Below are positions 1 through 64,000 of a stretch of 64,000 nucleotides of DNA, one piece after another; positions within the stretch are counted from its first letter, which is position 1; each line of letters opens with the position of its first letter. The notes under the pieces were generated by a model. The model was not told the origin of the DNA. It ran no database searches and saw only the letters and a program-made list of their open reading frames with translations. Source of the stretch: Conus ventricosus (Eukaryota > Mollusca > Gastropoda > Neogastropoda > Conidae); the NCBI GenBank assembly GCA_018398815.1, contig CM031601.1, positions 36,246,009 to 36,310,008 on the forward strand, written 5' to 3'. The position numbers and the translations under genes are program-made.

Positions 1-72
1 TTTAGCATATTGAAAGGGGGGTTTTCCTTTCAAAAACAGGGGTGAGTGAACCTGCAATTTACTTCTCTCAGA
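1..72 (+). repeat. Fragment resembling the outer end of a Polinton terminal repeat
   Basis: The G-run followed by TTTTC, then a GGGTGAG/TGAAC block and TTTAC-TTCTCT, aligns with the outer part of the terminal repeat at 16660-16742 and 48600-48674, in the same orientation. In that orientation the outside of the element lies to the right, so this is not the left end of copy A but the end of another copy, or a solo end. The match is noisy and only about 70 bases long. Confidence 0.4.
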
Positions 73-1209
73 ACAAAAAACAACAAAAATTTTTATAGGG
101 TTTTGGCCCCCCTGTTTGTTCCAACCTGCCGGCGCAGCCTTTGCAATTAAATTTTGGCGCCACCATTGTTTTTTGCTGCCCCCCGCACGGGAGCCCACCT
201 CCCGCGTGCATTTCAACCATCCGGCAGGGGGAATACATCATTTTTCCCCGGGGGACTTATACCTCCCACCAGAGGGGCATTTCAGATTCGGGGATTGCCG
301 GTGCAGAGTTGCAACGGCTAGAAATTTCTTTAGAACGGAGAACTTGTTTGGGTTAAAACAGGCGACAGGCAGGATTTTTCAATGCGTTCGTTAGTGCGGA
401 ATTGACCAATACACTAAAGAAATGGTGAACTGTTTTTTATCTTCGCAAAAAAAATTTCCGATAACGCCCAAATTTTGTGAAAAAACACCTTGTTTAAACA
501 AGGCCATGACAAACTTTTAGAAAGAAATTGAGGGGCACCTTGTTTTTTTCCCCCCCCCCTTAAAGCCAAGGAACTTTTTTTTTTTTGTTCCCTCAAAAAA
601 AAGGGAAAACATCATTGAAGACTTGCAAAAATTTGAAAACACAGCTTTGTGAGCTCCCTTTTCAGAACCATTTGATAAAACCAAAACCTTTGAAAGTATT
701 AAGAAATGACCCTTCACACACGCTTGACCGGGAAAAGATGGAGAAAGGAAAACCTTTTTTCCCAGCTCTTTTTTTAGGACACTGGCTTCAGAAAGCAAAG
801 ACAATTTTGAAAGGGTAAAAAACAAAAAACTGGGAGTTTTATCTAAAGAAGATTTGCGGGTTGACCAACTCTGCAAAAACAAATTGAAGTTCATTTTTTT
901 TATTCTTATCCAAAATTTCACAAATTTCGCGTTTTCTTTCAATGAGTTATAAAACAAACGAAAACTCATTCAAAATACATGAAATCCAACCCCAACTTAA
1001 AACATTCGGGTATATCACATGACGTGTTTAAACCCTGGGGGCAGGAGTAATTGATCATTTCCCCAGCGGCAGTTTTACTACCACTGCCAAAAAAAGCGCC
1101 CAAAAAAACGGGTTATTCAGGCAGCACCCAAAGACCTAAAAACCCCACCCTACCCCCCCGCCGCTGGGCGCCCAACACTCCCCCCCCCTTTTAAACCCCT
1201 TTTTCAGGC
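73..1209. other. Unassigned AT-rich stretch with homopolymer runs
   Basis: I find no protein family, RNA gene or repeat match here. Short open frames on both strands are Phe/Lys-rich and follow the homopolymer content. The base runs (C8-10, T8-12, A6-8) suggest a poor consensus. It occupies the place where the left 1.3 kb of Polinton copy A would be expected, but no similarity to 33284-34240 is visible by eye. Confidence 0.5.
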
Positions 1210-1406
1210 GGCCGCCGAAAAAAACTAAACGACCCTGGTTTATTGATTCAGGACTCGAAAATGCTTTGGCGGCCCTAAGAAGAAACAGACGACAGACAGA
1301 AGACAAGAGATGTGGAGTAAATAGGGAGAGAGTTTTGGGGAGTGAAAAAGGGGAGAGAGAAACTGTTAATTAATTTTTTTAATTTATAATTTTTTTTTGG
1401 TTTAAA

Positions 1407-1692
1407 AAGAGCCCAAAATTTTAGAAAGCTTACAAATAACTTCACACTAAATTGGAAGGGCCAAAAGGAAAAAGGTTTAAAGGGAGCAGTTTGAAACATA
1501 AATTTTACGATTTTTTTTATTCACAAAAATAACAAACAAGCGGAAAAAGGCATCATGAAAAAAAATTTTTTGGGCCCCAAAAACCGGGCCATAAAATGTT
1601 TGCCATATTAGTTGATTAATGGCTTCTCAAGATGTTAATCTAATTTTTTCTATTTGTCCTTCAGGGGTAACTTTTTTGCTTTAAAGAAAAAT
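1407..1692 (+). pseudogene. Polinton small protein 1, copy A
   Basis: Counterpart of 34610-34892 in copy B and 14766-15066 in copy C. The region corresponding to the start codon reads AAAAAGAGCCC instead of AAAATGAAGCCC, and several indels break the frame. Function unknown. Confidence 0.5.
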
Positions 1693-1765
1693 TATTTTTT
1701 TACGTTTAGAAAGACTATAAATAACTTTGAATAAAAATTTTTTTTATTTTTTTTAGATTAAAAAG

Positions 1766-1995
1766 GGGCTCCGAACTTAGGCATCGTTTTAAAAAATTGA
1801 AAATGAACTATTTAACGAGACAATAAAAAACTTTAAAACTTTGATTTTAGTAATCGGGGTTTGAAAAGATTAAACAATAAAAAAAAATCAAAGTGAACAA
1901 TTTAAAGAAGCAACCAAAGTGTGAACTTGACTGTATGATGTAGAAAAAGCTAAAATATTAGCAGGCGTTATTGTAAGAAACTGTCTTGAAGTGTG
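1766..1995 (+). pseudogene. Polinton small protein 2, copy A
   Basis: Counterpart of 14438-14701 (copy C, best preserved) and 34964-35222 (copy B). The frame is broken in several places and the ATG is not intact here. Function unknown. It lies directly upstream of PolB in all three copies. Confidence 0.45.
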
Positions 1996-2079
1996 CAACC
2001 TTGGGTAAGAAAAAAAAGCTTTTTTTATTACTTTATATACATTTATTTTTTTAATCTCGAAATATTTGTGGCTTTAAAA

Positions 2080-5000
2080 ATGACGGCCACAAGTAAATTC
2101 GGGGAGGGAAACTATATACAGGGAAAAAAAATATTTTTGGGTATGACAAAAAATTTTAGCAATAGGGGGCGAAGTAGACAAAATATTATTCCCCTACAAA
2201 TGTTCATAAAAAGCGTAGCCATGCTATCTCAAAAATCCCAGAGTCCTTCAATGGACCACCATAAAAGTGCTTGACCGTTCTGATTTTTAATAACCCGATG
2301 AAAGTAACAGGGAAAGTCGGTTTCAACAAACAGAAAGAATTTTTTCAGCTATCACACTTTAACTCTAACTGGGCTACTACATGCTTACACAGTTTAACCA
2401 TGAAAGGAAAACAAAGTAAAGGGGTTCGGGGTGGCCCGAAGGAACAGTTCTTAAATCAAATTAAGCAAACAAAATTCTATCCTATTTGGGGAATTCTTTC
2501 CTTCCTCTCCCAAAAAGTTAAGTTTTAAAAAGAGCATCTTAAAAATACATAAACCGACAGCATGTGTTTTATGGTGTGTTTTTTTGGCTTTTCATCCGTT
2601 AAAAACACGCAAAGAGTTTCCAATTATAAAAATACAAACAAGACAAATTTATAACATAAACTTTTCCAGTAAACATAGAAAGCATATCTAGTTGAAGACA
2701 AAACAAACCAATCACGTAAACATAACCATGGCGTAAACTATATATGCCCTAAGGTTTTTTTTCCCAAAGCTCCTACTTTTGGCAACGCTTTTAAAAACAT
2801 GTAACTTGAACGTTTGCAGAAAAACAAACGCCATTATTTTCAATCAAAACAAAAGCAGACTGTTAGAAAATCATCAAAACAAAAACAACAGGGGCTTTTA
2901 AATGTCTGGCAAATCCCCCATAGAACGGGTGCCAGTCAAAAAACATTGTAAAAATTTTGAAATGTGAAACCAAAAATCCTCACACCTAAACCAGGGGCTA
3001 AAGTTTTTTAAGAATATACACAAAATGCAAAGAGCCCCTCGGGTTTATGCCCACTTTTTAATGCCTTACCCCCATAAACCGCCCACAACAGCAAGAACAA
3101 AAAACAACCTATTAACTCCCCATCAGATCTGTTTTTATGCTTTTTTTGTTGTAGGTCAAAAGGTCAAAACAAAACCCCAGATTTTTAGAGGCCCAACGCA
3201 GCATAGATTTTTGAGCAATAAAAAACTTCGCAATCACACCAACCAACTAAATCTTTTAGGCATTGTTTGACACCTGAAGACCAAGAACGTTATGACTCAT
3301 CACACCTGCTGATTTCGGGTTAGAGCTAACCCCTAACTAAAAGCACTGTAAGAGACCGACAATTACTTTAAATTAGAGGGGCCCACACAACAATTTTAAA
3401 CTTCAACTTTTTAAGGTTGACCCTAAGACAGGAAACTGCCACTTCTTTTATAACTTTCAGGCTACATTCCATTTTATCATCAAACAGTGACTTCGAATAT
3501 AAGAGGTTACCTGCTTGCACAGTCTTCAAAAAGTACATGACTTTTCCTTGAAAAGTTTATCCTTTTATGACCAGCCCAACATCTATGGCCAGTTTGGATT
3601 CATGAAACCGTGGGACAGGTTTTGACGAAGCTCGCTTCCCCGAAAGGGGCTTTCTTTTCTAGTCTTAAGGGAAAGACAAACTCTCGAATAGAAAAAAAGC
3701 CTGGACAGAATTAACTGGAACGATGGGTATTATCAATCAATATTTAATGGGACGGTGTTTTTTTGGCAGACTCTTTCGAAATTACAGATCACATGCAGAA
3801 ACATTTCAACTTTGACCATCCATAACCTGCCCCAGGGGTTTTCTTGGGGCCTTTCTTAAAATCTACAAACTCCAGATTGACTTAATATCTTCTACCCACC
3901 TTCAGATATTTAAGAGGGCTGGGAGGTATTAGTATGGGCCTCACATCCTTATGCAAAACCAAAAAACAAATATTTAGACATATACCAAACTTAACCCCAA
4001 CTATCAAAGTACTTTAAAGCCAACAATCTTAAAGGATGGGGATGAGTCAACCGCTTCCACTGGAAATTTACAATGAAAAAAGGGGCCCCATAAGTTTAAA
4101 ACTGTGTTAAGTATGTTGTCACAGCTCCGCCTGATAATCCAAGGGGCAATCTTAAAGTAGACTTAAATTTTCCTAAAGAATTCACGATCCCCCCAACGAT
4201 TACCCCCAGCCCAGAAAATTAAAGATAGTCCTATCGAACCTCCTAACTTGTTCCCCCAAACTTTGCCACAAAACTAATTTCTGTGCCATTACAAATCCCA
4301 CGTTTTACCTAAGACACGGGTTAAAGCGACAGCTGTTCATTGAATAATTTTTCTTGACCAAGACCCTTTAAGAGGGCCCAAAAAAAGAAAAAATACGCTT
4401 TGAACCAACCACGATCTTTAAAAAAAACTTCTTAAACTGTAACAAAAGCTGTTTTGCAAAACCATGAGAACGTACCCAACTAAAGAAGTTAAATTAGTTT
4501 TACAAAAGAAAACCAACAATTAAGTTTGCCTCTAAACCCAACTACCAAACTTTTGAAGATTTAACGACACTTGGGGCATTATGAGAAAAAAAGGGGTTTT
4601 TTCGGGTTTTTTGTATAGAGCTTCGAAGTTATTTAGTTAAATTCTGAAAAACTATTTAAAACCGCTTAAAACCCGAAGCAAGAAACCCCTTTTCCAACAC
4701 GGGAAATTTTATTTTTAGAAAATTTCCCCCCAAAACTTTTATAAGGATTTAGAAACAGAATATTAAAGGGGCGAGGTGGACGACACATGCACTACCAAAG
4801 GAAAAGCCTTTAATTCAACGGAACAAGAAAGTATTGGGGAAAATGAAGGAAAATTTAAAAAACATTTCAAAAAATACTTTTGGTTTGGGGGGTCAAAATA
4901 CCGTTTCCAGCCAACTTCGAATGAAAAAACTAAAGGGAAATAAGAAGTTGTCAAAAAAAAATATAACTCACGATAACTACAAGCAAGCTCTCTTGAAAAC

Positions 5001-5127
5001 AAAGTTTTATTATCACACAAATGTAATCTGCGCTCTACTCTCCATCAAGTAAACACACTGCTGTTAACAAAAAATCACTAGTCTCTAACAATAACAAGAG
5101 AATTTACGTCAGTTCTGAGCTTTCATA
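2080..5127 (+). pseudogene. PolB: Protein-primed DNA polymerase B, Polinton copy A (frameshifted)
   Basis: This is the copy A version of the family-B, protein-primed polymerase that replicates Polintons. It aligns along its whole length with 35292-38529. Recognisable pieces are the start region at 2080, an SNWATT-type block near 2370, the sequence around the exonuclease I motif near 3030-3130, and a C-terminal stretch near 4880-5050 that includes a KKNITHDNYKQALLKT-like segment. Frames change many times, mostly at homopolymers, so no continuous product can be read. Whether the gene is dead or merely mis-sequenced cannot be told from one copy. Confidence 0.8.
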
Positions 5128-5175
5128 TGCTGTAGGGCATTGGAGAACTTTAAAAGATTAACTTGACTGACTTGG

Positions 5176-5262
5176 CTTGTACTAACTTAAGAACCTAACT
5201 AGTACTTATTTAAGAACTTAACAAGAACTTAACTTAAAACTTAACAAGAACCTAACTAGTAC
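5176..5262. repeat. Short degenerate tandem repeat, unit about 20 bp
   Basis: The phrases ACTTAAGAACCTAACTAG and ACTTAACAAG recur four to five times just after PolB. The same array is present in copy B at 38577-38690, so it belongs to the Polinton. It marks the convergent ends of PolB and the minus-strand accessory gene. Confidence 0.6.
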
Positions 5263-5471
5263 TTTATTTTTGACCCTAGCTGCGCTTCGTACCTAGCGTA
5301 GTACTTTTCAATGTCTGATGTAGACAGTTGTTGATCTGTTCAATACTTAGTTCAACACCTAAATACTGTTTAGTTTTCCACACGCAGCTAGAGAGTATAA
5401 TCTTTCTTTATGGCAGTGGTCTACGGAGTAGTCTGCTTGCTCCTCACACTTTAATAGTTCGTCCAATCCAT
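5256..5471 (-). CDS. Polinton accessory protein with SxxDIEKYYARYE motif, C-terminally truncated in copy A
   Basis: The minus-strand ATG at 5471 opens a frame with a Cys/His-containing N-terminus and a conserved-looking block EQIQQLSTSDIEKYYARYE, then stops at 5256 (one frameshift inside). I recognise this block as typical of a hypothetical protein common in Polintons; its function is unknown. In copy B the protein continues for roughly 60 more residues beyond the same point. Here the C-terminal part is lost together with about 740 bases. It converges on PolB. Confidence 0.6.
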
Positions 5472-5512
5472 TTTTAAAAAGCAATAAAAAATAATATAAT
5501 ACTTTTAAAACC

Positions 5513-5736
5513 ATGAGTTTAACGCTGGTTAATTATGCAGCGCCTACGTTGGTGTTATAGTCTATTCAACCCTTGCAAAATGCTTGTTAGGATAAAACCA
5601 CCCAACATGGAAAGATAGAAGATTCGCCAAAACTAGTTGCAACTTTATTTTTAGCTTTAACGACAAAGATTATATGATTAAAAAGCACATAGACAACCTT
5701 TCGTATTATGATTATTTTAATTATTTTTTTAGTTAA
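5513..5736 (+). CDS. Small Polinton membrane protein 1, copy A
   Basis: From ATG 5513, the product starts MSLTLVNYAAP, followed by a hydrophobic segment and then a block rich in L/A ending TTK, which resembles the second half of the neighbouring protein at 5743-5970. One or two frameshifts are present. The pair looks like a tandem duplication of a small membrane protein. Function unknown; the same order is found in copy B (39692-39918). Confidence 0.5.
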
Positions 5737-5742
5737 TAAAAG

Positions 5743-5970
5743 ATGAGTGAAAAAAAGATTATCAATACGAATTACCATTCTGCTGTAATTAGTGCCTTAG
5801 TATAGGCTATAGCGTGTTAGCAAAAAACATGTTTAAAATGAAGCCGGCTGACTTAGGAAGGTTAGACCATTGAGGATGTTGTTAAGGTTATAGTTGTAAA
5901 TTACTGCAGGAATTGCGTCAAAAGACTTTCTTGTTACACAGGGATTATCCCAGAAAATGTTAGTTCATAG
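5743..5970 (+). CDS. Small Polinton membrane protein 2, copy A
   Basis: The frame from ATG 5743 gives a hydrophobic N-terminal segment (HSAVISALV), then FKMKPADLGRL, a second hydrophobic segment and a C-terminal block SKDFLVTQGIIPE. The KMKPADLG...LV..G.IP pattern is one I associate with a small conserved Polinton protein of unknown role. Two hydrophobic helices suggest a membrane location. It has one or two frameshifts and stops at 5970. Confidence 0.55.
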
Positions 5971-6097
5971 AAATATTAATTCATAAGAAAATAATTTAAT
6001 AAAAAGATGGCAGGAGTAGTTATGATGGTAGGGGAGCTATTGTTAATGCCTTGGCCTTCTCTGGAAGCAATTATATTTTAGTAAATTGCGGTCTGAT

Positions 6098-6133
6098 CAA
6101 AGATAGTTCGCCCTACGGAAAGATGGTTCACTC
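6098..6133 (+). repeat. Left TIR of the P-type element
   Basis: Begins CAAAGA and contains CGCCCTACGGAAAGA followed by GGTTCACTC. It is the inverse of 7638-7673 with four mismatches. Confidence 0.85.
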
Positions 6134-6214
6134 CGCGGAAAGTGAAGCCAGATGGCTGGCACATTCCATGCTGCCACTCCCACCCTGACATGCTATCTTT
6201 CCACCGTGTCCAAC

Positions 6215-6357
6215 ATGGCGATAAGGCAGGAGGCAACTGGTGCGCTGCGCCGAACTGTCATAATTCTCGGAAGAAGGGGTTCCGGTGTTTTTCTTTTCCA
6301 AAAGACGAAGAAAGTGAGATCATTTTCTGTGTTACATTTCCTGAATACTTGTTTTAA

Positions 6358-6420
<63 letters not shown>

Positions 6421-6512
6421 TCAGTTTCAGCTGCGTGAGCGAGGAAATTGCTCACCCGCGATGTTGTCATGCAGAAGCAAGAGAGAGAGAGCGTACATGC
6501 ACGCGCGCATGT

Positions 6513-6600
<88 letters not shown>

Positions 6601-6660
6601 AAAATGCATAGGATACTACTAGCGCTCACATACACACACTTATAGGTGCTTGCACACACA

Positions 6661-6736
<76 letters not shown>

Positions 6737-7050
6737 TATGAAGATGATACGCATGTGCATAAGCAAGTGACCATGTGCTCACACGGCGCACATATGCACA
6801 CACTGAGAGAACGTCTACAGACTGGCGTTAAAAAACAGTTTCTATTCTATATTGAACCAAGTTTCAACATTCTTTTTGTGTTCTTTGCAGATGCAAGACG
6901 TGGGTTCAGAACTGTAGGCGTGAAGACTTGTGGGCAAACCAGCTGCGTACCTTCATGCAAACTGCTGTATTTGCTCTGAGCATTTTGAAGCCAATCAGTT
7001 CATGGACCACACCCGCAAGAACTGTCGACTGATTTGGAGTGCAGTACCAA
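6215..7050 (+). CDS. THAP-domain protein in two exons (P-element DNA-binding domain only)
   Basis: Exon 1 (about 6215-6318) encodes the first zinc half-site: WCAAPNCHNSRKKG, then CFSFPKDEE. The intron holds GA and GT/CA/ACGC microsatellites and ends TTCTTTGCAG at 6890. Exon 2 (from 6891) encodes CKTWVQNCRRED, a CSEHFE block supplying the C-x2-H half-site, and AVPT near 7041-7050. Together these are the C2CH and AVPT marks of a THAP zinc finger, which binds transposon ends. The ATG at 6215 is one base out of frame with the domain, and another frameshift lies in exon 2 near 6950; both may be sequencing indels. After AVPT only a Pro-rich tail follows. A THAP-only product could act as a repressor, as KP-type derivatives do in Drosophila; that is inference. 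Confidence 0.75.
6361..6414. repeat. (AG)n microsatellite in the THAP intron
   Basis: Uninterrupted AG dinucleotides over about 54 bases inside the P-type element. Confidence 0.95.
6513..6598. repeat. (TG)n(AG)n compound microsatellite
   Basis: About 50 bases of TG followed directly by about 35 of AG, inside the THAP intron. Confidence 0.95.
6654..6733. repeat. (ACGC)n(AC)n compound microsatellite
   Basis: ACGC tetranucleotides pass directly into AC dinucleotides. The same compound motif recurs at 7261-7459 within the element. Confidence 0.95.
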
Positions 7051-7260
7051 CTTCTTACAGACAAAATATCCCATGTAAAGAATGCAAAACAATACCAAAC
7101 AAAGATAGGAGAAGACCCCCCCCCCCTCCCACCCCCTGCACTCTCTTTCTCTCTGAAATACAAGACAGAGTGATGTAAACAAAACAAAAAAAGAAGAAAT
7201 AAGATGACGACACAGAGTGATGTAAACAAAAAAAAGAAGAAATAAGATGACGATAAAGTC

Positions 7261-7278
7261 CACACACACACACACACA

Positions 7279-7365
<87 letters not shown>

Positions 7366-7366
7366 C

Positions 7367-7403
<37 letters not shown>

Positions 7404-7408
7404 ACACA

Positions 7409-7446
<38 letters not shown>

Positions 7447-7459
7447 TACACACACACAT
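7261..7459. repeat. (AC)n(ACGC)n(AC)n microsatellite
   Basis: About 200 bases of AC and ACGC repeats with a few TA and AAAC interruptions, near the right end of the P-type element. Long Thr/His or Cys/Val frames across it are artefacts of the repeat. Confidence 0.95.
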
Positions 7460-7637
7460 AGACAGATGAGACAGAGAGAACACGAAACTTGTAAAACATT
7501 GTGTTCCATCACTTCCTGATCTGCCAGTCGGCTGTGTTATGCACCGGTAAAGTGGGAGTGGCAGCCAGAGCCTGCTCGCGGCGCGGCGCTCAACCGGCTT
7601 CACTGTAGCTAATACTGCGGACAGAGTAACCGCTCAG

Positions 7638-7673
7638 CGAGTGAACCGTCTTTCCGTAGGGCGTACAGTCTTT
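7638..7673 (-). repeat. Right TIR of the P-type element
   Basis: Inverse of 6098-6133; ends CTTTG. Followed by the second copy of GGTCTGAT at 7674-7681. Confidence 0.85.
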
Positions 7674-8013
7674 GGTCTGATGAAGAGAGAGAACGCCATA
7701 ATAAGGCAATGGAAGATTTAGCTAAGGCAAGAGACGCTTACGAGAAAAGACGAATTGCTCACTTAGACTTTATTAATAAAAAGTTAAGGAACAGGGCCAT
7801 GCATTTACAGACGTTGATGAGGCAATGAATGAGTATTACTTAGTGACAGGAAAGAAGTTTCTAACAACACCACCTCCAGAACTGTCTGACTTTTATGAAC
7901 CATCAGAAGAACAGAAAATAGCAGAAATTGGTTTTTATTGTGGGTGCTATGGGAGCAATTTATATTCTCGCACAAACAATCTAAAAATTATAGTTAAAAA
8001 TACAGCCCTTCTT

Positions 8014-9019
8014 ATGGACAATACGATGTACAAAATATATTATTCTCCTAAAGGGTATTGGAAGGAAAGACTGCTATTGAAAAACTGAGTAAAGCTGCTA
8101 GAGTGTCTGAATCAGATGCGAAAGACTGGCTTTGAAAAACAAGCAATTTCGCAATTATCTGCCTGCCCCAAAAAGAATAATAAGGCCTAGATTTGTTAAT
8201 TCAGTTCCAAATGACACCCACCAGATGGACTTGCTGTATCTCCCACATGATAAAGTTAGAAGAAAAAAGTTTAAGTATGCTCTGACAGTTGTTGACATGG
8301 CTTCAAGATACAAAGACGCTGAACCTTTAACGGATAAAAGCTCAACTGCTGTGGCTGTGGCTTTACAACAAATATACATGCGAGGTCCATTAAAGTATCC
8401 TAGGCTGATCCAAGTTGATGATGGAAAAGAGTTTAAAGGTTCTGTAAACCAGCTGTTTTTAAAACATCATGTTACAGTTAAGAGAGGGATCCCAGGCAAC
8501 CATCGATCACAGGCCCTAGTAGAAAAACTTTAATAAGAAACTAGCTGAACGCCTGTTTACCTATCAATATCACAGAGAAATTATGGACACTACAAAGTAC
8601 ACTATGAAGTACAGAGAACGCAACACAGAATGGGTTAGGAGATTGCCTGCAGTCTTACGTGCCGTGAACAATGAAGAATTTAAAGCGACAGGGCTGAAGC
8701 CAGTAAACGCGATCAAATTAAAAAAAATTAGCATCACTGAAGATGTGCAAGGTAATCAAAAACTCTTGCCTTTTTGGACTAAAAGTAAGATACTTGTATG
8801 CTCCTGGAGAGGCAGAAGGCGATTTTTAGAATTAGACTACAGATCCTATATGGAGTGTAGATGGTATGAAGTTGAGCGATTATGAAAACAGACCCCCCCG
8901 TATATTATTTAAGAGAAACTCTCTCTTCTAGCGGTGTTACTACGTCTAAAAGGCCTGCTCCTAAAAGATCATTTGTTCGTGAAGAGCTGCAAGTTGTCCC
9001 GCCAAACACAGTGAGTTAA
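8014..9019 (+). CDS. INT: Polinton retroviral-type integrase, copy A
   Basis: A DDE integrase that joins linear Polinton DNA to the host chromosome. From ATG 8014 there is an N-terminal helical region (SPKGYWK, then AARVSESDAKDWL), then LYLPAPKR and the rve core: first Asp in HQMDLLYLPHD (near 8222), VDMASRY, second Asp in IQVDDGKEF (near 8410), and the Glu in SQALVE (near 8515). A C-terminal part contains WSV..YEVERL and a basic tail ending at the TAA at 9017-9019. At about 335 codons the length fits Polinton integrases. Three or four frameshifts occur (near 8070, 8125, 8530, 8780), each in or near a homopolymer. The start was chosen because MD followed by a short tail precedes SPKGYW in both copies. 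Confidence 0.85.
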
Positions 9020-9128
9020 CAAAAAAAATAGTATTTGTTAACTTATTTTTTTGTTAAACTTATATTTTTTTGTTTTTTTGGGTTTAACCGAATCATGTGT
9101 TTGTTTTTCAATGTTCTGTTTAATTGCA

Positions 9129-9664
9129 TCAGTGTTTACCTGTCGTGAAGTAAAAGTCTTTCTCCACTCCTTTGAAGTTCAATTTTCTGTCGTCTGTAAT
9201 CCTCACCCATAGCCATAAGCTTATCAAATTCTTCGTCTGTAATGTTTTCATCCTGTAATGATTTGCTTATTCTTAATCTTAGTGAACAAAGTTTTGCTGA
9301 TGCTAGGGCAACAATGGCGGTGTGCTTTGTAATTTAGGAGTTAATTTTTTTTAAAACAGCACTTACAACCATACACAATGGCACCTAAACCTAACCCGAG
9401 ACCTCCTAATGCTAAAGAGGCTGGCGCTCCAGCACCAGTAGCTAAAAGAGCAACGCCAGACCCAGCACTTACGCTAGCTACAGCTGATGAGCTAGTAATT
9501 ACATAAGAAAAAGCATTTAAAGCTTTAGCATATTTCTTTCTAGTAACTCTATATACTTATCCAAGTCGCTTTCTATTTCCTTTTGAAGTTCATTTATTTG
9601 CTCTAACCTAAACTGTTGAACCTCCCTTTTTAATAAGATTATTTTTTAATTTAATTTTGGACAT
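9129..9664 (-). CDS. Polinton accessory protein with glycine-rich hydrophobic segment, copy A
   Basis: The minus-strand frame from ATG 9664 gives a charged coiled-coil-like start (FRLEQINELQKEIESDLDK), KKYAKALNAF, a long small-residue hydrophobic segment rich in Ala/Gly/Ser (SAVASVSAGSGVALLATGAG), then a helical C-terminus with SLQDENITDEEFDKLM. This arrangement is seen in a conserved Polinton protein of unknown role. It probably spans or inserts into a membrane. Two or three frameshifts; copy B is at 41797-42337. It is convergent with integrase. Confidence 0.6.
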
Positions 9665-9689
9665 TCTCTTATTACTCCTCCGGCAGCAT

Positions 9690-10414
9690 TTTCTTTTAAC
9701 GAGTAAAACGCAATAAAATAAACATATTATGAAAATAAAGTCGAGAATGTTATTTCCTTGTCAACCACACATAACCTGTCAATGATCAGGGGTTTTTATT
9801 TTGTCTCCGTTTTTAGAAATTCCCAATCCCAACAAAAAGGGGAGCATCCAATTTTCAGCCTTTATTTTATCCTCTAAAAAACGTATGTTCGGGCAAACTG
9901 ACCCCTCCTCGGAGTAAAATTTTAACAAAAAACACGCATTTCCTAGGAGGCCGGTACGTGGTTAAATTCTAAGCCGACGGGTCACCCCCCCATTCCGGTT
10001 TCTTTCTCGTAGCATATATTCAAAACCCCTGCCATTTTTTTAACTGTTTTTTTGTTGGTCCAAAAACCCCACTAACAAGAAGGGCCTGTTTTTAAAAGTT
10101 TTCTAAATTGTTTTTTTTATCAAATTCTGGGTTTTGGTTTCAAACTTAAATTCCAACAATTTCAGGAAGCAACGCCCAACTTCTCTTTTTATGAATTTTT
10201 GTTTTTCAATTTGCCAAAATCGTTTGCCCTTAATTTCTTACTCCTAGGTTAAAACCCTGCGCCGTTTTTTTTGTCTTAAATTTCTTTTTTCCCATGTATA
10301 AAATCCTAAACTTTCCGGGCACTCCTTTTAATCAAACTCTTTGGTTGCTAGGTCTTTTACTCTACTGCAACGCATTTGGAGCTAGCTCCGTTTTTGATTC
10401 TGGCCCCCAGACAT
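9690..10414 (-). pseudogene. Unassigned minus-strand Polinton gene, copy A
   Basis: Counterpart of 42345-43172 in copy B. The start at 10414 is inferred from alignment. The frame is heavily broken and function is unknown; see the copy B entry for what can be read. Confidence 0.4.
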
Positions 10415-10474
10415 TTTTTTATAATAAAAAAATTTATAATAAACAAATTGTTAAACAACAAATAAAAAAATTAA

Positions 10475-11013
10475 AAAAACAAACGTATGAACGGGGTCTC
10501 CGTAACATAGCTTGCGGTTTAGATTTTTCTAACGCTCTTTTATTTTTTTAGCTCTTTTTTTTGTCCCTTAATATAATTTTCACTTAAACTTCTTCAAAAC
10601 TATCTTTTCCTTAGTGTAAAATAATAAACGATTTTAACTGGTCTAAAGTTTTTTTAAACGCATTGAAAATTTTTTGAGTTAAGAGCCACACGAAACTAAG
10701 GCGGGGGGCCACAAAGGCCACTTTGAAAATTTTTTCTTTTTTTAAAATGCTTTTCACGAACATCATTTTTAAACAGGTTTCGCCCCCAAATGTTATTTTA
10801 ATTTCTAAAAATTTGCTCTTTGTCCTGGGGTCAACTAAAAAAATTCTCCTGTCCAAAAAATTTCCCTTTTTTTTAAACTTGTGGCTTAAGGTGTGCAGAA
10901 AAAAAATGTCTCGTAAGAAACCTGTAATTGTTTGTACAAATAAATAAAACATTTTCCCCACCCCCAGAAATCCCGCAAAAAGAGCAGTGCGGATCTTTTG
11001 GGAAACTTTAATT
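10475..11013 (-). pseudogene. ATP: Polinton packaging ATPase, copy A
   Basis: Aligns with the FtsK/HerA-type genome-packaging ATPase at 43233-43842 in copy B. The Walker A region lies near 10960-10985 and is damaged (the CGGATCTTTTGGG stretch has lost bases). A downstream block YxxKxxFLDRR (near 10850) corresponds to the conserved W-T-D-P region. Multiple frameshifts. Confidence 0.65.
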
Positions 11014-11049
11014 CCCCGTTTTTATTAAAATATTTTTTCCCTTTTTTAA

Positions 11050-12050
11050 AATTAAGCCCCTTTTTTACCTTTTTCTTAAAATTTAAACTGAGCTTTCACA
11101 AACCATAAAAATGTATTTTTTTTGGGACCGTTTCCGTCTGCTTTCTTGTGAAAATTATTTTTAAATACCTCTTGCCTACCCTTTCTCCCTTCCAAACAAT
11201 CTTTGTCAAATGTGATCTAAAATCCCCCACCCAATTTTTTTTTAATAGCTTAGTCTACTAAAAGGGCAATTTTTTACAAAGATCAATTCAGGAATCGCCT
11301 CCCCTCCAAAACAATTTTTCAAATTTCAAAAAATTTTGGGGGGTAAAAGTCCACGAAAATAAAAAGACAGACTTCCCTTTTGCAACCAACCTTCTAAATT
11401 TTTTGATTAAAAAAACGCTTTACCCCTTCAAAAAGGGGTTTGTTCTTCAGTAAAAAAAACAAATTTCCTTTTAAGACTTAGACTTATTTAGTTATTTTCC
11501 AAAGAGGGTCTCGCTTGTTTCATTTTCGTAGGGGGAAAGTTTTCCCTTTCCCTAAAATAACTGTTTTATTTTTATCGGGGGTTAAAGGGGTTCGGGCCAG
11601 TTGGGGGGTTAGAAACAAAATCAAACCAAGAAATTCGTGACTGTGTATTTCCGGGGGGCTTCAGACAAACAACAGAATCCTGGGTTTTAAATTCGTTCAT
11701 AGAAGTTTTTTTTTTAGGCCCTTGGTAATAGGCATATGCGCTTTAACAGTTAAAAATCTAGAGGGATGCAAACTGTTCCCAAAGCTTCTCTGCTTCATTT
11801 TTTAAACCATTTTTGGGCATCCCCCTTTTTAAAACCGTGTTTGAGGCCGTTTGGGTTTTGTTTTCCCCCTGAAAAATTTTCCCTTTTTCCTTTTCTTTTA
11901 GGGCCATAAATCAGAATAGAGGGAAAAAGTCTGCCCGCTTAGTAAAAAGACTTTTTGCCCCCAGTTGATTGCCTTTGTTTAACGAACCCTCCCCTAAATT
12001 AGAACAACAGTAGCTTTTAGACTACGATTTAAAAATTTTTCTATTTGAAG
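11050..12050 (-). pseudogene. MCP: Polinton major capsid protein, copy A, N-terminus lost in gap
   Basis: Aligns with the double jelly-roll MCP of copy B (43873-45142). Parts seen include the region around the EADIFALYSDLWLP-like block (near 11910-11950) and the C-terminal MxxDAQLNI-like region near 11090. It reaches the 100-N gap before the start codon. Homopolymer indels are dense here (G4-6, T8-9, C4-6). Confidence 0.65.
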
Positions 12051-12150
12051 NNNNNNNNNNNNNNNNNNNNNNNNNNNNNNNNNNNNNNNNNNNNNNNNNN
12101 NNNNNNNNNNNNNNNNNNNNNNNNNNNNNNNNNNNNNNNNNNNNNNNNNN
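12051..12150. other. Assembly gap, 100 N
   Basis: Exactly 100 Ns. The left side is MCP of copy A on the minus strand; the right side is the middle of PolB of copy C on the minus strand. These are not neighbours in a Polinton, so the join is either a rearrangement or a scaffolding choice. Confidence 0.99.
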
Positions 12151-14369
12151 CTTTTTATCATTGTAAAGTTTCTGGCAGTGGAAGCGGTTGACTCATGGCC
12201 CATCCATACAGATTGTTGGCGTCTAAGTACATTAGATAGTTGGATGGTTTAGTGGATCATAGTCGTCTAAATATTTGTTATACTTTACAGTAATGATGTG
12301 AGCCATGCTAATACCTCCCCTTAGACCGTCTTCAATCATCTGAAGTGTGGGTAGATCAAAATTAAGTCAATCTGAATGTTTGTAGACTTTAAGAAAGCGT
12401 CCTAAGAAAGGCCAGGCGCAGAGATGTAATGTGAGGAGTCTAAGTTGTAATGTTTCATGCATGTAGATCTGTAATTCTGAAAGACTCGCCAATAAACACA
12501 ACGTCAGCCAATAATATTGATCATGATAGTCGCCCATCGTTTCACAGTGTAATTCTACCCAGGCTTCTGTGCGTATTCATAGTCAGAGTCAGTTATGTCT
12601 TTGCCTCTAAGACTAGAAAAGAAAGCGCCTTTAGGAGGAAGTGAGTCTTCATCAAACCTGTCCCACGAGTTCATGTATTCATAAGGATAGACTCCTTTAC
12701 GCACTAAAGATGGTCAAAGTATTGTTTAGTGATTGGAAAGTCTTGTAGAGATCCCGCTAATTTATCCAAACTAGCCATCAATGTTGGGCAGAGTCATAAA
12801 AGGACAAACTGTCAAGAGTAAAAGTCAATGTACTTTTCTGAAGACGTGCAATGCAGTAACCCTCTTATATTCAGAAGTCACTGCTTGCATGATAAAATGA
12901 GAATCGTAGCCTCGTGGTATGAAAGAAGATAGGCAGTTTCCATGTCTTAGGGTCAACTTTAAGTTGAAGATTACAATTGCTGTGCGCGGCCCATCTGAAC
13001 TTTCCAGTAAGTGATCGTGGTCTCTACTACTGCGTTGCCATAATAATTCTTTATTGCATATCCAACAGTGCGTAGATGAATCATAATGTTCTTGGTCTTC
13101 AGGAGTCATAAACAATGTCTGAAAGATTTAGTTGGTTGGAGTAGTGATTGCGAAGTTGTTTCATCTGCTCTAAAAATCTGCTAGCTGCGTTGGGCCTCTG
13201 TAAATCTCGGTGCTGTGTTGTTGGCCGTCTGACCTAACACAATAAACGCATAAGAACAGATCTGATGGTGGGTTTAATAAGGTTGTTTTTTGTTCTTGCT
13301 GTTGTGGGCCGTAGTACTGCGGTAAGATGATTCAAAGTCAGCATAAACCACGTACGGACTCATCTGCATTTTGTGTAAATTTTTAAAACTAACTTTAGAC
13401 CCTGGTTTAGGTGTGAGAGTTTGGTTTCACAGTCTACAAAACTTTTACAATGAGTTCTATGGCTAGCAGCTGCTTCTATAGTAGAATTCTAACTAAACAC
13501 CTTCTACAAAGCCCTTGTATAGCATGATTCTTTGATGTATAGCCATAAGTCTGCTTATTGTTTCTGATTAATACATAATGACTCTTTGTACTATCTTCAA
13601 ACAGGATCAAGTCTACGTGTTTGTTAAGTGGTTCGCCTAAAGTGGAGCGTGGGAGAAACCCTTAGAGGCACTAGATCAGCTTCTACAGACCATGTGTATA
13701 CGTTTACCGTGATTGGTTTGTTTTGCTCTTCAAACTGAGATATACTTTCTATACTCACTGGAAAAGGGTATGTTATCAAAGTTCAGTTCTTGTTTGTATT
13801 GTCATAATTGGAAACTCTTTCTGCGTTCTTTATAACAGGATGTAAATGCGCTAAAACACACCACATAAAACACATGTTGTCAGATTTTTTATGTTTAAGA
13901 CTGCTCGTTTTAAAACTAACTCTTTTGGGAGAGGAAGGTGAGAATTGCCAACTATAGGAATAGAACTTTGTTTCAATATAATTTGAAGGACTGTTCCTCA
14001 GACCACCAAACCGCGCAATTTTGCCTCTTCACTTGCATGGTTAAACTGTGTAAGCATGTAATCAGCCCAGTCAGAATTAAAGTCGCGATAGCTAATAACT
14101 TCTTTCTGTTTAGTTGAAACCCAGACTTCCATGTTACTATCATCAGGCGTTATATAGTCAATCAAACGACCAACAACACTTTTACTGGCGGCTCCATCTG
14201 AAAGACTCTGGGATTTTAGAGATAGCATGTGCTACGCTTTCATGAACATTTGTGGGGTTAATGATGTCCATGTCTACTTCGCTAAACATATTGATTAATT
14301 GTTTGTCACTACCTTTCACCATGCGCTGGCTGGCAGTTTTTCAAACTCAGACGCGTTTGTGAGGCTCAT
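12151..14369 (-). pseudogene. PolB: DNA polymerase B, copy C, N-terminal two thirds
   Basis: The start ATG is at 14369 (MSLTNASEFEKLPASQ). Clear blocks are SDWADYMLTQFNHASEEA (14050), an exonuclease I region near 13340, a zinc/HNH-like insertion CWIC plus RDHDH (near 13000-13070), the GYDSHFIMQAVTSEYKRV exonuclease II region (12850-12910), YPYEYMNSWD (near 12670), GGISMA (near 12310) and polymerase motif A LDANNLYGWAM (near 12190-12225). The gap cuts it before motifs B and C. Single-base indels separate the frames, but fewer than in copies A and B. Confidence 0.85.
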
Positions 14370-14437
14370 TTTTTAACTCAAAATATTTACGTAAATTAAA
14401 AAAATAAATATATATAAAAGTAAGTAAAACAAGCTTT

Positions 14438-14701
14438 TTATTCTTCGCCCAAGCGTTGCAACACTTCAAGACACGTTAACCTTACAATAACGTCCGCTAA
14501 TTTTTAGCTTTTCTGAATCACTACAGTCAATTTTCTATCACTTTGATTGCTTCGTTAAATAGTTCACTATGATCTTTTATTAATTGTTTCCATCATTCTC
14601 AAACCCAGATCACTAAAAATCAATGTTTAACGCTTTCATTGTCTCTTTAAAAATAGTTCATTACAATTCTTTAAATCAGATGCACTAAGTTCTGCAGCCA
14701 T
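14438..14701 (-). CDS. Polinton small protein 2, copy C
   Basis: The ATG at 14701 (MAAELSASDLKNCNELF) opens an approximately 87-residue acidic helical protein ending LEVLQRLGEE at the TAA at 14438. Two or three frameshifts. Conservation of the frame among the three copies supports a real gene. No family recognised. Confidence 0.55.
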
Positions 14702-14765
14702 TTTTAATCTAAAATAAAAAAAAAAATAATTGTAATTCAACTGTTTTTTATAGTCTTTTTTCTAA

Positions 14766-15066
14766 TCGTAAAACCTAATCTTCATTAAAGCAAATAGTTA
14801 CCCCTGAAGGACAAGTAGAAACGGTCAGATTAACATCTTGAAAGCCATATAATCAACTAAAAAGGCAAACAATTTTATGGCCGGTTGAGGCCAAAAATCT
14901 TGTATTTCACTGATGGCCTCCTTAAACGCTTGTTTGTATATTTATGTGAATAAAAAGATCAGTAATTGATGTTTCAAACCTGCTCCTTTAAACCCTTTCC
15001 TCTGGCCCTTCCAATTTAACGTGTGAAGTATATTAAGTAAGCTTTTTAACTTCTTCGGGCTTCAAT
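14766..15066 (-). CDS. Polinton small protein 1, copy C
   Basis: Starts at 15066 with TTG where copy B has ATG, then KPEEVKKL. The C-terminus reads SEIQDF, a hydrophobic stretch KLFAFLVDYMA, and VNLTVSTCPSGVTICFNED before the stop. About 100 residues with frameshifts. Function unknown; it precedes small protein 2 in all copies. Confidence 0.5.
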
Positions 15067-15114
15067 TTAAAACAAATAAAATTATAAATTAAAAAAATTA
15101 ATTAATCAGTTTTT

Positions 15115-15260
15115 CTCTCCCTTATTCACTCCCACATCTCTCTCCCCATTCACACTCCCACATCTCTGTCTGTCTGTTTCCTTCTTTGTCTGTCTGTCTG
15201 TCTCCACCTCCCCTCCCTCTCTCATTCACACACGCACTCTCTCTCCAACACACACACAAA
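15115..15260. repeat. Pyrimidine-rich simple repeat in the Polinton left part, copy C
   Basis: Runs of TCTCTC and TCTGTCTG with a repeated TCACTCCCACATCTCT phrase; mirror of 34420-34565. Confidence 0.8.
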
Positions 15261-15394
15261 AACAGAATCATTCACACAATTTGATAGGGGAGTGTTTGTG
15301 GGGGAATGTAAATGAGGCTTTTTGTTGTTCGCACTTGAGCGACGTAAATTCGAGACAGCCACTAAAATCACTTATCAGAGTCCTGAATCAATAA

Positions 15395-15993
15395 TCACAA
15401 GATCTCTTCAAAGTTCTCCAGCGGTCCCTCTGAGACAGCCTTAAAGCAGTTGAAGCAAAACGACGAAGCAAAACGACGAAGCAAAACGACGAAGCAGGGG
15501 CAATACGTTGAAGCCACAACAACAAAAAAGTCAATACAGTTGACCCATTTCAGCGCTACAAGCCTATAGCGCGACCTATTTCGATGCTCAACCGCAGCCA
15601 GCGCCTCCTCAGACTGCGGCAGCCACTGCGTGTGGCGGTGAGGGAACTGACTAGTATTATTGATCAGTTCCGCATTTTTACTGGGATTGTTGTGTTCACA
15701 GTCGGGAAAAATTGACGGTGTCCTCTCAACCCAATAGCGTCTGATCTCCTCACTGTATTCAAACATGGTTTTAAGCTCTTTTTTCATGTTTAAGACTTCA
15801 TAAAAAGACAGTCCAACAGTGCTGAATTTGGAAATGTAAAGGAATAACAAACGAAATATCTCTCTCAGGGCTCCGCGCGTAGGAAGGGCAAATTCCAATC
15901 TTTGTTTTCAGCCACTCATTCCACGTTTCACTGTGCATTCCTTTCCCTTGTTCTGCTTCAAAAACTTAAAAGTAGTTTCCAGAACACCTCCAT
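15395..15993 (-). CDS. Unknown protein at the Polinton left end, copy C
   Basis: From ATG 15993 to the stop at 15395, about 199 residues with one frameshift near 15895. The long open part (15898-15395) includes LYISKFSTVGLSFYEVLN, MFEYSEEIRRYWVERTPSIF, SQFPHRHTQWLPQSEEALAA and a hydrophobic FFVVVAS segment. A 13-bp unit (TTCGTCGTTTTGC) repeated three times lies within its C-terminal coding part. No family recognised. It is the first gene inside the terminal repeat, a position where I would expect a captured or regulatory gene. Confidence 0.55.
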
Positions 15994-16153
15994 ATTGCAG
16001 ATTAAAACATCATTTCACGTTTTCGTTGCTTCGTTTCTAAAAGATTTAAACTATATCTTTTGGCCGTCGGCTTTGAGCAACAGCGCGCTATAAACACGTC
16101 CTCACGGGTAGGGCGCTCGCTGAATAATGAGATCTGACTTCCCCGGCCAAAAA

Positions 16154-16161
16154 TGACGTCA
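16154..16161. promoter_or_regulatory. CRE/ATF-type palindrome TGACGTCA, copy C
   Basis: A perfect TGACGTCA with a CCAAT box about 12 bases beyond (ATTGG at 16173-16177), about 160 bases upstream of the left-end ORF. Mirror of 33499-33522. Confidence 0.45.
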
Positions 16162-16397
16162 TACCTCCTGTCAATTGGTTGAGCAGCATCGCGCGATGAT
16201 TAATAATGTAGTATTAATTACAGGCTTGTGTCGCAATGCTGCAGTCCATTGTCGTGACAGTAACGGCCAATTTATCGATTTTGCAGTGTCTATGAACAAA
16301 AGCAGCACATGCAAACTTGTCAAACCAGTTTTGGCTGCATTGCTTGCCCACTTAACGCCGCAGGCAACAATGCATACTAATATTGATTGGGGGCCAG

Positions 16398-16742
16398 AGA
16401 ATGTAAATATGTTTGTTCACGATCACCAAATCTTATCTTGCACGCAAGCCCCCCGTTTTAATGTGCTAATTACGTCAATTTTTAGAGATTTTGGGTGTTA
16501 ATTTTTTGTAAAATAGGTGTTAATTTTGGCCAAAACTGATATGTGATGGACGTGATTTCTATGTGAAAAGGGGGGTTTTCGTGCAAAAATAAGATGGGAT
16601 GAGCTTGAACGAACATATTTTTGTAAAATAGGTGTTAATTTTGGCCAAAACTGATATGTGATGGACGTGATTTCTATGTGAAAAGGGGGGTTTTCGTGCA
16701 AAATAAGATGGGTGAGCTTGAACGAACATATTTACATTCTCT
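16398..16742 (-). repeat. Polinton terminal repeat, copy C (fold-back type)
   Basis: Mirror of 32938-33283. It contains two tandem copies of a unit of about 112 bp (16511-16616, 16617-16728 approximately). Its two edges are inverted relative to each other: GAGAATGTAAATATGTT at one edge and its complement at the other. Confidence 0.8.
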
Positions 16743-16829
16743 CTTTTTCTTTACAAATCTCATTTAGAATGCTGACAGTATGTACAAAATGACTACTTGA
16801 AAGTTTTCTACAGCATAAAAATGCACAAA

Positions 16830-17024
16830 AACCAATAATACACTGTTGACCATGGGCTGGTCACTGTGGTCCACCCTGTCATGTTGATTATGTAGTCCTG
16901 GACAGCTTTGGGCTTCATCTTTCTGTCTGTCCTTGGGGTGACCTCCCCCATTTCAGCTGGATCCGTTTTGGGGTGATCAAATGGACAGCTTTCTTGTCCA
17001 TCCACTTCAGGACACTCACAGCAC
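16830..17024 (-). pseudogene. piggyBac transposase, late exon (left arm)
   Basis: Preceded on the minus strand by a TTTTAG acceptor at 17025-17030. It encodes a SVLKW-DKK-VHLITT-like block, then KPKAVQDYI and GVDHSDQ, which correspond to the conserved piggyBac DDE region around K.K..V.DYNKYMGGVD. The rest of the catalytic core is missing from this element. Confidence 0.65.
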
Positions 17025-17372
17025 CTAAAACAGACAAGTAACAGGTTCACAATCTCAGTCTCAATAAACAACAGCATCATGATAAAAATCTTAACTTCAC
17101 TCTGTCTTGTCAATAAAAAAAAGTAAATTTGTCAAGTTGAACATATCTGTCCCTATGTACATGCACAGAGTTGAAAAGGAAACACACACACACACACACC
17201 ACATATAGACACACAAGTACACTTACATCAGGATCAGGATCAGGATCAGGATCAGGGGCGTTGTATCAAATACAACTTAGCCTATTTAGGCTTTTTACGC
17301 CCCTTCTGTATGTATATATCCTTTTTTTTTTTTTTGTAACCGTTGGTCCAGTCATAGGCTAGCTCAGACCTA

Positions 17373-20216
17373 TTATCCATCAAATTCATATCTAATTTTT
17401 GTTAATAATTCATGTTTATCTATGAGTTCTTAAAAACATTAATACTAGGTGCACGTTTGATTTTAAGTGTTAGTTTATTCCAAAAGTTGGTTACTCTATT
17501 AGTAAAAGTAAATTTTCTTAAATTCGTTCTAGAATATTGTTTAAATATCTTATCTTCACTGTTCCTTGTAACATTCTTCTGCGGATACAAAAAAAAGCAT
17601 GCTTTATCAACATCATCAATTTCATTAAATATCTTGTATGCTTGAATCAAGTCTCCTCTATTCTTCTTGCCTTAAGTGTTGGAAGTTGCAGATATTTAAT
17701 CTTTCCTGATATGAGTAATCTTTTATATTATGAATCATCTTGGTTGCTCTTCTTTGTACCTGTTCTAGAGCTTCTGATTGTCTCTTTAGCATTGGATACC
17801 ATACAGTGTTGCCATATTCAAGAACAGGTCTAACTAGTGTCTTATATAATTGCAAAAAAGTGTCCTTTTCCATAAATGTAAAGGTTCTTTTTATTATTCC
17901 AATCATTCTGTTAGCCTTATTAATACTATTTACAATATGATTGTCAAATAGTAAATTTTTGTCAAAAGTCACACCTAGGTCTTTCTCTTCTTCACACTTA
18001 GATACTTTTATTTCCTTGCCCCCAATTTTCATTATATACTCCTTTTGTGGGTTTGTTTTTACCAATATGAAGTACTTTACATTTTTCTGCATTAAAATAT
18101 AGGTTCCAAGTATCAGACCACTGTACTAATGTTTCAATATCCTTTTGTAATTCCTTATGCAATTTTGGAGAGTTATACAGTTTTGTGTCATCTGCAAAGA
18201 CTTTACATGTACTCTTTAATTTTACAGGAGATCATTTATAAACACCGTAAATAATATTGGTCCCAAAATACTGCCTTGTGGTATCCCACTAAATAACATC
18301 AGCACTATGAAGAAGAACTACCAATCCTTACCTTCTGAGTTCTTTTTGATAAAAAGTCTCTAACCCAACCAAGTATATTTCCTATTATTCCATAAGACTC
18401 TAATTTCTTTAACAGTCTTTCATGTGGTACTGAATCAAATGCTTTTCTAAAGTCTAAATACAAAACATCTATAATTCTCTCCTTTATCTATCTCCTTTGT
18501 GAAGTCTTCCATCACTTCTAAAAGCTGAGTCCACACAAGACCTTTTTGCACGAAATCCATGTTGACAACTCAGCATATAATTTATTTTCTGTCATATGTT
18601 TAATAATAGCCTCTCTAATAAATGATTCTAAAATTTTGCATATAATGCATGTTAAACTCACTGGTCTATAATTTCCTGGATCTGTTCTTGTACCTTTTTT
18701 GAATACTGGAATGACTGTAGCTGTTTTCCAATCTGAAGGTACTATCATTTCTTTAACAGATTTAGAAAAGAGTATGTAAAGTGGGAAGGCCATCTCCTCG
18801 TTTAGCTCTTTTAGTACTCTCGAGGGGATGGCATCCGGACCACATGCCTTATTAGGTTTAAAGATTGAAGTTTCTTTTTTATTGCATCCACTGAAATGTC
18901 TACATTTTCTAACACTATGCCTCTTGACCTTGAAGCTGGACTTAGAACAGCATATTTTAGTATCTTCCCTTGTGAATACACTAGAAAAAAATGTATTCAA
19001 AATATCTGCCTTACCTCTATCTGTCTCCACTGTGTCACCATCCTTAGTCACTAAAGGCTCACTCCAGTATTCATCTTTGTTTTCGATTGTACATATCTCC
19101 AGAAGGCTTTTGGATTTTGTTTACATTCCTTTGATAACTTCTTTTCAAATTCCTTTTTTGCTTTTCTTATTTTTTTTATTACAAGTATTACGTGCTTTAA
19201 TATAATTTTGATAATCTTTCCCCTGCTTTGTGACTAAGAATCTCTGATACATATTATATTTCTTTTTTACAAATTTCATTGTCTTTACATTCATCCATTT
19301 TGGGTTTCTGTTTTTTATTTTTCTTAATAATTTGTTTTGAAAACGTTGTTTTCTACCTAAAGAATTTAAAATACTTTTAATTTCCACCCACATTGTTCTA
19401 CACTAAGATCATTGAGTTTATTCCAGTCGATCTTCTTCAATTCTTCTTTCATTTGCATAAAATTTCCTCTTAAAATTATAACGACTGCTTTGATTCTTCT
19501 TTCCCTTGCTCCTCTCCTAGGTACAAAGAGAACATTAAAACCTCATGATCACTTTTGCCTATAGGAGCTAAGTGCTTAATGTCTGATATCATATTTTCAT
19601 CATTAACAAGTACTAAATCTAGTATATTTGATTTTTGTCCCTCCCTGTGTCTTGTTGGTTGTTTCACCATTTGGTTCAGAAATGCATCCTGTAGGTAGTT
19701 TATGAACTTTTGACCTCTTTCTCCAGAGCCAGTACCATGCCAGTCAATATCTGGGAAATTAAAATCTCCAGTAATACAAACATATTTGAATCTTTCTAAT
19801 CTAATTTGTTTCAGCAACTCAAACATTTTTTCTTCATTTTCAATTGTTGAGTTTGGACTTTTGTAAATAGTTCCAATCAGTATTTTCTGTCTATCCTTAT
19901 TTAAAAAGGTAATCCACAAGTTTTCATCAAAGTCATTTCCTTTTGTAAACTGTATACTTTGGCATTTATAGAATCCTTCACATATACAGTTTATATCTTT
20001 TGGGATTTTCATTGAAAAATAGTTCAACCTGCATTGAATATTCGACAGAATTTACCCCTTTTTGGTTTTTTTGCTATAGATTTCTGTTACTACTATAATG
20101 TGAGGTTTATTTTCTTCAGCTAATAAAGTAACTCATTTTTTTTTGTTCAACAGTCCATCTGCATTTGTGTACAAGAACGTGTATGACAGTTTCCTGCACA
20201 GATTTTCTATCTACAT
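17373..20216 (-). pseudogene. CR1-like ORF2 (AP endonuclease plus reverse transcriptase), left arm
   Basis: Endonuclease blocks: YTNADGLLNKKDEL (20150), ITGDFNFPDIDWHGTGSGER (19730-19790) and IGKSDHEVLMF (19540). RT blocks: KACGPDAIPSRVLKE (18810-18850), FKKGTRTDPGNYRPVSLT (18660-18700), then the FDSVPHERLLKKLE and GIPQGSILGP regions and the FADD box near 18190. The C-terminus has YGNTVWYPMLKRQSEALEQ (17760-17820). Frameshifts at homopolymers split it. Domain order and the GIPQGSILGP style fit the CR1/Jockey group; exact clade needs a tree. Confidence 0.85.
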
Positions 20217-20263
20217 ACCTTTTAAAAAATATTCACATGTTCTTTGTTCTTGTATTTTGATTG

Positions 20264-21223
20264 TCAGTTTTCTTCTTTATCATCCTGGCCAGGCCTAGGT
20301 TTCCACTGTACTTTCACTATTTTCCCACCTCTGATTCCAATGTCTTTCTCCCCTTTCTCAATCCTTTTTCGAAGCTCTTCTCTTAGTTCTTTGTTTCTTT
20401 TGTCTTTCAATTGGTGTGTAGTCTGGGTTTAATATATATATCCTCTTTTTTTGCTCTGTCACCCCTGCATTTATTTTGTGGGCATTTCTCAATATTTCTT
20501 TTTTTACCTCCTTGTTTTGGACGCTTACTCTAAGCAGTCTCGGTTTTGTTCCGATGTTGTATTTACCCAGCCTCACTGGATTCTGGACAGTCTCGTCTTT
20601 CAATTCAGGACAAATCTTTCCCACCATCTTCTGTATACTCTCCCTCTCCATTTTCATTCTCTCTTCCCTGTTTTCACTCCCACACTCTGGAATTTAGTGG
20701 GAAAATTAGATTCAGCTCTCTTTCTCTTTGTCAACCTTCTCTTCCCATAGTTCTGACACCTTCTTCTCAACAACCTCCTCAATCTTCTCTTCGAGAGCCT
20801 TTCCACTGCAACCTTTTTTCTAGTCTCTCCAGCCTTTCCTCCACCCTTTCGAACAGTCCGATCAGTCTGTCTAATTTCATTTCCATTCCGCTTTTTCTTT
20901 TCTCCCTCCCCTGCATAGCATCTTCGGCAGATCCATTCATTCCTTCTGTCTCAGAATTTTGAAGGTAGCTGAAGTCCTTTTCTGTCAGTGACGTGCATTC
21001 TTTATGGCACCACTGTTTACAATCGTGGCACTGTATACTTGTTTGGTCTTCCTCTACGCCCACCTCGCACTCCAGGCAAATAAAGAATTTCGCCCTTTCC
21101 TCCATTGTCCTTCGACTTTCAGGTTTTTTTCCCTCTCTTTGAGAGTTTTTTTTTTCTTTCTCATTCCCCCCAGTTGATCCCCTTGTACTATCTTCCCCCT
21201 CCTCTAGAATTTTGTTTTGACAT
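20264..21223 (-). CDS. CR1-like ORF1 with PHD finger, left arm
   Basis: ATG 21223 to TGA 20264. Basic N-terminus, a Cys4-His-Cys3-like PHD finger beginning FICLECEVGVEEDQ and continuing CHDCKQWCHKECTSL, a coiled coil (RVEERLERLEKRL), an RRM-like central region and a Lys/Arg-rich tail. It is probably the RNA-binding ORF1 protein. Frameshifts present. ORF2 follows after about 50 bases. Confidence 0.75.
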
Positions 21224-21429
21224 ATTTGCTACTGACGCTTGCTTTACTGATTGATTATGATCTAATATCAATATTAAACAATTTACCTTACTGTTGTCAC
21301 AAGGAATCTACACAAGCTGCTTGGTTAGTAGTGAAAGTAAAACAGAGCCGCCATTTTTGTTCAGTCAGTGCAGTTAGTAACTTGAAAAGAACCTCTTTTC
21401 CTTGAAAAAAAAAAAAAATGTACATATAG

Positions 21430-21500
21430 GCTATTGAACACACACACACAAACTCACACACACACCACATACACTACCACCACCACCACCACTACCACAC
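21430..21500. repeat. CA/CAC-rich simple repeat flanking the CR1 insertion (left arm)
   Basis: CACACA and CACCAC runs in the piggyBac intron into which the LINE inserted; mirror of 28190-28252. Confidence 0.8.
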
Positions 21501-21528
21501 TGAGAGAGTAAATAATAAGACTAAATAC

Positions 21529-21697
21529 CTTGGAGTAAAGCGTGGACCTGATCTGGTAGAAAAAAATCCAAGGGGTGTGGTCAGTCATGCCTTGCAGCTT
21601 GGGTCCATGTGTTTGCTGGCCTATGTATGGAGGAATTGACGGAAAAAAAGAAAAATCTCCATGCCTGTTTCTCGTCATGAACCGGAGAAAATCTTCC
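21529..21697 (-). pseudogene. piggyBac transposase exon 2 (left arm)
   Basis: Encodes FMTRNRHGDFSFFPSIP, then TPWIFFYQI, matching the piggyBac region before the DDE domain where an F.G..G and a TPLxYFxxxF block occur. It ends at a GT donor (rc AC at 21527-21528). The upstream boundary is uncertain. Confidence 0.5.
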
Positions 21698-21821
21698 CTA
21701 TCTGATGTGTCGGTGGTTCATTTGCATATGCATCGCCTCGAGCTTCGCTACCCACACATACTGTCAATCACCCATCCACTCCTCACTCTCTCTCTCTCTG
21801 AACATCGCCATGTTCACTTAC

Positions 21822-21989
21822 CAATGCACTTTCATGCTCTGCAGACAGGCTAAATTCGCTGTCATTATTATGTTCAATATCTTCAAGGTCTGATCCTTCA
21901 GTCTGAACAAGTTCAACAGCTTCATGTAAGCTGTAAACACGCATTCCCTGTCTGCTTCTCACACCACTAGTCGAAGGCTGAGACGCCAT
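21822..21989 (-). CDS. piggyBac transposase exon 1 (left arm)
   Basis: ATG 21989 opens MASQPSTSGVRSRQG, then VELVQTEGSDLEDIEHNNDS, an acidic N-terminus typical of piggyBac transposases. It ends at a GTAAGT donor. 56 codons, uninterrupted in this arm. Confidence 0.65.
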
Positions 21990-22259
21990 TGTGATCCGAC
22001 TCCAAAGACTGGGTTGGTGTAAAAATAGGTCAGTGGTCACAAACATATCATGATGTCACACAACCAGTGGTGAAAGGTCGCTCTTTGATAATGAACCATC
22101 ATATGGCTCACTTCGGTTTTCAACACTCGGCATGATGTTGGCTCTAAAAATATACTAATGCGCGATCCACTAGCCTATAGCGGATGTCAGAGAGAAAGCA
22201 TTGTGCGCGGGACGTCCACTATAGCGGAGGTCAGAGTGGAGTGAGTTAATACACACACT

Positions 22260-22759
22260 GAACAAAGTAGTTCTGGCAATCATAAGGTGATGTTGCTTAT
22301 ACCCAGCTGACCCCAAAGGGCCATATCAGGGCTGTCACTGCGATCAAGTCAACCCACAAATTTCCCCACTCTAAAAGAACATGTTTCCCCTGTGAGTGGT
22401 ACATCACATGAATGCACCACAGAGCTTCTTCACCTTTTAAAAGAAAGAATGGGTGTAAAAGGAGTGGCCTGTATGCAAACGACACAATACTGTTTCTTTT
22501 AACGGCTGCCTTGGGGAACATGGCTGAAAACTCTTTCAGGGTTTTGGATGGATTTTGATTAGTTTGTTAACCGTCTGCAAGTTCTATTCCTCTTGCCAGA
22601 GGTCTTTGACAAAGCCTGGGCTTTGGTTTCAGATCATTTTGAAAGATAGACAATCTGCTTAATGCTTTCTTTGTGGTACTCTTGGCAAATTGATCAACCA
22701 ACTCATTACCCCCCGAATACCCACATGGCTGGGAACCCATGCAAAAACTATGTTGTATC
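22260..22759 (-). mobile_element. I-clade LINE fragment: RNase H end and 3' region (left arm)
   Basis: On the minus strand a GYSGGNELVDQFAKSTTKKA-like block represents the last part of an RNase H domain, followed by the LKPK and NKLIK region, a CysHis-rich end, and a 3' tail with GGCTATAAGCAACATC. Mirror of 26939-27440. It is truncated at its 5' side by the 22760-23389 element and at its 3' side by piggyBac. Confidence 0.7.
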
Positions 22760-23389
22760 CGATAAACAGTAAACAAGTGGGGTATGTTTTGCTCCCATAA
22801 GGAAACCTAACACAGAGTAACTTTTATTCAAGACTGGCACAGCCTTTTAAACTTGAATAAAGTCAGACAAATACATAGACGAACAATCTAATAGTGGGGG
22901 AAAAACAAGCGCAGGCCAACAACTGAACTGTCTTCATAGTAATGACCTGGCAAAGATTTGAATTTAAAAGGAGGGGAGGGGAGGGGAGTTTGAAGATGGA
23001 GAAACTGGGAACATGAAAAAATAAAAAAAAAAAAAAAAAATGTTACAGATATGAAAACTCTTCGCTAGCTGCATAAGGGAACCATCACAATCCCTTTTGA
23101 AGGCAGATATATTTGTATTGCCTGCTCCGAGGCCTTTCGCCCGCTGGGTCGGGACTCATCAGGGAGACACGGCTGGTTGTGTCTGCGCTCCCGGCGTCAA
23201 ATAGAGACACACCACAGTCCATAATACTGTGGTGTTCTCACCACCATGGGTGCAAAAAAGAATCCAATAGCACCCCCAAAGCAGCCAGCGAAGAGTTTAA
23301 AAAGGCTGTGCCAGTCTTGAATAAAAGTTTACTCTGTGTTAGGTTTCCTTATGGGAGCAAAACATACCCCACTTGTTTACTGTTTATCG
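22760..23389. mobile_element. 630-bp element with about 90-bp terminal inverted repeats (left arm)
   Basis: CGATAAACAGTAAACAAGTG at 22760 recurs inverted ending at 23389. The inverted match continues through GGGGTATGTTTTGCTCCCAT and CACAGCCTTTTAAAC for about 90 bases. No coding capacity. Mirror of 26313-26938. This is MITE-like, but no clear target duplication is visible, so an inverted LINE fragment pair is the alternative. Confidence 0.5.
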
Positions 23390-23864
23390 TTTACTGTTCC
23401 CTACCTCATTTCATTTCCAATTTTGCTTTGATTAAATTGAGGTTATTTGTATTTGTTTCTGTCCGTCTGTGTGTTTGTCTTTTGATCTCCTTTGCATCTT
23501 TGGGTGGATCCTCAGGCGTAGGCTCAAAGAATGACCAAAGAATTGCAATTCGGTGTTATTCCCGCGTTACCTGTATGTGTGCATAGGGATATAATCTTAT
23601 GAAAAATGATTATATGTTGTCCCCTTTTTCACTCTCTCTCTCTCTCTCTCTCATCCTCTCTCCCTCTCTCTCTCTCTCTCTCCTCTCTGCCTCTCTCATT
23701 CTCTCTCTCTCTCTGTCTGTGCATGTGTGCGTGTGTATGCCCGAATTTCGTATATATTTTGTCATGTTCATTTTACTGCCAGATTTATACAGGCTAATTA
23801 TTGTGCGTTTTAGTACAGTTCCATTTCAAATCATTACATCTCATGCTGTTCCCCCCTCTCCCTC

Positions 23865-23906
<42 letters not shown>

Positions 23907-24235
23907 TTTTTTTTTCCTCCCCCCCCCCCCCGCCCCCCCCCCCCCCCCCAAGTCATCTCACTGCTTCTTCGACCTCTTCATGCCTTGCGATACATGCATG
24001 GTCCTAGCCTCCCTCTCTCTCTCTCCCTCTCCTCCTTCTCCCTCTCTCCCTCTCTCTCTCTATGCTCAAACGGCGTGTATTGTGTGTTGCAAAAATGAAT
24101 GCACATTCTGTCTTTTCTACTGCCATCTGTCTTTTCACTCTTTTTCCCAGCCCCCCGCAACGTGCCTGTTTTTTTTTTAAAAAATTTTTTAAAATTTTAT
24201 TTATTTGTTTATTAAACCCTTTTTGTTGTTGTTTG
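23390..24235. repeat. Non-coding stretch dominated by CT, T and C simple repeats (left arm)
   Basis: Contains (TC)n blocks at 23633-23720, 23870-23898 and 24010-24060, a poly-T/poly-C junction at 23899-23950, and AT-rich remainder. Leu/Ser or Pro-rich frames here follow the repeats. It ends at the 1000-N gap. Confidence 0.85.
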
Positions 24236-25235
24236 NNNNNNNNNNNNNNNNNNNNNNNNNNNNNNNNNNNNNNNNNNNNNNNNNNNNNNNNNNNNNNNNN
24301 NNNNNNNNNNNNNNNNNNNNNNNNNNNNNNNNNNNNNNNNNNNNNNNNNNNNNNNNNNNNNNNNNNNNNNNNNNNNNNNNNNNNNNNNNNNNNNNNNNNN
24401 NNNNNNNNNNNNNNNNNNNNNNNNNNNNNNNNNNNNNNNNNNNNNNNNNNNNNNNNNNNNNNNNNNNNNNNNNNNNNNNNNNNNNNNNNNNNNNNNNNNN
24501 NNNNNNNNNNNNNNNNNNNNNNNNNNNNNNNNNNNNNNNNNNNNNNNNNNNNNNNNNNNNNNNNNNNNNNNNNNNNNNNNNNNNNNNNNNNNNNNNNNNN
24601 NNNNNNNNNNNNNNNNNNNNNNNNNNNNNNNNNNNNNNNNNNNNNNNNNNNNNNNNNNNNNNNNNNNNNNNNNNNNNNNNNNNNNNNNNNNNNNNNNNNN
24701 NNNNNNNNNNNNNNNNNNNNNNNNNNNNNNNNNNNNNNNNNNNNNNNNNNNNNNNNNNNNNNNNNNNNNNNNNNNNNNNNNNNNNNNNNNNNNNNNNNNN
24801 NNNNNNNNNNNNNNNNNNNNNNNNNNNNNNNNNNNNNNNNNNNNNNNNNNNNNNNNNNNNNNNNNNNNNNNNNNNNNNNNNNNNNNNNNNNNNNNNNNNN
24901 NNNNNNNNNNNNNNNNNNNNNNNNNNNNNNNNNNNNNNNNNNNNNNNNNNNNNNNNNNNNNNNNNNNNNNNNNNNNNNNNNNNNNNNNNNNNNNNNNNNN
25001 NNNNNNNNNNNNNNNNNNNNNNNNNNNNNNNNNNNNNNNNNNNNNNNNNNNNNNNNNNNNNNNNNNNNNNNNNNNNNNNNNNNNNNNNNNNNNNNNNNNN
25101 NNNNNNNNNNNNNNNNNNNNNNNNNNNNNNNNNNNNNNNNNNNNNNNNNNNNNNNNNNNNNNNNNNNNNNNNNNNNNNNNNNNNNNNNNNNNNNNNNNNN
25201 NNNNNNNNNNNNNNNNNNNNNNNNNNNNNNNNNNN
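24236..25235. other. Assembly gap, 1000 N
   Basis: Exactly 1000 Ns. It sits at the centre of the inverted duplication of 12151-24235 and 25236-37480. Confidence 0.99.
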
Positions 25236-25807
25236 GATAACAACTGTGCTTTTTTACATCCAGTCCTCGCCTGAGTAGGGACTACAACATGCAGTGAAAT
25301 CAATTAATGTAAGAAATCAAAGAAGCAAGCAAAGCGGTCATGTAATCATAGAGGAACATCAAATGAAAATAGAAGATAAATGAAAACAAAACAAAAAATA
25401 AGAATAACAATAAACAAAACAACAACTAAAAAATGATAATAACAAAAAAATAAAATGAAATAAAAAAGAGAATAATAATAATGAAGAGGAAGGTGAGAGC
25501 GGGTGTAGGGAGTGAGGTGGGCTGGGGAAACATAGGTAAGTGTACTACAACGTACACGATTGGCATGTATGAAAACAGACAGTGAAGTGAATTTGACATA
25601 TTTTGAACACACAAATACACGCACGTTTGCACGCATGAGAGAGAGAGAGAGAGAGAGAGAGAAGGAGAGAGAGGGAGAGAGAGAGAGAGAGAGGCTAGGC
25701 ACCACATGCATTCATTTTTCGCAAGGCATGAAAATACGTCGAACGTATTAAGCAAAGTGAGATGACATTGGGGGGGGGGGGGGGGGGGGGGGGGAGAAAA
25801 AAAAAAA

Positions 25808-25847
<40 letters not shown>

Positions 25848-26312
25848 GAAGGGAGAGGGGGAACAGCATGAGATGTAATGATTTGAAATGGAACTGTACT
25901 AAAACGCACAATAATTAGCCTGTATAAAATCTGGCAGTAAAATGAACATGACAAAATATATACGAAATTCGGAGCATACACACGCACACATGCACAGACA
26001 GAGAGAGAGAGAATGAGAGAGGCAGAGAGAGAGAGAGAGAGAGAAGGGAGAGAGAGAGAGAGAGAGGAGAGTGAAAAAGGGGACAACATATAATCATTTT
26101 TCATAAGATTATATCCCTATGCACACATACAGGTAACGCGGAATAACACCGAATTGCAATTCTTTGGTCATTCTTTGAGCCTACGCCTGAGGATCCACCC
26201 AAAGATGCAAAGGAGATCAAAAGACAAACACACAGACGGACAGAAACAAATACAAATAACCTCAATTTAATCAAAGCAAAATTGGAAATGAAATGAGGTA
26301 GGGAACAGTAAA
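25236..26312. repeat. Non-coding stretch with GA, G and A simple repeats (right arm)
   Basis: Mirror of 23390-24235: (GA)n at 25638-25693 and 25817-25842, poly-G then poly-A at 25771-25816, (GA)n again at 25998-26070. The first 380 bases are A-rich with no recognisable feature. Confidence 0.85.
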
Positions 26313-26938
26313 CGATAAACAGTAAACAAGTGGGGTATGTTTTGCTCCCATAAGGAAACCTAACACAGAGTAACTTTTATTCAAGACTGGCACAGCCTTT
26401 TAAACTCTTCGCTGGCTGCTTTGGGGGTGCTATTGGATTCTTTTTTGCACCCATGGTGGTGAGAACACCACAGTATTATGGACTGTGGTGTGTCTCTATT
26501 TGACGCCGGGAGCGCAGACACAACCAGCCGTGTCTCCCTGATGAGTCCCGACCCAGCGGGCGAAAGGCCTCGGAGCAGGCAATACAAATATATCTGCCTT
26601 CAAAAGGGATTGTGATGGTTCCCTTATGCAGCTAGCGAAGAGTTTTCATATCTGTAACATTTTTTTTTTTTTTTAATTTATTTCATGTTCCCAGTTTCTC
26701 CATCTTCAAACTCCCCTCTCCCCTCCCTCCTTAAGTTCAAATCTTTGCCAGGTCATTACTATGAAGACAGTTCAGTTGTTGGCCTGCGCTTGTTTTTCCC
26801 CCACTATTAGATTGTTCGTCTATGTATTTGTCTGACTTTATTCAAGTTTAAAAGGCTGTGCCAGTCTTGAATAAAAGTTACTCTGTGTTAGGTTTCCTTA
26901 TGGGAGCAAAACATACCCCACTTGTTTACTGTTTATCG
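26313..26938. mobile_element. 626-bp element with about 90-bp terminal inverted repeats (right arm)
   Basis: Same element as 22760-23389 in opposite orientation. The TIRs begin CGATAAACAGTAAAC. The interior has no gene. It abuts the LINE RNase H fragment at 26939. Confidence 0.5.
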
Positions 26939-27440
26939 GATACAACATAGTTTTTGCATGGGTTCCCAGCCATGTGGGTATTCGGGGTAATGAGTTGGTT
27001 GATCAATTTGCCAAGAGTACCACAAAGAAAGCATTAAGCAGATTGTCTATCTTTCACACTGATCTGAAACCCAAAGCCCAGGCTTATGTCAAAGACCTCT
27101 GGCAAGAGGAATAGAACTTGCAGACGGTTAACAAACTAATCAAAATCCATCCAAACCTGAAAGAGTTTTCAGGCATGTTCCCAGGCAGCCGTTAAAAGAA
27201 GAAACAGTATTGTGTCTTTTGCATACAGCCACTCCTTTACAACCCATTCTTCTCTTTAAAAGGTGAATGACTCTGTGGTGCATTCATGTGATGTACCACT
27301 CACAGTGAAACATGTTCTTTTAGAGTGGGGAAATTTGTGGGTTGACTTGATCGCAGTGACAGCCCTGATATGGCCCTTTGGGGTCAGTGGGGCTATAAGC
27401 AACATCACCTTATGATTGCCAGAACTACTTTGTTCAGTGT
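26939..27440 (+). mobile_element. I-clade LINE fragment: RNase H end and 3' region (right arm)
   Basis: Encodes VFAWVPSHVGIRGNELVDQF (RNase H C-terminal motif), then STTKKA, LKPKAQAYVKDLWQE, NKLIKIHPNLKEF, and a CTTHSET-like Cys/His end, with frameshifts. The 3' part (27350-27410) contains GATATGGCCCTTTGG and GGCTATAAGCAACATC, also found at 40252-40306, so this is the family's 3' end. Related pieces lie at 53979-54756 and 56270-57420. Confidence 0.75.
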
Positions 27441-27705
27441 GTGTATTAAACTCACTCCACTCTGACCTCCGCTATAGTGGACGTCCGCGCACAATGCTTT
27501 CTCTCTGACATCCGCTATAAGGCCTAGTGGATCGCGCATTAGTATATTTTAGAGCCCAACTCATGCCGAGTGTGAAAACCGAAGTGAGCCATATGATGGT
27601 TCATTATCAAATGAGCGACCTTTCACCACTGCGTGTGTGACATCATGATATGTTTGCTGACCACTGACTATTTTTACACAACCCAGTCTTTGGAGTCGGA
27701 TCACA

Positions 27706-27871
27706 ATGGGTCTCAGCCTTCGACTCGTGGTGTGAGAAGCAGACAGGGAATGGTGTTTACAGCTTACAGAAGCTGTTGAACTTGTTTCAGACTGAAGGAT
27801 CAGACCTTGAAGATATTGAACATAATAATGACAGCGAATTTAGCCTGTCTGCAGAGCATGAAAGTGCATTG
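27706..27871 (+). CDS. piggyBac transposase exon 1 (right arm)
   Basis: Starts at ATG 27706 and ends at a GTAAGT donor at 27872. Encodes the acidic EGSDLEDIEHNNDSEF segment. It has one or two indels compared with the left arm, which keeps the frame open. Confidence 0.6.
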
Positions 27872-27994
27872 GTAAGTGAACATGGCGATGTTCAGAGAGA
27901 GTAGAGAGTGAGGATGGATGGGGTTGATTGACAGTATAGTGTGGGTAGCGAAGCTCGAGGCGATGCATATCAAATGAACCACGACACATCAGAG

Positions 27995-28163
27995 TAGGGA
28001 AGATTTTCTCCGGTTCATGACGAGAAACAGGCATGGAGATTTTTCTTTTTTTCCGTCAATTCTCCATACATAGGCCAGCAAACACTGGACCAAGCTGCAA
28101 GGCATGACTGACCACACCCCCTTGATTTTTTTCTACCAGATCAGGTCCACGCTTTACTCCAAG
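27995..28163 (+). pseudogene. piggyBac transposase exon 2 (right arm)
   Basis: Mirror of 21529-21697. Encodes the GPKLQGMTDHTP and FFYQI region with indels, and ends AAG at 28163 before GTATTTAG. The acceptor is not certain. Confidence 0.45.
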
Positions 28164-28189
28164 GTATTTAGTCTTTTATTTACTCTCTC

Positions 28190-28252
28190 AGTGTGGTAGT
28201 GAGGTGGTGGTGGTAGGTATGTGGTGTGTGTGTGAGTTTGTGTGTGTGTGTT
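28190..28252. repeat. GT-rich simple repeat at the CR1 insertion site
   Basis: GGTGGTGGT and TGTGTG runs just upstream of the LINE. A similar TATGTGGTGTGTGTG stretch follows the LINE tail at 32469-32495, so the LINE entered a microsatellite. Confidence 0.75.
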
Positions 28253-28461
28253 CAACATATAGTACATTTTTTTTTTTCAAGGAAAAGAGGTTCTTTTCAA
28301 GTTACTAACTGCACTGACTGAACAAAAATGGCGGCTCTGTTTACTTTCACTACTAACCAAGCAGCTTGTGTAGATTCCTTGTGACAACAGGTAAGGTAAA
28401 TTGTTTAAATATTGATATTAGATCATAATCAATCAGTAAAGCAAGCGTCAGTAGCAAAAAT

Positions 28462-29416
28462 ATGTCAAAACAAAATTCTAGAGGAGGGGGGAAGGACTAG
28501 TACAAGGGGATCAACTGGGGGGAATGAGAAAGAAAAAAAAAACTCTCAAAGAGAGGGAAAAAAACCTGAAAGTCGAAGGACAATGGAGGAAAGGGCGAAA
28601 TTCTTTATTTGCCTGGAGTGCGAGGTGGGCGTAGAGGAAGACCAAACAAGTATACAGTGCCACGATTGTAAACAGTGGTGCCATAAAGAATGCACGTCAC
28701 TGACAGAAAGGGACTTCAGCTACCTTCAAAATTCTGAGACAGAAGGAATAGAATGGATCTGCCGAAGATGCTATGCAGGGGAGGGAGAAAGAAAAGCGGA
28801 ATGGAAATGAAATTAGACAGACTGATCGGACTGTTCGAAAGGGTGGAGGAAAGGCTGGAGAGACTAGAAAAAAGGTGCAGTGGAAAGGCTCTCGAAGAGA
28901 AGATTGAGGAGGTTGTTGAGAAGAAGGTGTCAGAACTATGGGAAGAGAAGGTTGACAAGAGAAAAGAGAGCTGAATCTAATTTTCACTAATATTCCAGAG
29001 TGTGGGAGTGAAAACAGGGAAGAGAGAATGAAAATGGAGAGGGAGAGTATACAGAAGATGGTGGGAAAGATTTGTCCTGAATTGAAAGACGAGACTGTCC
29101 AGAATCCAGTGAGGCTGGGTAAATACAATCGGAACAAAACGAGACTGCTTAGAGTAAGCGTCCAAAACAAGGAGGTAAAAAAAGAAATATTGAGAAATGC
29201 CCACAAAATAAATGCAGGGGTGGACAGGCAAAAAAAGAGGATATATATATAAACCCAGACTACACACCAATTGAAAGACAAAAGAACAAAGAACTAAGAG
29301 AAGAGCTTCGAAAAAGGATTGAGAAAGGGAGAGAAAGACATTGGAATCAGAGGTGGGAAAATAGTGAAAGTACAGTGGAAACCTAGGCCTGGCCAGGATG
29401 ATAAAGAAGAAAACTG
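28462..29416 (+). CDS. CR1-like ORF1 with PHD finger
   Basis: From ATG 28462 (MSKQNSRGGG) to TGA at 29416. Residues about 35-95 form a PHD-type zinc finger (FICLECEVGVEEDQ, then CHDCKQWCHKEC and WICRRC). Next come a Glu/Arg coiled coil (LDRLIGLFERVEERLERLEK), a central RRM-like region (LGKYN...LLRVSV) and a basic C-terminus. ORF1 proteins of this kind bind LINE RNA. There are several single-base frameshifts; the left arm differs at other sites, which suggests consensus error. ORF2 begins about 45 bases downstream. Confidence 0.75.
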
Positions 29417-29462
29417 ACAATCAAAATACAAGAACAAAGAACATGTGAATAGTTTTAAAAAG

Positions 29463-32301
29463 GTATGTAGATAGAAAATCTGTGCAGGAACTGTCATACA
29501 CGTTCTTGTACACAAATGCAGATGGACTGTTGAACAAAAAAGATGAGTTACTTCTATTAGCTGAAGAAAATAAACCTCACATTATAGTAGTAACAGAATC
29601 TATAGCAAAAAAACCAAAAAGGGGTAAATTCTGTCGAATATTCAATGCCAGGTTATGAACTATTTTTCAATGAAAATCCCAAAAGATATAACTGTATATG
29701 TGAAGGATTCTATAAATGCCAAAGTATACAAGTTTACAAAAGGAAATGACTTTGATGAAAACTTGTGGATTACCTTTTTAAATAAGGATAGACAGAAATA
29801 CTGATTGGAACTATTTACAAAAGTCCAAACTCAACAATTGAAAATGAAGAAAAAAGTTTGAGTTGCTGAAACAAATTAGATTAGAAAGATTCAAATATGT
29901 TTGATATTACTGGAGATTTTAATTTCCCAGATATTGACTGGCATGGTACTGGCTCTGGAGAAAGAGGTCAAAAGTTCATAAACTACCTACAGGATGCATT
30001 TCTGAACCAAATGGTGAAACAACCAACAAGACACAGGGAGGGACAAAAATCAAATATACTAGATTTAGTACTTGTTAATGATGAAAATATGATATCAGAC
30101 ATTAAGCACTTAGCTCCTATAGGCAAAAGTGATCATGAGGTTTTAATGTTCTCTTTGTACCTAGGAGAGGAGCAAGGGAAAGAAGAATCAAAGCAGTCGT
30201 ATAATTTTAAGAGGAAATTTTATGCAAATGAAAGAAGAATTGAAGAAGATCGACTGGAATAAACTCAATGATCTTAGTGTAGAACAATGCTGGGTGGAAA
30301 TTAAAAGTATTTTAAATTCTTTAGGTAGAAAACAACGTTTTCAAAACAAATTATTAAGAAAAATAAAAAACAGAAACCAAAGTGGATGAATGTAAAGACA
30401 ATGAAATTTGTAAAAAAGAAATATAATATGTATCAGAGATTCTTAGTCACAAAGCAGGGGAAAGATTATCAAAATTATATTAAAGCACGTAATACTTGTA
30501 ATAAAAAAAATAAGAAAAGCAAAAAAGGAATTTGAAAAGAAGTTATCAAAGGAATGTAAACAAAATCCAAAAGCCTTCTGGAGATATGTACAATCGAAAC
30601 AAAGATGAATACTGGAGTGAGCCCTTTAGTGACTAAGGATGGTGACACAGTGGAGACAGATAGAGGTAAGGCAGATATTTTGAATACATTTTTTTCTAGT
30701 GTATTCACAAGGGAAGATACTAAAAATATGCCTGTTCTAAGTCCAGCTTCAAGGTCAAGAGGCATAGTGTTAGAAAATGTAGACATTTCAGTGGATGCAA
30801 TAAAAAAGAAACTTCAATCTTTAAACCCTAATAAGGCATGTGGTCCGGATGCCATCCCATCGAGAGTACTAAAAGAGCTAAACGAGGAGATGGCCTTCCC
30901 ACTTTACATACTCTTTCTAAATCTGTTAAAGAAATGATAGTACTTCAGATTGGAAAACAGCTACAGTCATTCCAGTATTCAAAAAGGTACAAGAACAGAT
31001 CCAGGAAATTATAGACCAGTGAGTTTAACATGCATTATATGCAAAATTTTAGAATCATTTATTAGAGAGGCTATTATTAAACATATGACAGAAAATAAAT
31101 TATATGCTGAGTGTCAACATGGATTTCGTGCAAAAGGTCTTGTGTGACTCAGCTTTTAGAAGTGATGGAAGACTTCACAAAGGAGATAGATAAAGGAGAG
31201 AATATAGATGTTTTGTATTTAGACTTTAGAAAAGCATTTGATTCAGTACCACATGAAAGACTGTTAAAGAAATTAGAGTCTTATGGAATAATAGGAAATA
31301 TACTTGGTTGGGTTAGAGACTTTTTATCAAAAAGAACTCAGAAGGTAAGGATTGGTAGTTCCTTCTCTCATAGTGCTGATGTTATTAGTGGGATACCACA
31401 AGGCAGTATTTTGGGACCAATATTATTTACGGTGTTTATAAATGATCTCCCTGTAAATTAAAGAGTACATGTAAAGTCTTTGCAGATGACACAAAACTGT
31501 ATAACTCTCCAAAATTGCATAAGGAATTACAAAGGATATTGAAACATTAGTACAGTGGTCTGATACTTGGAACCTATATTTTAATGCAGAAAAATGTAAA
31601 GTACTTCATATTGGTAAAACAAACCACAAAAGGAGTATATAATGAAAATTGGGGGCAAGGAAATAAAAGTATCTAAGTGTGAAGAAGAGAAAGACCTAGG
31701 TGTGACTTTTGACAAAAATTTACTATTTGACATCATATTGTAAATAGTATTAATAAGGCTAACAGAATGATTGGAATAATAAAAAGAACCTTTACATTTA
31801 TGGAAAAGGACACTTTTTTGCAATTATATAAGACACTAGTTAGACCTGTTCTTGAATATGGCAACACTGTATGGTATCCAATGCTAAAGAGACAATCAGA
31901 AGCTCTAGAACAGGTACAAAGAAGAGCAACCAAGATGATTCATAATATAAAAGATTACTCATATCAGGAAAGATTAAAATATCTGCAACTTCCAACACTT
32001 AAGGCAAGAAGAATAAGAGGAGACTTGATTCAAGCATACAAGATATTTAATGAAATTGATGATGTTGATAAAGCATGCTTTTTTTGTACTCCGCAGAAGA
32101 ATGTTACAAGGAACAGTGAAGATAAGATATTTAAACAATATTCTAGAACGAATTTAAGAAAATTTACTTTTACTAATAGAGTAACCAACTTTTGGAATAA
32201 ACTAACACTTAACTCAAACGTGCACTAGTATTAATGTTTTTAAGAACCTCATAGATAAACATGAATTATTAACAAAAATTAGATATGAATTTGATGGATA
32301 A
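29463..32301 (+). CDS. CR1-like ORF2: AP endonuclease and reverse transcriptase
   Basis: Nicks target DNA and reverse-transcribes the LINE RNA. Endonuclease blocks are TNADGLLNKKDELLLLAE, an N-terminal ES residue, GTIYKSPNS, ITGDFNFPDIDW (29905-29945) and GKSDHEVLMF (30125-30155). RT blocks are NKACGPDAIPSRVLKEL (30830-30885), NYRPVSLTCIICKILE, HGFRAK, LDFRKAFDSVPH (31220-31255), GIPQGSILGPILF (31390-31430) and FADDT (near 31480). It ends with EYGNTVWYP, RRATKMIH and a basic tail up to the TAA at 32301. Frameshifts near 29740, 29800, 30925, 31140 and 31735 interrupt it. Confidence 0.85.
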
Positions 32302-32418
32302 TAGGTCTGAGCTAGCCTATGACTGGACCAACGGTTACAAAAAAAAAAAAAAAAGGATATATACATACAGAAGGGGCGTAAAAAGCCTAAATAGGCTAAG
32401 TTGTATTTGATACAACGC

Positions 32419-32449
32419 CCCTGATCCTGATCCTGATCCTGATCCTGAT
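32419..32449 (+). repeat. (CCTGAT)n tail of the CR1-like LINE
   Basis: Four to five units of CCTGAT end the LINE; mirror at 17227-17256. Confidence 0.9.
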
Positions 32450-32652
32450 GTAAGTGTACTTGTGTGTCTATATGTGGTGTGTGTGTGTGTGTGTTTCCTT
32501 TTCAACTCTGTGCATGTACATAGGGACAGATATGTTCAACTTGACAAATTTACTTTTTTTTTATTGACAAGACAGAGTGAAGTTAAGATTTTTATCATGA
32601 TGCTGTTGTTTATTGAGACTGAGATTGTGAACCTGTTACTTGTCTGTTTTAG

Positions 32653-32850
32653 GTGCTGTGAGTGTCCTGAAGTGGATGGACAAGAAAGCTGTCCATTTGA
32701 TCACCACCAAAACGGATCCAGCTGAAAATGGGGGAGGTCACCCCAAGGACAGACAGAAAGATGAAGCCCAAAGCTGTCCAGGACTACATAATCAACATGA
32801 CAGGAGTGGACCACAGTGACCAGCCCATGGTCAACAGTGTATTATTGGTT
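32653..32850 (+). pseudogene. piggyBac transposase, late exon (right arm)
   Basis: Follows a pyrimidine-rich CTGTTTTAG acceptor. Encodes VSVLKWMDKKAVHLITTK, then the EMGEVTPRTDRKMKPKAVQ region and DYIINMTGVDHSDQP, with one frameshift near 32710. In piggyBac proteins this block holds the end of the catalytic core (the equivalent of DYNKYMGGVDRSDQ). The canonical KYMGG is replaced by INMTG here. Downstream sequence does not show the usual Lys-Trp-Trp block. Confidence 0.65.
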
Positions 32851-32937
32851 TTTTGTGCATTTTTATGCTGTAGAAACTTTCAAGTAGTCATTTTGTACAT
32901 ACTGTCAGCATTCTAAATGAGATTTGTAAAGAAAAAG

Positions 32938-33283
32938 AGAGAATGTAAATATGTTCGTTCAAGCTCACCCATCTTATTTTGCACGAAAACCCCCTTTTCA
33001 CATAGAAATCACGTCCATCACATATCAGTTTTGGCCAAAATTAACACTATTTTACAAAAAATATGTTCGTTCAAGCTCACCCATCTTATTTTGCACGAAA
33101 ACCCCCCTTTTCACATAGAAATCACGTCCATCACATATCAGTTTTGGCCAAAATTAACACCTATTTTACAAAAAAATTAACACCCCAAAACCTCTAAAAA
33201 TTGACGTAATTAGCACATTAAAACGGGGGCTTGCGTGCAAGATAAGATTTGGTGATCGTGAACAAACATATTTACATTCTCTG
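32938..33283 (+). repeat. Left terminal repeat of Polinton copy B (fold-back type)
   Basis: Two tandem units of about 112 bp (32948-33059 and 33060-33172) each begin TATGTTCGTTCAAGCTCACC. The inner edge carries an inverted, diverged copy of the first roughly 60 bases (ending AACATATTTACATTCTC). The same arrangement with one tandem unit forms the right end. The repeat can therefore fold on itself as well as pair with the opposite end. Confidence 0.8.
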
Positions 33284-33498
33284 GCCCCAATCAATATTAG
33301 TATGCATTGTTGCCTGCGGCGTTAAGTGGGCAAGCAATGCAGCCAAAACTGGTTTGACAAGTTTGCATGTGCTGCTTTTGTTCATAGACACTGCAAAATC
33401 GATAAATGTGGCCGTTACTGTCACGACAATGGACTGCAGCATTGCGACACAAGCCTGTAATTAATACTACATATTAATCATCGCGCGATGCTGCTCAA

Positions 33499-33522
33499 CC
33501 AATTGACAGGAGTATGACGTCA
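33499..33522. promoter_or_regulatory. CCAAT box and CRE palindrome in the Polinton leader
   Basis: CCAAT at 33499-33503 and a perfect TGACGTCA at 33515-33522, about 160 bases before the left-end ORF and conserved in copy C. These are ATF/CREB- and NF-Y-type sites in animals. Use as a promoter is inference. Confidence 0.45.
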
Positions 33523-33682
33523 TTTTTGGCCGGGGAAGTCAGATCTCATTATTCAGCGAGCGCCCTACCCGTGAGGACGTGTTTATAGCGCGCTGTTGCT
33601 CAAAGCCGACCGGCCAAAAGATATAGTTTAAATCTTTTAGAAACGAAGCAACGAAAACGTGAAATGATGTTTAATCTGCAAT

Positions 33683-34281
33683 ATGGAGGTGTTCTGGAAA
33701 CTACTTTTTAAGTTTTTGAAGCAGAACAAGGGAAAGGAAATGCACAGTGAAACGTGGAATGAGTGGCTGAAAAAAGATTGGAATTTGCCCTTCCTACGCG
33801 CGGAGACTGAGAGAGATATTTCGTTTGTTATCTCCATACATTTCCAAATTCAGCACTGTTGGACTGTCTTTTTATGAAGTCTTTAACATGAAAAAGAGCT
33901 TAAAACCATGTTTGAATACAGTGAGGAGATCAGACGCTATTGGGTTGAGAAGACACCGTCAATTTTTCCCGACTGTGAACAACAACAATCCCAGTAAAAA
34001 TGGCGGAACTGATCAATAATACTAGTCAGTTCCCTCACCGCCACACGCAGTGGCTGCCGCAGTCTGAGGAGGCGCTGGCTGCGGTTGAGCATCGAAATAG
34101 GTCGCGCTATAGGCTGTAGCGCTGAAATGGGTCAACTAGTATTGACTTTTTTGTTGTTGTGGCTTCAACGTATTGCTCCTGCTTCGTCGTTTTGCTTCGT
34201 CGTTTTGCTTCGTCGTTTTGCTTCAACTGCTTTAAGGCTGTCTCAGACGACCGCTGAGAGAACTTTGAAGAGATCTTGTGA
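33683..34281 (+). CDS. Unknown protein at the Polinton left end, copy B
   Basis: Starts at ATG 33683 (MEVFWKLLFKFLKQNKGKEM) and, after one or two frameshifts near 33810-33900, ends at TGA 34281. Most of the frame is read better in copy C (15993-15395). Visible features are a basic amphipathic N-terminus, an acidic middle (EYSEEIRRYW), an SQFPHRHTQWLPQSEEAL block and a hydrophobic Cys-containing segment near the end. The coding sequence carries TTCGTCGTTTTGC three times in tandem. No family recognised, and I know no equivalent in standard Polinton gene sets. It could be a lineage-specific accessory gene. Confidence 0.5.
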
Positions 34282-34419
34282 TTATTGATTCAGGACTCTG
34301 ATAAGTGATTTTAGTGGCTGTCTCGAATTTACGTCGCTCAAAGTGCGAACAACAAAAGCCTCATTTACATTCCCCCACAAACACTGCCCTATCTATTGTG
34401 TGAATGATTCTCGTGTGTG

Positions 34420-34565
34420 TGTGTGTTGGAGAGAGAGTGCGTGTGTGAATGAGAGAGGGGAGAGAGGGTGGAGACAGACAGACAGACAAAGAAGGAAACA
34501 GACAGACAGAGATGTGGGAGTGAATGAGGGAGAGAGATGTGGGAGTGAATAAGGGAGAGAGAAAC
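34420..34565. repeat. Purine-rich simple repeat in the Polinton left part, copy B
   Basis: GAGAGA, GACAGACA and two copies of a GAGATGTGGGAGTGAAT phrase. Shared with copies A (1290-1360) and C, so it predates the copies' separation. Confidence 0.8.
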
Positions 34566-34609
34566 TGATTAATTAATTTTTTTAATTTATAATTTTATTC
34601 TGTTTTAAA

Positions 34610-34892
34610 ATGAAGCCCGAAGAAGTTAGAAAGCTTACTAATATACTTCACACGTTAAATTGGAAGGGCCAAAGGAAAGGTTAAGGGAGCAGGTTTGAAA
34701 CATCAATTACTGATCTTTTTATTCACATAAATATACAAACAAGCGTAAGGAGGCCATCAGGGGAAATACAAGATTTTTGCCTCAACCGCCAAAAAATTGT
34801 TTGCCATATTAGTTGATTATATGGCTTCTCAAGATGTAATCTGACCGATTCTACTTGTCCTTCAGGGTAACTATTTGTTTTTAATGAAATAG
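34610..34892 (+). CDS. Polinton small protein 1, copy B
   Basis: Starts at ATG 34610 (MKPEEVRKLTNILHTLNWKG) and ends at TAG 34892 after frameshifts. About 95-105 residues, helical and basic N-terminus, CPSG near the C-terminus. No family recognised; conserved in position and sequence in three copies. Confidence 0.5.
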
Positions 34893-34963
34893 GTTTTTAC
34901 GATTAGAAAAGACTAAAAATAACAGTTGAATTACAATTATTTTTTATTTATTTTAGATTAAAA

Positions 34964-35222
34964 ATGGCTCCCGAACTAGTGCATCTGATTTAAAGAATTG
35001 TAATGACTATTTAACGAACAATGAAAGCGTTAAACATTGATTTTAGTGAATCTTGGTTTGAGAATGATGTAAACAATATAAATAAAAGATCATAGTGAAC
35101 TATTAACCCGAAGCAACAAAGTGATGAAAAATGACTGGTGATTCAGAAAAAGCTAAAATATTAGCGGAAACGTTATTGTAAGGGTTAACGTGTCTTGAAG
35201 TGTTGCAACGCTGGCGAAGAAA
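34964..35222 (+). CDS. Polinton small protein 2, copy B
   Basis: ATG 34964, about 85 residues after frameshift allowance; the TSDLKNCNDYL-like N-terminus and LEVLQRW-like C-terminus match copy C. Function unknown. Precedes PolB by about 70 bases. Confidence 0.5.
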
Positions 35223-35291
35223 AAAAAGCTTGTTTTACTACTTTATATATATTTTATTTTTTTAATTTACGAAAATATTTTGAGTTAAAAA

Positions 35292-38200
35292 ATGAGCCTC
35301 ACAAACGCGTCTGAGTTTGAAAAACTGCCAGCCAGCGCACGGTGAAAGGTAGTGACAAAAAATTAATCAATATGTTTAGCAAGTAACATGACATCATTAA
35401 CCCCACAAATTTTCATGAACGAAAGCACATGCTATCTCAAAAATCCCAAGTCCTTCAGATGGAGCCCCAGTAAAAGTTTGTTGGTCGTTCTGATTGACAA
35501 ATATAACGCCTGATGAAGTAACATGGAAGTCTGGTTTCAACTAAACAGAAAAAGAAGTTTTTAGCTACGCGACTTTAATTCTGACTGGCTGATTACATGC
35601 TTACACAGTTTAACCATGCAAGTGAAGAGGCAAAATTGCGCGGTTCTGGCTGGTCTGAAGGAACATCCTTCAAATTATATTGAAACAAAGTTCTATCCTA
35701 AGTTGGCAATTCTCACCTTCCTCTCCCAAAAGAGTTAGTTTTAAAACGAGCAGTCTTAAACATAAAAAATCCTGACAACATGTTTTTTTAATGTGGTGTG
35801 TTTAGCGCATTTACATCCTGTTATAAAGAACGCAGAAAGAGTTTCCAAATTTATGACCAATACAAAAAAGAACTGAACTTTGATAACATCCCCTTTTCCC
35901 CTGAGTAAGAAAGTATACCCTCAGTTTGAAGAGCAAAACAAACCAATCACGTAAACGATACACATGGTCTGTAGAAGCTGATCTAGTGCCTCAAAGGGGT
36001 TTCTCCCCACGCTCCCACTTTAGGCAACCACTTAACAAACACGTAGACTTGATCCTGTTTGAAGATAGTACAAAGAGTCATTATGTATTAATCAGAACAA
36101 TAACCCAGACTTATGGCCTATACTTTCAAAGAATCATGCTATACAAGGCTTGTAGAAGGTGTTTAGTTAGAATTCCTACAAATAAACAGCTGCTAGCCAT
36201 AGAACTCATTGAAAAAATTTTGTAGACTGTGAAACCAAACTCCTCACACCTAAACCAGGGTCAAAGTTAGTTTTTAAAAATTTACACAAAATGCAGATGA
36301 GTCCGTACGGTTTATGCGATTTTGAATCAATCTTACCGCAGTACTACGGCCCACAACACAAGAACAAAAAACAACCTTTAACCCACCATCAGATCTGTTC
36401 TTATGCTTTATTGTTTTTAGGTCAAAACGCCAACACACACCCCAGATTTACAGAGGCCCCCAACGCACTAGCAATTTTTAGAGCGATGAAACAACTTCGC
36501 AATCACTACTCCAACCAACTAAATCTTTCAGACATTGTTATGACTCCTGAAGACCAAGAACTAGATTCATCTACCCCACTGTTGGATATGCAATAAAGAA
36601 TATTAGGCAACGCAGTAAGAGACCACGATCACATTACTGGAAAGTTCAGATGGGCCGCGCACAGCAATTGAATCTAAACTTAAAGTTGACCCTAAGACAT
36701 GGAAACTGCCTATCTTCTTTCATAACCTACAGGCTACGATTCTCATTTTATCATGCAAGCAGTGACTTCTGAATATAAAGAGGTTTACCTGCATTGCACA
36801 GTCTTCAGAAAAGTAAAATACTTTTACTCTTGCAGTTTGTCCTTTTAATGACTCGCCCAACATCTGATGGCTATTTGGATAAATTAGCGGGATCTCTACA
36901 AGACTTTCCAATCACAAACAATACTTTGACCCATCTTAGTGCGTAAAGGAGTCTATCCTATGAATACATGAACTCGTGGGACAGTGTTTGATGAAGACTC
37001 ACTTCCTCCAAAGGCGCTTTCTTTTCTAGTCTTAGAGGCAAAGACATAAACTGACTCTGACTATAATACGCACAGAAAGCCTGGTAGAATTACACTGTGA
37101 AACAAAGGCGACTACATGATCAATATTTATTGCTGACGTTTTTTTTGGGCAGAACGTCTTTCAGAATTACAGATCTACATGCATGAAACATTACAACTTA
37201 GACTCCTCACATTACATCTCTGCGCCTGGCCTTCTTAGGACGCTTTTTTAAAGTCTACAAACATCAGATTGACTTAATTTCTGATCTACCCACACTTCAG
37301 ATGATTGAAGACGGTCTAAGGGGAGGTATTAGCATGGCCTCACATCATTACTGTAAAGCAATAACAAATTTTTAGACGACTATAAATCCCACTAAACCAT
37401 CCAACTATCTAATGAACTTAGACCCAACAATCTGAAATGGATGGGCCATAGCAACCCGCTTCCACTGAGAAACTTACAATGAAAAAAGACCCTCATAATG
37501 TTAATACTGTGTTAAGTAGTTGTCACAGCTTCCGCCTGAATAATTCAATGGGACTAATTTTAGAAGTAGACTAGAATACCGTATGAACTACACGATCCCC
37601 ACAACGATTACCCCCTAGCCGCAGAAAGATTAAAGATGACCCTATCGAGCCCGCCTAAACTTGTGCCAAAACTTCGACACAAACTAAGCTGACAGCTGCT
37701 CAAGAATCATTGCTTTTGATCAAGAGCCCTTATGAGGCCATACATCAAGAAAATACTGATCTTAGAACCCAAGCCACTGACGCTTCAAAAAAAAGACTTC
37801 TTTAAACTGATGAAAAACAGCTGTTTTGGCAAAACCATGGAGAACGTACACAATCCAAAGAGTTAAATTAGTTACAAAAAAAACCAAGCAATTAAGTTTG
37901 CCTGTAAACCTAACTATCAAAACTTAGAAAGATTTAACGCCAGCCTGGTTGGCTTTAAATAGGAAGAAAAGGGATTTAAAAGTTGACAACCCGGGTGTTA
38001 ATCGCTTAACCGTATTAATTTGGGTCAAGTTATTGATGTTAGAATTTCTGTACGACACTTAAACCGCGGTACCAAGCAAAAAGTCCTTACACAGACACTG
38101 ACTCTTTATTTAACAAAACGTTCCCACAGAAACTTCTTAAATTTAGAAACCGAATGGCTAAAGGAGTTGATGAGGGTAACGCACACACATCCTAAGCCCA

Positions 38201-38529
38201 GCCTTTACTTTCAACGTAAACCCAAAAAAAATTGAAAGTTTAAAGGATGAACTTAATGGGACAGTTTTTAAAGAATATTTGGGGTTGAGGCCAAAGATGT
38301 ATACGTTGCCAGCCAACTCTGTAATGAATAAGGCTAAAGGCATAATAAAGAAGTTGTCAAAAAAAATATAACTCCATAACTACAAGCAGCCCTCTTTGAA
38401 AACAAAGAATTTCATCACACAAATGTAATTTGCGCTCTACTCCCATCAAGTAACACAACTGCTGTTAACAAGAAATCACTAGTCCCTAACAATAACCAAG
38501 AAACTTACGTCAATCCTGAGTTTTCATAG
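35292..38529 (+). CDS. PolB: Protein-primed DNA polymerase B, Polinton copy B
   Basis: Replicates the linear Polinton genome from a protein primer. From ATG 35292 to TAG 38529 is about 1079 codons, the usual family size. In order: N-terminal region, exonuclease I (DFES, near 36320), a zinc/HNH-like insertion (CWIC near 36575-36590 and RDHDH near 36620), exonuclease II (YDSHFIMQ, near 36740), YPYEYMNSWD (36955), GGIS (37323), motif A (near 37405-37450), motif B KLMKNSCFGKTMENV (37800-37850), motif C with YTDTDSL (near 38090), and the thumb-like end ITHNYKQ. Frameshifts number in the teens, mostly at homopolymers, and differ from those in copies A and C. Function in this copy cannot be judged. 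Confidence 0.88.
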
Positions 38530-38576
38530 CGTAGGGCATGGAAACTTAAAGTTTAATTTGACAAATTTGGGCCTGT

Positions 38577-38690
38577 ACTTAACTTAAGAACCTAACAAGA
38601 ATTTAACTTAAGAACTTAACAAAACCTAACAGTACTTAATTTAAAAACCTAACATACTTAAAACTAGAACTTATTTTTTTGTACTTGTAA
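38577..38690. repeat. Short degenerate tandem repeat after PolB, copy B
   Basis: AACTTAAGAACCTAACAAG-like units repeated five or six times; counterpart of 5176-5262. Confidence 0.6.
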
Positions 38691-38779
38691 TTTAAACTGC
38701 ATTTAAAATTTAAAAAAAGTACTTTCTATAACTAACTTAACTTGTATTTTAAACTAGTCAAAAAACAATTCCATAGAAA

Positions 38780-39652
38780 ATGGTCACTACAGGTGGTTGC
38801 GCTTTTTTGCAGAAGGGGGCTCTTCTTCTTTTACTGTGGGGCTTGCGGCTTTGTTGTTAGGTTAGGCTTTAGTATTTTAAATGCAAAAAAACACCCCCAG
38901 CAACAACAGCAGCTCCCAATACATAATGATACTCATCGTTTGATTGTGTTGTTGTTAATTGGTTGTTGGCGGTGGCGATGCGTATTACTATCTAACAATT
39001 TTTGTTTTGCTGTTTGGGTTTTTGCTTTTGCAGTCTGTTCCATTCAGCTAGTTTACGCCCAGCCTCAACACCCCAGGTTTTTTAAGTCTAGTAACTTTAA
39101 CTCACTTCCCGTACATTCGCTTGTGGTACATTTACTTTTTGGCACATTCTGCACCTGCGATTGTCCTGTGGCGTCTCTTCTCCTGATCGCTCATTTTTTT
39201 TATTGCATTAAATTAAAAATGATCAAAATTAATATGATTAAAAGAAAATTAATCCCATGATGAATGGCATAACATAGTCCCAAATTTGTAGTACATGTCA
39301 CATGCAAGAGTTTCTGGGGACTTTTTTAAAAACCCGGGATCTTGTGATAATCTTATTTTAAATCTTCTTCTGAATAAACCCGGGCCCACCTTATTTACAA
39401 ATTTAGCAAAAAACTAATCATTGTCTTGACCCACCGATCTAACCATTTTTGAACCTAGCTGTGCTTCGCCCTAGCGTATTACTTCTCAACGTCTGATGTA
39501 GACAGTTGTTGGATCTGTTCAATACTTAGTTCAACACCTAAATACTGTTTAGTTTTTCCACACGCAGCCAGAGAATATAATCTTTCTTTATGGCAGGGGT
39601 CTACGGAGTAGTCTGCTTGCTCCTCACACTTTAATAGTTCGTCACAATCCAT
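38780..39652 (-). CDS. Polinton accessory protein with DVEKYYARYE motif, copy B
   Basis: From ATG 39652 the frame gives MDCDELLKCEEQADYSVDH, a Cys/His-containing N-terminus, then YLGVELSIEQI, TSDVEKYYARYEAQLG (near 39450) and a C-terminal domain with VRSVGQDND and SPETLACDMYYKFG (near 39300). The E/DxEKYYxRYE...LYYxxG pattern is one I recognise from a widespread Polinton hypothetical protein. Below about 39240 the frame continues with Lys/Gln-rich sequence whose coding status is doubtful. Copy A lacks everything after the RYE block. Convergent with PolB. Confidence 0.6.
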
Positions 39653-39691
39653 TTTTAAAACAATAAAAAATAATATAATACTTTTAAAACC

Positions 39692-39918
39692 ATGAGTTTA
39701 ACGTTGGTTAATTATGCTGTGCCTATCGTTGGCTTTATAGTCTATTCAACCCTTGCAAAATGTTTTTAAGAATAAAACCGCCCAACATGGGAAAGAAAAA
39801 AGATTCGCCAAAACTAGTTGCAACTTTATTTTTAGCTTTAACAACAAAAGATTATCTGATTAAAAAGCACATAGACAGTCTTTCGTATTAAAATTAAATT
39901 TTAATTATTTTTTTAGTT
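39692..39918 (+). CDS. Small Polinton membrane protein 1, copy B
   Basis: ATG 39692, MSLTLVNYAVPIVGFIVYST followed by a second hydrophobic block (KLVATLFLALTTKDY region) with frameshifts. Two probable membrane helices. It resembles the next gene in layout, suggesting duplication. Confidence 0.5.
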
Positions 39919-39925
39919 AATAAAA

Positions 39926-40150
39926 AGATACGAAAAAAAGATATCAATACGATTTACCACTCGCTGTAATTAGCGGCCTTAGTATGGGCTATAGTGTGTT
40001 AGCAAAAAACATGTTCAAAATGAAGCCGCGGATCTAGGAAGGTTAGACTTTGAGGACATTGTTAAGGTTTATAGTTGAAATTTACTGCAGGGATTGCGTC
40101 AAAAGACTTTTCTTGTTACACAGGGGATTATCCCAGAAAATATTAGTTCA
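39926..40150 (+). CDS. Small Polinton membrane protein 2, copy B
   Basis: Counterpart of 5743-5970; here the ATG is changed to ACG in GATACG. SAVISGLSMGYSVLAKNM-like and FKMKP..LGRLDFED regions are visible with frameshifts. Function unknown. Confidence 0.5.
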
Positions 40151-40190
40151 AGAAAGATAATTCATAAGAAAAATATTGATTTATAAAAAG

Positions 40191-40662
40191 ATGGCAGGAG
40201 TATTATGATGGTAGGGGAGCTATTGTTAATCCTTGGCCTTCTCTGGAAGCAGCAAGCCCGATTGGCCCTTTGTGGTCGGCTGGGCTATAAGCAACATTAC
40301 TTATCTTACTCTGGAAGAAATTATATGTTTAGTAAATTGCGGTCCGATGAAGAGAGAGAACGCCCAAAACCCAAGGCAATAGAAGATTTAGCAAAGGCAA
40401 AGACCTTACGAGAAAAGGGAATTGCTCACTTAGACTTTATTAATAAAAGTTAAGAGAACGGGCCATGCAGAGCACACATTTACAGACGTTATGGGGCAAT
40501 AAATGAGATTACTTAGTGACAGGAAAGAAGTTTCTAACAAACACCACCTCCAGAACGTCTGATTTTTAAAGAACCCATCGGGGAAAACAGAAAATAGCAG
40601 AAATTGGTTTTATTTGTGGGTGCTATGGGAGCAATCTATATTCTTTTGCGCAAACAATCTAA
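40191..40662 (+). pseudogene. Polinton helical membrane protein, copy B, with LINE-tail insertion
   Basis: ATG 40191; after about 50 bases it is interrupted by a short LINE-derived insert at 40250-40308, then continues with FSKLRSDEERERP, a charged helix with IAHLDFINK, an FTDV block, a Y-Y region and a C-terminal hydrophobic FVGAMGAIYIL ending at TAA 40662. The homologous gene in copy A is broken about 45 bases further on by a different element. Function unknown. Confidence 0.65.
40250..40308 (+). mobile_element. Very short 5'-truncated I-clade LINE insertion
   Basis: About 59 bases (GATTGGCCCTTTGTGG... GGGCTATAAGCAACAT... CTTATCTTA) match the 3' end of the LINE at 27365-27410 and the tail at 54720-54756. 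They are flanked by a 9-bp duplication CTCTGGAAG (40241-40249 and 40309-40317) and are absent from copy A, so this is a genuine short retrotransposed copy. Confidence 0.7.
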
Positions 40663-40697
40663 AAAACAATTAAAAACAATTAAAAACAGCCCTTCTT

Positions 40698-41680
40698 ATG
40701 GACAAAAACGAAGTACAATACAAGTACAAAATATTTTAAATTCTCCTAAAGGTTATTGGAAAGGAAAGACTGCTATTGAAAAACTGAGTAAAGCCCTAGA
40801 GTGTCGAATCAGATGCGAAAGACGGGCTTTCAAAACAGCAATTTGGCAAATATATCTGCCTGCCCCAAAAGAATAATAAGACCTAGATTTTTTAAACTCA
40901 GTTCCAATGACAACCCACCAAAGGACTTGTTTGAAACTTCCACAGGACAAGTTAGAAAAAAAAAGTTTAAGTATTGCCTACAGTTGTTGACATGGCTTCA
41001 AGATACAAAGACCTAAACCTTTAACGGATAAAAGCTCAACCTGTGGCGTGGCTTTACAACAAATATACATGCGAGGCCCATTAAAGTATCCAGTTGATCC
41101 AGTTGATGATGGAAAAGAGTTTAAAGGCTCTGTAAACCAGCTGTTTTTAAAACGTCATGTACATTTAAAGGGAAGGATCCCAGGCAACCATGGGATCACA
41201 AGTTTCATTAGAAACTTTAATAAAAAATTTTAGCTAAACGCCTGTTTAACCTATCAATATAAACAGAGAAATTATGGATAGAGAACCAACACAGAAGGGT
41301 TAGGAGATTGCCTGCAGTCTTACGTGCCATGAACAATGAAGAATTTAAAGCAACAGGACTGAAGCCAGGAACGCAATCAAATTAAAAAAAATTAGCATTA
41401 CTAAAAGATGTGCAGACTCAAAAACTCCTTGCCGTTTGGACTAAAAGTAAGATACTTGTATCTCCTGGGGGGCGGAGGGTGATGTTAGAATTAGAGCCAC
41501 AGATCCTAAAAGGGAGCGTAGATGTATATGAAGTTAAAAGAATTATGAAAACAGACCCTCCCGTAATTATTTAAGAGAAACTCTCTCTTCTAGGGGTGCT
41601 ACTACGTCTAAAAGGCCTCCCCTAAAAGATCGTTTGTTCGTGAAGAGCTGCAATTTGTCCCGCCAAACACAGTGAGTTAA
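40698..41680 (+). CDS. INT: Polinton retroviral-type integrase, copy B
   Basis: Starts at ATG 40698 (MDKNEVQYKYKIF) and ends at TAA 41680. It shows the GYWKGKTAIEKLSKA N-terminal block, YLPAPK, the rve core with DLFE-like first Asp region (near 40925), VDDGKEFKGSVNQLF (41105-41145) with the second Asp, the Glu region near 41205, RERNTE-like and YEVKRI-like C-terminal blocks, and a basic RPPLKDRLF-like tail. More frameshifts than copy A. Role as in copy A. Confidence 0.82.
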
Positions 41681-41796
41681 CAAAAAAAATAGTATTTTTT
41701 TTTTTTAAACTTATTTATTTGTTAAACTTTTTTTTTTTGCTCTTTTTTTGGGTTTAACTATCATTTTTTGTTTTTTCAATTTTCTGTTTAATTGCA

Positions 41797-42337
41797 TCAG
41801 TGCCCTACCTGTCGTGAATAAACGTCTTTCTCCACCCCTTTTTGAAGTTCAATTTTTCTGTCTTCTATAATCATCAACCGTCAGCCATAAGCTTCTGAAA
41901 TTCTTCGTCCGTAATGTTTTTCATCCTGTAATGATTTGCTTATTCTTAATCTTAATGAGCAAAGTTTGCTGATGCTAGGGGCAACAATAGCAGTGTGGGT
42001 TTGTAATTTTGAGTTAATTTTTTAAAAAAAAGCACTTACAACCATAGACATGGCGCCTAACCCTAACCCGAGACCTCCTAATGCTAAAGAGGCTGGCGCC
42101 ACCAACCCCAGTAAACTAAAACAGCAATGCCAGACCCAGCACTTACGCTAGCTACAGCTGATGAGCCAGTAATACATAAGAAAGAGTATTTAAAGCTTTA
42201 GCATATTTCTTTCTAGTAACTCTATCTTATCCAAGTCGCTTTCTATTTCCTTTTTAAGTTCAGTTATTTGCTTTTAAAACCCAAACTGTTGAACCCCATT
42301 TTAAAATAAATTAATTTTTAAAATTAATCTTATACAT
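41797..42337 (-). CDS. Polinton accessory protein with glycine-rich hydrophobic segment, copy B
   Basis: Counterpart of 9129-9664. The hydrophobic Ala/Gly segment lies near 42050-42150 and the helical DEEF-containing C-terminus near 41880-41920. Frameshifted. Convergent with integrase; probably membrane-associated, role unknown. Confidence 0.55.
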
Positions 42338-42344
42338 ATCTTCT

Positions 42345-43172
42345 TAGTAAACCTTCTGGCAGCACTTCATCAACAGATAAAACGCAATAAAAATCAACAT
42401 ACTTAATGAAATAAAGTCAAGTACTGTTTTGTTTGTCTTTGTCAACCATTTAAAATACCTTGTCGATGATGCAAGGGTGTTTTATTTCATTTTCCGTTTT
42501 TAGTAATAACAATAACGAGCTTAAAAGGGGCATCCAAGTTTCACCATTTTTTTTGTATGCCTCTAATAAACGCATGGGTTCTGGCAAACTAGTAATCGCC
42601 CTCCCTCGTATAAATAAATAAGCAAAAATCATCGTCATTGCCTAGGAAGTGATTCTAGTTTGGGGTAAATTCTAAGCCTACTGTCACCCCCCACTTCACT
42701 AAGGACTTCTTCTCTGTAAACACATAATCAGAACCTCGCTTAGTTATTTCAATCTGCTTTTTTCTGTTGTGTTCCTGGACAAGGGTAACAAGAATGGCCC
42801 TTCATTTAAAAAGGCTTTCTAAAATTGTTGTTCTTATCATAGTATTACATTGGGGCTTCGAAATTCAAAAATTTAAATTCCAGTCAATTTCAGGAAGCAA
42901 CGCCCAAGCATTTTCACTCTTTATGAAGTTTGTATTCACGTTGCCAAAAACGTTTGCTCTTAAATTTCTTAAACTCTTCTAGGGCCCGGGTGCTGCTGCC
43001 GTTTTTTGTCTTCAATTTCGTTTGTTGTAAACCCCGCATCTGTATATTCAAACCATAAACAAATTTTCCCGGCACTCCTATTAGATCAAACCAGTTGTGT
43101 CTGCAGGTCTTTTAGCTCTACTGCAGTGCATTTAGGAGCTAGCTCCACTTTTGATTCTGGCCCTCGAGACAT
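42345..43172 (-). CDS. Unassigned minus-strand Polinton gene, copy B
   Basis: From ATG 43172 (MSRGPESKVELAPKCTAVEL) the frame continues, after frameshifts, with ICLWFEYTDAGFTT, a basic KKFKSKRFWQREY block, RGSDYVFTEKKSLVKWGVTV, GNDDDFCLFIYEGGRLLVCQ and a Lys-rich end. It may be one protein of about 270 residues or two. It lies between the ATPase and the Gly-rich membrane protein, all on the minus strand. I do not recognise a family; no adenain catalytic pattern (His, Asp/Glu, Cys) can be made out. A minor capsid or matrix role is possible but unsupported. Confidence 0.45.
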
Positions 43173-43232
43173 TCTTTTTATAATATTGAAATTATATAAA
43201 CAAATTGTTATAGAAACAATCAATAAAACAAT

Positions 43233-43842
43233 CTACAATAAACAAACGTATTGAACTGGGGGGTCAGTCCGAAAACATAGCTTAGCGTGTTAATTTTTCT
43301 AAAATGCTCCTTTTATTTTTTTAGCTCAACTTTGTCCCTTATTATATAATTTTCACTTAAACATTCTTCAAAAATATCTTTGCCTTAGTGTAAAAAAAAT
43401 ACCCCCTGATTTAACGCGATCTAAAGTCTTTAAGACTGCAAAGTATTTTTGAGTTAAGAAACCACACAGAAACTAAGGCGTGGCGGCCGCTTAAAGGCAG
43501 CTTTGACAGAGCTTTTCTTTTTTTAACAATGTCTCGTTCAGCTAACAGTCACAATAATAAACAGCGTTTCAGTTCCCTCAAATAGTCTATAGTAATGTTC
43601 TAAACAAATCGCTCATTTGGGCGCTAGGATCAACTGGAAATATAATTACGTCTGTCCAAATAAACTTCCTTTCTTTGTAAACTTGTTTGTGCTAATTGGT
43701 TGTGCAGAATATAACAATGTCCTCGTAATGAAACCTGTATATTGTTTGTAACAAATCAAGTACGAAGACAGTTTTCCCACACCCATAACCCGCAGATAAG
43801 AGAACAGTGCGGGTCTTTAGGAAGAAACTTCAAGCTATCCAT
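43233..43842 (-). CDS. ATP: Polinton genome-packaging ATPase, copy B
   Basis: An FtsK/HerA-type ATPase thought to drive DNA into capsids. From ATG 43842, the Walker A region reads LLSAGYGCGKTVFVLDLL (43755-43805), followed by HYEDIVIFC, then YKERKFIWTDVIIFPVDPS (near 43640-43680), and a C-terminal region with CLSENYII and a TDPPVQYV end at the stop at 43233. About 200 codons, slightly shorter than usual (around 220-230). Frameshifts fall in the Walker B region. It lies between MCP and the unassigned gene on the same strand, starting about 30 bases after the MCP stop, probably co-transcribed. Confidence 0.8.
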
Positions 43843-43872
43843 CTGTTTTTTTAGAAATTTTCCCTTTTGCAT

Positions 43873-45142
43873 TTAATAAACCACATCTTTTAAACCTGTT
43901 TTCTTCAATGTTTAACTGAGCATCACAAACCATAAAAATGTGCATTTTTATTGGAAACCCTTTTCCCTCTGCTTTCTTGTGAATATTTATTTTTTTACCA
44001 TCTTGCCCTATCCTTTCTCCACTTCCAAACAACCTGTTGTCAAATGTAGATCAAAATCCAGCCACAGTCCCCTATTTGTTTATTAAATAGTCTTCGAGTC
44101 TTACATCATAAAGGGGAAGTTTTTTACATAGCGATCAACTGCAGATCCCTTGCCTACCTCCAGCGAACAACTTCTTATTTCATCAAAGGTTTGGTGAGGT
44201 AAAAGTCCGCGCCCTGAAAAACAACTGATCAGACTTGCCATTTTATTGCACAGTCGACCTTCTCAATTTTTGGATTATAAAACGCTTCTGATTCCTCTGA
44301 AAAGGAGTTGTTCCTTCAGTAAACAAAACCAAAATTCCTTTTAAAGACTTTAGAGACTGATTTAAATGTAGTTCCAGAGAGTGTCTCGCTTTTTTTTATT
44401 TTCTGTAATGGCGTGTATAGCTCTTTCATAATAAATAACTTGTTTTTTTTTTAACTGGGTTAAGATTGTTCTAGCCAGTTTGGGGGGTTTGTAACAACAT
44501 CAAACTCAAGGGGAAATGTCCGCTGTGTATTAGCTTCAGGGTCTTCAGACAGAACAACAGAATCGCTAAGATTAAATGCAGTTCAAAGAAAGCTTTTCTT
44601 TTTGTGCACCTGGGAATATGGCATAATTGTCTTTAACAGTTCAAAATCTAGAGGGATGCAGAATCTGTGCCAAATGCTTTTGCTACTGCCTCATCTTAAC
44701 ATCGCCCTTTGCATCCCCGCTTTAAGCCTGTTTCTTGAGAAACCCTTTGGACTTTGTATTCCCTGATAAACTTTTTCTTTTCTTTCTTTTTTAGGCAGCC
44801 ATAAATCAGAATAGAGGGCAAAAATGTCTGCCTCCGTTTAGTACAAAGACCGCTCTGCCCCCCAGTTTGATTGCCATATGTTTAACGATTGCCCTGCCTA
44901 AAAATTTGCAACAACAGTAGCATTAGGGGCAAACGATTTAATTATCTATTTGGAATGCTAGTTTAGCAGTGCTGGCATTATAACATCGCCACGCCAAGAT
45001 CAGGGAACTTGACTGTTAAATCTTGTCCAGGCTCAACTGTTGATGGAGTATTTACACTAGTAACGTCCTGCCTTATACCTCTTACGCCATTGGGGCTCCT
45101 TCTCTTTTTTGTATGTGAACGAGGTCACAACCTATAGTTCAT
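43873..45142 (-). CDS. MCP: Polinton major capsid protein (double jelly-roll), copy B
   Basis: The capsid shell protein. From ATG 45142 to the TAA at 43873, about 420 codons. Visible blocks: STVEPGQDLTVKFPDLGV (45010-45060), an AIVKHMAIKLGGRAVF-like block (near 44850-44900), ADIFALYSDLWLPKKER (44800-44840), FxIPLDFELLKDNY-like region (44630-44670), FEFDVVTNPQTGQN-like region (44470-44510), SLKGILVLF (near 44320-44350) and the C-terminal IFMVCDAQLNIEENRFK (43880-43945). These match the Polinton MCP pattern (IVK.....G, F..Y.DLW, IPLDFE, EIVTNP, SLKGIL, DAQLNI). Frameshifts are frequent, but the last roughly 50 residues are open. Transcribed divergently from the acidic coiled-coil gene, 35 bases apart. 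Confidence 0.85.
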
Positions 45143-45177
45143 TTTTTATAAAACAAAAAAGAATATAAATAAAAAAT

Positions 45178-46416
45178 ATGGATGAAGATTTTGACGCGAT
45201 TGGATCCGTTGAAGAAGAAGATGAAGAACAGTCCCCCATTGCAAGAAGACTTAGAAGAAGCAGCAGGCCCATTGAGTAAAAGGCCTAAAGGAGAAGGGTC
45301 TTCACTCCTTAAAGCTCGTCAAGAACAGAAGGAGTAGGTTCTTCACTCCCAAAGCCCGTAAAGAACTATTGCGAGAAAGAATTTAATCATTCTATAAAAG
45401 CAAGGACGAGAGCACCGGGAGTGCTTGATCCAAACGATTTTTAGGAAGATGGTGGGCATTTTTATATAAGAACTGTGCAGGAGACCGCGAAAAGTTACTT
45501 CAACGCAAAACCCAAACAAGTTTTTTAAAACTAAGCAAAAATTAGGCGAAAAATCCCTATTCTAAGGCAGAACACTTAAACCTTTAGAGCTTAGAGCCAA
45601 GCCGTTAGTCTTTTACAGAACTTTGGCCCAAAAGTTGCCAACACAATCTTAAATACAAAAAATTCCTCTTCAAGAATTAAATCAAACAGCAGATGAGCAA
45701 TAGCAGAAATTGAAACGAGTTTTAATGAGGAGACACAATTAAAAACAAATGACGATTCTCCATTTCCATGCGTGAAATCCTGGGGCTTAAGAGGCTTTAC
45801 GAACAATAAGGGGTGAACAACAAACAATTTGGCAAAACTTGGTGAGCTAGATGCAGAAATAGAAGAAGAAAAAAATAAACCGCCGAAAGCAGAATGATAA
45901 CAATTTAGGGGAAGAAGAAAAGCTAAATACAGCAGAAAATACAAGATTTAATGATAGAAAGGGCAGCTAGGTTAGAAGTGCTGTCACAACAGAACGCAGC
46001 TAGCATCACAAACAAGCAGAATTAGAGAAACCATAAACAGAACACTTTAAAGAAAATACTACGCTAGCGAAAGAATAAGAACTCTGTTCAGGGAACAGGG
46101 GGTTACAAAGTTATATATTAACAGCTGGTTTTGGGGCTACACTACACTCGTTTATGCTTTTAACCGGCAGTGCACCAACAAAGGGGCCAGTAGCTCCTCC
46201 AACGCCTCAGCCTGTAAAAGTTGGATTAGAAAACAATTGCATCATCTAGCAAACTTATTAAAGAAGTTAGCCGCTAAAGCGCTTTATGCTCTGCCTGGCA
46301 TAATAGGCAGTGTTGTTTAGTTGGTTTTTGTCTACTATAGGCAAAGTTGCTGGTTATAGGCTGACCCCTCTGTGGACGTTAGGAGTGCTAGCTGCTGGAT
46401 AATTTTTATGAAATAA
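45178..46416 (+). CDS. Acidic coiled-coil protein with C-terminal membrane helices (Polinton accessory)
   Basis: ATG 45178 opens MDEDFDAIGSVEEEDEEQ followed by a basic RRLRRSSRP stretch, a helical centre with EIETSFNEETQL and GEEEKLNTAENTRF (45700-45960), then a C-terminal part: TLVYAFNR, a Pro-rich linker, LLKKLAAKALYALPGIIGSV and a hydrophobic tail up to TAA 46416. The KKxAxxALPGIIGSIVxxxF type of ending is common in one Polinton accessory protein. A structural or membrane-active role is inference. Frameshifts near 45270, 45520, 45670, 45900 and 46320. Confidence 0.6.
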
Positions 46417-46420
46417 AGTA

Positions 46421-46621
46421 ATGGGTAATCCAGTAAAATTAAAAACAACAAAAAGGGCTGTCTTTCGCTAGTATGACGCAGTGTAAGGTACATTAACAGG
46501 TGGAGTGCTTTCTGGGCTGCTTTTTGGCTGTGGGGGCTTTCTGGGTGGGTTTATAACTGGATCGCTTTCTTCAGGGATAGGTACTTTCTTTAAAATGGAT
46601 GGGGCGGGCCTTTTGTTTTAA
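46421..46621 (+). CDS. Small Gly-rich membrane protein (Polinton accessory)
   Basis: ATG 46421, MGNPVKLKTTKRAVFR, then after one or two frameshifts a Gly-rich hydrophobic stretch (TGGVLSGLLFGCGGFLGGF, then GSLSSGIGTFF), ending at TAA 46621. About 65 residues. Follows the coiled-coil gene by 4 bases, so probably one transcript. No family recognised. Confidence 0.5.
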
Positions 46622-47613
46622 GTAAATTTAAATTTTTGCCCTAAGTCTTTGGTCGTCTCCAGCTATGAGGATTTTATTGTTATAATTTTTGTAAATTTTG
46701 CCAATCTGTAGTCAAGGTCAGAGGGCAGCATGTATAATCCACACCCACAACAAAGTCAACCCTTGACCTAGCATGTGCAAGAACGCTGAAAACCCCTTTT
46801 TATGCGGCAGGCAAATCAACAGCAGAGTAATAGCATCTTTTAAATTGGCTAGAAATTGTTTTCTGGCATCAAGCCTGTAGATTGATCTACTATGCTAGAC
46901 TTGGTCTGTGCTTGTGCTCCTAAAAGACACCAAAAGTATTCCTTATGGAGTCATTAAGCCTTTGCACGCCTGGGATAGTTAGACCTTTTCTTTAACTAAG
47001 ATAAATGTTGTCCAGCATTGGGATGTTTTTGTTTCTAAAGGACCCACATCGAACTTTTTTGTTTGGTTGAAAAGAGGTGTGGCCAAGGCCAGTAGTCAAA
47101 ATTATATTCTCTAACGATTTACCCCAACAAATACAATGTGCCTAACCCAGATTGCGGTCTAACTTTTGTTTAAAAATCAGTTTAAGGTTTAATGTTAAAT
47201 TCGTTGCAAATCTTTCATATGCATTATTGTCCATTGGGCTGTTAAATGGATAAAACGCGTTGTCGTTAGGGAGGGGCACTTTTAGTTCAGTTAGTATTCG
47301 TCTGTACTGGTAAAAAACATGAAAGTTAATACTGACCTTACCAAGAGATTAGGGTGGTTTAAAATGTTTTCAATATGAAACACCGCAGCCATAGTTGCGC
47401 AGTAAACGGCAAAATTAAACTGATTCTGAAAAAAAGCACTCTGTCGCTCTTTATTGGCGGATTTAAATATTTAGTTAGCGGGTTACAAGTCTAACCCGAA
47501 AGCCGTATGATCCATCTACTGCAATGGTTAAATTGATGAAGTCTAAAGGTTTTGGGGTTATAAAACGCTCCACATTGTAAATAACATGTTCAAAAATATT
47601 GAAAAGCTACCAT
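46619..47613 (-). CDS. Unassigned large minus-strand ORF in Polinton right part
   Basis: From ATG 47613 the frame reads EHVIYNVERFITPKPLDFIN, LTIAVDGSYGFRVRLVT, then after frameshifts LTELKVPLPNDNAFYPFNSP, KKVRCGSFRNKNIPMLDNIY, IPGVQRLNDSIR and a terminal block with PLTLTTDWQNLQKL. About 330 codons. Beta-rich appearance and position opposite the MCP cluster would allow a minor capsid (penton-like) role, but no diagnostic motif is visible. It converges on the Gly-rich membrane gene. Confidence 0.45.
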
Positions 47614-47663
47614 TTTTAAATTAGTTTTTTAAAAAGGGGGTTTTTAAAATAGTTTTAAAAAAG

Positions 47664-48419
47664 ATGTACATCTATATAACCAAGCAAAACGAGCGTGTGT
47701 TTTTAACACATCCAATTGAAAATAGGCGCGGCGATTGTAGGGTTGCCCTTAGAAAAATTTGGGGTTTAAAATAAAATGGATTAACATATCTGAAAAAGAT
47801 AAGAATAACTGGGTGGATAATTAAGGAATGGGCAAGGCAATCTATTAAAAATTTAAAAATACCCGATGGTTACTACAACTTTTTTTCTTTAAGAGAAGTA
47901 TTTAGCAGTTTTAACATTAAGTTAAAAATTAATGAGGGAAATCTTATAGTTACTATAAATTTTCCGAAAATTTAAAGAAAGGGAGTACGTTTTCCTAGAA
48001 GCCTTGCCGAATTTTAGGCTTTTATGACAGTGGCGAAACAAATCATATTTTAAAATACATATGTACTTAAAAGGAGGCTTTATGAGTAAAGTAGGCAGTA
48101 GACCATCTATTTTCTCGTAAACCCAATTTTGATGTCCATTTACAACAGTTAAAAACAGATACTAATTTTTTTAATGGCTAACCATCTACTGTTCTACAAG
48201 CATTGCCAAACCAACTAAAAGTAAGGTTTTTGCGATTATCAGTACAAAAGGTTTGGCAAGACAGTGAATTTAAAGAATTAATTGAGGTTTCTTTAAATTC
48301 ATTGGATGTAAAAATAGTTAATCAAGAAAGGAAAGCCAGTTGTTTGTTCTGATTTATTAATGGTGCTGGAAGTAGAAAACATGTTAGAAAGTAAGAAGAA
48401 CTCGTACCGCGGGCGTTAA
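47664..48419 (+). CDS. Unassigned ORF at the Polinton right end
   Basis: ATG 47664 (MYIYITKQNERVFLTHPIEN) to TAA 48419. Readable blocks: WINISEKDKNNWVDN, KIPDGYYNFFSLREVFSSFN, LIVTINFP, RFPRSLAEF..FM, then SVNPNFDVHLQQL-like and LPNQLKVRFLRLSVQKVWQD. The DGYY...L...(beta)...RSLAEILGF layout recalls a viral structural protein with a beta-sandwich, but this is only an impression. Ends about 17 bases before the right terminal repeat. Six or so frameshifts. Confidence 0.45.
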
Positions 48420-48436
48420 TTTTTATGTCCCTGGGG

Positions 48437-48674
48437 GAGAATGAAAATATTTGGTTCACGATCACCAAATCTTATCTAGCACGCAAGCCCCCATTTAAAG
48501 TACTGAATACGTTCGATTTTTGGCGGTTTTTGCGTGTTAATTTTTTTTTTAAAATAGGTGTTAATTTTTGGGCCAAAACTGACATTTGATGGACGTGAAA
48601 TTTTTATGTGAAAAGGGGGTTTTTCCGTGCAAAATAAGATGGGTGACTTGAATGAACATAATTTTAACATTCCT
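48437..48674 (-). repeat. Right terminal repeat of Polinton copy B
   Basis: Inverse of the left repeat: GTTCACGATCACCAAATCTT at the inner edge, AAAAGGGGG-TTTTCCGTGCAAAATAAG then GAACATA...ACATTCCT at the outer edge. It has one unit of about 112 bp where the left end has two, hence 238 against 346 bases. Confidence 0.8.
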
Positions 48675-49334
48675 AAAAGCACTTTTAAAAAAAAAAAAAC
48701 CTAGTTCACACCTTTTGTATTTCTTTTTAACCTCATGAAAGATAAACCCCATCTTTTTCCTGTGACTGACAGAGTACTGAATAGGCAAGAGCTTTGAAAT
48801 TAATTACTTTGTTTATACAGACACATTAATATGTGTCCCAAAATTTAAGCCATTATTTTTTTATACGATTTTTTTCATATACTGAACAATTACCCAGTTT
48901 CGTGGGAAAAAAAAGCTGAACAACAAACTAAAAAATACTTTGTCATATGTTATTGATTTTATTTCTTTTGTTTAGTAAAGAAACTGTGAAGAAGCAATTT
49001 TTTGCACTCTTCTGGGTTTCTCAAAGTGATTTATTATGAAAATGGGCCTTTTTTCAACAAGCAAGAAAATTTCACTTACATACCTGTGTAACTAGCTTGA
49101 GTTTCACAAAATGTAAAAAACTAACCTCTTCTTCATCAGGCTGCAAATAGAGCATGGTATCTGCTACAGCCTTGAAACTTTGCAGTGACCCTGTTCAATC
49201 ACACAACAATCATGTATCCAAATTTGAAGTATTTTTAATTTTAGTATAATTTTTTAATGATTTTTAGAAAAATGTGTACAAACACCCTACAGAGGAATAC
49301 TGAATTTCATGTTGGCCAGCAGGGAGTGAGTTAA
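48675..49334 (+). mobile_element. 3' tail of the piggyBac-type element
   Basis: AT-rich non-coding sequence that ends GGGAGTGAGTTAA at 49334, the inverse of the 5' end. No transposase sequence was seen in it. Confidence 0.6.
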
Positions 49335-51600
49335 TACTAACAGTACATGCACAGGAGATAGAGAAGAGAAAAAAATGAAGCATGTAGCAAAAAGTTGTGA
49401 GTATCTTCCAGTGAATATATCTTTTCTGCAAAACAGAAAGTCAGGGAAGGTAACGTCTGTCTGTACAGTGTTAATGGGTAACATTATCTCAGTTTACGGT
49501 CAAGCAAATAGATTGAGAGTTTCAAATATTTTATTTGAAAGACACACCAGGATAAAGATTAAGATACCGATTGTCTGCTTTGCAGGCACACCATTTCATA
49601 TCCATGTTTTGGTATTTTCTCACTCTGAACTGTTAAGTTGACTGTTGGGATAAAAGTGCTTTGGCCATGCCCACCAATAGCATCTGTCCTATGAAAACAG
49701 CAGCGTCAGTCTCACTGAACACAAGCTCTAACAAATGGCGAAGGCTGGACAAACTATGTGATAATGGGCAGGAACACAAACTTTAATGCCAGAAGATTGA
49801 CATCGTAAGTTTGTAGTACTGTTTCTTACATTCTTGAACTTAGATTTTCAGGTCTAGCAGGGAAAAAATAGTCAGCTTTTCATGTAAATGATCCACAGTA
49901 CATAAGAGCATCTGTTGCATTCAGATGCAATATACAGTTCAGGAAGATAAAGAAGTTGAAGCCACACAACACCCATGAATAAATTTGCAGTATTTGTTTA
50001 CTACAAAACTTTTCAAGCACCAAAACTGGCCAACTTTCAAATAAAACAGTGTAGAATTTTGTGGCAATATACAGGTAAGGAAGATGAGAGTGGGGCCTTT
50101 CCGATTATATCAATACAAAAGTAGATCCTCCTCGATCAACAAGATGATTGTGAAGTGTGTAGAGCATAAAAGTAGTGCCTTCAGATCAGCAAGATTAAGA
50201 TTGAGAAGTGTGCACATGCATGTTTCTCTGTCAGCAAGACATTGTGCACTTTACCCTGTTAGAAGAGATTATTTGTTAAAGAAATCTTTGTTGTATTTTC
50301 TGTATGTTGGATATTAAACATGGGTTTAAACTAGTATTTCAGCATTTGGCTTTGTTGCATCAGTTACAGTCTATGTACCTAGGGACAATGACTTTTGATA
50401 TGCTTTTGGAAGCATATCCAGATGAGTAAAAAAAAAAAAGTACAATTTCCAGAAATAGTATCAGGATCACGTCTTGTTTTAAATGAATATCAAGACTGCT
50501 GTAGTGTCCACAAGTCAGTTTGGATTGCTTGGTAGACCACAGTTCAGTTTCCCCACTTGCATCCTTGCAGCCTCGCGTTGGTGTGGCTCTGTTCTAAAGG
50601 CAAGCACTATGGGTCTGCTTATTTCCAAGTGAGCAGTATGTTACAGTAATATTGTAATGCAGTTAGTAGCTCAGTTAGGATTTGTAGCTGTGTGTCATTC
50701 AAAAGGGTAGCTGAGTATGTCTGGAGATATGAATGGGAAGTCTTGACAGGGCTATGGGTTTCCGCTGCAGGAGAAACTATTCTTAACTTTGCTACACAAA
50801 ACAATTGTTATGTAGATCTGGTGTCCACATTTATCAAACCCAGGCATTTCACACTCAGTTTTGGTCAGAAAACAAAAGTGCTATAGAGCTAAAGACCAGC
50901 TGTTATATACACTGACATTCAGTACATCATACTACATCACATAACAAGTTATTGCAGGCCTAAAATCCAGCTTGCATGAAACACTGACAATCCATACATG
51001 ACATACCATCACAAAATAAACCTTTAATACAGGCTTACAATGACAGTCCACAATATAATATTGCTTTGTGAAACAAAAGTTTAATGTGGCAAATAGTCTG
51101 GCTGTTTTTCAGACCGTGACAATCTGCTTGGAGTATTGTGTCACGAAAATGTTAACCCTCTTATATTTGAATTCTTTGAGACCAAACTCCTCATATTTTT
51201 CGGATTCATTTGGTGAGTTGAGCCTTAGAATGGGTATGTATGGTTCATGCATCACCACAACCAGGAATGACCCTCTAGAGCTGCAAAACTCTACAGGTTT
51301 GGTTCAGCAGCTTTGTTGTGTAATGTGAGCAAGATTTTGTGGGTCTAGAAGTGAAAGGTTCTGTCACTATCATCAAAATGTCACTAAAAGTGTCACATGC
51401 AATGGTGATAATTCTAATACAGTGCACCAGCATGCAGTTATCCCATGCACATGCTCGTGAGTGTTGTAAAATGAAGGCTGCAGCCTGCCTGAGATTGCTG
51501 TCTTCGGTCCGCCAGTACACTCCCCACAGGTAATCTACAGAATGTCATGCAACTAGTGTCCACTGGCACTACAGAAGAATTACTGTAAGTAGTTTCCAGC
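49335..51600. other. Unassigned intergenic-like sequence
   Basis: Base quality looks better here (few long homopolymers). Open frames are all under 90 codons with no recognisable motif. ATGGCGAAGGC...ATCGTAAGT at 49734-49809 could be a first exon with a donor site, but no partner exon was found. I cannot assign the rest. Confidence 0.5.
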
Positions 51601-53100
51601 ACAGTTCTCCCTCCAGGGGTTGCAACCTTGCCATGATCGGAGGGCTTGCACGGTCCAGTGATCCCTTAGGCTTTCCTGACGGGGCATCAATACTCAACTA
51701 GATGGTTAGTTTGTTGTCAATGCTTCTAGGCCTGTATAGCAAGTTGCTGACTGGCCCAAGCATTACATGGTAGGAATTGGTGCCCCTGGTAGGGTATCCC
51801 ATGTCAGAAAGGGAGGTGCCCCAACAATGGCTTCCAACAAAGTGGCTTTGGTGAAGCGCAGGGGAAAGCCTCCACCAGTGCCATCAAAAACATTGAGTTC
51901 TTCTCCTCCGGGGAAGAAAAAATTACCAATTCCACCAGACAGGTTAAAAAAAAGCAGAGCTCAAACTGCAGAATTCTGCAGTTGAAGCTCTGTATGATGA
52001 AGAGAAGAGGATGTAGACATGGATGATTAAAGCCCTCATCCACAATGGAAACAGTCTTGCAATGGAACATCAGGGACTGTCTTCCAATTATGAAGAATTG
52101 CAGCTCTTGTGCCATGAAGCTAGGCCGATGCTAGTTTCACTGCAAGAAACTCTTCTAAAGTCTGACAAAACTTTCTCACTTTCTGGCTACAGCTTTCTAA
52201 ACCAACCTGCACAATCTGTTGAACATGGCGTTTCTGGTGTGGTAGCCTTATTCATTCACAACTCTGTTCTGTACAGCCCAGTTGCTCTGCAGACTCTGCT
52301 TCAGGCAGTTGCAGCTCGGGTTACTCTCCACAAAACAATTACTATCTGTAGTCTGTATCTGTCTCCAAATATCTGTGTCACCAAACGGGACCTCATTTCG
52401 CTCTTGGAGCAGCTTCCTAGACCCATCGTGCTGTTCGACGATCTGAATGGTCACTCTCCTCTATGGGGAAGTGAGAGATCTTCACCAAGGGGTCTGCTTT
52501 TAGAGGAAGTGTTTCTCGGAGCTTGATTTGTGTGTCTTGAATGGGAAATCGCCAACTTACTTTCACTCCACTAATGGTACCACATCTTGTCTGGTTCTTT
52601 CTGTCTGTGACCCATCTTTGTTTTTGGATTTTGTTTGGGAGGTTGATGAGGACCTGCATGGTAGCGACCACTTTCCTGTGTTGCTTCTGTATACGAATGC
52701 AGAGAGTGAATCCTTACCTGAACCTGTCAATTTCAGCAAAGAAGATTGGGACCTCTTTGCCCGCTAGGTTTCTTAAGGATATGGAAGAGGACAAGATCCT
52801 GCAAAGTGAAGATCCGCAGGAAATCTTTCAGATTTCATACTGAAACTGCACAACATCAACCATTCCCACATCTTCCAAGAAGCCCCTAATGCCAAAATTT
52901 CCTTGGTTCAACTTTGAATGCAAGGAGATTAACAAAGCCCGCAAAATAGCTGAACATTGGGTCTCCTGCAGACCATCGATGCCCGATTTTTTATGCAGTG
53001 GCGGCATGATCAGTACACAGCAACAAGATATAGATAGTATCGTCAGCATTCCTTCGTTCGCCTGCACAGCGGTTTCACAGCACACCATGACCCACTTCGG
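51601..53100 (+). mobile_element. I/Jockey-like LINE fragment: ORF1 end and ORF2 endonuclease
   Basis: 51824-51985 encodes a Pro/Lys-rich ORF1 end (MASNKVALVKRR, then PPPVPSK). ORF2 starts at 52045. Sequence after the endonuclease continues to about 53100 in LINE-like frames, then meets piggyBac-derived sequence. No RT is attached here; an RT of similar type is at 55080-55880. Confidence 0.65.
52045..52992 (+). pseudogene. LINE ORF2 AP endonuclease domain
   Basis: ATG 52045 gives METVLQWNIRD, then NYEELQLLCHEARPMLVSLQ ending in the ET catalytic pair, SGVVALFIHNSVLY, CSLYLSPN, RPIVLFDDLNGHSPLWGSE and GSDHFPVLLLYT (52660-52690). The usual GDFN is DDLN here, a substitution at a conserved Gly/Phe. 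Frameshifts occur at 52055, 52510 and 52770. The Asp and His of the GSDHFP motif are present. This domain nicks host DNA during insertion. Confidence 0.75.
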
Positions 53101-53154
53101 CTCAGTGGCTGATTGACCAGACCAACCCACATGACTTACTATCTGCATAGAAAC

Positions 53155-53978
53155 ATGGCGTCTCAAACAAGTCTTTCTGCGAATGTGTCGGAGCAAAGTC
53201 GAGCCCGTCAGCAACGTTTTAGCATTCCTGAAGTTACTGAAATGCTACAAACGGAAGGTTCAGACATTGAGAAGAGGATGACGAAGCTGATGAAAGTGAT
53301 TCCAGTGAAGAATTTCGAGGAGAAGAGGAAATTGACACTGACTCATCTGTGGAGCTCAGTGATGATGAAGGTGAGGGTGGGCCAATTCGCCAGAGCAGAG
53401 CATTTGCAGAGCAGAGCAGAGCATTTACGTGCCGCGAAAGACTGGGGTTTTGAGTGAGCAAGAGTTCATTGGCTTCCTTTACGCGACTGGCACAAAGATT
53501 CGAGTTTTTTCCGACAGTGCCTCCTATTTTGTGGTACTTCTGGCCTTCGTGTGTCAGCTGAGTGCCACGCCCCCATTTTTGCATTATTCCAAGTTAGCTT
53601 GTGTATAGCAGGCATGTGATTATCTATCTTATTTAGTTTCCTGGAGTGTATCTATCTTTTTTTCAACTCATTTAGTGTATTTACTGACTTTTTCTGCTGA
53701 ATGTGAAGCCATGGACCCACTGACTCTGTGCAAAGTGTTTGTGATGCCACCTGAAAAAACTGGACATTTTTTCAGCCTCAAGCATAAGAAATTGTATGAA
53801 AGTGGGAAGTTTATTCTTTTGTATTCTACTAACACAGTTTATGAATAACACTTCCTGAAAAATTTCATTGAGTTATCTCTTGCTTTGTATTTTTGGTGAT
53901 TTTTTTACTAACCATTGAACAAATGGCCCGTCCACAGGGAAAAACAAGGGACAGAACTGTCCGTCCTAAGTGAGTTAA
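53155..53978 (+). mobile_element. piggyBac-derived non-autonomous insertion
   Basis: ATG 53155 opens an acidic piggyBac-like N-terminus (MASQTSLSANVSEQSRARQQ, then EVTEMLQTEGSDIE). After frameshifts comes SVELSDDEGEGGPI and a second-exon-like region with LPLRDWHKDSSFF and FCGTSG (53470-53560). No DDE core follows. The 3' end is CTAAGTGAG-TTAA at 53978, the same terminal sequence as the large element. The 5' TTAA end was not located. It separates a LINE endonuclease (left) from a LINE 3' end (right). Confidence 0.55.
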
Positions 53979-54225
53979 AAGAGTGAAGAAGCTCCGTGGT
54001 GCATTCCATGTCATGTGCCACTCACAGTGAAACATATTCTTTTAGAGTGTTGGGACTTGCACGATGTGGGACAACAAACATTTTACGCAGATTCCATGAA
54101 AACCTTGTTCAAGATGTCCCGCCTGACGCACTTTGAGTTCTTGAAAGAGATGAAATTTTCAATCGTTGGATTTTACAGGGGGAAAATTTTTAACAAACTT
54201 TTCGACTAATTGCAAAGCAACGACG
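53979..54225 (+). pseudogene. 3' end of an I-clade LINE ORF2
   Basis: Encodes WCIPCHVPLTVKHILLECWD-type Cys/His end, then QTFYADSMKTLF and LTHFEFLKEM, ending at a stop at 54209. The same end is on the minus strand at 56400-56610 and, shortened, at 27290-27350. The rest of this LINE's 3' region continues to a (CTTAT)n-like tail near 54756. Confidence 0.7.
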
Positions 54226-54985
54226 CAGCGGAAATCTAAAAAAATCAAATAAATTTTACGAACCGCCCAGAAACGGACAAAAAAGTCACAAGACAAAACA
54301 AAAAACGCGTTTCACCTCTTGGGTCTTCGTCGGGTATACATAAACAATAAAACAAAAAAAATTCACTTAGCTTTTGTCGTTTCAGACGCTTAAGTTCTAA
54401 ACCTGTCAATTTACCATCCGATAGCTTTGCCCTGACTCAAACTGAGGGGGAAAAAAATGGCCTTTTTCCCTTGCGCGAACCCTAAGCGATCAAGCGATCA
54501 AACAAAGTAAATTTTCTTTTTATTCGTTTTTAACCTGACAAGACCAAGAGGTCAAACGCGTTGTTTTTTGTCTTGTGACTCTTTTGTCCACTTTCTCGGG
54601 GCAGTTGCAACATTTATTTAAAATTTTTCGGATTTTTTTTTTTAAAAGTTTTTTTAAAGAATTGTGTGAATGAATGACTGTAGTTGATTTTAACGTGGGC
54701 AGCCTTAGTGGCCCTTTTGGTGGGCGGGCAATAACAACAAACTTATCTTATCTTATCTCCGGGTTTTTAAAAAAAATCCAGCCCGTTCTCATTAAACCCT
54801 TTTTCCTTGCCAAAAACCCAAAGCGATCTGAAGCGATCAAAAAAAGTAAATTTTTTTCTTTTTTATTTTTTTATTATCACCCGGGGAAGATTTAAAGAGG
54901 CGAAACGCTTGTGTTTTTGTCTTGTGCTCGTTTGCCCCAACGTTCCGGGGCGGTCGCTAACATTTTTTAAGACCCAAATAAAAAA
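54225..54985. repeat. Three copies of a roughly 100-bp repeat with a hammerhead-like core
   Basis: Copy 1 (54245-54340) is inverted relative to copies 2 (54530-54640) and 3 (54885-54985). Each contains GACGAAGACC-CAAGAGGT-GAAACGCG (degenerate in 2 and 3), then TTTTGTCTTGTGAC and a GGGCGGT block. The preceding AAGCGATCAA...AAAGTAAA region is also shared by copies 2 and 3, making direct repeats of about 210 bp. A C-GA-GA/GAAAC arrangement around a short stem resembles hammerhead ribozymes of Penelope-like elements, but the canonical CUGAUGA is not exact. Confidence 0.5.
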
Positions 54986-55079
54986 GGTTTTAAAAATTTC
55001 CCCAAAAAAAAGGGCTGAACATTGTGCTACACATTAAAAACCATGTATAAAACTACGGATTTTTTCCACCTTTTTGGGC

Positions 55080-55880
55080 ACAAAGCCCTCATCAACCCAT
55101 TCCTAAAAACCCGGGAAAAAATCTTTTGAACCTGCAGATACCCTCCATACTTTTACCAGTGTATCTGCAAAATGAGGGGAAAAAATGGGCAGTGCTAGAC
55201 TCATGTGGGAAAAATCGAAACCAACGGGCCCCTGGGGAAAGAACAGTTTGGTTTCCGCAAAAATTGAACTACAGTTACCATTTTATCTTCTAAACTATCT
55301 TTGGAAAGCCTTTTTAAAAAACAAAACGCAGAGCTATTTTCTTTGACCTGGAAAAGGCCCCACATACCCCCGGAAAGCTGGGAAAACTTCAGATCTCCCG
55401 ATCTCGGTTTTCGGGGGCATCTTCCCTTTTTTTTCAAAATTTTTTGGGAGAAAAACGTTTCAGGGTTTAGGTTTGGGAGCACTCTCTCAGGTGTTCACAG
55501 CAGGGGTTGGGTGTTTTACAATGGGGCATTCGTCCTTGGCCCCTTTTGATCAAGATCAACACAATTTTCAATCATTCAACAGGGGTTTCCCACTGCTCTT
55601 ATTTGTGGATGATTTTTCTGTCTATGCAACTAACTGGAAGTCGTACCCGGTGTCCAGCACATGCTCCACTTTGGTGGATAAAATTCATCATTTTCGGAAG
55701 AAACGGCTTCATTTTTTTTTTTGCTACAAGACCAGTGCATTTACCCACATTTTTCGCAGTTTTTTGCAGATCCGAAATCCAAATACGAAATCCCCATTCC
55801 CTGTCAAGAGGCCAAATTCCAGGAGTTATTTTTTTACCAAAAATTTTAACTTTCCATAGTTCTTGATTGTGATTTTTTAA
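55080..55880 (+). pseudogene. LINE reverse transcriptase fragment (I/Jockey-like)
   Basis: Readable RT blocks in shifting frames: KEQFGFRKN (55240), SLESLFKKQNAELFSLTWKR (55300-55370) corresponding to the F-DLEKAYD motif region, DLGFRGHLPFF (55402-55440), FGSTLSGVH (55465), the QG...GPF region (55510-55555) corresponding to GVPQGSIL, and the catalytic LFVDDFSVYATNW (55600-55640). A C-terminal KFLG-like block is near 55855. Many homopolymer frameshifts. Probably the same family as the endonuclease at 52045 and RNase H at 57250. Confidence 0.7.
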
Positions 55881-56269
55881 AGTTTTTTTGGGCGAAGGCT
55901 GTTTTTTACTAGGCCAACTTTATTTCTGTCATTTTAAAAATGGGATTATGATGAAGAGGCTGATTTGTAGGGTTTTCGGGAAAACTTAGTAAAAGGCAGT
56001 TAATGAAGCTGAAATGACATAGAAATTTTGATTTGGGGTACATTATAGATATATTAAAAACAATTATAAAAATTCTGAAGAAGTTTTTCTTTTTCCCCGA
56101 ATAATGGCTCCCAAATGACTTCTTTTAAAAATACAATAGCATCATATAGATCGTGGGAATTTTTTTAAAAATTTCTTTCATTTCATTTTTTCCTTTCCCC
56201 TCTTTTAAATTTTTTTTAAATTGGGTAACCTCTTCAAATTACAGAGTTAATTTTCCCTTTCCGTAGGTT
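55881..56269. other. AT-rich stretch without recognisable features
   Basis: Possible continuation of the RT ORF up to about 55950, then T/A-rich sequence with no assignable frame. Confidence 0.4.
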
Positions 56270-57420
56270 TTTTGGCGTAAGTAAGCGCAGGTAAGTGCAT
56301 ACTGAAGAGGGTTAAAAACAACTCCACAAGTCATTCATTCACACAAATCTCTAAAATACATTTTTCCTAAAAATCCATCCGAAATTTTGTTAAAAATCTT
56401 TCCACGTAAAATCTCAGATCCGATGAAAAACGTTAATCTCTTTCAAGAACTCTAAGATCGCGTCAGGCGGAACATCTCTGAAAAAGGTTTTCATGGAATC
56501 TGCTGTAAAATGTTGTGTCTCACATCATGCAAGTCCCAACACTCCAAAAGAATATGTTTCATTGTGAGTGGCACATGACATGGAATGCATCCATGGAGCT
56601 TCTTCACTCTTTAAAAGGTATGAATGAGTAAAATACAAATGGCCGTGTGCAGCCGGCATAGAACCATTTCTTCTTTGTGACCACCAGAGGGGGATGAGAG
56701 GAACTCCTTCAGGTTTGGACGGATCTGAAAGAGTTTGTTATTCGTCTGTGTATTCCTATCCTCCTGCCAGAGGTCTTTGACATAATTATTAACTTTTGGT
56801 TTCAGATCTGAGCCCGGGGATATATATATGCTAGACAATTTCCCTTTGTGGCATTCTTGGCCAGGCGATCCGCCATTTCATTCCCTCTGATGCCAACTTG
56901 ACTGGGAACCCAAGCCAGAACGATGTTGTGAACCTCCACTTTCAACCTGGTATAAAGATTAAAAAAGTGAGAAGTTCGGATGATGGAGGTTGCGGCCAGC
57001 TATGGCTGGCAAAGCTGACAATGAATCCAACAAAACTAGAAAGTCCTTCGTAGTAGATTGTGAGATTATCTGTAGTGCCAGAACCAGAGCTGTAAGTCAG
57101 CAGAGTAAACAGAAGTATCTGAAGGAATATGTTCTAACAATATTTGAGAAGGAGCACCAGGGCAATAGGCTGCACAGGCCGCTTCATCTTAGATTTGGAA
57201 CCGTCGGTGAAATTTTCTGACAGGATGGAATTTCAAAGAAAGATCGGCAAACAATGCCTTGTAAAACCAGAGGGCTGTTATATTCTTTGCGAAAAGCTGC
57301 AAGGTCAAAATGAATCTCTGGTGTGTCAACCAGGCCCGAGAGATACAGGCACCTGCTGTGTTGGTCAGGAAATTTGAGCAACACTCTCAGAAACATATCC
57401 ATTAAGTGGATGGAACTCGA
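56270..57420 (-). mobile_element. I-clade LINE fragment with RNase H domain, minus strand
   Basis: On the minus strand: SGLVDTPEIHFDLAAFRKEY (57300-57350), the RNase H start with TDGSKSKMKRP (57200), SVYSA (Glu-bearing region near 57100), VPSQVGIRGNEMAD (56870-56920), SDLKPKVNNYVKDLWQEDRN (56760-56815), NLKEFLSSPSGGHKEE, and the CysHis end with HNETYSFGVL (56535-56565). It then runs through FLKEIN into a 3' region near 56290. RNase H marks the I group. Frameshifts split it. Confidence 0.75.
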
Positions 57421-57571
57421 CTGCATGGTCCCAGTCTTCCCAACTGAGTCCACAGCAAACTCAACTCTGGGTAGGAGCCAGTGGGGCAGAAAAACCCACA
57501 TGACTCTGATGGATTCGAACCCACGTCCTCCCAGCCGAGAGTCCACAACGCTAACCACTTCGCCACAGCGG
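57420..57571 (-). mobile_element. tRNA-derived SINE
   Basis: On the minus strand an A-box-like TGGCGAAGTGG (57555-57565) and a B-box GGTTCGAATCC (57511-57521) are spaced as in a tRNA gene, within a head starting GCTGTGGCGAAGTGGTTAGC. The body contains GGGTTTTTCTGCCCCACTGG. It lacks a foldable acceptor stem, so it is a SINE head and not a tRNA gene. It is inserted right after the readable piggyBac frame (SLVNLCLVTS). The tail boundary with the neighbouring LINE fragment is approximate. Confidence 0.6.
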
Positions 57572-57584
57572 CTGGTGACAAGAC

Positions 57585-58380
57585 ACAAGTTGACCAGAGA
57601 ATGGAAAATGTACCTCCACCATTTCTTGTTATGATGACCGATAGGGTAGTAGTGCGTACTGGTCCAACCTGTCAACGCCACCCATGTATTTGTTGTAGTT
57701 AGTGACGACTGCCAGCATCACTTTGTCCTTTACTGTCATCATACCTGGTGACTGTTGTGCTGAGCAGGCAGATCTGACAGTTGTCTTTGTAGACAGTGGC
57801 CATCAGCAAGCTCTTCTGCATCTGCAGTAATTCTCCTTTCTTGTTCAGCTTGGCAGTCTTGACCTCATCTGGTAAGCCCGTGTGGTTGACATTGACAGTG
57901 GCACAGGCATATGTCCCATTTCGGGACTGTGTATACATCAGTGGGACACTGTTGAAAAACATCAAAGTACAGGTGTCTGTTTTTGATGGTGGAAAAGTGA
58001 TGCTAGCATGTCAACTACTTGGTACCTAAGACTGATGTGGTGTCCCTGTGAGTTTCATGGCTAGTGTAAATATTATAAGCAACACAATACCCTGTGTGTG
58101 CATCACACTTCTACCACACCTTGATGTCCCATTTGGTTGGCTTGGCTGACATGAATTGCCTAAAAGATAACCAACCCTTGTACCTGATCATTATCTCATC
58201 AATCCTTAGATCACAACCTGGATGTTAGTTGGTCCTGAGCAAGGGAGAATCATGTTAATGAAATCTGTCACCTTGTACTAAGGATCATAGTCAGGGTGAT
58301 CATGTGCAGGTGTGTTAGATGTGTCACATTGATGAAAATATGGTTGATTTTGAAGTAGCATGTTTTGAGCATAACACTGC
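57585..58380 (-). pseudogene. piggyBac transposase catalytic-domain fragment
   Basis: On the minus strand: FINMILP (58250), the first catalytic Asp in CDLRIDEMIMRYKGWLSFRQ (58155-58215), FMSAKPTKWDIKVWWKCDAH with the second Asp (58100-58155), then YFDVFQQCP with the third-region Asp (near 57965), GTYACATVNVNHTGLPDEV (57870-57925), KKGELLQMQKSLLMATVYKD, an NYNKYMGGVDRLDQ-type block (57655-57700), YYPIGHHNKKWWRYIFHSLV (57590-57650). It is a classical DDE_Tnp_1_7 layout with frameshifts near 57965 and 57690. It is cut at 57571 by the SINE. No TTAA ends were located. Different in orientation and locus from the large piggyBac element. Confidence 0.78.
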
Positions 58381-60535
58381 TGATTCAGAGATGTTGACAG
58401 TTTTTCTTAACAATGTAAAAGTCATTACACACCATGGGTAAGTCAGTCACTAGTCAAGGGCGGGATAAGAGTCCGATAACAGTATCAGAATGTGAGAAAG
58501 ATGGTCTGTTACAGAATTTGGGGCGTTATGTCGAGGAATTTACAGAACGTTTGTTAAGAGAGGTTCCACTGTATGAAACAGTGACCATCTTCTATCAAAC
58601 ACTGACAACTTATACAATATGATATCCCAAAGCTTGAATGTAGGTCTTGACAATCCATACATAATATGCAATACACATATAATATTGCAAAACTGAAGTT
58701 CTCTGTAGGCCAAGGATCCAGCTCTTGCCAGACACTGAGAAAGATGTAGACCAGCTGTTACCAGACACTGAGAAAAACGTAGACCAACTATTATCAGACC
58801 CCTGAGGAAGATTTCGACCAAGGCCATTAGGTTTGACCGTTGGCTCATGTTGTTGCAGGAACTACCCAAGCCCCAGAAGGAGCAGCCTCCTTTGCCCTGT
58901 TCCGATGGAGTGTACCAAGCCAAGGAAGGCAAGATGCAGAACGTGCAGACCTCCACCCGCGTTACAAACCCTCCCGAGGCAAGACTCACAAGTTGTGGTA
59001 GATACCAATGCCGTCGGGTTGGTTTGGCCTGAGCTTCACCCAAACGATGTTGTTGAGGGATGTGGGACTTGCCTCTACGAGAATCTGAGCTAAATGACTT
59101 CTTGAATGCAGAAAGACGGATTTTGACTGCGCTGTAAACAAAGCTGTAATGGGGAGACTGTAGATAAAATGAAGAAATAAACTTTTACAAAATGAAATCT
59201 AAGTTTGTTGTAGAATACTACACATGGTCATTTTCATTTCTCGACTTTGAAGATCGACAGATGACACTGGACTTGAGAAATAAAATTTTCACCAGAGAGG
59301 TTCCAGAACAAATGAAAAGGTAAAGAGTCAATTAAAAAAAAAATGCTCTGTAAGAGGTGTGAACATAGACTTTTTTTCTGTTATTTTGACTTTTAGTTCA
59401 GTTTTGTACAAATGGTTTTCCAAATTTTTAAATTCAAGTGTTTTTCCCCTGTATTGTCCTAAATACTAAACCCACTGTGTTGAAGGTCTGTGATAAACAA
59501 AAAAGATATGTGCAGCTACAAATAGATGTTAGTCAAAACAAATACCACAAACAAAAGGAAAAAAACAAGAGAGAGAGTATTGTATATCCTGGAAGCAGTG
59601 TTTAGTCACATGGCGCCCTAAGATTCCAAAATGGTAGATTTCATTGACTTTTTGTTTTCAAGGGATCCTTTTTTTGTTACGTTTGTTTTCTATTAGTTAA
59701 TTGTAACCAGTTTTATATTTCTGATCTTAAGATTATTAGGGAAAAAGATTTTTTTACATGTTTACATACAGAGGCAAAAATTTATTTACTAAAAGTCAGC
59801 TGTTTTGTTTTTTCACAAGAAAAGGGGAGAGAAAAGAATTGAAGTTATCACTGTGTTTTCAAGTACATTTTTAAATTTTGTGATGTGTATTTTGTTAAGT
59901 TGTAGAGTTTGCTTTATTCAGCAGCATCTTATGGTTGCATTTTTATTTCGTTTCCTCTGTTTACTTATGTTGTTTTTGTGTTTTTGTTTTTTCCTGTTTA
60001 GTAGCAGAGTACCATGTTCTAAGTGAGTGAAATATGTAGATATATCAGGTGTACAGTGCATTTAACAATGATGAGTTTCAGATATGAAATGCATATTCTT
60101 GCCAGTTGTTAATAAAATCATCCTTTTCATGGAGAGAAAAAATGGAAAAGATTGAAATTGTGATTTCAGGTTTAGTTTGTTCCTTTTATTATAACAGCCC
60201 AATGCACCACAGATGGTGGGGAACAAGGAAAACTTGAAGTGAGGCAGGACAAGTGAATACTTAATAATAAAGGACAGTCCTTTTTTATGCTTATCTTGTG
60301 TTCCCCGATTTGCTTGTATTTGGACTTTGCCCTGTCAGTGTTGAAATAGCAATAACACCAAGAGTCGCATTTATGCATCAGCACATGGGAGGCTACTGAG
60401 GATAACTAATCCGTATGATGGGAGGAAGGAAAATCTCATGAAAAATCTAAGAATTTTGTTGTTGTTGTTTTTTGTTTGTAAGTTTGCATGTGGTGAGACA
60501 AAGAGGCTTGTTACAGACATGAGGGTCATTTTTCT
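58381..60535. other. Unassigned sequence
   Basis: Short frames on both strands, none with a convincing motif. A Cys-containing plus-strand frame at 58847-59093 (KEQPPLPCSDG, RCRTCRP) is faintly like a piggyBac Cys-rich C-terminus but lies on the opposite strand to the transposase. The remainder is AT-rich. Confidence 0.5.
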
Positions 60536-61170
60536 TTATACTGCCACTGACAAGGACAGTATTGTTCCACAGAGGATGGAATGACAAACATTCATGTTTA
60601 TTCTGTAAATGGGGAACAAATTACATATGATGTGATGAGTTCAACTTCAAACATTTTTCTTTATTCTACTACAAGTGGAGAGAGAATCATCTCACATGTA
60701 ATGTAGTGACAAATATTTATCTTTATTCTATTACAAATGAGGAAAGGACCATTTGGCAAGAGATGAGATGACAAATATTTCTTTTATTCTACAGTTGGGG
60801 AAAAAAAATGTTTCACAAAATTAGTTGTGAAGTGACAAACATTTTACTTAACTGGAACAGATGAAGTCAGAATTGTTTTACAAATGATGAAATGACAAAA
60901 AAAAATTGTGTGATTTTACATGGGGGTGAGTTGAATAGGGTGAACTTAGCATCTTATAACAATGAGAGAGAGTTGTTTTTTTTTTTTACTAATGATGAAG
61001 TGACAAACATTTTCCTTCATCATGTGATATATGGGGAAAGTGTCCTTTCACAAATAATGTAATGAAGTGGTAAATATTTTCCATATTCTATTGGAAATAG
61101 AGAATTGTTTCGGAAATTATGAAGTAGCAAGCAATTTTCACAATTTTACAGTGAAAGAGGGAGAAATCAG
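60536..61170. repeat. Degenerate minisatellite, unit about 60-65 bp
   Basis: A unit with the core ATGAAGTGACAAACATTTT-CTTTATTCTA and TACAAATG-GGGAA-GA..TTT recurs roughly ten times with heavy divergence (for example near 60585, 60650, 60705, 60765, 60830, 60890, 60995, 61065, 61120). No coding capacity. Confidence 0.7.
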
Positions 61171-61740
61171 TCACAATGAATATGTTGCATTTCCCTTAAT
61201 TTCATACAAATGAAAGAGAATGTTTCACGAGTGAGGTTCTTTAGTTTGGCAATAGTTTGAAAGTAAAGTGTTTGAGACATGAGAAATTTTCCTATGTTCT
61301 ACAAATGTGTTAAAAAATTGACGCAGTTGACAATGTTAAAGACTTTGAAAGAGAATGACTAAAATCAGCTGGGGATAGGAACTTCACTACTGAAGTGGCA
61401 AAAGAGTTGACAAGGAAACAGGTTTGATCTTGTTGATTTTAAGACATTGATCTGCATACCAATGTAAATGAAAATAAGAACATAATAGACTTCAAATACA
61501 AATAAAAACAAACCCATAAGTTATCTCTTTTACATTCATTTCGTTTTATTTAACAATGAAAATGGAAATAATGTACTTCAGTTTTTGTGTAAGATGGATT
61601 TGTTTGTTTCTTTGTTCTTTTTGGGGGAGGAGGGGGGATGGACACAGGCACTGTTTGTGAACTGGTGTAGTCACAGGCACATGAAAGTAGACTCCTCCAG
61701 CCCTGTCCTCTTAACTCCACCTGACTTTCTAATCCCATTC
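61171..61740. other. Unassigned AT-rich sequence
   Basis: No recognisable gene or repeat. Confidence 0.5.
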
Positions 61741-61766
61741 TCTCTCTCACACACACTCTCTCTGTC

Positions 61767-61819
<53 letters not shown>

Positions 61820-61858
61820 ACTCTCTCTCTCTCCTCTCTCTCTTCTCTCTCTCTCTCA
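61741..61858. repeat. (CT)n/(CTGT)n microsatellite
   Basis: CT dinucleotides with a short CTGT block near 61768-61790. Confidence 0.95.
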
Positions 61859-62188
61859 TAGCAACAAAATCAATTAGAAAAAGTTCCTCTCACAGCACCT
61901 TTTCTTTTCAGATGTCTTAAAAATTATGATCTGAAGAATTAAAACAAAAAGGTAGTTTGATTCCTGTACTTCGATCTAATTTGAGATTGAAGGGCTGTAA
62001 TTCTCTTGTAAATTCTGTCTCAGACAGCAATTAGGAATTAAGGTAGATTACAGAATAAGGAAGTCTATTCTGATATTCAAGAATTTATGAAGGTCACTAA
62101 TTAATAAGAAACAAATGCTTGCTAGCACTGTATGTTTCACCCACAGATACTTTCCACTATGGTCCTTCCCTGACCCCTGCAATTCATC

Positions 62189-62222
<34 letters not shown>

Positions 62223-62767
62223 ACTGTCCTCCATATTTCCATACTTGTATACATTTTTAGTCATGTTTTCCTCCATATTTACAGATTTACTTTCTTTTGT
62301 CCCCCATACTTCTATCATGTTTCCTTCCATACCACACATACTTTACTTTTTTTCGGGTTTTCCTTTTCTTTTTTTTTAACTCTACTTATTTGGTTGTTGT
62401 TTTTTAACTCAATTTTGTTAAACTTTCTACAGTGTTCTCTCCAACACTGTACAAATCTTCCATTGTTTTCCCACTTGCTTGCACAGACTTCAGCTGTGTG
62501 TTCCTGTGAATTCACACAAACCTTCCGCTCTTACCTCTCATCTCCCCCATCCCTTCCTCCTCTACTTTTACAGACCTCCATCTGTGTTTCTCTCCACTCA
62601 CAGTCCATCAGTTTTCTTGAACATGTACAAACTTTTTTTTTTCTGTGTTTTGTTCTATACTCCACTGATCTCCCCCACATTGACACAGATTTTCCACTTG
62701 CCACTACCTTCTCAGATTTACATTGACTTTCTTCTGTATTCCCCCACTCCCTACCTCTCCTCATTCC

Positions 62768-62770
<3 letters not shown>
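61859..62770. other. Pyrimidine-rich unassigned sequence with a poly-C tract
   Basis: Includes a poly-C run at 62190-62222 and T/C-rich sequence after it. The long Ser/Pro/Phe frame at 62115-62726 follows the base composition and is not supported as a gene. Confidence 0.6.

Positions 62771-62838
<68 letters not shown>
62771..62838. repeat. (AC)n microsatellite
   Basis: AC dinucleotides over about 68 bases with one AAC interruption at 62800. Confidence 0.95.
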
Positions 62839-62840
<2 letters not shown>

Positions 62841-63928
62841 CATGTTTAAGTGTCATTACATATTAGTATTTCTTTGAATAGAAAGACTCATGATTATTCG
62901 CAGGGCTTGCAAATGCCTCCAACTTATTGAAAAGAGTAATAATGTGATTAGATTGTAACTTGTAAGACAGTAATGCTGTTTTCAAGATTTTCTGACTGAC
63001 TGGGTTTTTGTTCCCAGTATTTCCTCAGTACTCTACTCATGCCTAGCAATTTCATTTCTGAAAACTGCTTCTGGTGTTGAAGTGCTATGTGACTGCTATC
63101 ACCACAATGAGTAGAGAAAACATTCTCCCACTGCATTAGTTACTGTGCTTCCAAAAGTTGATGGCAGCTTTATGTTTATCATCTACCAAAGATACTCGCC
63201 GCTTAACATGATCACAGAAGTCTGAAAAGCTTTTTATAAGCTGGTGCTTTGCTTTTGAGTACTTCTTGTCTGGTGCTTATTAATGTTTGAAAGATTATTG
63301 TATTGTTTTTGTACTGCATTGAAGTTGTTTTGCCCCTTATGATAGGTGTTTTATTTTTTAGATCTTGTTTGCAGTCAAGAAAAGAATTTTATTAGAATAA
63401 ATTTGTAGTGATAGGATTTAATATACAGGTACAGCAACCTGGAATATTTTTCTTTGATGGTGTTCACAATATGGAGGTGTAATTGGAACTTGAAAAGTTG
63501 ATTGATTCTGACTGATAGGCTAGTGTTTGAGAACATATTCATGATTCAGAAATTATAGAGTTTTGGGTACTGCATACTGTTAAGTAATATGTTTCTTACC
63601 AGGTATGGTTTATTTGTCTCAAAGATTGGTCTGGGCATGTATTGCTGTTAATTTAAATGAAAACAGCTTGTCATATTTTGCTGACTGTTGCATGTGAATG
63701 CTGGTTTATTGAAATATCTGTAAATTGCCCTGTTCTCCCCCCTCCTCCCCATTTATTGTATGTGTGTGTGTAGTTTAGTAGTTGCATCATTGTTGAACAG
63801 ATTTTGGATAACAGCATTTATCTGTGTGTCTGTCTCATTCAAAGCAGTAATTTTTGGTGCTTATATTCACTTATTTTATTTTTACAACTTGCCTTTTAAA
63901 TGTGTGAATGTTTTGGCTGTCCTGTATG
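62839..63928. other. Unassigned sequence
   Basis: AT-rich, no frame above 70 codons, no repeat recognised. Confidence 0.5.
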
Positions 63929-64000
63929 TAGCCCTACTGTCACTAGCTGCCCTGCATTGAGCCCTACTGTCATTAGGTGCCATACATGAGCCCTACTGTC
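63929..64000. repeat. Tandem repeat at the window edge, unit about 30 bp
   Basis: GCCCTACTGTCA-TAG-TGCC-T-CAT(T)GA occurs at 63931, 63961 and 63990, with divergence of a few bases per unit. It continues beyond the window. Confidence 0.75.

Follow-up and report, generated by a model that had tools for sequence, protein, structure and literature searches.

The closest described systems are the Polintons, or Mavericks, of metazoans (Polintoviricetes). According to the excerpted text of PMC8097293, intact vertebrate Mavericks measure 12.7-24.6 kb and carry terminal inverted repeats (TIRs) of 46-1447 bp, and in most vertebrate Mavericks PolB is grouped with the ATPase, while a second module contains the integrase and capsid genes. 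The window (the whole 64-kb stretch of DNA analysed) holds a 15,737-bp unit at 32938-48674 whose ends are inverted repeats 345 and 238 bp long. This unit has the PolB and RVE integrase families, the TIRs and the 15.7-kb size in common with metazoan Polintons. Unlike those elements, it has palindromic TIRs, and no intact gene was found in it, every gene being in short pieces. Its arrangement also differs from that of most vertebrate Mavericks, in that PolB and integrase lie on one strand and the putative ATPase on the opposite one.

Because PolB, an RVE integrase and long TIRs occur together on one 15.7-kb unit, a size within the 15-20 kb or so of Polintons, the element can be identified as a Polinton, as had been claimed earlier, and it is a further Polinton of an already known type. 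The reading that we favor, at a probability of about 0.8, is an endogenous Polinton (Maverick) of an animal, probably a marine invertebrate, seen through a poor consensus and in misassembled surroundings, with part of its breaks being assembly errors and part probably real decay. By analogy with known Polintons, the linear DNA would be copied from its terminal repeats by a protein-primed PolB, inserted by the RVE integrase and packaged with the ATPase and capsid proteins. Protein priming of this PolB is suggested by its family; packaging and a capsid are presumed from the same analogy.

Layout of the window

The window consists of three contigs (A, B and C) joined by N gaps. The unit lies in contig C, and parts of it recur in the other two contigs. 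The features discussed below are as follows.

1296..12017, + strand: second element copy, in contig A (copy A), matching 34498-44924 of contig C
12051..12150: gap of 100 N between contigs A and B
12153..16742, - strand: left part of the element in its contig B copy, with the same flank as in contig C
24236..25235: gap of 1000 N between contigs B and C, at the centre of an inverted duplication
32938..33282, + strand: left TIR, 345 bp, beginning AGAGAATG; imperfect palindrome
32947-33175: 113-bp unit within the left TIR, tandemly doubled
35639..38335, + strand: PolB remains (DNA_pol_B_2 type) from tblastn and HMM, spread over three frames and containing stops
39482..39697, - strand: piece of an ORF that lies between PolB and integrase; 30 aa in its middle are 97% identical to copy A
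about 40187..41677, + strand: remains of an RVE (retroviral-type) integrase; the start, 40187, is a piece boundary
41808..42318, - strand: coiled-coil-like pieces, common to copy A
43695..43829, - strand: P-loop piece of 45 aa, putative packaging ATPase (weak)
43838..45124, - strand: candidate MCP region, proposed from position and size and unconfirmed by profile tests
48437..48674, - strand: right TIR, 238 bp, ending CATTCCT; palindrome weaker than in the left TIR

The two TIRs align at 87%, both over 33057-33281 versus 48665-48437 (E 1.4e-68) and in an outer alignment of 32941-33064 versus 48672-48540 (E 2e-34), which bears out the extent and ends first proposed for the unit. A 30-base TIR pattern, allowing at most three mismatches, has four matches in the 64-kb window, every one inside a TIR, and none in 100 shuffles. 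The flanks, AAAAAG on the left and AAAAGC on the right, were examined for a 6-bp target site duplication; five bases agree, in A-rich sequence.

The segment 12153-24094 is an inverted copy of 25601-37487 at 95.6% identity. Copy A may start in a left TIR of its own, as suggested by a TIR-like match at 11-68 (E 1.5e-4). The preliminary description of this DNA mentions neither the N gaps nor the near-identical inverted copy nor the second element copy.

Evidence for individual genes

All 120 PolB relatives listed (of 7986) match the window by tblastn, with matches in the element copy spanning 35639-38335; those named among the 120 come from Pecten maximus (two), Mizuhopecten yessoensis, Elysia crispata and Dendronephthya gigantea. 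The best HMM pieces have E 8.7e-11 in the contig C element and 1e-22 in contig B. For the integrase, all 120 relatives listed (of 151) likewise match the window, at 40718-41662 within the element, HMM pieces reach E 4.8e-14 and 3.5e-13, and the region 40337-41677 matches copy A, whose integrase is also found by Pfam rve (E 2.4e-11). Neither PolB nor integrase matches any of the phage records searched.

The putative ATPase piece, a candidate for the FtsK-type packaging ATPase of Polintons, matches the profiles AAA_19 at E 0.0024 and Pox_A32 at E 0.018, in each case short of the profile's cut-off. Several searches bear on capsid proteins. The uncultivated viral contig L002 (17.4 kb) carries an ORF that we take to be its MCP; within the element, this putative MCP ORF has no match that exceeds noise. 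When 120 of its 607 relatives were fetched, tblastn gave a best E of 0.087 in the window (contig B) and 0.32 in the element, an HMM built from the same set gave E 17 for the best match wholly inside the element, and hhalign of one piece gave 0.9% probability; these relatives are perhaps too distant for such a test, and the element consensus is poor. ORFs of L002 and L003, presumably minor capsid (penton) proteins, have no match in the window at E up to 1. An adenovirus-type cysteine protease was not found by Pfam among 133 pieces, in a scan that also missed PolB and rve.

The comparison with L002 and L003 involved 19 of their 23 listed ORFs, the omitted ones being two long fibre-like and two overlapping or antisense short ORFs. 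L002 encodes PolB and integrase, as the element does, but its genes are open. Its own proteins match rve (E 6.4e-8) and, for the ATPase, Pox_A32 (E 5.1e-11); against the window, its PolB reaches E 6.8e-27 (contig B), its integrase E 6.3e-8 (copy A) and its ATPase E 0.02, the last at 43820-43698 of the element. In L001, a contig of 5.1 kb that is catalogued as an Oligoflexia bacterium MAG, integrase and PolB lie side by side, again as in the element, but there the two genes are convergent, whereas in the window they point in the same direction. The L001 integrase matches copy A at E 1.3e-46 and the element at 2.6e-18, and its PolB matches contig B at E 3.1e-39. No end-to-end TIR was found in the parts of L001-L003 examined, L002 and L003 being incomplete.

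Scans of viral_contigs with the integrase piece, the integrase alignment, a PolB piece from contig B, the L001 PolB and an MCP-candidate piece returned no relative, and a scan with the L002 ATPase returned only its own contig. A degenerate pattern retrieved four contigs, none of which matches five query proteins (two integrases and three PolB) at E 1e-3; a single match among them, at E 0.008 from one element piece, is read as chance. PHROGs yielded three weak families with one piece each, PDB sequence searches gave no match, and Rfam and tRNA scans of the 64-kb window were empty.

The preliminary description had presented a near-complete Polinton with a full replication-integration-capsid gene set, in which PolB, integrase, packaging ATPase and MCP were all recognisable, accompanied by about 13 accessory ORFs. 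Two of these four genes, PolB and integrase, are recovered as remains by tblastn and by the profile searches that had been suggested as a check; the evidence for the ATPase is weak, and the searches did not confirm the MCP. With every gene moreover in short pieces, near-completeness is not demonstrated, and the full gene set was rejected on account of the weak ATPase and of the MCP and protease that were not found. Only seven ORFs of at least 80 aa lie wholly inside it and one more crosses its left edge, the longest having 172 aa.

Apparent gene breaks and a faulty assembly

The element consensus contains an excess of homopolymers and of bases equal to a neighbor, the latter numbering 56 in contig C versus 16 in contig A (p 2e-6) and 46 in contig C versus 15 in contig B (p 9e-5). 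This error signature extends beyond the element: the homopolymer excess of 1.31 in the contig B part of the element is close to the 1.24 of the B flank, and in the B/C flank test contig B was the worse (12 vs 2, p 0.013). Copy A and contig C agree at 88-93% of aligned bases over 40341-42140 and at 72-83% beyond; in copy A coordinates, agreement is about 69-72% over 1296-5256 and 93% over 5266-6069. True divergence of the low-identity parts of copy A was considered and rejected, given that bases there copy a neighbor by 133 to 44 and 103 to 42. Since the stretch is badly assembled, real breakage of the element's genes is not readable from its sequence, and neither mutation nor harmless error can be assumed for the frameshifts.

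One alternative is that the element is a dead fossil, with frameshifts and stops that are host mutations in an accurate sequence. In contigs B and C alike, PolB is distributed over three frames and interrupted by stops, and 96% of vertebrate Maverick loci are eroded, according to the excerpted text of PMC8097293, both of which fit such a fossil. It is nevertheless unlikely: read as alleles, B and C show 43 substitutions and 30 indels per kb within the element as opposed to 14 and 16 in the flank, 103 of the 133 element indels are single-base, and neither the one-sided neighbor-copy bias nor the homopolymer excess is expected from mutation.

Under the favored reading of a Polinton in a faulty assembly, contig A holds another copy of the element, and contig B probably represents the alternative haplotype of contig C's left part, to which it is attached head to head. 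The segment 12153-24094 would then be a haplotig, and the contig B copy at 12153..16742 would probably be the same insertion on the other haplotype. A real chromosomal inverted duplication, with no haplotype misjoin, would also place its arms head to head, as they are in the scaffold, but this is distinctly unlikely. A 1000-N gap occupies the centre, and the arm is not continued, because contig B ends within the element and the adjoining contig A is a different copy in the opposite orientation.

We give little credence to an element that is intact in the living animal, all of its breaks being consensus errors. The error signature would agree with this, as would the copy A integrase, which has a 128-residue stretch without a stop that is 75% identical to one database relative. 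Yet the contig C integrase is 44% identical to the same relative, with five stops over 198 positions, and PolB shows breaks in B as well as in C. It had been suggested that polishing might remove the frameshifts and leave an intact copy; the error signature lends partial support to the former, and the latter is unsupported because contig B, in which this locus was assembled a second time, has PolB split over three frames too. The proposed use of the element as a reference for the host lineage fails on sequence quality.

Two unrelated foldback or MITE elements in opposite orientation around non-element DNA are scarcely credible and were rejected: each TIR does have its own inverted ends, but PolB and integrase lie between the two, TIR-like sequence also starts copy A, and the left unit, bordered by AAAAAG on one side and GGCCCC on the other, has different sequence on its two sides and thus no target duplication of its own.

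Palindromic ends and what the locus means

With a fold z of -8.0, the left TIR unit forms an imperfect palindrome, which is present in the left TIR of both contigs B and C. In the weaker right TIR copy, 8 of the 67 scored palindrome pairs are broken, with no compensatory changes. The TIRs may be hairpin-capable ends (arm, loop, inverted arm) that would give a protein-primed element a second, hairpin-based route to copy or protect its ends, an idea that we regard as unlikely. Folding back would then be possible at the termini of the linear genome, and copying of such a hairpin could have produced the 113-bp duplication of arm plus loop. Internal imperfect palindromes also occur in L002 and L003, the best having E 1.4e-9 and 1.7e-13 with the low-complexity filter off; their presence makes it harder to regard palindromes as peculiar to the element's TIR.

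The locus serves mainly as a caution. The breakage of a Polinton is confounded here by an unremoved haplotype and by a consensus in which homopolymers are lengthened and neighboring bases copied; counting or dating 'dead' Polintons in assemblies of this kind would give biased results. In addition, the palindromic TIR offers a small lead on the possible copying of Polinton ends.

Terminal repeats and assembly structure

In the preliminary description, the 15.7-kb Polinton unit at 32938-48674 (the element) was bounded by inverted terminal repeats, and such repeats were indeed recovered at both ends, with 33057-33281 matching 48665-48437 (87%, E 1.4e-68) and a second inverted pairing between 32941-33064 and 48672-48540 (87%, E 2e-34). 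The left terminal inverted repeat (TIR) includes a tandem doubling of a 113-bp unit and so reaches 345 bp, and the right TIR is 238 bp. Each outer end begins with AG, reading inwards, and the flanks (AAAAAG on the left, AAAAGC on the right) agree at five bases in A-rich sequence, which makes them a possible target duplication at most. The window is assembled from the following pieces.

1-12050: contig A, with a second copy of the element (copy A, 1296-12017)
gap of 100 N between contigs A and B
12151-24235: contig B
gap of 1000 N between contigs B and C
25236-64000: contig C, with the element

The stretch 12153-24094 of contig B repeats 25601-37487 of contig C in inverted orientation (95.6% over 12.1 kb) and takes in the left end of the element and its flank. 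Outside the element, these two stretches diverge by 14 substitutions and 16 indels per kb; inside it, the figures are 43 and 30, and 103 of the 133 indels there involve a single base. Contig B stops within the element and the adjoining contig A carries the other copy in the opposite orientation; therefore, the arm is not continued. The simplest reading of the B/C arrangement is a head-to-head haplotig misjoin.

In each TIR, the outer end recurs at the inner end as an inverted copy. When folded as DNA, the left unit (33048-33282) forms a single long hairpin of -37.3 kcal/mol (z -8.0), which none of 200 shuffles equaled (mean -15.6, sd 2.7). Pairing in the right TIR is alike, with a weak fold (z -1.9; 8 of 200 shuffles as good). 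Self-comparison recovered the arms in contig B over 84 bp (80%, E 1e-16) and at the right end over only 44 bp (75%, E 0.012). All 68 left-stem pairs are kept in contig B. In the right TIR, 67 of them are scorable: 59 are kept, 8 are broken and none is kept via a change, and thus the hairpin shows no sign of selection. Two comparison contigs, L003 and the 17.4-kb uncultivated viral contig L002, also contain imperfect palindromes in their interior. No title or abstract opening found by full-text search, which was supplemented by passages of PMC8268682 and PMC6431247, describes such TIRs, a scope that leaves their absence from print unproven.

Gene remains

A full set of PolB, integrase, packaging ATPase and MCP had been proposed; remains of the first two stand, the ATPase is represented by a weak piece, and no significant MCP match falls within the element. 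No intact gene was found there. The element entirely contains seven ORFs of 80 aa or longer, and another spans its left edge. The longest, of 172 aa, is within 38654-39444, a stretch of about 790 bp between PolB and integrase that is present in contig C and not in copy A, through either an insertion in contig C or a deletion in copy A.

The integrase was first secured in copy A (8111-8530; Pfam rve E 2.4e-11), and an HMM search matched single integrase pieces of the element down to E 4.8e-14. With the copy A query, 151 database proteins were retrieved (E up to 0.001), and all of the best 120 match the window: in the element at 40718-41662 and in copy A at 7676-9001. Integrase alignment also led to the 5.1-kb contig L001, in which integrase and PolB adjoin. 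Its middle PolB ORF has 7986 relatives; each of the best 120 matches the window, over 35639-38335 in the element, and those named among them are from Pecten maximus (two), Mizuhopecten yessoensis, Elysia crispata and Dendronephthya gigantea (five in all). Few as they are, these names suggest that the host may be a marine invertebrate.

L001 (1-5112), with its Polinton integrase and PolB, is filed as an Oligoflexia bacterium MAG and probably represents animal DNA that was assigned to a bacterial genome during binning. Bacterial names among the listed integrase matches, Candidatus Thiodiazotropha (two) and Cohaesibacter (one), seem to reflect a similar error.

Two regions bear on the packaging and capsid genes.

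43695-43829, minus strand: putative ATPase piece with a P-loop and weak Pfam matches
43838-45124, minus strand: candidate MCP region, from position and size only

The ATPase piece has weak matches, under the cut-offs, to AAA_19 at E 0.0024 and to Pox_A32 at E 0.018, and the L002 ATPase matches the same site at E 0.02. For MCP, we started from an L002 ORF taken to be MCP; it has 607 relatives, of which the best 120 served as queries. The best tblastn match was E 0.087 in the window (contig B) and E 0.32 within the element, and the best HMM match entirely within the element was E 17. By hhalign, one piece of 43838-45124 aligns near the C-terminal end of L002-type MCP with 0.9% probability. No protease turned up among 133 pieces (42 aa or longer) scanned with Pfam, a scan that also missed PolB and rve and so says little.

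Other elements lie nearby. The integrase gene of copy A carries an insertion of about 1.6 kb (6098-7673) with the 8-base repeat GGTCTGAT on both sides. Its ends are inverted (42 bp, 86%, E 9e-8), and 6924-7175 holds a THAP-domain piece just under the cut-off (Pfam E 1.3e-4). The insertion resembles a THAP-bearing DNA transposon, and contig C is without it at 40341-40348. The left flank holds a reverse transcriptase piece of a LINE-like element (31111-31458; Pfam RVT_1 E 1.1e-12), with a near-identical inverted counterpart in contig B, and the right flank an endonuclease piece of another retroelement (52017-52523; Pfam Exo_endo_phos_2 E 9.8e-7).

Probable consensus errors and decay

Aligned bases of copy A and contig C agree well over A 5266-6069 (93%) and 40341-42140 (88-93%), and less so in the poor parts, past 42140 (72-83%) and over A 1296-5256 (about 69-72%). 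The transition/transversion ratio is 1.57 over A 5266-6069 and 0.72-0.97 in A/C stretches that take in the poor parts. At isolated differing bases, we recorded which sequence's base alone matches an adjacent base. This was mostly contig C against A 7674-9480 (56 to 16; p 2e-6), A 5266-6069 (13 to 3; p 0.02) and B 12153-15300 (46 to 15; p 9e-5). In the poor parts of A it was mostly A, both against C (133 to 44, p 1e-11; 103 to 42, p 4e-7) and against B (111 to 33; p 5e-11). In the B/C flank it was B (12 to 2; p 0.013). For the two TIRs compared with each other, the counts (3 and 5) are too few to tell. Because the counts differ by stretch, including the flank, the defect varies by stretch and extends outside the element. 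A mutation process favoring the neighbor's base in only one member of a pair is hard to conceive, and under-corrected long-read consensus could be the source.

Measured against shuffled 500-base blocks, homopolymer content has a median ratio of 1.51 in the element and of 1.18, 1.16 and 1.36 in three other contig C stretches (p 4e-5; 30 vs 32 blocks), with the contig C ends and a patch at 54000-56900 left out. In contig B, the element's part (1.31) is close to the flank (1.24). The excluded patch has a median of 2.28, like the contig A ends (2.1-2.3), and is probably another poorly corrected stretch. PolB is broken into three frames with stops in both contig B and contig C, and therefore real decay of the element is likely as well.

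Relation to known Polintons and Mavericks

Intact vertebrate Mavericks, in the parts of PMC8097293 consulted, are 12.7-24.6 kb long; their TIRs span 46-1447 bp and their target duplications are of 6 bp. One module contains PolB and ATPase and the other integrase and the capsid genes, and erosion affects 96% of the loci detected. In contrast, the element has PolB and integrase on one strand and the ATPase piece on the opposite strand, an order that would be a variant if the one weak ATPase assignment holds. According to passages of the respective papers, PolB and RVE integrase occur in all Polintons, and ATPase and protease in most (PMC4642659); the MCP gene, whole or split, is kept in more than 80% of 72 surveyed Polintons (PMC4028283); Mavericks are present in every mollusc genome analyzed by one study (PMC10294476); and they are listed at 1.69% and 1.93% in the two columns of a hard clam repeat table (PMC8905726). 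Overall, the element fits the Polinton/Maverick kind.
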